Assembly: GCA_003820645.1 (NCBI GenBank)
Contig: RPOR01000014.1
Coordinates: 1-36,530 of the forward strand
Reading direction: 5' to 3'
Length of the DNA stretch: 36,530 bases
Source: Betaproteobacteria bacterium
GTDB taxonomy: Bacteria > Pseudomonadota > Gammaproteobacteria > Burkholderiales > SG8-41
Within the stretch, counting starts at the first letter, position 1, and each line of letters opens with the position of its first letter. Below are positions 1 to 36,530 of the stretch, one piece after another. Position numbers and translations under genes: made by a program. Below the pieces are notes generated by a model. The model made no database searches. It was not told the DNA's origin and worked only from the letters and a program-made list of their open reading frames with translations.

Positions 1-27
1 CTTGCCGCCAAATACGAAAGGATCATC

Positions 28-174
28 ATGCTCTATACCATCGCAGTTGTTCTGGTAATTTTGTGGCTGGTTGGCCTCGTCTCCTCCTACACCATGGGCG
101 GCTTCATTCATGTCTTGCTGGTGATCGCCATCGTGGTGGTGTTGCTGAATGTGATCGGCGGGCGCCGCTCGTAG
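28..174 (+). CDS. Lmo0937-family small membrane protein (48 aa)
   Basis: The frame encodes a 48-residue peptide that is almost entirely hydrophobic: one segment runs from about residue 4 to 20 and a second from about 27 to 42, ending in a short basic tail (GGRRS). The segments are separated by a small turn with YTMGG. This pattern (MLYTIAVVL..LWLVGLV..YTMGGFIHVLLVIAIVVVLL) is that of the Lmo0937/DUF5670 family of tiny two-helix inner-membrane proteins, often found beside stress-related genes. An AAGGA ribosome site lies at 19-23, five bases from the ATG. The function of the family is unknown. Upstream sequence is outside the window. Confidence 0.8.
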   Translation: MLYTIAVVLVILWLVGLVSSYTMGGFIHVLLVIAIVVVLLNVIGGRRS

Positions 175-456
175 TGATGCGAAACAGGGCGCAGGCCACG
201 TTTACTGCAGGCCGAAAGCGTCGGCCTGCTCTTTGATTGTCACCGGTGCCAATGCATCGACATACGTTGTGGTAAAGCGACGAATTGACGCCGCCGCAAT
301 GCAGCGATCCTGCGAAGCCCTGCGATTATCATGGGCTACTTGCAGAGCAATTCGCCGGCCGGCCCTAACTAGCAAATGAAGTACGTATTCATCAACAGAT
401 ACAAATTGATTAACCGCCTTGCAGCATTTCAACCAGACAGATTCATGGAGATCCAA

Positions 457-654
457 ATGATTAAATTTGAGAAGAACATTACGCTTATGCTGATCGCAGG
501 AGCCATTATTGCCGTACTATCCGGCTGTCAAAAAGAGGAAGGCCCGGCGGAACGCGCCGGCAAGGCGATGGATAAAGCCGTTGACAACGCCGGGCAGCAA
601 ATCGAAAAAGCTGGTGAGCAAATCCAAGACGCAGCGAAGGATGCTAAAAAATAG
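457..654 (+). CDS. small lipoprotein, alanine/lysine-rich helical tail (65 aa)
   Basis: The N-terminus has a basic start (MIKFEKN), a hydrophobic stretch at residues 9-21 and a lipobox L-S-G-C with Cys24, so this should be a lipoprotein exported by Sec and processed by signal peptidase II. The mature part of about 42 residues is charged and helical, with a loose repeat (AGKAMDKAVDNAGQQIEKAGEQ). Such short AGxxxDKA proteins are common near stress genes and have no known function. ATG457 is chosen because GGAG at 447-450 precedes it by six bases. An in-frame ATG at 445 is possible but overlaps that ribosome site. Confidence 0.75.
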   Translation: MIKFEKNITLMLIAGAIIAVLSGCQKEEGPAERAGKAMDKAVDNAGQQIEKAGEQIQDAAKDAKK

Positions 655-1040
655 GAATTTCCAATTCCTCACACAGGTCTCGCTTCGGCAGGGTTTGTTT
701 TTGTGCGGTCCGCATGTCGGCGTGGAGACCGATCGGCCACAATTCCGCCACACTCGGCAGCGATAAACCCCGAAAACGCCGGCTTGCTCTATTGTCCCTT
801 GTACTATTAACTTGGCTCGGAAAAATCCGGTCAGGGTGCCGTTCTCCATTGATGAATGGACCGAAAAGCCGAAAGCAGGTCACGGCTCCAAACGAAGCCG
901 TAAGGGATACCCGAGAAGGCTACATTAGGTATCATTGACTCGATCACCGGTTTTTAATCACGCTGGGCGGCCGCAAAAACGGGAAAGCCGTTTTCTTCAC
1001 AGCCGCGCCAACTAATGTGCCACTTTTTTGCAGAAGCCAT
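655..1040. other. gene-free stretch, nothing recognised
   Basis: About 385 bases between the lipoprotein and the AAA+ ATPase. Short open frames exist on both strands, but they have no ribosome site, no recognisable motif and unlikely composition. I see no tRNA-like fold, no direct repeats and no convincing terminator. It may contain the promoter for the ATPase gene, but no clear -35/-10 pair could be chosen. Confidence 0.5.
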
Positions 1041-2228
1041 ATGGAATCGAACAACAAGTTTGAACTAATGGAAAGAATTGCCACGTCATTCAGCCCGAGC
1101 GCCCCGATTGACAGCAGAGCATTTGCCGGTCGCGAATCTCAAATCACCGACGTAATCAATGCATGCGCACAACGCGGTCAACACGTTGTGATATTCGGCG
1201 AGCGCGGCGCAGGTAAAACCTCTCTTGCCAACACATTAGGCCAGATGCTTAGAACCAAATTCTTAATCCCGGCCTGCGGAACAATCAACTGCGATGAAAC
1301 CACAACCTTTGCCTCGTTGTGGAGGGCGATCCTCTCGGAAATTCCCATATCCAAGAATGCGCCCCCCATCGGGTTCAAGACCGGTGCGGATCGTGAACAG
1401 GGCACGTTCGCGCAGCTCCTGCCTGAAAGCGTGACCCCCGATTCCGTCAGGGCAATCCTGCAGAATCGCGGGAAACTTTTATTCATCATTGATGAAATCG
1501 ATCGCATCAAGGAAAAAACCACCACCACGCTCCTCGCCGATACGATCAAGAGCCTTTCAGATCACGCTGTAGACACCACCCTTGTTCTGGTGGGCGTCGC
1601 CGAGTCGGTTGACACATTGATTGCCGAACACGAATCGGTGCAGCGGGCCCTGATTCAAGTGCAAATGCCGAGAATGTCGCAGGCAGAGATAGATGAAATT
1701 ATCGACAATGGTCTTGCGGCTGTCGGCATGACCATTGAACAAAATGCCAAGAAACGAATCTATAAATTATCGCAAGGCCTTCCACACTATGCACATCTCC
1801 TTGGCATGCATTCGGCCCAGACGGCCGCAGCTCAGGACCGTCTGCACATTATTATTGACGATACCCATCAGGCTCTGCAGAAAGCGCTGAGACACGCTCA
1901 ACAACGCATCGCACACGACTATGAGCGAGCCACGATGAGCACGAGGGAGACCCTTCATCGCAAGGTCCTGCTTGCGTGTGCTTTGGCCAACACCGATGCG
2001 CATGGTTACTTCACCGCCGACGATGTGAGAACACCGTTGAGCAAGATTATGAAGAAAGACTGTCCGGTTTCCTTGTTTTCCCGGCACTTGAATGCGTTTT
2101 GCGAAAACCAACGCGGTCCCGCATTACATAGAACTGGCGTTGTCCATGGATACAGATACAAATTCAAGAACGCCATGATGCAGCCATACGTCATAATGAA
2201 TGGGTTAAAAATCGGGCTCATTTCCTGA
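1041..2228 (+). CDS. orphan AAA+ ATPase, ORC/Cdc6-like
   Basis: A 395-residue protein with an N-terminal F-x-G-R-E motif (28-32, AFAGRE) typical of STAND/ORC-type AAA+ ATPases. It has a Walker A GERGAGKTS at 53-61 and a Walker B LLFIIDEIDR ending at about 154. A later stretch (LVLVGVAES) could hold sensor 1. The C-terminal part is charged and helical with no recognised effector domain. A GTG at 1017 would add eight residues, but ATG1041 gives a start closer to the conserved region; neither has a strong ribosome site. The gene is visibly less GC-rich than the catabolic genes further right and stands alone, which hints at horizontal acquisition. Its partner or target cannot be told from the sequence. 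Confidence 0.75.
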   Translation: MESNNKFELMERIATSFSPSAPIDSRAFAGRESQITDVINACAQRGQHVVIFGERGAGKTSLANTLGQMLRTKFLIPACGTINCDETTTFASLWRAILSEIPISKNAPPIGFKTGADREQGTFAQLLPESVTPDSVRAILQNRGKLLFIIDEIDRIKEKTTTTLLADTIKSLSDHAVDTTLVLVGVAESVDTLIAEHESVQRALIQVQMPRMSQAEIDEIIDNGLAAVGMTIEQNAKKRIYKLSQGLPHYAHLLGMHSAQTAAAQDRLHIIIDDTHQALQKALRHAQQRIAHDYERATMSTRETLHRKVLLACALANTDAHGYFTADDVRTPLSKIMKKDCPVSLFSRHLNAFCENQRGPALHRTGVVHGYRYKFKNAMMQPYVIMNGLKIGLIS

Positions 2229-2392
2229 CGGAGTCATGACGGAACTCGCGTCTTCGGCTGAATAAACGGCGCTGGGGTGAATTAATTACTCAATCGCCTG
2301 ATGACCTGCTCTCCGTTTTTCGGACCACTCATCACTGGAGAACGGTCCCCTGCTTGCCTGAAATTCGGTTCTCAATTTAAGAATCAACCAAT

Positions 2393-3481
2393 ATGAATCT
2401 CTTGCTGAGAGAAATCCGTCACAACCGTCTGCTCTGGCTGCTGGTATTCGTCCCCGCGATTTTTGCCGGCCAGGCCCTCAGGCCGGAAGCGCATACACTG
2501 CTGTTCGTGCTCTCGGTTCTGGCCATCGTGCCACTGGCCGGGCTATTGAGCCACGCCACCGAATCGGTAGCGGCCAAGACGGGCGATGCGGTCGGCGGCC
2601 TGCTCAATGCCACCCTCGGCAACCTGACCGAACTGGTCATCGCACTCACCGCCCTGCACGCTGGACAATACGTTCTGGTGAAGGCTTCCATCGCCGGCGC
2701 AATTGTCACCAACACGTTGTTCATGCTTGGCGCATCGTTTCTGCTCGGCGGACTCAAATACCACACGCAGGAATTCAATCGGGGCAGCGCCCGCCTGCAA
2801 GCCGGACTTCTCTTTCTGTCCACAGTCGCCCTGCTGGTTCCTTCAGTAATCCCTGAAGGCAACGCCGCGACAGAGATGTTCACCCAGGAGTTAAGCCTGG
2901 GTTTGTCGGCGCTGCTCATCACTACGTACGCACTGGGAATGCTGTTTTCACTGAAAACGCACCGCGAACTGTTTACCAGCGCAGCGACCGGCGAGACTGA
3001 CGAAGCGGCATGGCCGATGGCCCTGGCCCTGGGCACACTGGCCGGCGCCACCGTGCTGGTCGCACTGGTGAGTGAAGTGTTCGTCGAATCGGTACAGGAA
3101 GCGGCGGTGACGTTCGGGATGACCCCAGCGTTCGTGGGTTTCATCGTTGTCGCGCTCGTGGGTGCGGCCGCGGAGATGGCGTCGGCATTTTCCGGCGCAC
3201 GCAAAAACCGATTGGACCTGAGCGTAGGCATCGCGCTGGGTAGCGCGTCCCAGATCGCGCTGTTCGTCGCCCCGCTGTTGGTGCTGCTCAGTTACGTGAT
3301 CGGCCCGGCACCGATGAACCTGCAATTCTGGCCAGGCGCCGTGGCGATGATATTCATCGCCACCATGTCAGCGACGCTGGTCACGAACAGTGGACGATCT
3401 GCGTGGTTCGTCGGGGTGCTCCTGTTGGCGGTATACCTGATTTTCGCCATGACGCTCTACCTGTTACCGCCCCGCTTGTAG
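2393..3481 (+). CDS. calcium/proton exchanger, CaCA family (ChaA/CAX-like)
   Basis: A 362-residue polytopic inner-membrane protein with about ten or eleven hydrophobic segments. The first alpha repeat carries the CAX signature GLLNATLGNLTELVI at 69-83, with the conserved Asn and Glu. The second alpha repeat contains GAAAEMASAFSGARKN followed by GIALGSASQIALFVAP. These are the two cation-binding motifs of cation/H+ antiporters, which export Ca2+ (sometimes Na+ or K+) in exchange for protons. Length fits bacterial CAX proteins of 350-370 residues. It stands alone, with about 165 bases of intergenic DNA upstream and about 140 downstream. No good ribosome site precedes ATG2393. Confidence 0.9.
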   Translation: MNLLLREIRHNRLLWLLVFVPAIFAGQALRPEAHTLLFVLSVLAIVPLAGLLSHATESVAAKTGDAVGGLLNATLGNLTELVIALTALHAGQYVLVKASIAGAIVTNTLFMLGASFLLGGLKYHTQEFNRGSARLQAGLLFLSTVALLVPSVIPEGNAATEMFTQELSLGLSALLITTYALGMLFSLKTHRELFTSAATGETDEAAWPMALALGTLAGATVLVALVSEVFVESVQEAAVTFGMTPAFVGFIVVALVGAAAEMASAFSGARKNRLDLSVGIALGSASQIALFVAPLLVLLSYVIGPAPMNLQFWPGAVAMIFIATMSATLVTNSGRSAWFVGVLLLAVYLIFAMTLYLLPPRL

Positions 3482-3625
3482 CAAAGTGGCCGTTGATTAC
3501 CTTACCGGAGCCCTGGTGCGGCATTACGCGCCGCCAAAAGAATCACTGGAACTTCATAGCGGCCCTGCCTTAAACTCCGGATCAAATAAACATAAGCACT
3601 CTGTTCACTTTCTTTTCAATTCAAT

Positions 3626-3817
3626 ATGAGCGATCACCCTTCCCGCCACCGCATCAAGTTCCAGGATGTTGCCATTGGTCAGCGTTTCTATGACCCCATC
3701 AGCGAGGAGTACTTCGTCAAGCAGAGCGCGACCATGGCCGCCATGGTGACCGGCATTGGAGACGGCACCGTGCCGGATGAATTTGAAGCCGACGATATCG
3801 TCGGCATCGACCATTAA
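3626..3817 (+). CDS. small conserved hypothetical protein (63 aa)
   Basis: A short acidic protein containing a motif of the type FQDVAIGQRFYDPISEEYFVKQS, followed by a Met/Gly-rich turn and an acidic tail (DEFEADDIV). I recall similar short proteins of unknown function in betaproteobacteria, with the pattern IGQxFxDPxSxEYFVK. No membrane segment, signal or metal motif is visible. A frame of similar length exists on the opposite strand but lacks any family resemblance. The start is the only ATG in the frame before the conserved part; its ribosome site is poor. Confidence 0.6.
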   Translation: MSDHPSRHRIKFQDVAIGQRFYDPISEEYFVKQSATMAAMVTGIGDGTVPDEFEADDIVGIDH

Positions 3818-3886
3818 CTGCGCTCAAGCGGTGGCCGCTCGACATTCGAAGCGCAAGTATCACGAGCACGCCTCGTGGTCCCTGCA

Positions 3887-4102
3887 ATGACCGTGCCCCA
3901 GCCCGGCAACCCGCTCCACGGCGTCACGCTCGAGCAGATGCTGATGGAATTGGTCGACAGCCTGGGCTGGGAGGCCATGGGAGTCGCGCTACCGATCCGC
4001 TGCTTCACCCACGAACCGAGCATCGCCTCCAGCCTCAAGTTCCTGCGCCGAACGCCTTGGGCCAGGGCCAAAGTGGAAGCGCTTTACCTGCAGCGGCGGT
4101 GA
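3887..4102 (+). CDS. VF530 / DUF2132 family protein
   Basis: A 71-residue protein that matches the VF530 family over its whole length: NPLHGVTLEQMLMELVDSLGW near the N-terminus and IRCFTHEPSIASSLKFLRR then TPWARAKVEALYL at the C-terminus. The family is a small helical fold proposed to bind DNA, mostly from structural work on a Vibrio homologue; the biological role is not established. ATG3887 starts directly before the conserved region. An upstream in-frame GTG at 3875 would add four residues. The gene sits 69 bases after the preceding small gene and converges with uspA. Confidence 0.85.
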   Translation: MTVPQPGNPLHGVTLEQMLMELVDSLGWEAMGVALPIRCFTHEPSIASSLKFLRRTPWARAKVEALYLQRR

Positions 4103-4146
4103 CCTGCCCCGCCCATTTGCGATAGAAGCGTTCCCTTGTGCGAAAT

Positions 4147-4176
4147 CTCCGCCACGACCGAGTCGTATGCGCGGAG
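4147..4176. repeat. inverted repeat between convergent genes, possible terminator
   Basis: CTCCGC at 4147-4152 pairs with GCGGAG at 4171-4176, and inside it ACGAC at 4154-4158 pairs with GTCGT at 4162-4166 around a three-base loop. The interrupted hairpin lies between the VF530 gene and the end of the leftward uspA gene. There is no proper T run on either strand, so termination here is only a guess. Confidence 0.35.
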
Positions 4177-4204
4177 GCGGAAAAGCTCACCGCTACCCCA
4201 TTAT

Positions 4205-4672
4205 TTAGCGGCGCCCGGCAGCCTGCCCTTTGGCGCGAATCAAAAGCACCGGCACCGGCGACTGGCGCACCACGCCTTCGGCATCGCTGCCCATGATCAG
4301 GCGGGCGCCTCCCCGCCTGCCATGGGTGCCGATCACGATCAAGTCCGCGCGCAACTTCCTGGCCTGCTTAACAATTGCATCAGCAACGGGCATATACGAA
4401 TTATCGATCAGGACGGTTTTTGCCTGCACCCCTTTCTGGCTGGCGAGCGCTGCCGCTTTGGCGAGAATGTTCTTGCCGCTCTCGGTAAGACTCCTGACCA
4501 GATCATCGAAAAGCGCGCCGGATACGGCGGCACTCTGAATCAGCACGCTCTCATCGACAACATGCAACAACAGCAAAGCGGCCTTTTGCTCCCGGGCCAT
4601 CTGGATGGCCTGCTGCAGGCCACGATTTGATGTCGAACTGCCGTCTATTGGTACCAGTATCCGCTTGAACAT
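4205..4672 (-). CDS. universal stress protein, UspA family
   Basis: A 155-residue single-domain Usp. The N-terminus KRILVPIDGS carries the conserved Asp10, and the C-terminal ATP-binding motif G-2x-G-9x-G-S is intact: G115, G118, G128, S129 within GTHGRRGGARLIMGSDAEG. The end VVRQSPVPVLLIR is also typical. The intact motif suggests an ATP-binding Usp rather than the non-binding UspA type proper. An AGGAG ribosome site precedes the ATG by about six bases. The gene is divergent from the transporter remnant at 4858. Function is stress survival in a general sense; partner unknown. Confidence 0.92.
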   Translation of the reverse strand: MFKRILVPIDGSSTSNRGLQQAIQMAREQKAALLLLHVVDESVLIQSAAVSGALFDDLVRSLTESGKNILAKAAALASQKGVQAKTVLIDNSYMPVADAIVKQARKLRADLIVIGTHGRRGGARLIMGSDAEGVVRQSPVPVLLIRAKGQAAGRR

Positions 4673-4857
4673 TCAATGCTCCTGCTTTCAGGTTGAAAAT
4701 TGCATCAAAAAACATCGCGCCTCGGAAACTTGAATTGGCATCACCAGCCCCATCCCTGATACTACTGTCAACAAGCGAGAAATCGCTTTTGCTGCTTATC
4801 CAAAAACAGTTACAGCTTCTGACAGAATAACCTGAAATCCGCAACCGGAGACGGCCA

Positions 4858-5791
4858 ATGAGCAGTGCGTCATCCGCCGCTTCAGCAGCGCCCGCCAAAC
4901 CGTTCCCGGTCGCCGTAATGGTCGCCATGGTCGTAGCCTTGACGATTGCACTGATGCCCCTGCCGGACGGACTCACCGTATCCGGACAGCGGATTCTGGC
5001 GATACTCGCCTTCGTAGTGATCGTCTGGCTGACCGAAGCGCTGGACTATGCCGTGTCGTCGGTCGTGCTGTTCCTGCTGACGCGACGGCTGATACCGCCG
5101 GAAAAAGTGCGCATAGAAGGCGGCAAGGAAGCGGTGCGCGGCGCACTGACTGCCATGGGACCGATGACGGCCGCAGAGTGTCGCGTACTGATCACGATTG
5201 CCTTGCTGATCGGCTTCTGGGTTACGGAAAAGCAACCGCACGCCATCGATACCACGACGGTAACCATCGTCGGACTGGCCCTGCTGTTTCTTCCGAAAAT
5301 CGGCGTGATGACGTGGCCACCGGTCCAGAGACAGGTGCCGTGGGGCACGATTGTCGTCTTCGGCGTCGGGCATCAGCCTGGGCACTGCCCTGCTCGACAT
5401 CAAGGCAGCCACATGGCTGGTGAATATCGTGGTGCAGGCGCTGCATCTGGACACTCTGGGCAGCTTCGGCGTCTTTGCCGATCTCTCCCTGTTCCTGATC
5501 CTCATTCATATCGGTTTTGCCAGCGCCATTTCGCTGACTTCCGCGCTGCTGCCGATCATGATCGCCCGGCGGTGGCCTCAACGTCATGGGAATGGCCATG
5601 CTGCTCGGCTTCGTCGTCAGCTTTGGATTCATTCTGCCGATCAACGCCCTCCCCAGAACATGGTCTGCCTCGGCACCGAAACCTTCACCAGCAGGCAATT
5701 CACAAAAATCGGCCTGTGGCTCACCGGAATCGGCTATGCGCTGATGCTGATTTTTGCGCTGACCTAGAGGGAATTCCTGGGCTACGTTTGA
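4858..5791 (+). pseudogene. decayed DASS/SLC13 anion:sodium symporter
   Basis: The remains of a divalent anion/Na+ symporter. The first frame runs from ATG4858 (GGAG ribosome site) through WGTIVVFGVG. An extra C at about 5371 then moves the match to the next frame (ISLGTALLDIKAATWLV). At about 5566-5570 it moves again (GLNVMGMAMLLGFVVSFGF), and near 5650 it returns (QNMVCLGTETF). A TAG at 5765-5767 cuts the frame eight codons before the usual end, LGYV and TGA at 5789-5791. The copy is also far shorter than the family (about 300 against 450 or more residues): after TEALDYAVSSVVLFLLTRR the N-terminal half appears to be deleted. So much damage makes it a true pseudogene rather than a sequencing error. 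Confidence 0.85.
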
Positions 5792-5885
5792 GATCCGGAC
5801 CACCTGTGCCCTGTGTCCGGCGGGCGCCTGCCACACAGCAAGCGACCGGCAATGAGTCACCGGTTGCTCGGGCATTTGGCCCAAG

Positions 5886-5920
5886 AAAAAAGGCCTGCGC
5901 ATCGGCGCAGGCCTTTTGTT
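5886..5920 (-). terminator. strong intrinsic terminator, probably bidirectional
   Basis: AGGCCTGCGC at 5891-5900 and GCGCAGGCCT at 5905-5914 form a perfect ten-base stem with an ATCG loop. On the minus strand the stem is followed by a run of T (complement of the A run 5885-5890), so it ends the leftward operon whose last gene stops at 5936. On the plus strand TTTGTT follows, so it may also stop transcripts coming from the transporter pseudogene. Confidence 0.85.
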
Positions 5921-5935
5921 CAACGGGCTTCGATT

Positions 5936-6952
5936 TCACGCGGCTGCGGTCACCGCCCCGACCGCCGCAAACAAATTGGCAACCGCTTCCCGGGGAATGT
6001 TGCGGGTAATGAACACGATCCGCGTGGAGTGATCGGCACTGGGCCAGTTCTCGAGTTCCACCGGCGGATGGAACAGATGCTGCACACCCTGAATCACCAT
6101 CGGTCCCTTGTGCTCGGCCACATTGATCAGTCCCTTGACCCGCAGCAGGTCGGAGCCGCGCAGCGCGCCGAGCACTTCCATCGTTTGCGAGAACGCCGTC
6201 CAGGTCATCGGCTCCTGGTAACGCAGGCAGAATGACTTCACCCTCTCGTCATGACGGTGATGCTCGCCATGCTCGTCGGGTTCGCCCATCCAGCGTTCGA
6301 TGTCTTCCAACTTGCCCTTGATATTGCGCAGGCCGACGTTGATCAGGAACTCGAGGTCGATCTCGCCGTTGACCGCGCGCCTGATCGGCGCCTGCGGGTT
6401 GAGTTCCCGCAGGCGCTCTTCCAGTTGCGCCGTCACCTCTTCGCCGGCCAGGTCGGATTTGGTAATGACGATGCGATCGGCGAGCGCGGCCTGCTTCACC
6501 GGCTCCTGCATGGTCTCCAGCTGCTCCAGGCCATTGACCGCGTCAGCCAGCGTGACCACGCAGTCGAGCCGGTAATTCGCCAGCAGCATGTCGTCAGTCA
6601 TCAGCGTCTGCATCACCGGCGCGGGATCGGCGAGACCGGTGGTCTCGATGATCACCCGGGTGAAGTCGATGATGTCACCGTTGCGGCGCTTGACGTAGAG
6701 GTCGCGCAGCGTCTCCTGCAGGTCGCCCCGCAGCACGCAGCACAGGCAGCCGTTGTTGAGCAGCATCATCTGCTCGGACGACACCTCGACCAGGTCGTTG
6801 TCGACGGCCTGCTCGCCGAACTCGTTGACGATGACCGCGACCCGGTTCATGTCCGGCCGCTTGAGCAGCTTGTTGATCAGTGTGGTCTTGCCGCTGCCGA
6901 GGAACCCGGTGACGACGCTGACCGGGAATCTCCCCGAAAGTGCATCCAGCAT
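5936..6952 (-). CDS. CobW/COG0523 family G3E GTPase (metal chaperone-like)
   Basis: A 338-residue G3E GTPase. Walker A is GFLGSGKTT at 16-24, the metal-site motif GCLCC lies at 68-72, the IIETTGLADP stretch follows at about 100, and ITKSD provides the guanine-recognition element. A His-rich linker (EHGEHHRHDE) near residue 230 precedes the CobW C-terminal domain, with RVKGLINV and a terminal ITRNI. Family members hand Zn2+, Co2+ or other metals to client enzymes using GTP. It is the last gene of the leftward operon, 16 bases after the LVIVD gene and just before the terminator. The zinc-type amidohydrolase of the same operon is a candidate client; this is inference. Confidence 0.9.
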   Translation of the reverse strand: MLDALSGRFPVSVVTGFLGSGKTTLINKLLKRPDMNRVAVIVNEFGEQAVDNDLVEVSSEQMMLLNNGCLCCVLRGDLQETLRDLYVKRRNGDIIDFTRVIIETTGLADPAPVMQTLMTDDMLLANYRLDCVVTLADAVNGLEQLETMQEPVKQAALADRIVITKSDLAGEEVTAQLEERLRELNPQAPIRRAVNGEIDLEFLINVGLRNIKGKLEDIERWMGEPDEHGEHHRHDERVKSFCLRYQEPMTWTAFSQTMEVLGALRGSDLLRVKGLINVAEHKGPMVIQGVQHLFHPPVELENWPSADHSTRIVFITRNIPREAVANLFAAVGAVTAAA

Positions 6953-6968
6953 TGTTGCTTCGCTCCGG

Positions 6969-8213
6969 TTACGGGTTCATCTCGATGATGTAGAGGCCGC
7001 CGGCAAAACGGTCCACGGTGTAGACCAGACCCTTCTCGTCGACCCACACGTCGTTGATCTGGATCGATCCCTTCGGCGACAGCTTCGGCGCGCCCGGAAC
7101 GTAGTAGGCGATCTCCTGCGGCTGGTACGGATTCGAGGTGTCGAATGCGCGCACACCGCCGTTGAAGAAGGTGCCGACGATGATGCTGTTCGAGCGGAAC
7201 GACGCTGGTCCCGGCAGGTTCTCGTGGATGTTGTGTGCGCCGTAACGGCCGCCGCGCTTGGCAAAATTCTCCACCGGCGGCAGCGGCAGCGTCGACATCG
7301 GCACCAGGTTGGTTTCGACGCTGGCGTTGACGACCCAGCCCAGCTTCGGCCAGTCGAGGCCGTCGTCCTTGGTGCACTCATCGGTGACCAGCAGCAGGTC
7401 GCGGCCAAGCAGCGGCATCACTGTGTGGCAGAAGCCGTTGTAGGGCGGCGAGTAGCGCCAGTTGGTGATCATCTTCGGCTTGGACTTGTCGGAAATGTCG
7501 AGGATCAGTGCACCGCCGTCCAGATACGCGACATAGGCGCGGTCCGGACGCTCCGGGAACACGTTGATGTTGTGCGGGCGGTAGCCGCCGTCGAATTTCG
7601 GGTGACGCGGCGGCGGCGCTTCCTTGTCTCCCTTGTGCGTGCCGGGGTAATGCCAGCGGCCCACTTCCACCGGTTTTGACGGGTTGCGCACGTCGATGAT
7701 GCGGTAGAACTGGAAGTCGTTGGGGTGCGTCGGCTCGAAGTCGCCCGAACCCGAGGTCAGGTGCACGTATTCGCCGTCGACGAACCACACGCAGTGCGCG
7801 CCGCGCGAGTGCGGGCCGGAGGCATCGAAATGCGAAATCAGCTTCGGCTTCTCCGGGGTGCTGATGTCGAAAATGTCCATGCCGGCGGGCTTGTCGCCGA
7901 CTTTCTTGGTCTGGTAGGCCACCACCATGATGTCGCCGACCACGTCGAGCGAGTTCGACCGCACGCGCTCGTGCGGCAGGTCCGTCTGGCAGATGACTTT
8001 CGGGTTCTTGACGTCGCTGACGTCGACGGCGGTAAAGTTCTTCGGCGCCGATTCGTGTGCCAGCCACAGGATGCGGCGGCCGTCCTTGGTCACCTGCATG
8101 TTGATGCCTTCCCCGATCCCGCCGAATCCGGCGAGCTCGTTGTGGGAAATCAGCGTCATGTTGCGGGAGATGGTCTGGGCCGCCTGGGCCTGGGGGGACA
8201 TGGTGGGTTTCAT
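6969..8213 (-). CDS. LVIVD-repeat beta-propeller protein
   Basis: A 414-residue protein with at least six LVIVD-like blades, for example FTAVDVSDVKNPKVI, MDIFDISTPEKPKLI, YRIIDVRNPSKPVEV, LILDISDKSKPKMI, VRAFDTSNPYQPQEI and the closing GGLYIIEMNP. LVIVD repeats form a propeller; no catalytic activity is established for the family. Several His residues in conserved-looking positions (RGAHCVW, YRPHNINVF, NGFCHTVM, YGAHNIHEN) could line a metal or substrate site. No signal peptide is seen, so it is probably cytoplasmic. ATG8213 overlaps the stop of the upstream dehydrogenase (ATGA) and follows GAGAAAG, which supports this start over longer frames. Confidence 0.85.
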   Translation of the reverse strand: MKPTMSPQAQAAQTISRNMTLISHNELAGFGGIGEGINMQVTKDGRRILWLAHESAPKNFTAVDVSDVKNPKVICQTDLPHERVRSNSLDVVGDIMVVAYQTKKVGDKPAGMDIFDISTPEKPKLISHFDASGPHSRGAHCVWFVDGEYVHLTSGSGDFEPTHPNDFQFYRIIDVRNPSKPVEVGRWHYPGTHKGDKEAPPPRHPKFDGGYRPHNINVFPERPDRAYVAYLDGGALILDISDKSKPKMITNWRYSPPYNGFCHTVMPLLGRDLLLVTDECTKDDGLDWPKLGWVVNASVETNLVPMSTLPLPPVENFAKRGGRYGAHNIHENLPGPASFRSNSIIVGTFFNGGVRAFDTSNPYQPQEIAYYVPGAPKLSPKGSIQINDVWVDEKGLVYTVDRFAGGLYIIEMNP

Positions 8214-9151
8214 CGTGGCTTTCTCGTTCGGGTTGAAATGGACTTGGATCGCTTGCTGGTTTTGCGCTGCACTCCGGCCATCTGTTCGAGCACTGCGCAG
8301 ACGGCGGCGGTATCTTCCAGCGCGCGGCCCTGCGCAAGGGCTGCGGCGTAAAACGGCTTCGCGGCTTCGAATAGCGGTGTCGGGCAATGCAGGTCGGTTG
8401 CAAACTGTTCGATGATATCAATATCCTTCTTGTAAACCTCGACCTTCATGGTCGCCTGACGATAATCGTTGGCGATCATCAGCGGTCCGCGGACCTCAAA
8501 CATGCGCGAGGTCCCGGCGCCGTCCTTGATCACCTTGTACAGCAAGTCGAGGTCGAGCCCCGATTTCAGGCCCATGACCATCGCTTCCGCGGTCGACAAG
8601 TTGTGAATGGTCACCAGCAGATTGGCGACGTACTTGAGTTTCGACCCGTTGCCGTATTCGCCGCAATAGTACACGCTGCGCGAAAAACCCCGTAACGCCG
8701 CCGCCGCTTTGGCGTAGGCCTTGCGGTCGCCGCTGGCGTAGATTGCGATGTCGCGCGCCGCGGCCTGCGCGCCGGTGCCGCTGACCGGGCAGTCGAGCAC
8801 CGCAATGCCGCGCTTGGCGCAACCGTCACGGATTGCGTGCTTCACGGCAAGCGGCAGCGTGCTGGTTTCAATGACCACCGTGCCCAGCCTGGCGGCAGCG
8901 GCAATGCCGCCCTTGCCGAAGAACGCGGCATTGACGGCGGCGATGCTCGGCAGCGACGTGACCAGGACAGGGCATGAACTGCTGACCGCGGCCGCGGACG
9001 CCGCGGGCTTGCCACCAAGTTTCTTCAGTGCGGCGCGGCGTCCGGCATCGATGTCGAAGCCGGTTACCGCAAAACCGCTGGCCAGCAGGTGGCGCGCGAA
9101 CGCGCCGCCCATGATGCCGAGGCCGATGCTGCCAATCGCGCTGTTGTTGAT
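8210..9151 (-). CDS. NAD(P)-dependent beta-hydroxyacid dehydrogenase, probable AUC start
   Basis: A 3-hydroxyisobutyrate/6-phosphogluconate dehydrogenase family protein of about 313 residues. The Rossmann motif GLGIMG is at 10-15 of the predicted product, the substrate motif DCPVSGTGAQA is at about 120, and the catalytic region GNGSKLKYVAN gives K173 and N177. It should oxidise a 3-hydroxy acid or reduce a semialdehyde with NAD(P). No ATG, GTG or TTG occurs between the upstream stop and the Rossmann motif. AAGGA at 9159-9163 lies seven bases before an ATC at 9149-9151, giving (M)NNSAIGSIG, so an AUC start is the best reading. A longer start at 9286 would overlap the Bug gene by about 120 bases. 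The stop overlaps the next ATG. Confidence 0.8.
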   Translation of the reverse strand: MNNSAIGSIGLGIMGGAFARHLLASGFAVTGFDIDAGRRAALKKLGGKPAASAAAVSSSCPVLVTSLPSIAAVNAAFFGKGGIAAAARLGTVVIETSTLPLAVKHAIRDGCAKRGIAVLDCPVSGTGAQAAARDIAIYASGDRKAYAKAAAALRGFSRSVYYCGEYGNGSKLKYVANLLVTIHNLSTAEAMVMGLKSGLDLDLLYKVIKDGAGTSRMFEVRGPLMIANDYRQATMKVEVYKKDIDIIEQFATDLHCPTPLFEAAKPFYAAALAQGRALEDTAAVCAVLEQMAGVQRKTSKRSKSISTRTRKPR

Positions 9152-9164
9152 GATGTATTCCTTG

Positions 9165-10151
9165 CTATTGCTTGGACAGCCCGAGGAAATCCATGACTGC
9201 CTTGAGTTTCTTGTAATCCGCGGCGAAGAACCTGGCGGTCTCGGCGGCGTTCTTGTAGTTGATGGTCCACTGGTTCTTGGCAGCAATATCCTTGAATTCG
9301 CTGCTGGCGGCTATAGTGCTGAACACGCGGTCCCAGTATGCCACCTGTTCACGGGTCAGCCCTTTGGTGCCGATGATGCCGCGCCAGTTTTCGAACACGC
9401 CTTCGTAGCCGAGTTCCGGCCAGGTCGGGCCGGAGGCCAGCGCACCCGGCAGGCGTTGCGCCGAACTGACCGCAAGCAGGCGCATCCTGCCATTCGCCAC
9501 ATGCGGCGCAATCTGCACCGTACCGCCGGAGAGCACGTCGACATGCCCGCCGAGCAGCGCGGTCACGGCTTCGCCCGTGGAATTAAATGCAACCAGTTTG
9601 GCTTTCTTGATGTCGACTTTGCCGGACAACAGCGGCAGGCCGAACGAGATGTGGTGAGTGCCGCCGACCGCACTGCTCAATGCCAGGCTGTATTTTCCCG
9701 GATCCTTGCGCAAGGCTTCGATCAGATCCTTGCCGGTCTGCAACGGAGAGTCGGGACGTACGGCAAATGCGATGTATTCCGTCATCATCACCGTCAGCGG
9801 CGTGAAGTCCCGGTACGACAACTTGACACGGCCGTTGATATGGCTGGTATGCAGCGTCGACGAGGTGATGCTCATGAACAACGGATTGCCGGCGCGCTGA
9901 TCGAGGAAATTGTAGGCGATTGCATGGCCGCCACCCGCCATGTTGACGATGATGCTGGATGTGGGAACAAGCTTCTGCTGATCCCACATCCGCTGAATCG
10001 TGCGGCCGACGTTGTCGAGCGAACCCCCGGCCGACGAGGGCACGATCAGCGCGACGTTGCGATCCGGTTGCCATTGCGCCTGGGCGGCACCGGCAATCAG
10101 CGCCAACCCGAAAATAGCAATTAACTTATTGATTTTAAATATATTTATCAT
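9165..10151 (-). CDS. Bug/TctC-family tripartite tricarboxylate transporter solute-binding protein
   Basis: A 328-residue periplasmic protein. The signal peptide is MINIFKINKL plus a hydrophobic core ending at about AQA (residue 25). The fold markers of Bug proteins are present: VALIVPSSAGGSLDNVGRTI near the N-terminus, IIVNMAGGGHAIAYNFL, then LRKDPGKYSLA and the C-terminal AADYKKLKAVMDFLGL. Bug proteins bind carboxylates or aromatic acids with two ordered waters. No TctA or TctB membrane partner is encoded in the window, which is usual for the expanded Bug families of Burkholderiales. A GGAGGAGCT ribosome site directly precedes the ATG. The N-terminal codons are much more AT-rich than the rest. 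Confidence 0.9.
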   Translation of the reverse strand: MINIFKINKLIAIFGLALIAGAAQAQWQPDRNVALIVPSSAGGSLDNVGRTIQRMWDQQKLVPTSSIIVNMAGGGHAIAYNFLDQRAGNPLFMSITSSTLHTSHINGRVKLSYRDFTPLTVMMTEYIAFAVRPDSPLQTGKDLIEALRKDPGKYSLALSSAVGGTHHISFGLPLLSGKVDIKKAKLVAFNSTGEAVTALLGGHVDVLSGGTVQIAPHVANGRMRLLAVSSAQRLPGALASGPTWPELGYEGVFENWRGIIGTKGLTREQVAYWDRVFSTIAASSEFKDIAAKNQWTINYKNAAETARFFAADYKKLKAVMDFLGLSKQ

Positions 10152-10173
10152 AGCTCCTCCAGTGGTTGATGAT

Positions 10174-10246
10174 CCGCGGCAACCTGTCCGCCCACCGGGG
10201 CTTGCGACTTTGCCGTGCCTTGCCCCGGTTTTTTTATTGTCCGCGG
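10174..10246. repeat. nested inverted repeats between cupin and Bug genes
   Basis: CCGGGGC at 10195-10201 pairs with GCCCCGG at 10222-10228, and on the plus strand seven T follow at 10229-10235. The self-complementary CCGCGG occurs at 10174-10179 and 10241-10246 and could close an outer stem. In the direction of the leftward operon the T run precedes the hairpin, so it is not a terminator for the cupin gene; it may act as an mRNA structure ahead of the Bug gene or stop antisense transcription. Confidence 0.4.
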
Positions 10247-11089
10247 TCAGTTCGGCGTCACGTTGACGCGGGCCTGCGCGGCCTGCTCGGGCGTCATGTT
10301 GTCAATGCGATCTTCCAGGTACGGTGTCGAGCAGACGATGGCGTAACGCGCATGGCTGCGCACCTGCAGCCGGTAACGCTCGCCCCGCGGCACATAGACG
10401 ATGTCGCCGGTGCCGATGGTTTTCCTGTCACTGCCGGCCTGCGCGTCGATTTTCCCGCTGAGCACGTAGACGAACATTTCCCGTGCGGAGACCGCCTCCG
10501 GCTCGGCATAACCCGCCGGCACTTCGAACAGGCCGAAAGCCAGGCGCTCGCCCTCGATCCAGTTCACGCAGCGGCCCGAGCGCGGTGGCGCATCCAGGTC
10601 ATCCAGGATCGGATGAAAGCATACCGGCAGGCCCTCGATGATGGCCTGCGATTTACCCTGCGTCTTCTGGTGCTTGTCGCGGTCGCCGACGTTGTACTTC
10701 CTGTTGACCTCGGCCACCGTCATCGCCTTGTCCGGCACCGCTTCGTCTTCGGCGAGGCCGACTACTGTCCACGTCTTGTCCTTGATGTAGAGATATTGCA
10801 GATTGCCGTCCTCGGTCGCTTTCATCGAGTGACGCGCATAAGCCGGCGCATGCACGAAAGTGCCGGGCCTGACAACGCGGCGGTCCTTGCCGACTATGGC
10901 ATTGATCTTGCCGCGCACCGGAAAAATCAGCAGTTCATTGGGGTGGTAATGCAGCTCCGAGCCGGTACCGGCATTCTTGTGCAGCAGGCAGAAGTACATG
11001 TAACGACCGTCGATCACCGGCGCCTTGCCGGTGGACAGATGCGGCGTAAGGTAATTGCTCTCAAAATCCTCGAAACGATGGAACGGCAT
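10247..11089 (-). CDS. bicupin protein, probable dioxygenase-like
   Basis: A 280-residue protein with two cupin domains. The N-terminal domain has H47-Y-H49-P-N-E52 in GTGSELHYHPNELLIFPVRG and H87 in the second motif (PGTFVHAPAYARH), a full three-His/one-Glu metal set. The C-terminal domain (from about 195) keeps the beta pattern FVYVLSGKIDA and TGDIVYVPRGERYRL but lacks the histidines, so it is likely structural. Bicupins of this shape include gentisate-type ring-cleaving dioxygenases as well as regulatory and isomerase proteins, so no reaction is assigned. It lies between nudC and the Bug gene in the leftward operon. Confidence 0.75.
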   Translation of the reverse strand: MPFHRFEDFESNYLTPHLSTGKAPVIDGRYMYFCLLHKNAGTGSELHYHPNELLIFPVRGKINAIVGKDRRVVRPGTFVHAPAYARHSMKATEDGNLQYLYIKDKTWTVVGLAEDEAVPDKAMTVAEVNRKYNVGDRDKHQKTQGKSQAIIEGLPVCFHPILDDLDAPPRSGRCVNWIEGERLAFGLFEVPAGYAEPEAVSAREMFVYVLSGKIDAQAGSDRKTIGTGDIVYVPRGERYRLQVRSHARYAIVCSTPYLEDRIDNMTPEQAAQARVNVTPN

Positions 11090-11207
11090 GGCGATATCCG
11101 TGACTGTTGTTCAATGGGTGGACGCTAAGACGAATGCTTGCTTTTATCCTAGCACGCGTCAGCAGTCAGACCAATGACCGGCATATCCGCGTCCACGTTG
11201 TGCCGCG

Positions 11208-12038
11208 TCATGCCGCGCCGCGCATCCGGGCGAGCGTGTCGTCGATGAGCTGGCGCGAGATGTGCACCGCCTCGGGCAGATCGGGCAGGGCATCGATCGC
11301 GAACCAGCGCGCCTCTTCCAGTTCCGTTTGATCGGGGCGCACCTCGCCGTCGACCCATTCCGCGCTGAACGCCATCACCAGCGAATTCGGGAACGGCCAC
11401 GGCTGGCTGCCGAAGTAGCGTGGATTGCGGATGGTCACGCCGACTTCCTCCGCCACTTCGCGCGCGAGACACTGTTCCAGTGATTCGCCGGCCTCGACGA
11501 AACCGGCGACCACGGTATAACGCCCCGGTGCGTAGCCCGGCTTGCGGGTCAGCAGCAATTCATTCCTGCGGTATACCAGGCCCATGATCACCGGCGCGAT
11601 GCGCGGATAAAATACCAGTTTGCAGTCCGGACATTCGACCGCCCGGTCTGCCGCATGCGGGACCGTGGGCGCACCGCAGCATCCGCAGTGGCGATGGGTG
11701 CGTGCCCATTCCAGCACCTGCCAGGCCTGCCCCGCGACTGCAGCCACGGTTTCGTTGCCTTCGAGAATCAGTGCTCGCAGGCCCAATAATTCCAGCCCGG
11801 CCGGCAGTGTGGCCTCCCGCTGCAGGGCCAGGCCATAACAATGCGTGCCGCCCAGCAGGCCCAGATAATGCGCGGCGTCGAGATCGAAGCTGCAGTCGGC
11901 GCTGTCAAATTGCGGGATAACCGGCAGGCCGCCGTCGCGGGTGATGAACACGCGGTTGCCATGGAACACGCAACACGAGACCCGGCCTTCGATGCGTGCC
12001 GGCCCGCGATGGCCTGGCACAAAACTCCCCTGCGCCAT
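11208..12038 (-). CDS. nudC: NADH pyrophosphatase / NAD-capped RNA hydrolase
   Basis: A 276-residue NudC. The zinc ribbon is C118-x2-C121 and C136-x2-C139. The Nudix box is complete from G179 to V201 (G-5x-E-7x-REVAEEVGV), and the family-specific SQPWPFP is at 211-217. It cleaves NADH or NAD to NMNH/NMN and AMP, and removes NAD caps from RNA. It starts three bases after the amidohydrolase stop and therefore belongs to the same operon, an unusual place for a housekeeping enzyme. In this context it may simply be carried along, or a pyridine nucleotide product may be relevant; nothing in the sequence decides this. Confidence 0.95.
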   Translation of the reverse strand: MAQGSFVPGHRGPARIEGRVSCCVFHGNRVFITRDGGLPVIPQFDSADCSFDLDAAHYLGLLGGTHCYGLALQREATLPAGLELLGLRALILEGNETVAAVAGQAWQVLEWARTHRHCGCCGAPTVPHAADRAVECPDCKLVFYPRIAPVIMGLVYRRNELLLTRKPGYAPGRYTVVAGFVEAGESLEQCLAREVAEEVGVTIRNPRYFGSQPWPFPNSLVMAFSAEWVDGEVRPDQTELEEARWFAIDALPDLPEAVHISRQLIDDTLARMRGAA

Positions 12039-12041
12039 GGC

Positions 12042-13031
12042 TCAGATCTTGCCGTTGAACAGCGCCATCGCGGCGTTGCAGTAAATGTTTTCACGCTCCT
12101 GCGGGGTCAGCCCCGGCGTCATCTCGACGCGGTCCACCGGTGCCATCTCGCCCATGTCGAAGGGGGCATCGGTGCCAAGCACGATTTTCTCCGAACCGAT
12201 GACGTCGATCAGGTGGCGGATGGACTGCGGGCTATGGGTGAGCGCGTCGAACCAGAAACGCTTCAGCATCTGCATGGGATCCGATTTGGTGAATGCCGCG
12301 GTGTCCGGGCGCACCTTGTGGCCGTGCACGAAGCGGCCGATCTGGTACGGCAGGAAGCCACCGCCGTGCGCGAGCAGGATTTTCAGGTCTTTCAGTTCGT
12401 CCAGTGCGCCACTGAACATCAGTTTGCCGACCATGATGGTCGTATCCAGCGGATTGCCGATCAGATTCATCAGGTAATAACAGTCGAGACGCCCCGCCGC
12501 GCCCTGGGTGTTGGGATGCGCGAATATCATCACTTTCAGCTCTTCGATGCGTTTCAGCACCGGACGGAATTTGGGATCAGCCAGTTCTTCGTCACCGATC
12601 GCGGTGCCAAGCTCGACGCCTTTGAAATCGTATTCCCTGACGACGCGCTCGAGCTCGGCAATCGCCGCTTCCGGGTGCTGCATCGGCAGCGTGGCCATGC
12701 CGCGCAGCCGGTCGGGTTTCGCCGCAACCATCTGCGCAATACCGTCGTTGACCAGGCGTGCCGTGGTGATCGCGAGTTCGTCTTTCAAGTTGTAGAAAAA
12801 AGTCTGCGGTCCCGGCGAGATGAACGCGATGTCGATTTTCTTGCGGTCCATCGACTCCAGCTTGGCATCCGCATCATAGAACTCGGGCTCGAACGGAAAA
12901 CGCACCTTGCCACGAATGAACACCCGGTTGTGCCCCTCGCCTTCGATTCTGGTGTTGTAGACCGGATTTTCCTGCATCGCCTTGACGACGGTTTCAGGAA
13001 TCACGTGGTTATGGACGTCGATACGCTTCAT
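12042..13031 (-). CDS. amidohydrolase 2 family hydrolase/decarboxylase (ACMSD-like)
   Basis: A 329-residue TIM-barrel metal enzyme of the amidohydrolase_2 family. Metal ligands are visible as D5-V-H7-N-H9, H172 (FAHPNTQG), H222 (LAHGGGFLPYQIGR) and D288 (LGTDAPFD). The family includes 2-amino-3-carboxymuconate-semialdehyde decarboxylase, resorcylate decarboxylases and hydratases such as 4-oxalomesaconate hydratase; all act on carboxylated aromatic or ring-cleavage compounds. Which reaction applies is not decidable here. Its ATG overlaps the stop of the LysR gene (ATGA), so regulator and enzyme are translationally coupled. Confidence 0.88.
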   Translation of the reverse strand: MKRIDVHNHVIPETVVKAMQENPVYNTRIEGEGHNRVFIRGKVRFPFEPEFYDADAKLESMDRKKIDIAFISPGPQTFFYNLKDELAITTARLVNDGIAQMVAAKPDRLRGMATLPMQHPEAAIAELERVVREYDFKGVELGTAIGDEELADPKFRPVLKRIEELKVMIFAHPNTQGAAGRLDCYYLMNLIGNPLDTTIMVGKLMFSGALDELKDLKILLAHGGGFLPYQIGRFVHGHKVRPDTAAFTKSDPMQMLKRFWFDALTHSPQSIRHLIDVIGSEKIVLGTDAPFDMGEMAPVDRVEMTPGLTPQERENIYCNAAMALFNGKI

Positions 13032-13993
13032 GCTTGGTCTTTCTCCTGGTTACGCGGTTTTTTCTGGCGCGCCGCTGCTGTGGCGCCGCCGGGCAGGCTG
13101 AATACGCCATGCTCCGCAAGCGAGCGCACCTCTGCCGCCATGATCTGCGCCACTTCGTCGATTGCCGCGGAAGGCCGTTGTTCGGCCTGCTGGGCGAGCG
13201 TGAGTATACGATGGATGTTGGCATCGGCAATCGGCGAGGCCGTCAGCCGCTTCGTTGCAACGTCTTCGTGAAAAGTCGACACCGGCATCAGCGCCAGGCT
13301 GATGCCGCGGAGCACCAGCCGGCGGATGGCCTCGACGGCGTCGATCTCGGCTTCGACCTGGACACGTGCCTTGTGCCGCTGCAATTGCTCGTCGGCAATG
13401 ATGCGGATCGCCTCGGTACTGATCACCGGCGTGCGCGCCAGCTCCGCCGCCGTAAAGAAGCGCCTGCCGTTGCGTTGCGGCGCTTTGGCAAACACCACGA
13501 TCGGTTCGGAAATCAGCGGTGTGACCTTGATTACCCGGGAGTTCACCGGGTTGGTCAGCACGGCGACATCGGCACGCCCGGCGAGCAGCCAGTCGTAGAG
13601 CTGGTTGCTGAAACCCTCGACGACCTTCAGCCTGATCTGCGGGCACTGCCGGCGCATGCGCTCGACCACACCGGGCAGCAGCAACGCGCCGGTGGTCGGC
13701 GACACACCGAGGATGACCCGCCCCTGTGCAACCGCACCGCCGCTGCGCACCTCGTCCTGCGCCCGGCCCAGTTCGCGCAGGATACGCTGGCAGTGGTCGA
13801 GGAACTGGCGACCCGCCGTGGTCAGTCGCACCCCGCGCGGCAGTCGCACCAGCAGCGGCACCCCCAGATCCTGCTCCAGCACGTGGATGTGCCGCGACAG
13901 CGCGGGCTGCGCGACCCGCAGATGCTGGGCCGCACGGGTAATGCTGCCCAGTTCGGCGATCTGCACGAAATAGCGGATACCGCGCAGGTCCAT
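13028..13993 (-). CDS. LysR-family transcriptional regulator
   Basis: A 321-residue LysR protein. The N-terminal winged helix-turn-helix is clear (LRGIRYFVQIAELGSITRAA, then HLRVAQPALSRHIHVLEQDLG, then LLVRLPRGVRLTTAG) at about 3-60. The effector domain starts near 85 with GRVILGVSPTTG. ATG13993 is chosen because MDLRGIRYF is the normal family start; an upstream ATG at 14026 would add eleven unrelated residues. It is the first gene of the leftward operon and divergent from the catabolic series at 14280, the normal geometry for a LysR regulator controlling both sides. A matching operator lies in the gap. The last 20 residues form a basic, charged tail. Confidence 0.93.
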   Translation of the reverse strand: MDLRGIRYFVQIAELGSITRAAQHLRVAQPALSRHIHVLEQDLGVPLLVRLPRGVRLTTAGRQFLDHCQRILRELGRAQDEVRSGGAVAQGRVILGVSPTTGALLLPGVVERMRRQCPQIRLKVVEGFSNQLYDWLLAGRADVAVLTNPVNSRVIKVTPLISEPIVVFAKAPQRNGRRFFTAAELARTPVISTEAIRIIADEQLQRHKARVQVEAEIDAVEAIRRLVLRGISLALMPVSTFHEDVATKRLTASPIADANIHRILTLAQQAEQRPSAAIDEVAQIMAAEVRSLAEHGVFSLPGGATAAARQKKPRNQEKDQA

Positions 13994-14136
13994 GCTCAGG
14001 CGCCCGGCGCCGCACTGAGATAACAAAGCGGCATGTTTTTGCCTGCGGGAGTCGATCCCGCCGACCGCCGCCGGCGCCCAAATTTGCCGATGACGGTCCT
14101 GCTGCGGCGCAGAAATCGTGGTCTGATCATCGGCCT

Positions 14137-14165
14137 AGTTTAGCCATACCATTTTGGTATGTCAC
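14137..14165 (-). promoter_or_regulatory. predicted sigma70 promoter of the lysR operon
   Basis: Read on the minus strand, GTGACA (14165-14160, five of six with TTGACA) is followed by exactly 17 bases and then TAAACT (14142-14137, four of six with TATAAT). The expected start of the transcript is near 14130, leaving a leader of about 135 bases before the lysR ATG at 13993. Confidence 0.55.
14145..14161. promoter_or_regulatory. LysR-type operator, ATA-N9-TAT within the promoter spacer
   Basis: CATACC at 14145-14150 and GGTATG at 14156-14161 form a perfect six-base dyad around ATTTT. It fits the T-N11-A LysR box (T14147 and A14159) and the stricter ATA-N9-TAT form. It lies wholly between the -35 and -10 of the leftward promoter (touching the last base of the -35), so a bound regulator would block its own transcription. 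The distance to the rightward gene (GTG14280) is about 120 bases. Confidence 0.65.
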
Positions 14166-14279
14166 GGTGTACGATTCGGTATTGGTCGCTGCGCGCCGCC
14201 ATCGTTACCATGGCGCATCCACAACGCATCCGTTCCGCGGTCGCGCCAGGCGGGGCTACCTTCCAAGGAGATTCAGGCA

Positions 14280-15350
14280 GTGAAACAGATCAACGTTGGC
14301 ATCATCGGCACCGGCTGGTGCGGCGGCATCCGTGCCAATACCTGCGCCATCAACCCGGCGGTCAAGGACCTGCATATCGTCGAAACCAAACCCGAACGCC
14401 TCGCCGAAGTGGCCAAGTCGACGGGCGCCAAAACCGCGACGACTGATTACCGGAAACTGCTCGAAGTGAAGGATCTTGACGCAGTGATGATCTCCGCGAC
14501 CCCGGAATCGCTGCATCACCCGATGGCGCGTGACTGCCTCGAGGCCGGCCTGCATGTGTTCCTCGAAAAACCGATTGCGGTTGAATTGCACGAGGCCGAC
14601 GAGCTGATTGCCATCGCCCGCCGCAACAATGTCAAGTTCACCATCGGCTATTCGCAGCGTTTCAATCCCAAATACGCTTATGTCAAGAAGTGCCTCGACA
14701 ACGGCGCGATCGGCAAGCCGGTCAGTGCACTGGTCAGCCGCCACATCCAGAGGAGCCTCGGCGCCAAGATCACCGGCCGCAGCAAGCTCTCGCCGGCGGC
14801 GATGGAGGCCACCCATGACCTCGACTTCATCCTGTGGTGCCTGGCGCCGGCGAAACCGGTTCGCGTCTATTCGCAGGTGAATTACGGCGTGATGCGCGCC
14901 AACAGCGGCGCCGACGTGCCGGACACGCAATGGATCACGGTCACCATGGACAGCGGTATGTCGTTCGTCATCGGCGCCGGCTGGAGCCTGCCGCCCGGCT
15001 ACCCCAACGCCTGCTCGACCTGGATCGAGATGATCGGCACCGACGGCGCACTGATCTGCGACGACACCCACCGCGACGTCATCCTCAATACCATGAAAAG
15101 CGGCATGCAGCTGCCGATGTCGTCAATGCCGGGGGAACGCGTGGACCATGCGTTTGCCGGACCGATGCATGCCGAGACCGTGCATTTCATCGAGGCCGTG
15201 TGCTGCGACCGCCCGTTGCTGGTCACCGCCGAGCAGGCGCGCAACGTGATGGAGGTTTACATCGCCGCCGACCTCTCGGCTGAGCGCAACGAGCCGGTCC
15301 ATCTGCCGCTGCCCGAGTCGCGACCGCTGGCCGCGGTGGCCGGACGATAA
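14280..15350 (+). CDS. Gfo/Idh/MocA family oxidoreductase (first of tandem pair)
   Basis: A 356-residue NAD(P)-dependent oxidoreductase. The Rossmann motif GTGWCG is at 10-15 and the EKP motif at 96-98 (HVFLEKPIA). The C-terminal alpha/beta domain starts near 125 with YSQRFNPKY. Family members oxidise sugars, inositols, or, as in LigC, ring-cleavage semialdehydes. The start is GTG14280: AAGGAG at 14265-14270 stands nine bases before it and the Rossmann fold begins immediately; an ATG further upstream would add unrelated residues. It is the first gene of the rightward series controlled from the lysR gap. It shares a DDTHRD motif with the next gene. Confidence 0.88.
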   Translation: MKQINVGIIGTGWCGGIRANTCAINPAVKDLHIVETKPERLAEVAKSTGAKTATTDYRKLLEVKDLDAVMISATPESLHHPMARDCLEAGLHVFLEKPIAVELHEADELIAIARRNNVKFTIGYSQRFNPKYAYVKKCLDNGAIGKPVSALVSRHIQRSLGAKITGRSKLSPAAMEATHDLDFILWCLAPAKPVRVYSQVNYGVMRANSGADVPDTQWITVTMDSGMSFVIGAGWSLPPGYPNACSTWIEMIGTDGALICDDTHRDVILNTMKSGMQLPMSSMPGERVDHAFAGPMHAETVHFIEAVCCDRPLLVTAEQARNVMEVYIAADLSAERNEPVHLPLPESRPLAAVAGR

Positions 15351-15399
15351 GCGACCAAGCGATAATGCCGCTGAACCTGTTTCTGAACTGGAATCCGCA

Positions 15400-16512
15400 A
15401 TGAAGAAAGACCTCAAGAAAATCGGCCTCGCCATCATCGGCGCCGGCCGCGTCGGCCTGATCCGCGCCGAACTTGCCGCGCGCCATCCCTCGGTGGGCTG
15501 GATCGGCATTGCCGAACTGAACCCCGAGCGCGGTGAAATCGTCCGCGAGAAATGCGGTGGCGATTTTGTCACCACCGATTTTCGCGAACTGCTGTCGCGC
15601 CCCGAAGTCAACGCGGTGTCGATCTGCACCGACGAGCACCTGCACGTCGACCCAGTGCTTTTTGCTGCCGAGCGCAAGCTGCCCATGCTGATCGAGAAGC
15701 CGCTCGCCACCGACCTTGGCGAATCGGCGCAAACGCTGGCCGCCATCGAAAAACACGGGGTCGACGCGGTAATCGGCTACACCCAGCGCTTCCGTCGCCG
15801 CTGGCTGGTCGCGAAGGAAAAAGTGCGCACCGGGTCGCTGGGCGACGTGACGATGGTGACTTCGCGCGCCTTCATGAACCGGCTGGTTGCGATCGACAAT
15901 TACAAGCGCAGCGACAATCGTGCCGAAGTGACGCCGATGGTGATTTCCGGCACCCATGCCCTCGATGTCGTGATGTGGCTGATGGAAGCGAAGAAGCCGG
16001 TCGAAGTGTATGCGCGTTCGGTAAACAAGGCGCTGGGACCCACCTGGCAGGGCGTGGACGGCACCGGCTACACGATCGTGTTTGATGACGGCGCGATCTA
16101 CCACGGCGTCATTTCGTGGGCGCTCCCTGAAGTCTGGCCGGGCGCGGTGTACAGCCTCGAAGTCGGCGCGGTGGGCACTGAAGGCGTGCTGACCATCGAC
16201 GACACCCATCGCGACATCGTGCTCGCCACCAACCTGATCCAGAGTGAAGGCTACGCACCCGACAAGCGGCGCCACGTCGACTTCCTGACCAGCTACCCGG
16301 TCGGCGACATGGCGCTCGGCGAACTGCGCGGCCCGATGCGCGAGGAAACCAATTCCTGGCTCAATCGGGTATCTTTGGGGGTGCCGACCCAACACGCAAC
16401 GGCCGCAGAAGGTCATAATCGCCTGATGCTGACCAAGGCCATCGACCTGTCGGCAAAACTGAAACGCCCGGTAGCATTACCCATTGCACCAGGTGATGAA
16501 AAAATACAATAA
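15400..16512 (+). CDS. Gfo/Idh/MocA family oxidoreductase (second of tandem pair)
   Basis: A 370-residue relative of the upstream gene. GAGRVG lies at 14-19, EKP at 99-101 (MLIEKPLAT), and the domain change at GYTQRFRRRW near 128. The region VGTEGVLTIDDTHRDIVLAT matches GTDGALICDDTHRDVILNT in the first copy, so the two are paralogues, but the rest has diverged strongly. The substrate is unknown; a heteromeric pair or successive steps are both possible. The intergenic distance of 49 bases suggests one transcript. Confidence 0.88.
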   Translation: MKKDLKKIGLAIIGAGRVGLIRAELAARHPSVGWIGIAELNPERGEIVREKCGGDFVTTDFRELLSRPEVNAVSICTDEHLHVDPVLFAAERKLPMLIEKPLATDLGESAQTLAAIEKHGVDAVIGYTQRFRRRWLVAKEKVRTGSLGDVTMVTSRAFMNRLVAIDNYKRSDNRAEVTPMVISGTHALDVVMWLMEAKKPVEVYARSVNKALGPTWQGVDGTGYTIVFDDGAIYHGVISWALPEVWPGAVYSLEVGAVGTEGVLTIDDTHRDIVLATNLIQSEGYAPDKRRHVDFLTSYPVGDMALGELRGPMREETNSWLNRVSLGVPTQHATAAEGHNRLMLTKAIDLSAKLKRPVALPIAPGDEKIQ

Positions 16513-16551
16513 AAACAAGTACTTATAACTATTAATCAAAGGAGAAATACG

Positions 16552-17529
16552 ATGCTGCACTTCAAACGCACCATTCTTGCCGCTTCGCTGTCGATGTTCG
16601 CATGCGGCGCCGCTCTCAGCGCGGACACCTACCCCAATCGGCCGGTGCGCATGGTCGTGCCGTTTGCGCCGGGCGGCGCTTCGGACTTCGTCGGCCGCAT
16701 CATCCAGCCGGCGATGGCCGACCTGCTGAAACAGACCGTGGTCGTTGATAACCGCCCGGGTGCGGCCGGCAACATCGGCGTCGAAACCGCCGCGCGCGCG
16801 ACGCCCGACGGCTACAACTTCCTGCTCGGCAACGTCGGCACGATGGCGATCAATCCGGTGTACTACACCAAATTCAAATACAAACCGCTGAATGACCTGA
16901 TCCCGATCACGCAGGTGGTCGATGTGCCCGGCAGCCTGGTGTCCCACCCTTCGGTGCCGGCGAAAACGGTCAAGGAACTGGTGGCTTACATGAAAGCCAA
17001 TCCCGGCAAGACGAACTACGGCGCCGCCGCACCGAGCAGTGCCAACACGCTGGAAGCGCTGATGTTCCTGAACATGTCGGGCACCAAGGCGACGATGATC
17101 CCGTACAAGGGCGGCGCGGGCCCGGCCACCATCGGCCTGCTCGGCAACGAAGTGCAGTGGCTGATGGCGACGTTCAGCTCGACGGTCAATTTCGCCAAAC
17201 AGGGCCGGCTACGGATGCTTGGTATCATCGCCCCCGAGCGCAGCCCGGCAATGCCCGAGGCGCCGACGATGCGGGAACAGGGTTTCGACATGGTGGTGGG
17301 TTCGTGGCAGGGGCTGTTTGTGCCCAAGGGAACGCCGGCCAATGTCGTCGACACGCTGTACAAGGTCGGCCAGGCCACGATGAAGAACCCGGAAGTCGTC
17401 AAGAAGCTCGGCGACAGCGGTGTCGCGGTCGTGCCCAGCAAGAGCCCGGCGGATTTCAGAGCCTTCGTCAAAAGCGAGACCGACCGTTTCGCCAAGGCGA
17501 TTCGCGACAACAACATCCAGACCGACTGA
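16552..17529 (+). CDS. Bug/TctC-family solute-binding protein
   Basis: A 325-residue periplasmic binding protein with a signal peptide ending near residue 23-24 (FACGAALSA before DTYPNRPV). The classic Bug N-terminus YPNRPVRMVVPFAPGG is present, followed by VDNRPGAAGNIGVETAA and ending with a short polar tail. AAGGAG precedes the ATG. It is the closest to the standard Bug consensus of the two in this window. Like the other, it has no membrane partner nearby, and it sits between oxidoreductases and the M24 hydrolase, so it probably captures the substrate of this pathway or a related carboxylate. Confidence 0.93.
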   Translation: MLHFKRTILAASLSMFACGAALSADTYPNRPVRMVVPFAPGGASDFVGRIIQPAMADLLKQTVVVDNRPGAAGNIGVETAARATPDGYNFLLGNVGTMAINPVYYTKFKYKPLNDLIPITQVVDVPGSLVSHPSVPAKTVKELVAYMKANPGKTNYGAAAPSSANTLEALMFLNMSGTKATMIPYKGGAGPATIGLLGNEVQWLMATFSSTVNFAKQGRLRMLGIIAPERSPAMPEAPTMREQGFDMVVGSWQGLFVPKGTPANVVDTLYKVGQATMKNPEVVKKLGDSGVAVVPSKSPADFRAFVKSETDRFAKAIRDNNIQTD

Positions 17530-17645
17530 GCGCCAATATGCGATGCGGTTTGATGCAAAAACAGACCGCATGCTAGATTGCGCCACGATCAGATCATGAC
17601 GGCAAAAAGCATTTTGGAATTGCGTTTTATTCAACGGAGAGCAAC

Positions 17646-18923
17646 ATGGCAAACGTAGGGATGGTGGGACTGGACTGGCAGGAGCGGATCAACTGGGATC
17701 GTCTGCGCAAATACCGGCTGGAACGTGCGCGCGAGCGCATGAAGGCGCACGGCCTCGGCGCGATGCTGCTGATGTACGACGAGAACGTCCGCTACGTCAC
17801 CAGCACCCTCACCCCCGGCTGGAACCGCCTGAAGCCGGGCCTGCGCTACGCACTGCTGTGCGGCGACGACGCCCCCGTGCTGTTCGAGCAGGGTGACATC
17901 GGCGTGCACATCGCGAAACACTCGCCGTGGATACCGAAGGAGAACATCAAGTATTCCTACGCCTGGATCAAGGGCGCGGCCGGCCCCGCTTCGCTGGCGC
18001 AGGTGACCAAATTCACCAACGGCATCAAGAAAGAAATGAAGAAGAGCGGCGTCGAAGGCCAGAAGCTCGGCGTCGACTTCATCGACATCAACATGATCCA
18101 GATCTTCAAGGATTCGAAGATCGACTGGACCGACGGCATGACGCCGATGATGGAAGCCCGCGCCGTCAAGAACGAGGACGAGCACGAATGCATGCGCCAG
18201 GTCGGCGCCATCGGCGACGCCGCACACTGGGAATTCATGAAATTCCTGAAGCCGGGACTCACCGAGAACCAGCTCACCGCGCACATCATGGAATTCCTCT
18301 ACAACATCCCCGGCATGGAAGACGTGGAAGACGTGATCGTCTCCTCCGGCCTCAACACCTGGCCGAACTGGCGGAACTTCTCCGACCGCATCATCAAGCC
18401 GGGCGACATGGTGTTCATGGATCTCGCCGCGCTGACCTGGAACGGCTACAAGTCCTGCTACTACCGCACCTACATGGTCGGCCGCGAGCCGAACCAGGAA
18501 CAGAAGGATTACTACGCCACCGCGCTGAAGTGGCTGTACGACTCGATCAAGGCGGTGAAAGTCGGTGTCACCACGCGCGATATCGCCTCGAAGTGGCCGT
18601 CGGCGAAGGATACCTGGGGCTATGAGGAAGAAGATCAGGCCGCAGCCAACCTGTGGGGGCACGGACTGGGTCTGGCGCAGTACGACCAGCCGGTCATCTC
18701 GCGCATCTGGTCGCTTGACCATCCGATCGAGATCAAGGAAGGCATGGTCTTCGCACTGGAAACCCAGCATGGCAAAGTCCACCAGTGGGGCGTGCGCATC
18801 GAAGAGATGCTGATCGTCCACAAGGACAGTGTCGAGATCGTCTCCAACTTCCCGGTCGAGCAAATCACCGTAGTGGACCCGATGCCGGGTTACTGCAATT
18901 TCGGCAAGCTGCCCGGAAGGTAA
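17646..18923 (+). CDS. M24-fold (pita-bread) hydrolase with altered metal site
   Basis: A 425-residue protein with a creatinase N-terminal domain (about 20-180) and an M24 catalytic domain. Of the five metal ligands of M24 peptidases, four can be placed: D259 (VFMDLAAL), H339 (GHGLGLAQYDQP), E372 (VFALETQHG) and E386 (GVRIEEMLIV). The second aspartate of the SDxTRT motif is replaced: the sequence reads YKSCYYRTY, with C271 in its place, and the usual HExP is YDQP. A normal two-metal aminopeptidase is therefore doubtful. M24 relatives with other chemistry include creatinase and the DMSP lyase DddP. In this cluster a non-peptidase role is likelier; this is inference. Confidence 0.85.
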   Translation: MANVGMVGLDWQERINWDRLRKYRLERARERMKAHGLGAMLLMYDENVRYVTSTLTPGWNRLKPGLRYALLCGDDAPVLFEQGDIGVHIAKHSPWIPKENIKYSYAWIKGAAGPASLAQVTKFTNGIKKEMKKSGVEGQKLGVDFIDINMIQIFKDSKIDWTDGMTPMMEARAVKNEDEHECMRQVGAIGDAAHWEFMKFLKPGLTENQLTAHIMEFLYNIPGMEDVEDVIVSSGLNTWPNWRNFSDRIIKPGDMVFMDLAALTWNGYKSCYYRTYMVGREPNQEQKDYYATALKWLYDSIKAVKVGVTTRDIASKWPSAKDTWGYEEEDQAAANLWGHGLGLAQYDQPVISRIWSLDHPIEIKEGMVFALETQHGKVHQWGVRIEEMLIVHKDSVEIVSNFPVEQITVVDPMPGYCNFGKLPGR

Positions 18924-18940
18924 TACGGCGCTGCATGGCC

Positions 18941-19010
18941 AACGGCCGGCGGGCGCGCGCGTCACCGGCCGTTTTCATTTACGGACAGCGGACGATCAGC
19001 GTCCGCTGTC
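18941..19010. repeat. two tandem perfect hairpins ahead of the alcohol dehydrogenase
   Basis: First hairpin: AACGGCCGG at 18941-18949 pairs with CCGGCCGTT at 18965-18973, followed by TTC, a weak terminator form. Second hairpin: GACAGCGGAC at 18984-18993 pairs with GTCCGCTGTC at 19001-19010 with a seven-base loop. The pair lies between the stop of the M24 gene and the start of the dehydrogenase gene. It may reduce read-through between the two parts of the series, or the second dyad may be a protein-binding site. Confidence 0.6.
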
Positions 19011-19037
19011 ACGCATGACATGTTTCAAGGTCCACCC

Positions 19038-20081
19038 ATGGCCTCTGCAATGAGAACCGCGGCGCTGCAGGCGCCACGGCAGTTCGAAATCATCTCGCGT
19101 CCGCGGCCGGTCGCCGGGCCGGGTGAGGTCCTGGTACGGACTGCCGCCACGGCGGTCTGCCATACCGATCTCGGCATTTATACCGGGGAACATCCGGGGC
19201 TGCGCTATCCTGTCGTTCTCGGTCACGAATCCACCGGCACCATCGACACCATCGGCGACGGCGTCACCGGTTTCGCACCGGGTCAACCGGTCATCATCAA
19301 CCCGATCATCTCCTGCGGGCATTGCGATTCATGCCGGCGCAATGCGCAGCACCTGTGCCGCAACGCCGGGCTGTTCGGTCGTGAAGTCGACGGGTCGCTG
19401 AGCGAGTTCGTCTGTCTGCCCGTGCGCTACGTGCATGCCCTCCCCCCCCAACTGCCGCTGGCGGACGCGACGCTGATCGAAACCCTGGCCACCGTGCGCC
19501 ACGCGCAGCAGCGCCTGGGCATTGTCGCGGGCGAATCGGTGGTGGTACTCGGCATGGGCACCACCGGCCTGCTGCATGCGCGCCTTGCCGCACTGGCGGG
19601 GGCCAGGCCCGTGATCGTGGTCTCGCGCAGCAAATGGAAACTCGACATGGCGATGCGCATGGGAGCGCACCATGCGCTCGACACCGGCGCCGAACAGTCA
19701 GTCGCCGAAGTGCTGCGGCTGACCGGCGGCGACGGTGCAGATGTGGTCATCGACACGGTCGGTGGCGACGCCACCCTCAGGGCCGGCATCGACATGCTGC
19801 GTCCCGGCGGACGTTTTTCGCCGTACGCGGTGAGCCACGCCTGCTGCCCCACCTTCAGCACCTTCCCGCTGTACTACAAGGAAATCAGCATCATCGGCTC
19901 GCGCGCACTGGCACCCTCCGACATGGAGCCGTCGATCACGCTGGTGGCTTCCGGCAGCATCGACGTCGCCGGTTTCGTATCGGCGACCTACCCGCTTTCG
20001 CGCACCGCGGAAGCATTTGAAGAATACGAACGCAACCCCGGCCGCGTGCTGCGCATCGTCATCGACGGCCGGGAAAGTTGA
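19038..20081 (+). CDS. zinc-dependent medium-chain alcohol dehydrogenase
   Basis: A 347-residue MDR-family dehydrogenase. Catalytic zinc ligands are C41, H63 and E64 (VCHTDLG, LGHEST). The structural zinc lobe is complete with C93, C96, C99 and C107. The nucleotide fold begins near VVVLGMGTTG. It should interconvert a primary or secondary alcohol and an aldehyde or ketone with NAD(P). ATG19038 is preferred to ATG19020 because AAGG at 19027-19030 lies seven bases before it. It is followed after ten bases by the phosphotransferase gene, so the two are probably cotranscribed. Confidence 0.9.
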   Translation: MASAMRTAALQAPRQFEIISRPRPVAGPGEVLVRTAATAVCHTDLGIYTGEHPGLRYPVVLGHESTGTIDTIGDGVTGFAPGQPVIINPIISCGHCDSCRRNAQHLCRNAGLFGREVDGSLSEFVCLPVRYVHALPPQLPLADATLIETLATVRHAQQRLGIVAGESVVVLGMGTTGLLHARLAALAGARPVIVVSRSKWKLDMAMRMGAHHALDTGAEQSVAEVLRLTGGDGADVVIDTVGGDATLRAGIDMLRPGGRFSPYAVSHACCPTFSTFPLYYKEISIIGSRALAPSDMEPSITLVASGSIDVAGFVSATYPLSRTAEAFEEYERNPGRVLRIVIDGRES

Positions 20082-20091
20082 GAGATTAATC

Positions 20092-21414
20092 ATGGAATCA
20101 CTGATCATCCCCATTACCGATCCGGTTGCGAAAGACGCCGGACGTTTCGGCCCCAAGGGGGCCAATCTGGCCACACTGACCCAGGCCGGCCTGCCCACAC
20201 CCGGCGGCTTCTGTGTCGACGCCGCCGCCTACCGCTACCAGATCCGCGCGCTCGGACTGGAAGAATCGGCGCGCGGCGCTTTCAGCACCGACAGCAGCCC
20301 GCAGGCGCGCCGCTACGCACTGAACATGAAGCTCGGCCTGATGGACAAACCCATCGCACCGGAAATCGAAGTCCAGTTGCTCGCCGCGTGGCGTCATCTG
20401 GCCGCGACCTCGGGCACGCCGATCGTGGTACGTTCCTCGGCGCTGGTCGAGGATCGTTACGGCTCGAGTTTTGCCGGGCAGTTCGAAAGCTTCCTCGATC
20501 TCGACAACGAAACGGATTTTCTGATTGCCGTACGCTCGTGCTGGGCAGCGCTGTGGATGACCCGCGCGCTACGCTACATGGCAACCCACGACATCGATCC
20601 GGCGGAAACGGCGATGGGCCTGATCATCCAGCCGCTGGTCAAGGCGCGCGCCGCCGGCGGTGCGCTGAGTCAGACGGCGGGCGGCGACATGCTGATCAAC
20701 GCGACGCCCGGACTCGGTGCCGCCATCGCGCAGGGCGAAGTGACTCCGGACCGCTATGTGCTCGATCGCAATGCCGTGCTCAAGGAGACCGTGGCGGCAC
20801 CGACGCAGTATCACGCGCTGAGTTGCGCTCACCGTCCGGCGCTCGCCCCGCGCATGCGCAAAGCGCCCGATCCCTGCCTGACACCGGTGCAGGCCGTCGA
20901 ACTCGGCCAGTTGGTGCGCCGTATCGAAGACCTGATGGGCATGGCCGTCGAAATCGAGTGGGCGATGGACGACGCCGGCTTCAGAATGCTGCAGTCGCGG
21001 CCGCTGCACCTCGAGCCCGAACACGAATATGTCGCCGACGACGTCTGGCTACGGCAGCCGCATTTGCGCGGCCAGCCCGCGGGCGCCGGGTGGACGTCCG
21101 GCCTCGCCTGCGTGATCAACTGCGAATGCGAACTGTCGCGGGTGGCACCCGGCGCGATCCTGGTGACCAAGATGGCCGGTCCTGCGCTGTCGCAGATCCT
21201 GCCGCGGGTGTCCGGCGTCGTCGCCGAACTGGGTGGCAGCACTTCGCACCTTGCCTCGCTCGCCCGCGAGCGAGGCATCCCGATGGTGCTCGGCGCGCAC
21301 GACGCAACGCAGCGCATCCCCGAAGGCTCGATGGTATCGGTGGACGGCGTATCCGGCATGGTGCGCTGGATGCCGGCCGACCTGAATTCACTGACCATGA
21401 TGAGGATGACATGA
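20092..21414 (+). CDS. two-domain PEP-synthase-like phosphotransferase (ATP-grasp plus phosphohistidine domain)
   Basis: A 440-residue protein with the PEP synthase/PPDK ATP-binding domain (about 15-310: GPKGANLATLTQAGLPTPGGF, VVRSSALVEDRYGSSFAGQ, then IEWAMDDAGF and LQSRPLHL) and a mobile phosphohistidine domain (about 350-425). The phosphohistidine is H386 in ELGGSTSHLASLARERGIP. The C-terminal PEP/pyruvate-binding barrel is absent, and the rifampin-binding insert of rifampin phosphotransferases is also absent. This resembles the split phenylphosphate synthase of phenol degraders, where ATP phosphorylates the histidine and then an organic hydroxyl. The acceptor here is unknown. The stop overlaps the ATG of the next gene (ATGA), linking it tightly to the selenoprotein candidate. 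Confidence 0.85.
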   Translation: MESLIIPITDPVAKDAGRFGPKGANLATLTQAGLPTPGGFCVDAAAYRYQIRALGLEESARGAFSTDSSPQARRYALNMKLGLMDKPIAPEIEVQLLAAWRHLAATSGTPIVVRSSALVEDRYGSSFAGQFESFLDLDNETDFLIAVRSCWAALWMTRALRYMATHDIDPAETAMGLIIQPLVKARAAGGALSQTAGGDMLINATPGLGAAIAQGEVTPDRYVLDRNAVLKETVAAPTQYHALSCAHRPALAPRMRKAPDPCLTPVQAVELGQLVRRIEDLMGMAVEIEWAMDDAGFRMLQSRPLHLEPEHEYVADDVWLRQPHLRGQPAGAGWTSGLACVINCECELSRVAPGAILVTKMAGPALSQILPRVSGVVAELGGSTSHLASLARERGIPMVLGAHDATQRIPEGSMVSVDGVSGMVRWMPADLNSLTMMRMT

Positions 21415-22043
21415 CACAGCGCATACGCGGCATCACCGATGACGAAGCCGTCGGTCCGGCCAAGGAGCTGTTCGACGCTTCCAACCGGATGCTCGGCCGC
21501 ACCGCCAACCTGATGCGCATTCTGTCACACAGCCCACTCGTGGCACGCTGGATTCTGCCCTTCATCGCCGCGGTGCGCCAGCCCAACGCCGGCGCGGTGT
21601 CCGCGGTGCGGCTGCGCAACCTCGCGGTGCTGAAGACCTCGACCGTCAACGACTGCCATTACTGAACGGAACACAACTACGTGCTTGGTCAAGCACTGCG
21701 ACTGAAAGACGAAGAGTTCGACGCGCTGCAAGGCGACTATCAGGCGAGCCCGCTGTTCAACGCGAAGGAAAAAGCGGTCATCGCGTGGTCGGAAGCGATG
21801 ACGCTGAATACCGCAAAGCGCGATAACAAGGTCTGGGACGCACTGCGCCGCGAATTCAATGACGCTGAAATCGTCGAAATCTCGCTGGCCTGTGCGATGT
21901 TCAACATGATCAATCGGCTCAATGATTCGTTCCGCACCGAACTGGAAAGCGCCGAATACAACCAGCGTCAGCGTGGCGCCGTCGGCATCACCCGCAAGAC
22001 GCTGGAAGACTATGCCTGCGTGATCTGCAATCAATCCAGTTGA
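21411..22043 (+). CDS. selenocysteine-containing carboxymuconolactone decarboxylase/AhpD-like protein (TGA at 21663-21665)
   Basis: Read through one TGA, the frame encodes 210 residues. The N-terminal half (FDASNRMLGRTANLMRIL, then LRNLAVLKTSTVNDCHY) is a normal AhpD/CMD-like start. The TGA is codon 85, and the motif becomes C82-H-Y-U85-T-E-H88-N, where the family has C-x-x-C-x-x-H. The C-terminal half (KDEEFDALQGD, FNAKEKAVIAWSEAMT, VEISLACAMFNMINRLNDSF) completes the fold in the same frame. AhpD-like proteins with CxxU have been described in marine metagenomes. The product would be a thiol/selenol redox enzyme, a peroxidase or reductant. A SECIS-like hairpin follows. SelA/SelB/SelC are not in the window. 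Alternatives are a nonsense mutation or a sequencing error at a TGC or TGT codon. Confidence 0.78.
21681..21696 (+). promoter_or_regulatory. putative bacterial SECIS stem-loop
   Basis: GTGCTT at 21681-21686 pairs perfectly with AAGCAC at 21691-21696 around the four-base loop GGTC at 21687-21690. The loop begins 21 bases after the TGA (21663-21665). Bacterial SECIS elements are short stems with a small apical loop that has G in its first two positions, about 16-37 bases after the UGA; this one meets each point. The E. coli fdhF element also exposes GGUC at its tip, the part recognised by SelB. Confidence 0.7.
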
Positions 22044-22055
22044 CGCTCGCCCGGC

Positions 22056-23045
22056 ATGTCAAATCGTCCCCGCATCCACATCACCCAGCCCGTCGCGCAA
22101 AGCGCCATTGATCGGTTGCAGGCGGTCGCCGACGTGCGCTGGAACCCGGACCCGCTGCACATCATGACCCGGGCAGAACTGGTCGCTGCCGCCCGCGACT
22201 GCGACATCCTGTTCTGCCTGCTCCACGACCAGGTCGACGCCGCGGTGATCAATGCCAACCCGCGGCTGAAGGCTGTCGCGTCGATGACCATCACGCCGGC
22301 CGACATCGATATCCCGGCGGCGACCGCACGCAGGCTCCCGGTCACGGTGATCCCCGCGCTGCTGCTCGACGATGCGACGGCCGATCTCGCTTGGGCGCTG
22401 CTGCTGTCTCTGGTACGGCGCGTCACCGAGGGCGACCGATTGCTGCGTTCCGGCATCTACCCGGGTTCGCAATCCTGCTACATGGAGGGCGGCGGCATTA
22501 CCGGCAAGACGTTGGGTATCGTCGGCATGGGCGGCGTAGGTCGCGCTGCTGCCGCGCGGGCGCATGCCTTCAAGCTGCGCGTGATCTATCACGATCCCCA
22601 GCGGCTGCCCCCTGCAGACGAACAACAGTTGCGCATCACCTGGGTGCCATTCGAGGAATTGCTGGCCGCAGCGGATTTCGTATCCATACATGCCAAACTG
22701 ACCCCGCAAACGCGCCACCTGTTCGACGACGCGGCGTTTGCGCGCATGAAGCCGACCGCGTACCTGATCAACACCGCGCGCGGCCCGATCGTCGATGAAG
22801 CGGCACTGGTGCGCGCGCTGCGCGACAAACGCATCGCCGGGGCCGGCCTCGACGTCTACGAAAACGAGCCGCAGCCCCACCCCGAACTGCTGAATATGCA
22901 GAATGTGGTGATGACGCCGCACACTGGCAGCGCGATTACCGAACTGCGCGCGGCGATGGCCAATGTCGTCGTCGACAATATCCTCGCGCTGCTCGCCGGC
23001 CGCAAGCCGCCGAACTGCTGGAATGCCGAGATCTACGACAAATAG
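22056..23045 (+). CDS. D-2-hydroxyacid dehydrogenase (glyoxylate/hydroxypyruvate reductase type)
   Basis: A 329-residue NAD(P)-dependent 2-hydroxyacid dehydrogenase. The nucleotide motif is GMGGVG at 157-162 and the catalytic triad is R242 (NTARGPIVDE), E271 (DVYENEP) and H289 (TPHTGSA). It should reduce a 2-keto acid such as glyoxylate or hydroxypyruvate, or oxidise the matching D-hydroxyacid. It begins 12 bases after the AhpD-like gene. The unusual N-terminal domain carries little identity to the second dehydrogenase downstream, so they are old paralogues, not a recent duplication. Confidence 0.9.
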   Translation: MSNRPRIHITQPVAQSAIDRLQAVADVRWNPDPLHIMTRAELVAAARDCDILFCLLHDQVDAAVINANPRLKAVASMTITPADIDIPAATARRLPVTVIPALLLDDATADLAWALLLSLVRRVTEGDRLLRSGIYPGSQSCYMEGGGITGKTLGIVGMGGVGRAAAARAHAFKLRVIYHDPQRLPPADEQQLRITWVPFEELLAAADFVSIHAKLTPQTRHLFDDAAFARMKPTAYLINTARGPIVDEAALVRALRDKRIAGAGLDVYENEPQPHPELLNMQNVVMTPHTGSAITELRAAMANVVVDNILALLAGRKPPNCWNAEIYDK

Positions 23046-23096
23046 CTAAGTGTTTGTTTTTATTATATTTTTATACTTTTACCGGAGCAAGCCACC

Positions 23097-24086
23097 ATGG
23101 CGGGAAAAACCAAAGTCGTACTGACCGATTACGTCTGGGAGTCGGTGGACATGGAACGCAGGATCCTCGGTGACGGCGTCAACCTGGTGCCCCTGCAGAC
23201 CAAGAAGCCCGAGGAGTTCATCGCCGAAGCCGCGGACTGCGTTGCGCTGCTCAACACCTACGCCGGCCCGATCACTGCTGACGTGATGGCCAAAATGCCC
23301 CAGTGCAAAATCATCGCCCGCTATGGCATCGGCGTGGACACCATCGACCTCGAGGCCGCGACCAAGGCCGGCATCATCGTCACCAACAACCCGACCTACT
23401 GCATCGACGAAGTCGCCGAGCACACGATGGCGCTGCTGCTCTCCGCGGCGCGCAAGATCACCTTCTATGACCGCCAGGTGCGCGCCGGCAAATGGGCGGT
23501 GCCCCCGGGCAAGCCGATCCAGCGCGTCTCCGGCAGCACCATCGGGCTCGTCGGCTACGGCAACATCGCCCGCCAGGTCGCGGTGCGTGCCGCGGCCTTC
23601 GGCATGAAAGTGCTGTTCGCCGACCCGTTCATCAAGCAGGGGCAGTTCAACACGCCGGGTGACAAGGTCGAACTCGAGCAGCTGCTCGCCGATTCCGATT
23701 TCGTTTCACTGCATCCGCCGCTGACCCCGCAAACCCGCCAGCTGATGAATGACGCGGCTTTCGCCAAGATGAAAAAGAACGCGGTGCTGGTCAACTGCTC
23801 GCGCGGCCCGGTCATCGACACCGACGCGCTGGTGCGCGCGCTCGATGCCGGCAAAATCGCCGGCTGCGCCCTCGACACGGTGGATCCGGAACCCCTTCCC
23901 GATCCGCACCCGCTGCGCGGGCGCGAGAACGTCATCATCAATCCCCATGCCGCGTGGTACAGTGAGCAGGCCATGAAAGGCCTGCAGGCCGGAGCGCCTG
24001 GTGAAGTGCAGCGCGTGCTGTCCGGGCAATGGCCGATCAATGTCGTCAATCCCGCCGTGCGCGGCAACAACCGCGCGGGCCTCTGA
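23097..24086 (+). CDS. D-2-hydroxyacid dehydrogenase, C-terminal-binding-protein (CtBP) type
   Basis: A 329-residue dehydrogenase of the phosphoglycerate dehydrogenase superfamily. The N-terminal marker ARYGIGVDTIDLEAAT is at about 74-90, the nucleotide motif GYGNIA at 153-158, and the triad is R236 (NCSRGPVID), E265 (VDPEPLP) and H284 (NPHAAWYSEQ). The PHxAWYSEQ end is characteristic of the CtBP-like subgroup. Substrate specificity is open. The 51 bases before it are very AT-rich in contrast to the surroundings, then ACCGGAGC gives a ribosome site, so a second promoter may lie there, although a proper -35/-10 pair with normal spacing is not seen. Confidence 0.9.
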   Translation: MAGKTKVVLTDYVWESVDMERRILGDGVNLVPLQTKKPEEFIAEAADCVALLNTYAGPITADVMAKMPQCKIIARYGIGVDTIDLEAATKAGIIVTNNPTYCIDEVAEHTMALLLSAARKITFYDRQVRAGKWAVPPGKPIQRVSGSTIGLVGYGNIARQVAVRAAAFGMKVLFADPFIKQGQFNTPGDKVELEQLLADSDFVSLHPPLTPQTRQLMNDAAFAKMKKNAVLVNCSRGPVIDTDALVRALDAGKIAGCALDTVDPEPLPDPHPLRGRENVIINPHAAWYSEQAMKGLQAGAPGEVQRVLSGQWPINVVNPAVRGNNRAGL

Positions 24087-24119
24087 TCAACCACTCAACC
24101 GCACATACAGGACCGACCC

Positions 24120-24965
24120 ATGAAACTCTGCCGCTACGGAAAAGACGGATTTGAAAAACCCGGCGTCATCGATGCGCAGGGCAAGCTGCGCGATCTGTCG
24201 AAAATCATTTCGCACATCGACGCCTCGACGCTGGCGCCGCGCGAACTCGAGCGCCTCGCCAGGATCAAGCCGGAATCGCTGCCGGTGGTCACCGGCAGCC
24301 CGCGCATGGGCGTGCCCTATACCGGGATTTCCAAATACGTGGCCATCGGCCTCAACTACTCCGACCACGCCGCGGAAGCCGGCATGGCGGTGCCCACCGA
24401 GCCGATCATTTTCATGAAATCCACCACCTGCATCTGCGGCCCGGACGACGACACCGTCCAGCCGCGCAATTCGACCAAGCTCGACTGGGAATGCGAACTG
24501 GCCATCGTCATCGGCACCAGGGCGCAATACGTGTCCGAAGCAGATTCGCTGAACTACGTGGCCGGCTACTGCGTCGCCAACGACGTGTCCGAACGCGCGT
24601 TCCAGCTGCAGTCCTCGCAATGGGACAAGGGCAAGGGTTGCGACACCTTCGGTCCGCTCGGCCCCTGGCTGGTGACCAAGGATGAAGTGCCCGATCCGCA
24701 GAACCTGCACATGTGGCTGGACGTCAACGGCAAACGCATGCAGGACGGCAACACCAGAACCATGATCTTCGGCGTGAAGAAACTGGTGTCGTACTGCAGC
24801 CATTACATGACGCTGTTGCCCGGCGACGTGATCTGCACCGGCACCCCGCCCGGCGTCGGCATGGGCATCAAGCCGAACCCGGTGTGGCTGAAACCGGGTG
24901 ACACCGTCGAACTGGGCATCGAAGGGCTGGGCCTGCAGCGTCAGAAAATCGTCGCGGCGCGCTGA
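24120..24965 (+). CDS. fumarylacetoacetate hydrolase-family protein
   Basis: A 281-residue FAH-family enzyme. Metal-binding residues are E124 and E126 (KLDWECELAIVIG) and D155 (VANDVSERAF). The motifs GLNYSDHAAEAG and the C-terminal GDVICTGTPPGVGMG are standard for the family. Members cleave C-C bonds of beta-diketones, decarboxylate oxaloacetate, hydrolyse 2,4-diketo acids, or hydrate dienoates. It closes the rightward catabolic series, consistent with a late lower-pathway step. The 180 bases to the convergent molybdenum hydroxylase genes contain no recognised gene. Confidence 0.93.
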   Translation: MKLCRYGKDGFEKPGVIDAQGKLRDLSKIISHIDASTLAPRELERLARIKPESLPVVTGSPRMGVPYTGISKYVAIGLNYSDHAAEAGMAVPTEPIIFMKSTTCICGPDDDTVQPRNSTKLDWECELAIVIGTRAQYVSEADSLNYVAGYCVANDVSERAFQLQSSQWDKGKGCDTFGPLGPWLVTKDEVPDPQNLHMWLDVNGKRMQDGNTRTMIFGVKKLVSYCSHYMTLLPGDVICTGTPPGVGMGIKPNPVWLKPGDTVELGIEGLGLQRQKIVAAR

Positions 24966-25145
24966 GTTCGTACAGGACACCACGGGGCCTTCTCCCGTTT
25001 TGCGGGTTGCAGGCCGGGTATCGGCCGCAGCGACTGCTGGCCGGGCCACGCGTGATGCGGGTACGGGTCGGCGGGTTTGCCGGTGTAATGCATGGCCTGA
25101 GCCGGTGGCGACCACTTGGCGCACCGGCGCTACGGCGAACTCATC

Positions 25146-26150
25146 TCAGACTGCTATGGCTTTGCGCTTTGACCGGATTGCTGCGAGGATTTTTTCCGCG
25201 GTTGCCGGCAGTGAACTGATGCGTACGCCCACGGCATCATGTATGGCATTGAGTATGGCTGCTGCAGTCGGCACCGATGTGGGCTCGCCGACGCCTTTGG
25301 CGCCAAAGGGCCCGGTAGGGTCGTAGTTTTCAACAAGATCAACTTCGATCTCCGGCATGTCCAGGCTGGTGGGCATGATGTAGTTGGTGAGGTTGGGATT
25401 GATCTGGCGGCCTTCAGCGTCAAAAAGAATCTCCTCCTGCAGTGCAAATCCCAGCCCCATCGAAATACCACCCTCTACTTGCCCCTCCACCAGCATCGGG
25501 TTGATCGGCGTGCCGCAATCGTGCGCCGCGACAATGCGCAACACGTCAACCTCTCCGGTTTCGTCGTCGACATCGACTTCCGCGATCTGCGTGGCGTAGA
25601 CATACGTATTGAACGGCTTGCCCTGCCCGGTCTCCGGATCCATGGGCACCGTCGGTGGATTCCAGGTCGCACTGCCGATCGCCGGCTGCCCCTTCACCGC
25701 CTGCGCCTGCAGCGCGACGTCACTTATCGGCAAGTGGCGTTGCGGAAATGATTGCACCTGTATTTTACGGTCACGCGCCTCGAGTTGCTCCGGGCGCACG
25801 CCCAGCATGGGGGCGGCCACCTCGAACAGGATGGCGCGCGCCATCTCGGCAGCCAGCCTGACTGCATTGCCCGTCACATAGGTGGTGCGGCTGGCGATGG
25901 CCCCCGTATCCATGGGAGTGACGTCGGTATCGCCGGATACCACGTGGACGTCATCCGCCGCAATACCCAGGGCTTCCGCAGCGATCTGTCCCAAGACGGT
26001 GAGCGCGCCCTGTCCGGTTTCCACCGTGCCGGTGAGCAGCGTTGCCGTGCCGTCCTCATTGACCTTGACGGTCGCCGCACTGGGATTGGCGGCAACCGTG
26101 AAGCCGATCGGGTACCACATACAGGCGATACCGCGTCCGCGCCTTTTCAT
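25146..26150 (-). CDS. molybdopterin-binding large subunit of xanthine dehydrogenase-family hydroxylase, C-terminal part
   Basis: A 334-residue C-terminal half of a molybdenum hydroxylase large subunit. It contains TGTVETGQGALTVLGQIAAE, DVHVVSGDTDVTPMDTGA, AHDCGTPINPMLVEGQ and the catalytic KGVGEPTSVPTAAA with the conserved Glu that acts as base at the molybdenum centre. ATG26150 overlaps the stop of the preceding gene (ATGA). The normal protein is a single chain of about 770-800 residues; together the two pieces add up to that length with no gap in the homology. It may be a natural split or one indel at the joint. The substrate is likely an N-heterocycle or aromatic acid, not shown by sequence. 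Confidence 0.85.
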   Translation of the reverse strand: MKRRGRGIACMWYPIGFTVAANPSAATVKVNEDGTATLLTGTVETGQGALTVLGQIAAEALGIAADDVHVVSGDTDVTPMDTGAIASRTTYVTGNAVRLAAEMARAILFEVAAPMLGVRPEQLEARDRKIQVQSFPQRHLPISDVALQAQAVKGQPAIGSATWNPPTVPMDPETGQGKPFNTYVYATQIAEVDVDDETGEVDVLRIVAAHDCGTPINPMLVEGQVEGGISMGLGFALQEEILFDAEGRQINPNLTNYIMPTSLDMPEIEVDLVENYDPTGPFGAKGVGEPTSVPTAAAILNAIHDAVGVRISSLPATAEKILAAIRSKRKAIAV

Positions 26151-27541
26151 TGACCGCCCTCCGTCCAGCCCATGCGCCGTGCCGCCTTGAGCAGGGATTC
26201 CCTGACCACTACGCTGTGCAGCACCTGCCCGGTCGGACTGGATGAGCCGTTCTCGAATGCATTGCGCAAACGGATTTCCAGCGGGTCGATGCCCAGTGCG
26301 TGGGCGATTTCGTCCATCTGCGATTCGTAGGCAAAACAAACCTGTGGCGCGCCGAAACCGCGCATCGCCCCCGTCATGGTCTTGTTCGTATAGACGACCA
26401 GGGCCTCGACGTGAAAGTGCTCTATGCTGTAGGGCCCGCTCGAGAGGATGGCCGCCTTGCCCAGCGTGGTCTCGCTCCAGGAACAGTAAGCGCCGCCATC
26501 CAGCACCAGGCGCACCTTGCGCGCCAGGATGCGTCCATTGCGATCGACCCCGGTTTTGTAGTCCATGATGAAAGGATGACGGGTCGTCGAGGCGGTGAAT
26601 TCCTCCGTTCGGGTGTACACCCCCTTGACCGGACGTCCTGCTTTCTTCGCCAGCAGGGCCAGAACGGGCTCCTGCGTAATCTCATTCTTGCCGCCGAAAT
26701 TGCCGCCGACCACGCTGCCCACCAGGCGGATGCGATTGACCGGCATGCGGAGTGTCCGCGCAAGGTCGGTGCGACCGAGTGTGATCCGGCCAAGGCTCGA
26801 GTAAACCGTGACCCGGCCGTTCGCATCCCAGAGGGCGATGGCGGCATGGGTTTCGATCGGCACATGCTCCACCATCTGGGTACGATACTGCCTCTCGAAC
26901 AGATGATCACTGTCGGCAAATCCCTGCTCGACGTTGCCCTTGCAGATGACCTTTCGCGCGTAGACATTGCCCGCAGGCGGATGCACTTTCGGCGCGTCAT
27001 CCTTCAGCGCCTCCAGCGGATCGAACACAGCGGGCAGCCGTTCATAGTCGACCCTGATTTTTTCAAGCGCCTGCGCCGCAATCTGCTCGCTCACGGCAGC
27101 CACTGCCGCGACACCGTCCCCCGCATGAAACACGCGTTCATCCGCAAGCACCGGCTGATCCTGCAACGACGGACCGAACGAATTGACGGGAATGTCCCTG
27201 CCGGTAATCACGGCCATCACGCCCGGCATGGCCTCGGCCTCGCGCGTGTCGATGCTGCGGATCCTGGCCGAAGCCACGCCAGCGCGCTTGATCCGGGCGT
27301 GCAGCATGCCTGGGAAAACCATGTCATCAATGTAGGGGGTCTGACCGAGTCCATGCAGACGCGCATCCAGTCGGGTCGCACGTTGCCCCACGGCCGGTGT
27401 CTGCTGCCTGACCTCCGGCACCAGCAGCCCCACCGGAAAAACGGCCGGCAGCGTTTCGGAATGCACCTGCAGCCGACGGGCACTGGTAAAGGCAGGGCCC
27501 GCAACCCGCGGCTTCTCATCCACAATGGTTTTCCTGTTCAT
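26147..27541 (-). CDS. molybdopterin-binding large subunit of xanthine dehydrogenase-family hydroxylase, N-terminal part
   Basis: A 464-residue N-terminal half. The a/b hammerhead domain is visible from about 60 (LDARLHGLGQTPYIDDMVFPG, then HARIKRAGVASARIRSID), followed by the first molybdopterin-binding domain with SVVGGNFGGKNEITQEP and AMRGFGAPQVCFAYE. It ends at GWTEGGQ, exactly where the second gene takes over with MKRRGRGIACMW, which in intact relatives follows within a few residues. Its ATG overlaps the stop of the iron-sulfur subunit gene (ATGA). The first 45 residues look unlike the family and may be a linker. Confidence 0.85.
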   Translation of the reverse strand: MNRKTIVDEKPRVAGPAFTSARRLQVHSETLPAVFPVGLLVPEVRQQTPAVGQRATRLDARLHGLGQTPYIDDMVFPGMLHARIKRAGVASARIRSIDTREAEAMPGVMAVITGRDIPVNSFGPSLQDQPVLADERVFHAGDGVAAVAAVSEQIAAQALEKIRVDYERLPAVFDPLEALKDDAPKVHPPAGNVYARKVICKGNVEQGFADSDHLFERQYRTQMVEHVPIETHAAIALWDANGRVTVYSSLGRITLGRTDLARTLRMPVNRIRLVGSVVGGNFGGKNEITQEPVLALLAKKAGRPVKGVYTRTEEFTASTTRHPFIMDYKTGVDRNGRILARKVRLVLDGGAYCSWSETTLGKAAILSSGPYSIEHFHVEALVVYTNKTMTGAMRGFGAPQVCFAYESQMDEIAHALGIDPLEIRLRNAFENGSSSPTGQVLHSVVVRESLLKAARRMGWTEGGQ

Positions 27542-28041
27542 GGTCCGGCTTTCGACTTTACCTCGGCGTTTTCAGAATCACTGCGCATCGCGCGCGCGGC
27601 GTGCAGTACCGCTTCGATCATTTTCGTATAGCCGGTGCAGCGACAAAGATTTCCTGCAAGTCCGTCACGAACTTCCTGCCGGCTGGGATCCGGGTTCGCA
27701 TCCAGCAGCGCCTTGGCCGACAGGATGACACCGGGTCCGCAGAAGCCGCATTGCAGCGACGCCTGTTCCTCGAACGCCTGCTGTAGCGGATGCAGCCGCT
27801 CGCGGGTGGCAAGCCCTTCTATGGTCAGTATTGAGCAGGCATCTGCCTGTGCAGCCAGCATCAGGCAGGCGTTGACGGACCGGCCGTCGACGATCACCGT
27901 ACATGCTCCGCAATCGCCGACATCACAGCCAAGCTTGGCACCGGTAAGGCCCAGCTGGTTGCGCAGCAACCCCAGCAGCGTGGTCTCCGGCAGTACCGAT
28001 AGCGCATGGCGCCTGCCATTGACCGTCAGGCAGATGTCCAT
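27538..28041 (-). CDS. 2Fe-2S subunit of xanthine dehydrogenase-family hydroxylase
   Basis: A 167-residue CoxS/XdhC-like iron-sulfur protein carrying two 2Fe-2S clusters. The plant-ferredoxin type site is C39, C44, C47 and C59, and the C-terminal helical site is C98, C101, C133 and C135 (QCGFCGPG, NLCRCTGY). It carries electrons from the molybdenum site to the FAD subunit. The start ATG28041 overlaps the FAD gene stop as TGATG. An upstream in-frame ATG would run into the FAD gene and adds residues unlike the family. Confidence 0.95.
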   Translation of the reverse strand: MDICLTVNGRRHALSVLPETTLLGLLRNQLGLTGAKLGCDVGDCGACTVIVDGRSVNACLMLAAQADACSILTIEGLATRERLHPLQQAFEEQASLQCGFCGPGVILSAKALLDANPDPSRQEVRDGLAGNLCRCTGYTKMIEAVLHAARAMRSDSENAEVKSKAGP

Positions 28042-28931
28042 CACGGATCTCCCCCGTTGCGCAGCCGCTTCAGTGCGCACTCGTACGCTTGCGTAAGTGT
28101 ACGTTTAACCAGCACCGCCACGAGGTCGCGACGATAAGCCGCTGTGGCCCGGAAATCGCTGATCGGCTTGCATTCTTCCGCAGCAAGCTTCCCCGCCTCC
28201 ACCATGGATTCGGGCAGCGGCAAACGGCCGGCAAGATACCGCTCGGCGCCGGTCGCGCGCATGACGGTCGGCGCCACCGCACCCAGCGCAATGCGCGGTT
28301 CCTTGACGCAGCCTTCGGCGTCCAGCCACAGGCTCGCCGCCGCATTGACCAGGGCCAGCGCCTGGCCCTTGCGCAACCCCGATTTCAGAAAATGGGCCGG
28401 CTTGCCGAGGCTGCCGGCGGGAATGACCACTGCCACCAACAGTTCGTCCGGCCGCAACGCGGTCCGGCGCGGACCTTTGAAGAACTCGGTCAGCGGCATT
28501 TCCCTGGTCCCGCTGCGCCCGGCAAGGACGGCCCTCGCATCGAGGGCGACCAGCGTGGCCCCGCTGTCCATCGAGGGCACAGCCGTCACCAAATTACCGC
28601 CCAGCGTGCCCAGATTGCGCGTCTGCACTGCACCGATCGTATGCGCTGCGTCCGCCATTGCGGGACAATGCTCGCGGATGAGTGCGGATTGCATGATCTC
28701 CGCATGCGTCACCATGGCGCCGATGCGCAGGCCCTGGGGAGTGACAACGATGACCTTCAAGGCCTTCACCCGGGAAATGTCGATGATCAGCCCCGGCGCA
28801 TCGGTTGAGGATTTCAGATCAGCCAGCAGATCGGTCCCGCCTGCGAGGATCCTTGCGGTTGTGCCATGCTCGACGAGCAGCCTGACGGCCTCCCCGAGGT
28901 CTACGGTCGCCACGTAATCGAAGGTCTGCAT
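28041..28931 (-). CDS. FAD-binding subunit of xanthine dehydrogenase-family hydroxylase
   Basis: A 296-residue CoxM-type FAD subunit. FAD-binding motifs are ARILAGGTDLLADLK near residue 30 and TRNLGTLGGNLVTAVPSMDS near 105. The C-terminal CO dehydrogenase flavoprotein domain (KSGLRKGQALALVNAAASL) is present. MQTFDYV at 28931 is the usual start; a run of eight G sits just upstream and may serve as a poor ribosome site. An ATG at 28949 would add six residues (MSIGGG). This is the first gene of the leftward four-gene unit, divergent from the Liv transporter. Confidence 0.92.
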   Translation of the reverse strand: MQTFDYVATVDLGEAVRLLVEHGTTARILAGGTDLLADLKSSTDAPGLIIDISRVKALKVIVVTPQGLRIGAMVTHAEIMQSALIREHCPAMADAAHTIGAVQTRNLGTLGGNLVTAVPSMDSGATLVALDARAVLAGRSGTREMPLTEFFKGPRRTALRPDELLVAVVIPAGSLGKPAHFLKSGLRKGQALALVNAAASLWLDAEGCVKEPRIALGAVAPTVMRATGAERYLAGRLPLPESMVEAGKLAAEECKPISDFRATAAYRRDLVAVLVKRTLTQAYECALKRLRNGGDP

Positions 28932-29114
28932 GCCCCCCCCAATCGACATCGAATGATGGATTCTCAGCAGCATCGGTCACGGGTTTTTTGATATAGCGCA
29001 AGAAGTCCGCAAAAAAGACTCCACGAAACCGTCCAGTCACCCTATCCTTCGTTCGCGCACCTAACAAGAATCATCCCGAAACACAAGATGCTGCGGCAGC
29101 GCCGGCAGTACAAC

Positions 29115-29143
29115 TTGCGCATGATCAAGATTTCACTTTTAAT
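29115..29143 (+). promoter_or_regulatory. possible promoter of the Liv operon
   Basis: TTGCGC at 29115-29120 and TTTAAT at 29138-29143 are spaced 17 bases apart, with the second matching the -10 consensus in five of six positions and the first matching the -35 in three. A GGAGGAG ribosome site at 29154-29160 and the ATG at 29167 follow, leaving a very short leader. Confidence 0.35.
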
Positions 29144-29166
29144 CTGCTTTTCTGGAGGAGTTAAAA

Positions 29167-30417
29167 ATGAGCATGAAAAAGCTGTTGCTGCTGCTTGCAG
29201 GCTCCCTGCTGTGTCAGGTTTTGGGTTCCGGATCGGCAATCGCCGCAGACCCCACCAAGATCAAGGTCGGCGTGCTGCTTCCGCTGACGGGGACCTTTGC
29301 CGCAGTGGCCGAGACACAAAAGCAAGGCGCCCAGCTCGCAGTGGATGTGATCAACAAGCGCGGCGGCCTCAACATGCCCTGGGGCAAAGTCGCTGTCGAA
29401 GCCGTGGTGGGCGATGATGAAGCCAAACAGGATGTCGGCGTCAGACGTTATCGCTACATGGTTGACGAAGGCGTAAAGGGACTGGGCGGCCAGACATTCG
29501 CCCCTCTGGCCTACGCCATCAATGCGATGGTTTCGAAGAATCCGCTGCCTTATTTTCCGGTTTGCGTGATGGCCAAGGAAGCCTTCCAGAAGGGCAAACT
29601 GGCCGACTCGACTTTTGCCACGGCTTTCAGCCCGTGGACCGTTGGCTATATGGCTGGCCAGTCAGCGACCAGGACGCTCAAGAAGAAACGGATTTTCTTT
29701 CTCGCCCGTTCTGACAGCTGGGGATGGGATATCCGGGACGGCGTTTACGCCGCGGCCAAGGAAGCAGGCGCGGAAATTGTAGGCTACGATGAAGTGTCGT
29801 TGGGCACCGGCGACTTCACCACCGTGCTGCAGAAAGTCCGCGCGGCCAAACCCGATATCTTCATCGCAGCGCAATTCGCCGCGGATGCCGTGGCATTGCT
29901 GAAGCAGGTGCACCAGATGGGGCTGGGCAAGGAAATGACCATTTTCAACGCATTTACCACCAATGTGGTCGCGAAAGGTCTCCCCCCCGAGGCACTGGAA
30001 GGCGTCTATGCCATGCACTATTTCTACTATGACCTCGCAAACTTCCCGGACAAGGAAGTCGCAAAAAGCGCGGCCGAGTTCACCGCTTTGTTCCGTGCAA
30101 AATACAAATCGCCGCCGGATGCCTATGCAACGATTGCCTACATTGCGTATATGGAAATGTTCCGCGGATTCGAAGCCGCAAAATCATTTGACCCGGCAAA
30201 AGTCGCTGCCGCGCTCCGCGCAAACAAGGGCGAGTTCACGACGGTAAAAGGACCGGCCTACTGGAGACAGGACCAGTCCGCGGTCTACAAGCACGCCGCC
30301 TTCCTGGTCAAAGGCAAGGGCCCCAAGGAACAGAAAAACGAGTGGGATTTGTTCCATGTCATCGGTTCACAGGGCGGCGAGTCAGTAATGCCCACCCTGA
30401 AATCCCTGGGTTACTAG
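29167..30417 (+). CDS. branched-chain amino acid-type ABC transporter substrate-binding protein
   Basis: A 416-residue periplasmic binding protein of the LivK/Peripla_BP_6 type. The signal peptide is MSMKKLLLLLAGSLLC with cleavage near GSAIAADP (residue 26). The mature start KIKVGVLLPLTGTFAAVAE is standard, and the two lobes follow, with VVGDDEAKQDVGVRRYRYMV and ARSDSWGWDIRDGVYAAAKEAG. Such transporters carry branched-chain amino acids, amides, or aromatic acids; here the divergent molybdenum hydroxylase makes an aromatic or heterocyclic substrate plausible. The ribosome site GGAGGAG lies six bases before the ATG. Confidence 0.93.
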   Translation: MSMKKLLLLLAGSLLCQVLGSGSAIAADPTKIKVGVLLPLTGTFAAVAETQKQGAQLAVDVINKRGGLNMPWGKVAVEAVVGDDEAKQDVGVRRYRYMVDEGVKGLGGQTFAPLAYAINAMVSKNPLPYFPVCVMAKEAFQKGKLADSTFATAFSPWTVGYMAGQSATRTLKKKRIFFLARSDSWGWDIRDGVYAAAKEAGAEIVGYDEVSLGTGDFTTVLQKVRAAKPDIFIAAQFAADAVALLKQVHQMGLGKEMTIFNAFTTNVVAKGLPPEALEGVYAMHYFYYDLANFPDKEVAKSAAEFTALFRAKYKSPPDAYATIAYIAYMEMFRGFEAAKSFDPAKVAAALRANKGEFTTVKGPAYWRQDQSAVYKHAAFLVKGKGPKEQKNEWDLFHVIGSQGGESVMPTLKSLGY

Positions 30418-30446
30418 CCGCTGCAGCCGGAATAACGCCGACTTAA

Positions 30447-30480
30447 CCGTGCCCGCGCGCGACCATCGCCGCGGGCACGG
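30447..30480. repeat. perfect 11-bp hairpin between binding protein and ATPase genes
   Basis: CCGTGCCCGCG at 30447-30457 pairs with CGCGGGCACGG at 30470-30480 around a 12-base loop. No T run follows. In this position it probably protects the 3' end of the binding-protein message and limits read-through, giving more binding protein than membrane parts, as is known for many ABC operons. Confidence 0.6.
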
Positions 30481-30510
30481 TGTCTGCAGTCTGCAGGACA
30501 CGACAGAACC

Positions 30511-31302
30511 GTGGGAACCACCGTGGAAATCTTCAGGGCCAGTAACGTCACCAAGCGCTTTGGCGCGCTCGTAGCCGTCAACAATGTGAGCTACTCCCTG
30601 CACGAGCATGAGGTCGCCGGCATCATCGGTTCGAACGGCGCGGGAAAAACCACCTTTTTCAATCTGCTTACCGGGATGTTTCCGCCCGATGAGGGCACGA
30701 TCCACTATCGCGACGTGGAAATCACCCATGAGACGCCGCAGCAACGGGTCACTCGCGGCGTGATGCGCACTTTTCAGCTGACATCCACCTTCGACAATCT
30801 GACCGTCATCGACAATCTGGTGCTGGCATACTTTCGCGCACACCGCAAAGCCTCGCTGCTGCAACTGTTCCTCAATACCTGCAAGCAGCACCGCAACAAC
30901 GAAAAAATTACTGCCATCCTGGAGACTTTCGACCTCAAGGACCTGCGCGACCGTGAAGTCAGGAATCTCAGCCTGGGAGAAAAACGACGCCTTGAAATCG
31001 CGATGACCATGCTCGCCGAGCCCAAGGTGCTGTTGCTCGACGAACCGCTTGCGGGACTGGCAGAATCGGAAATCCAGGCAGTGCTCGAAATTCTGCGCCG
31101 ACAGATGGGCCGGCAGACGATTCTGATCGTGGAGCACAAGATATCGCACGTGAAGGATTTCCTGCAGCGGATCACTGTCATGCACGAAGGCAGCATCATT
31201 GCCGAAGGCGGCTACGACGAGTGCATGAGCCATCCGGAAGTGCGCAGGAGCTATTGGCAGATTGACATCGACGCGGAGACGTCGGCAGAGGCCGGTTCGT
31301 GA
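30511..31302 (+). CDS. ABC transporter ATP-binding protein, LivG-like
   Basis: A 263-residue ATPase. Walker A is GSNGAGKTT, the signature reads LSLGEKRRLEIA (LSLGE in place of LSGGQ, usual in LivG), Walker B is VLLLDEPLAGL and the switch His is in VEHKISHVKD. It starts at GTG30511; no in-frame ATG occurs in the first residues and the ribosome site is weak. The stop overlaps the start of the second ATPase (GTGA). It forms a heterodimer with the next gene to power uptake through the two permeases. Confidence 0.93.
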   Translation: MGTTVEIFRASNVTKRFGALVAVNNVSYSLHEHEVAGIIGSNGAGKTTFFNLLTGMFPPDEGTIHYRDVEITHETPQQRVTRGVMRTFQLTSTFDNLTVIDNLVLAYFRAHRKASLLQLFLNTCKQHRNNEKITAILETFDLKDLRDREVRNLSLGEKRRLEIAMTMLAEPKVLLLDEPLAGLAESEIQAVLEILRRQMGRQTILIVEHKISHVKDFLQRITVMHEGSIIAEGGYDECMSHPEVRRSYWQIDIDAETSAEAGS

Positions 31303-31994
31303 ACACCGGTTCCAATCTGCTCGATGTCGAAGGCCTGTCTGTTTCCTACGGATCCGCGAAAGTACTGTTCGATATCGCGCTGACCGTCGGACCCAGCCAG
31401 ATCGTCGCCTGCGTGGGGCGCAACGGTGCCGGTAAGACCACGCTGCTGAAATGCATCGCGGGCTTTTTGAAGCCTGTTGCCGGCTCGATCACCGCCAGCG
31501 CAGCAAGCCTGGTCGGACTGCCCCCCTATGACATCGCCAAGCTGGGTGTCAAATACATCCCGCAGGACAAGAAAGTTTTTTCCGACCTGACCGTTCGCGA
31601 AAACCTGGAATTGGGCAGCTATGCCACCAAGGATTACAACTGGGAACCAGTGACGACCTACTTCCCCAAGCTGAAGACCCTGATGGACCGCAAGGCCGGC
31701 TATTTGAGCGGCGGCGAGCGGCAGATGCTGATGATCGGGCGGGCGATCCTGGGCAATCCGAAGGTACTGCTGGTGGATGAACCGACCGAGGGTCTCGCAC
31801 CGAGCATCGTTTCGCACCTCAAGAACGTATTTCGCGAACTGAGCAAGAAGTCGGCGCTGATCATTGTTGAGCAAAACCTGCCTTTGGTATGCGCGATATC
31901 AGACAAGATCTACGCCATGAATGACGGCCGTATCGTTGCAGAACTGGCAAACGAGGCATCGATCCGGGTCGAGGTATGCGAGCAGTATTTGTAA
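31299..31994 (+). CDS. ABC transporter ATP-binding protein, LivF-like
   Basis: A 231-residue ATPase with Walker A GRNGAGKTT, signature YLSGGERQMLMIGRA, Walker B VLLVDEPTEGLAP and the typical LivF element VKYIPQDKKVFSDLTVRENL. The start is GTG31299, which shares bases with the stop of the LivG-like gene, so translation is coupled. The nucleotide-binding partner of the previous gene. Confidence 0.93.
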   Translation: MNTGSNLLDVEGLSVSYGSAKVLFDIALTVGPSQIVACVGRNGAGKTTLLKCIAGFLKPVAGSITASAASLVGLPPYDIAKLGVKYIPQDKKVFSDLTVRENLELGSYATKDYNWEPVTTYFPKLKTLMDRKAGYLSGGERQMLMIGRAILGNPKVLLVDEPTEGLAPSIVSHLKNVFRELSKKSALIIVEQNLPLVCAISDKIYAMNDGRIVAELANEASIRVEVCEQYL

Positions 31995-32027
31995 ACCGGG
32001 TTTGCCCGGAAAGGGGCCTCTAGCAGC

Positions 32028-33014
32028 ATGCGCAAGGCATTCGATTGGTGGTGGGGCATCGCACTGGCATTCTCGCTGCTGGCAGCGATGCGGGCGTTTT
32101 TGCCGCTGCCATTTGTCAACGAGATCCTTATTTTTTCGATTTATGCGATCGGCTGCAGCTTTTTGCTCGGCCGGGTCGGCTTCATCTCTTTCGGCCAACC
32201 TGCCTACCTGGCGATCGGTGCCTACGGCACGGCCTTTTACCTGTTTTACTTCGGCACCAACCCGTATATCGGGATCCTGGCCGGCCTGGCTTCCGGGTTC
32301 ATTGCTGCCCTGATTGTGGGTCCGTTGTTTGTGCGTTTGCGCAGCGACTATTTCGCACTGGTGAATCTGGCGCTGGCCGTGATCGTCTTTTTCCTCATGC
32401 AGAAAGTGCTTGCCCCGATTACCAAGGGTGACAACGGGCTGTGGTTCCTGACCAACATGACGTCGACGCCCGTGCTGGATATCACGCGGCCCAGCCAGTT
32501 TTTCGTCTTTGCATTCATCGTGGGGCTGGCCATCTGGGCGTTTTACAAGTATCTCGACGACACCCTGTTTGGCGCCTGCTGCCTGGCGACAAAGATCAAC
32601 GAGGATAAACTCCAGTTCCTTGGCTACAGCAACTTCAGCATCCGCCTCGCCGCGTTTGTCATTGCCAATACCACTACCGCCCTCGCCGGCTCGCTCTACG
32701 CGGTCTACATCGGCGCGGTCAGCCCGGAGATTACCAGTCCGGCCCGCGCCGCCGACCCGGTGGTCGTGATCCTGCTTGGCGGCGCAGGCACGCTCTACGG
32801 ACCAATCGTGGGATCAATTGCCTATACCGGGATGAAAGATGTAATCAGCAAATTGATCGGCAACTGGGAGATGATTATCGGCCCGCTGCTGGTCATTATC
32901 ATGCTTGCCGGCGAGAAAGGCATCTGGGGCACGCTGGAGCCCTGGCTCAAGACGCTGTTGTTCCGCAACAAGTCCGTCGTACCGCAAAAAAACAGCTCGA
33001 TCGAAGGCAATTGA
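32028..33014 (+). CDS. ABC transporter permease, LivM-like
   Basis: A 328-residue permease with about nine hydrophobic segments. Family marks are GCSFLLGRVGFISFGQPAYL near residue 42 and GAGTLYGPIVGSIAYTGMKD near 252. It forms the membrane channel with the LivH-like protein. Gene order (binding protein, G, F, M, H) places both permeases after both ATPases, the reverse of the common H-M-G-F order. It lies 33 bases after the LivF-like gene. Confidence 0.92.
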   Translation: MRKAFDWWWGIALAFSLLAAMRAFLPLPFVNEILIFSIYAIGCSFLLGRVGFISFGQPAYLAIGAYGTAFYLFYFGTNPYIGILAGLASGFIAALIVGPLFVRLRSDYFALVNLALAVIVFFLMQKVLAPITKGDNGLWFLTNMTSTPVLDITRPSQFFVFAFIVGLAIWAFYKYLDDTLFGACCLATKINEDKLQFLGYSNFSIRLAAFVIANTTTALAGSLYAVYIGAVSPEITSPARAADPVVVILLGGAGTLYGPIVGSIAYTGMKDVISKLIGNWEMIIGPLLVIIMLAGEKGIWGTLEPWLKTLLFRNKSVVPQKNSSIEGN

Positions 33015-33883
33015 TGGACACCAGCCTAATTGTCCCCGGGGTCATATTCGGATTGAGCATAGGCAGCATCTATTTCCTGATGGCGATAGGACTGTCCCTG
33101 TGTTTTGGCCTGATGCGCATCATCAGCCTCGACCAGCTGCTCTATTACTCGGTTGGTGCGTACATCACCTACTCGGTGAACCTGCATACCGGCAGCTTTT
33201 GGCTGGGTGTACTGGCCGCGGTCGCCGCGGGGGCAGCGGTCAGTCTCGCGATCGAGCGCATCGTTTTCCGGCGCATCTACGAACGCGACCTCACCTTCAG
33301 CATGATCACCTCATTCGGCGTTTTGCTGGGCGGCGTCGGCATAATCAAGTTCTTCTGGGGACTGGTCCCCCGGCCGGTCCCGGTCCCGATCAGCGAGCAG
33401 ATGAGCATCTTCGGCACCGAGATCCCGATTTATCGCCTGATCGTCATTTTGGTCGCGATTGCCGTTTACATCGCAATCTGGCTGTTTCTGAACCGCACCA
33501 TCATCGGCAAGGCCATCCGCGCCGGAATCGAGAACGTGGAACATGTGGAAGGGTTAGGCATCAACGTTGCCCGGCTGTTCACCATCACGTTTCTGATCGC
33601 CGGGACGCTCTCCGCACTGGCTGGCGCGCTGCATGCGCCGTTGATCATGGTGGATCCCCACATGGGTCTGGAAGTTCTTGCTTTCGTTTTCATGGTCGTG
33701 ATCATCGGTGGCCTGGGCAGCATCAAGGGCACCCTGATTTCCTCGATCATCGTCGGGCAGGTCGTCTCGCTGGGCTCACTCATTTACGCGCCACTGGCGC
33801 AAATGGCGCCGTTTGCGATCATGCTGCTGATCCTGCTGGTCAAGCCGACCGGACTTTTCGGGAGTGTTCTGCTGAAGCGCTGA
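33014..33883 (+). CDS. ABC transporter permease, LivH-like
   Basis: A 289-residue permease with about eight membrane segments. Family marks are PGVIFGLSIGSIYFLMAIGL at the N-terminus, GLMRIISLDQLLYYSVGAYI, and the coupling region GINVARLFTITFLIAGTLSA. ATG33014 shares its A with the TGA of the LivM-like gene (TGATG). Last gene of the transporter operon. No clear terminator was found in the 210 bases after it. Confidence 0.92.
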   Translation: MDTSLIVPGVIFGLSIGSIYFLMAIGLSLCFGLMRIISLDQLLYYSVGAYITYSVNLHTGSFWLGVLAAVAAGAAVSLAIERIVFRRIYERDLTFSMITSFGVLLGGVGIIKFFWGLVPRPVPVPISEQMSIFGTEIPIYRLIVILVAIAVYIAIWLFLNRTIIGKAIRAGIENVEHVEGLGINVARLFTITFLIAGTLSALAGALHAPLIMVDPHMGLEVLAFVFMVVIIGGLGSIKGTLISSIIVGQVVSLGSLIYAPLAQMAPFAIMLLILLVKPTGLFGSVLLKR

Positions 33884-34096
33884 ATCAGACCTGACGCCGG
33901 CTCGCGCCCCGGACTGTGCTTCCGGTGCGTGCACATGCACAAAGTGTTCAACACATTATTTCGCACCAGCGGCAGCACGCCGAATACAATCCCGGACGGC
34001 GCGGGTGCGATCGGCTGTTACCTGGAACACGTCAGTTTCCGCGCCTGGGTTCATGGTCCGCACCCCATTTAACTTATTGTTTTAATTAAATAATTT

Positions 34097-35065
34097 ATGA
34101 TCAATGCTGCTATCGTCGGACTCGGCTGGTGGGGCAAGAGCATTGCCGACGCCGTGCAGGGCAAGAGCCAGAAACTGCGCTTCGTGCACGGCGTGACCCA
34201 GGAACTCGACGCCACGCGCGAGTACGCACAGGCCAAGGGCTTCAAACTGTCCGGCACGCTGGAGGCGGCGCTGGCTGACCCCGCCGTGCAGGCCGTGGTG
34301 CTGGCCACCCCGCACTCGCTGCACTGCCGGCAGGTGATCCAGGTCGCTGCCGCCGGCAAGGCCGTGTTCTGCGAAAAACCGCTGTCGCTGACCCGCGCCG
34401 ACGCTGAACACGCGGTTGCCGCGTGCAAAAAAGCCGGCGTGCCGCTGGGCGTCGGCCAGAACAAGCGCTTCTGGCCGTCGATGGCCGGGCTGCGCCGCGT
34501 CATCGCCAGCGGCGCGCTCGGACGCATCATGCATGTCGAAGGCCACTACAGCAACGAACACTCGAGCAAGTTCTTTGCGCCGTGGCGCGACCTGCCCAAT
34601 GAAACCCCGGGCGCGGGCATGACCGGCACCGGCATCCACATCCTCGACGCCTTCGCCAACATCGCCGGCCCCGCGGAACAAATCACCGCGCAGTTCATCA
34701 GCCGCCGCGAAGGCGCCGATCCGCGCGACACCGTGTCCGTGCTGTTCAAATTCGCCAACGGCATCAGCGGCTTCCTCGGCGCGGTGCGCGCCTCCCCGCT
34801 CTACTTCCGCGTACACGTGTTCGGCGACGAAGGCTCGGTCGAAGCGCTGGGCGAAACCCAGACCGTGATCCGGTTGAAGGGCGGCAAGACCGAAGTGCAG
34901 GATTTCCCGAAAATCGATTCGGTGCTGGCGGAGATCGACGCGTTTGCGGATGCGGTGGCGGGTGTGGCGCCCTACCCGATCACCACCGACGAAATGATCA
35001 ACACCATTGCGTCGCTCGAGGCGGTCATACGATCAATTGCAGCAGGAGCCACCATCAGGCTGTAG
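34097..35065 (+). CDS. Gfo/Idh/MocA family oxidoreductase (third copy)
   Basis: A 322-residue oxidoreductase. GLGWWG is at 8-13 and EKP at 93-95 (VFCEKPLSLT), followed by GVGQNKRFWPSM, where the C-terminal domain starts. It is shorter than the tandem pair at 14280-16512 and lacks their DDTHRD motif, so it belongs to another branch of the family. The start lies in a very AT-rich patch (34070-34100) with no clear ribosome site. It is 213 bases after the Liv operon and may have its own promoter. Confidence 0.9.
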   Translation: MINAAIVGLGWWGKSIADAVQGKSQKLRFVHGVTQELDATREYAQAKGFKLSGTLEAALADPAVQAVVLATPHSLHCRQVIQVAAAGKAVFCEKPLSLTRADAEHAVAACKKAGVPLGVGQNKRFWPSMAGLRRVIASGALGRIMHVEGHYSNEHSSKFFAPWRDLPNETPGAGMTGTGIHILDAFANIAGPAEQITAQFISRREGADPRDTVSVLFKFANGISGFLGAVRASPLYFRVHVFGDEGSVEALGETQTVIRLKGGKTEVQDFPKIDSVLAEIDAFADAVAGVAPYPITTDEMINTIASLEAVIRSIAAGATIRL

Positions 35066-35080
35066 TCCGCTGCGTTAGCC

Positions 35081-35102
35081 CCGATGCCGGACGCAGCATC
35101 GG
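35081..35102. repeat. inverted repeat between convergent genes
   Basis: CCGATGC at 35081-35087 pairs with GCATCGG at 35096-35102 around an eight-base loop, between the end of the third Gfo/Idh gene and the end of the leftward mgtE-like gene. It lacks a T run, so it is at best a weak terminator. Confidence 0.35.
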
Positions 35103-35130
35103 CGATTCGATGCCATCGCCGGCGAAGCCG

Positions 35131-36118
35131 TCATCGCACCACCGCGGCGGCGATGACAAAGTAAATCAGAATCGACGACAGATCCTGAATCACCGTGGCC
35201 AGTGGACCGCTACCAAAAGCCGGGTCGAGCGCAAAGGTATCCAGCAACCAAGGAATCGCCATGGCAGCCAGGGTGGCGGTGGAACACGCGGCGAACACCG
35301 ACAAACCCACGCAAAGTGCAACGTCGGCCTCCCCCCAGCGCCATCCCACCAAGAGTCCGGCAACGACCCCGAGCGCCAGACCGATCGCCAGCCCGGTGAG
35401 CAGTTCCCGTGCCACCATCCGCCGCATCCCGACCCCGACCGACAGGCCGCGGACAACGACGGTTTCAGTTTGCGTGCCGACAGCGTCCGCCAGGTAGACG
35501 ATCCCCGGGATAAAGAACGCCAGCATGACCTTGTGCTGGAGCGCCGCCTCAAACCAGCCGACAAAGTCCGCGGCAAGCAGCGCACCGCCAAGCCCTACCA
35601 ACAGCCAGGGGAGGCGGTGACGGAAACGACGCTCGACCGGTTCCTCGCTGGTTGTCCGCGCCGCCGCCGCACTCTTGGTGAAACCGCCCAACCGCGACAA
35701 GTCCTCTTCGTGTTCCGACAACAAGACCGCCAGCAGCCGGTGCGGTGGAATCACCCCCACGAAGCGGCCTTCGCGGTCCACCACGGACAAGGCGGACTCC
35801 TCGTTGCGGACAGCGTGCCACGCGGCGACCTCCTGGTCTATTCCCGGCGCCACGACGGGGGCTTCGCGATCCATCAGGCTTTCCATCGGGATGTCGGCGG
35901 GTGCCGCCAGAAGATCCTCGATCCGCAGAATGCCCAGGAACCGCCCCCCCCTCACAGACGACGACATGGCTGGCGCTCTCGTAGCTTTGCCCTACCAGGG
36001 CGTGCCGCACATCCCCGGCGCGGTGGGAAGGCAGGGCCATCGGCACGCTCCGGCAAGCGTGCTCCGCTGCGGTCTCAAAAGTGACGCGGCCCTGAACGAC
36101 CAGTGGATCAACCGGCAT
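35131..36118 (-). pseudogene. MgtE-like magnesium transporter, one-base frameshift in a C8/G8 run
   Basis: The gene encodes CBS domains followed by the MgtE membrane domain. The first frame starts at ATG36118 (GGGAG upstream) and runs MPVDPLVVQGRV through ASHVVVCEGG. The second frame continues as RFLGILRIEDLLAAPADIP, then the second CBS (ALSVVDREGRFVGVIPPHRLL) and five membrane segments with ADAVGTQTETVVVRGLSVG and a closing SSILIYFVIAAAV. The change of frame falls exactly at eight C (35944-35951, eight G on the coding strand); seven would restore one continuous product. The N-terminal MgtE domain is absent, so the complete protein of about 330 residues is a short CBS-MgtE form. The indel may be a sequencing error, a recent mutation, or a phase-variable tract. 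Confidence 0.8.
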
Positions 36119-36260
36119 TTCCAATCTCCCTTTCAGCGCTGAACCGGGCCGCACTGACCGTGCCGTCGACTGTAATGCCATGCCGCCATGTTGCGGTAGC
36201 AATGGGCACGCTACTGCCCTGGATTTCAGGATTGCCCGACATTCACGGAAACCGTTTCAG

Positions 36261-36530
36261 TCACTTGCCGCCGGCCGCCGCTGTGGACCGGTTGGCGATG
36301 GCAGCACGTATCTCACGCAACGTCGTCTTGACCCGCCCCGCATGCTCCGCCCCCATGCGCATCAACATCTTCTGCCCCGCCGAGCGAGCCTCGAGTTCCG
36401 GATCGGCATACAGGTAGAGCACTTTCGGCCGCACCAGCGCCACCGGCGTTTTCAATTCCGGCGCTTCGAGCAGGTGGTCGATGACGGCGACCAGCCGGTC
36501 GTTGAAATGGCCTTTCGGATAACCGAGCTC
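36261..36530 (-). CDS. DUF3014-family protein, C-terminal part (runs off the window)
   Basis: The last 89 residues of a larger protein whose start lies beyond position 36530. The visible sequence, GYPKGHFNDRLVAVIDHLLEAPEL then PKVLYLYADPELEARSAGQK, then MLMRMGAEHAGRVKTTLREIRAAI, matches the end of DUF3014 proteins, which usually have one N-terminal membrane anchor and a periplasmic or cytoplasmic domain of unknown function. The 140 bases to the mgtE-like start hold nothing recognised. Confidence 0.75.
   Translation of the reverse strand, partial: ELGYPKGHFNDRLVAVIDHLLEAPELKTPVALVRPKVLYLYADPELEARSAGQKMLMRMGAEHAGRVKTTLREIRAAIANRSTAAAGGK

Follow-up and report, generated by a model that had tools for sequence, protein, structure and literature searches.

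Within the window, the whole 36,530-nucleotide stretch analysed here, which is contig C13 of a 3.25-Mb assembly of 91.7% completeness, positions 21411-22043 of the forward strand appear from sequence comparison to be a real selenoprotein gene, in which an in-frame TGA at the redox centre of an AhpD-like protein would be read as selenocysteine (Sec). We put the probability of this reading at about 0.96, a figure that applies to the Sec assignment alone; the whole explanation, in which one selenoprotein gene provides a Sec85/Cys82 redox pair that is recycled through a dithiol in the protein tail and reduces peroxide-type by-products, we hold with good, if lower, confidence. With the TGA read as a residue, the frame encodes 210 amino acids with a single internal TGA (U85) and a terminal TGA; our translation reproduced what the initial annotation had described, a frame open save for the one TGA at 21663-21665 and the motif C82-H-Y-U85-T-E-H88. 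It had also expected standard gene calling to split the gene, and the open reading frame listing does stop at the TGA, with a GTG at 21681 opening a frame of 120 codons. The features of the gene are as follows:

21411..22043, forward strand: putative CMD/AhpD-like selenoprotein gene, 210 amino acids including U85 (frame and orthologue comparison)
21654..21656, forward strand: codon of Cys82, partner cysteine of the CxxU motif (C in 47/47 Sec and 34/34 Cys forms)
21663..21665, forward strand: probable Sec-encoding TGA, codon 85, in CHYU (TGA in 47/47 orthologues, Cys in the 34 next loci)
21681..21696, forward strand: putative bSECIS hairpin, stem 21681-21686/21691-21696, apical loop GGUC 21687-21690 (comparative: conservation, covariation)
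22017..22028, forward strand: C-terminal CxxC (CVIC), codons 203-206, in predicted helix 195-208 (Sec/Cys comparison)

Scanning the GTDB contig collection gave 117 relatives, and the best 80, which were kept, bear directly on the residue at position 85. The orthologous loci L088-L133, two of them titled Rokubacteria, encode CxYU with TGA at the same codon in 46/46 cases and together with the window make up the 47 Sec forms discussed below; the other 34 loci, L134-L167, mainly from alphaproteobacteria and SAR116, encode CxYC, the codon at 85 being TGC in 28 and TGT in 5 of 33, with TGC in L148 also. The initial annotation had proposed checking which residue homologues carry at this site: among the window and these best 80 of 117 relatives, 47 have TGA there and 34 have Cys, with no third alternative. 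A homologue at E<=1e-20 was found in 37 of 100 related genomes, and a TGA lies inside all 35 near-full-length orthologues of at least 67% identity in that set (the window counted, two from one genome); largely the same genomes stand behind the 100-genome set and the GTDB contig loci, so the two do not count as independent. Among named relatives, Burkholderiales/Betaproteobacteria MAGs come nearest, and the record titles “Bordetella parapertussis” and “Chitinophaga pinensis” among the MAGs look misassigned and were given no weight. Nothing but the window's own copy was found at E<=1e-30 in 369 genomes sampled across the class.

For nine chosen pairs dN/dS is 0.06-0.29 over codons 1-84 and 0.08-0.24 from codon 98 to the end, low values on either flank of the TGA which argue for purifying selection on both sides. 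A read error at the TGA was considered and rejected, since the same TGA recurs in many separately assembled genomes. One locus, L118 (the same gene as L031, in genome G025), has an extra in-frame TAG at codon 129 and was retained in the counts, and genome G023 holds an internally deleted copy from which residues 92-153 are absent.

The strongest single evidence for Sec, absent from the initial annotation, is the covarying hairpin predicted to act as the SECIS element. The UGA is followed by 15 nt and then by GUGCUU-GGUC-AAGCAC, which places the apical loop 21 nt past the UGA; the hairpin sequence is identical in 44/47 Sec forms and all six pairs form in 46/47, the variants being one mismatch in L128, one G-U pair in L101, and UA replaced by CG, on both sides, in L129. 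Among the 34 Cys forms just one has six pairs (G-U counted), which we attribute to chance, and L148 reaches four. Codons 91-96 are nearly frozen, with entropies of 0-0.40 bit; the 56 other conserved codons within codons 1-105 average 1.15 bit, and one of them (His88) lies below 0.3. CTT and GCA make up 6% of Leu and 10% of Ala codons elsewhere in these genes, and when the peptide of this stretch was recoded at random with synonymous codons, six pairs arose in 1.6% of 20,000 trials.

This bacterial family contains four AhpD-like groups (A-D) with an in-frame TGA, and covariation was assessed in 25 chosen sequences (17 of the 47 in group A, all 8 read in group C). Much of the signal is the difference between these two groups. 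In this set 96% of cells pair (0/500 shuffles) and 10 cells are altered on both sides (0/500); three of the six pairs are altered on both sides (11/500 shuffles as high), and seven further pair types occur (9/500). The covariation score is 0.262 (0/500 shuffles), and registers slid by 1-3 score 0.016-0.143. A scan of both strands of the window for an in-frame TGA flanked by open frames and followed by a hairpin of this kind gave one occurrence. The bSECIS model asks for G at the first two loop positions, a loop of 3-9 nt, a stem of 4-16 bp and a distance of 16-37 nt from the UGA, with an energy limit of -7.5 kcal/mol (PMC13188914); the window hairpin lies within it for loop (GGUC), stem (6 bp) and spacing (21 nt), but at -6.8 kcal/mol falls short of the energy limit and is no better than shuffles. 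An energy fold over 66 nt gave z +1.16 and a structure different from the hairpin, and Rfam gave no match at gathering scores over the whole window. Since the hairpin's energy is unremarkable, the case for a SECIS is a comparative one, from conservation and covariation.

Groups B and C share 34-38% identity with the window protein and have CxYU. The eight group C hairpins read have a GGUC loop in the same register, with the loop-closing pair changed from UA to AU in two, and their outer two stem pairs form in just 5 and 6 of the 8; in the nine read from group B the hairpin is UCGCCU-GGUC/GGUU-GGGCGA, 11 nt past the UGA, with the loop CGUU in one of the nine. Group C includes fused two-domain proteins in which the second domain lacks Cys/Sec at the motif, as full reading of five of them showed (L055, L058, L060, L061, L062). 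Group D is represented in the window's own genome at positions 19693-20304 of contig C3; the 48 matches listed in 61 genomes comprise 37 with one internal TGA, 10 with none and one with TAA, and of 20 loci 19 have CxYU and a downstream hairpin, with CxYC in L187. A scan for Sec motifs in two stretches of contig C3 returned 15 frames, two of them recognisable as plausible. The presence of four such groups in one bacterial family is new so far as our searches went; in the literature (open-licence papers; titles and abstract openings among the matches listed) no selenoproteins of Burkholderiales MAGs were found.

The genes that Sec insertion needs had been named in the initial annotation as a check, and the host assembly has them: selA (571 bits), selB (419 bits), selD (425 bits), the last with an in-frame TGA of its own, and tRNA-Sec (75.9 bits; ARAGORN anticodon tca) for selC. 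Among the genomes numbered 0-36, a tRNA-Sec of at least 75 bits is present in all 24 that have a homologue at E<=1e-20, and one of at least 74 bits is also present in 11 of the 13 that have none, so this within-family tally is consistent with the Sec reading and does not discriminate. Outside the family of the window, 17 genomes (4 Sec, 13 Cys) were tested for selA and tRNA-Sec. Three of the four Sec-form genomes (L128, L131, L133) have a tRNA-Sec of 69.7-74.5 bits, with selA above the cut-off for L128, a contig-edge fragment for L131 and an unconvincing match for L133; the genome of L129 has neither selA nor a tRNA-Sec above 42 bits, and may be an incomplete assembly. One of the 13 Cys-form genomes, L149, has both selA (577 bits) and tRNA-Sec (64.5 bits) at full strength, and in the other 12 no selA above the cut-off was found and tRNA-Sec scores reach at most 52.2 bits. 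Several of these 12 exceed the tRNA-Sec gathering score of 47; because 49.7-bit second-best matches accompany a full tRNA-Sec in related genomes, this suggests that scores near 50 bits may come from other tRNAs.

The same observations bear on other meanings of the TGA. Were it a true stop, leaving a pseudogene or two proteins of 84 and 120 residues, the end of the listed frame at the TGA, the GTG-initiated frame beyond it and the unremarkable hairpin energy would all be accommodated; but the TGA stands in 47/47 orthologues with low dN/dS on both sides, the Cys homologues run continuously through the site, the codons are frozen, the hairpin covaries and a full sel system is present, and we regard a true stop as very improbable. 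Decoding as Trp or another residue, through suppression or a variant code, is scarcely credible: nothing was found in its favour, TGA ends both the upstream dikinase frame (21412-21414) and this gene (22041-22043), homologues among the best 80 of 117 relatives have Cys and never Trp at the site, tRNA-Sec and selA/B/D are present, and a variant code would make the SECIS hairpin needless. The selenoprotein reading of the initial annotation is thus borne out by the TGA/Cys pairing, the sel genes with tRNA-Sec, and the covarying hairpin.

The protein is predicted to have an AhpD-like/CMD fold. Its AlphaFold model (pLDDT 93.5, from the 39-row alignment A2) compares to AhpD-like structures (rows 1-13) with Z scores of 16-19, the nearest being the debrominase Bmp8 (Z 19.3) and AhpD of D. 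radiodurans (Z 18.7), which is a tie. Family profiles are weaker: Pfam CMD matches at 17 bits (E 0.0059), under its gathering score of 23 bits; TIGR01926 (peroxidase-related enzyme) at 62.3 bits, under the curated cut-off of 81.8; NF041238 at 39.6 against 175 bits and NF053654 at 63.3 against 310 bits; the protein lies under the NCBIfam cut-offs of all families matched. The AhpD proton relay, as outlined in one account, consists of Glu(-12), Tyr or His(+2) and His(+4) (PMC3141380), and all 47 Sec forms have Asn70 and Asn89 at the Glu and His sites; the window protein has Tyr84 at +2 and His88 at +3. The initial assignment as AhpD/CMD-like can accordingly be kept for the predicted fold and not for AhpD in the strict sense. 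The strict conservation of the Cys/Sec pair, together with the fold, makes a selenol/thiol redox role likely, with selenol/thiol reductase the most likely activity.

A second cysteine motif distinguishes the Sec branch: among the window and the best 80 of 117 relatives, a CxxC past residue 190 is present in 47/47 Sec forms versus 0/34 Cys forms, one of which (L134) keeps a lone tail Cys. C203 and C206 lie on a helix, residues 195-208, in the AlphaFold model, and the AhpD-like structures of rows 1-13 stop at model residue 188 or before, so that the structural comparison does not reach the tail. In a quick tree the Cys clade is nested within the group A Sec forms, with SH-aLRT 98 at the fork that places two Rokubacteria Sec forms outside; rooting relied on distant paralogues, and long branches were flagged by the tree program. 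The topology suggests a single change from Sec to Cys accompanied by loss of the tail. Four independent pairs in the tree differ in Sec and one of the four also differs in the tail; with only one transition of this kind, the association of tail and Sec is no independent proof and supports no statistical claim, and shared descent accounts for it as well as function does. The Sec proteins of groups B and C lack a tail CxxC, from which it follows that Sec does not require the tail; none was found in the group D tails inspected. We give about even odds to the tail CxxC being a built-in resolving dithiol. In the literature (open-licence papers; titles and abstract openings among the matches listed) no C-terminal CxxC was found in AhpD-like selenoproteins.

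The gene lies in a putative catabolic operon, of which the following members were assigned by Pfam:

13028..14026, reverse strand: LysR-type regulator, divergent from the putative operon
14154..15350, forward strand: Gfo/Idh/MocA oxidoreductase, first gene of the putative operon
15400..16512, forward strand: Gfo/Idh/MocA oxidoreductase
16552..17529, forward strand: TctC solute receptor
17646..18923, forward strand: M24 (creatinase/prolidase-like) protein
19020..20081, forward strand: zinc-type alcohol dehydrogenase
20017..21414, forward strand: two-domain phosphotransferase, PPDK_N plus PEP-utilizers (PPDK-like dikinase), its stop overlapping the CMD start (ATGA)
22056..23045, forward strand: D-2-hydroxyacid dehydrogenase
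23097..24086, forward strand: D-2-hydroxyacid dehydrogenase

The phosphotransferase that the initial annotation saw directly coupled to the gene is real, with both domains and the ATGA overlap, but is not the general setting: a dikinase is found in 13 of the 46 orthologous Sec loci, directly upstream in 12 and apart in L116, and the ATGA overlap is shared by the window and four of those 12 relatives, with a gap of 3-175 nt in the other eight. The dikinase context is one of several. Eleven other Sec loci have a flavin monooxygenase and a flavin reductase directly upstream (PF08028 scanned in L090 only, the others assigned by 84-94% identity), and L109 has diverged copies (65-71%); 21 of the 46, some of them on short contigs, have neither dikinase nor flavin monooxygenase by the searches run. 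A luciferase-like monooxygenase is encoded farther upstream on the same strand in 9 of the 11 flavin-monooxygenase loci, and a relative of it (56-58% identity) immediately precedes the Cys form in 9/34 Cys loci (L159-L167; SAR116 and kin); being found beside both forms, this gene indicates that the coupling crosses the Sec/Cys divide. So far as our searches went, it is also new that such genes recur beside the selenoprotein gene in catabolic operons, whether they encode flavin monooxygenases, luciferase-like monooxygenases or a PPDK-like dikinase.

The sequences themselves show the TGA and its conservation, the Sec/Cys pair, the hairpin, the sel genes, the tail and the gene context, and the fold is predicted. 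A mechanism can be proposed from these comparisons, in which it is inferred which way electrons flow, what the tail does and which substrate is used. SelB would recognise the GGUC-loop hairpin 21 nt past the UGA, and Sec would be inserted at position 85; the Sec85 selenolate would attack an oxidising or electrophilic substrate made by the pathway, and Cys82 would resolve the attacked Sec85 to give a selenenylsulfide. C203/C206 on the added helix would probably reduce the Cys82-Sec85 bond and pass the oxidation to a cellular reductant. The most likely role would be to reduce a (hydro)peroxide or comparable by-product within catabolic operons, several of which encode flavin-dependent monooxygenases. 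Taken jointly, these elements would describe a lineage-specific selenoenzyme whose selenenylsulfide is recycled by a dithiol on its own added C-terminal helix, which serves flavin-monooxygenase or dikinase catabolic operons, and in which the exchange of Sec for Cys (towards Alphaproteobacteria) also lost the dithiol, so that Sec chemistry and built-in reductant are evolutionarily tied; in this full form we offer it tentatively, as somewhat doubtful.

The protein might instead be an adaptor with no action on small molecules, delivering electrons to a partner protein in the way that AhpD supplies AhpC. AhpD of M. tuberculosis is described as such an adaptor (PMC3141380), and the tail CxxC could serve as an electron shuttle, but no AhpC or peroxiredoxin was recognised among the scanned neighbours, and we consider this unlikely. 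A reductive dehalogenase-like action, in which Sec85 attacks the halogen of an organohalide and thiols regenerate the enzyme in the manner of Bmp8, seems quite unlikely. Sec attack on halogen has been proposed for deiodinases. Among solved structures, Bmp8 is the best match both by profile (98 bits) and by structure, and it shares with the window protein His(+3) and the absence of Glu(-12); structurally it nonetheless ties with AhpD of D. radiodurans, its identity is 18%, and no halogenation or dehalogenation Pfam family was recognised among the chosen neighbour genes, though a flavin monooxygenase could dehalogenate.

Because ordinary gene calling cuts the gene at the TGA, a selenoenzyme group of uncultured Burkholderiales can readily escape notice. 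For Betaproteobacteria, a survey of 2006 gives, in the portion consulted, one selenoprotein family, with fdhA the sole one there (PMC1794560), compared with the several AhpD-like selenoproteins that this lineage appears to have. A Sec form with a tail dithiol and a Cys form without one offer a natural experiment on the reasons for retaining Sec, and selenium becomes linked to particular catabolic operons in which the substrate may be discoverable.

Among known systems, the Cys orthologues L134-L167 share 47-64% identity with the window protein over most of the chain; unlike it they have Cys85 and no tail CxxC, and the six-pair hairpin in 1/34. M. tuberculosis AhpD and P. aeruginosa PA0269 are like it in their all-helical fold and C-x-x-C/U motif, with Tyr(+2) as in PA0269, and unlike it in the relay Glu(-12) and His(+4), as that relay is outlined (PMC3141380), which are replaced by Asn70 and Asn89. 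Bmp8 (PDB 6ohi/6ohj) resembles it as the best solved match, in having His three positions past the second Cys and in lacking Glu at -12, but has Cys for Sec and aligns to model residues 1-185 only, leaving the C-terminal CxxC helix without an aligned counterpart. The initial annotation was right that CxxU AhpD-like selenoproteins exist: AhpD-like and CMD-like examples are on record in the sections available of four papers (PMC1088965, PMC2398784, PMC9312934, PMC13188914). The AhpD-like (COG2128) and CMD-like (PF02627) selenoproteins of the Sargasso Sea and GOS data share with the window protein the fold family, CxxU, a downstream predicted bSECIS and Cys homologues, and their family lists, in the available text, make no mention of a C-terminal CxxC, a Burkholderiales group or such operons (PMC1088965, PMC2398784). 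The second, C-terminal CxxC of the Sec branch is new so far as our searches went; the kind, an AhpD-like CxxU selenoprotein, is already known, and the window gene is a variant of it.

Two AhpD-like paralogues, one of the Sec and one of the Cys form, lie about 1.7 kb apart on contig C3 of the genome from which the window comes:

L004:1438-2049, minus strand, Sec (CHYU) AhpD-like paralogue
L003:1438-2031, minus strand, Cys (CRYC) AhpD-like paralogue

The CHYU paralogue has a hairpin of its own, and its TGA-bearing relatives are found in many related genomes. At five further loci the AhpD-like protein is a fusion of two domains, the first of which carries CxYU together with a GGUC hairpin, while the motif of the second has neither Cys nor Sec:

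L055:713-2107, minus strand, fused AhpD-like two-domain protein
L058:653-2026, minus strand, fused AhpD-like two-domain protein
L060:1711-3087, fused AhpD-like two-domain protein
L061:655-2181, minus strand, fused AhpD-like two-domain protein
L062:755-2158, fused AhpD-like two-domain protein

Two orthologues of the window Sec gene are irregular. The one in genome G023 (C63:25562-25999) lacks residues 92-153 as one stretch, a gap which removes most of the SECIS hairpin and leaves the TGA in place. The Sec form L118 has an in-frame TAG at codon 129, the gene being conserved elsewhere; this codon reflects either an error or decay.

As for the selenium machinery, selD of the window's own genome (C14:8334-9263, locus L045) contains an in-frame TGA, and SelD is therefore probably itself a selenoprotein. 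Genome G479 has selA and tRNA-Sec despite the Cys form of its AhpD-like gene (L149).

In the window, the putative catabolic operon is adjoined by a stretch on the opposite strand (25146-28973, minus) encoding xanthine/CO dehydrogenase-type molybdoenzyme domains (MoCoBD, FAD-binding).

Within locus L068 (C3:14000-26000), adjoining the group D AhpD-like Sec gene, is a minus-strand frame, at about position 5183 of the locus, with an in-frame TGA inside a UPNC motif. The 243-residue frame 3' of this TGA matched no Pfam family; the UPNC frame resembles selenoproteins of the GrdB/PrdB type.
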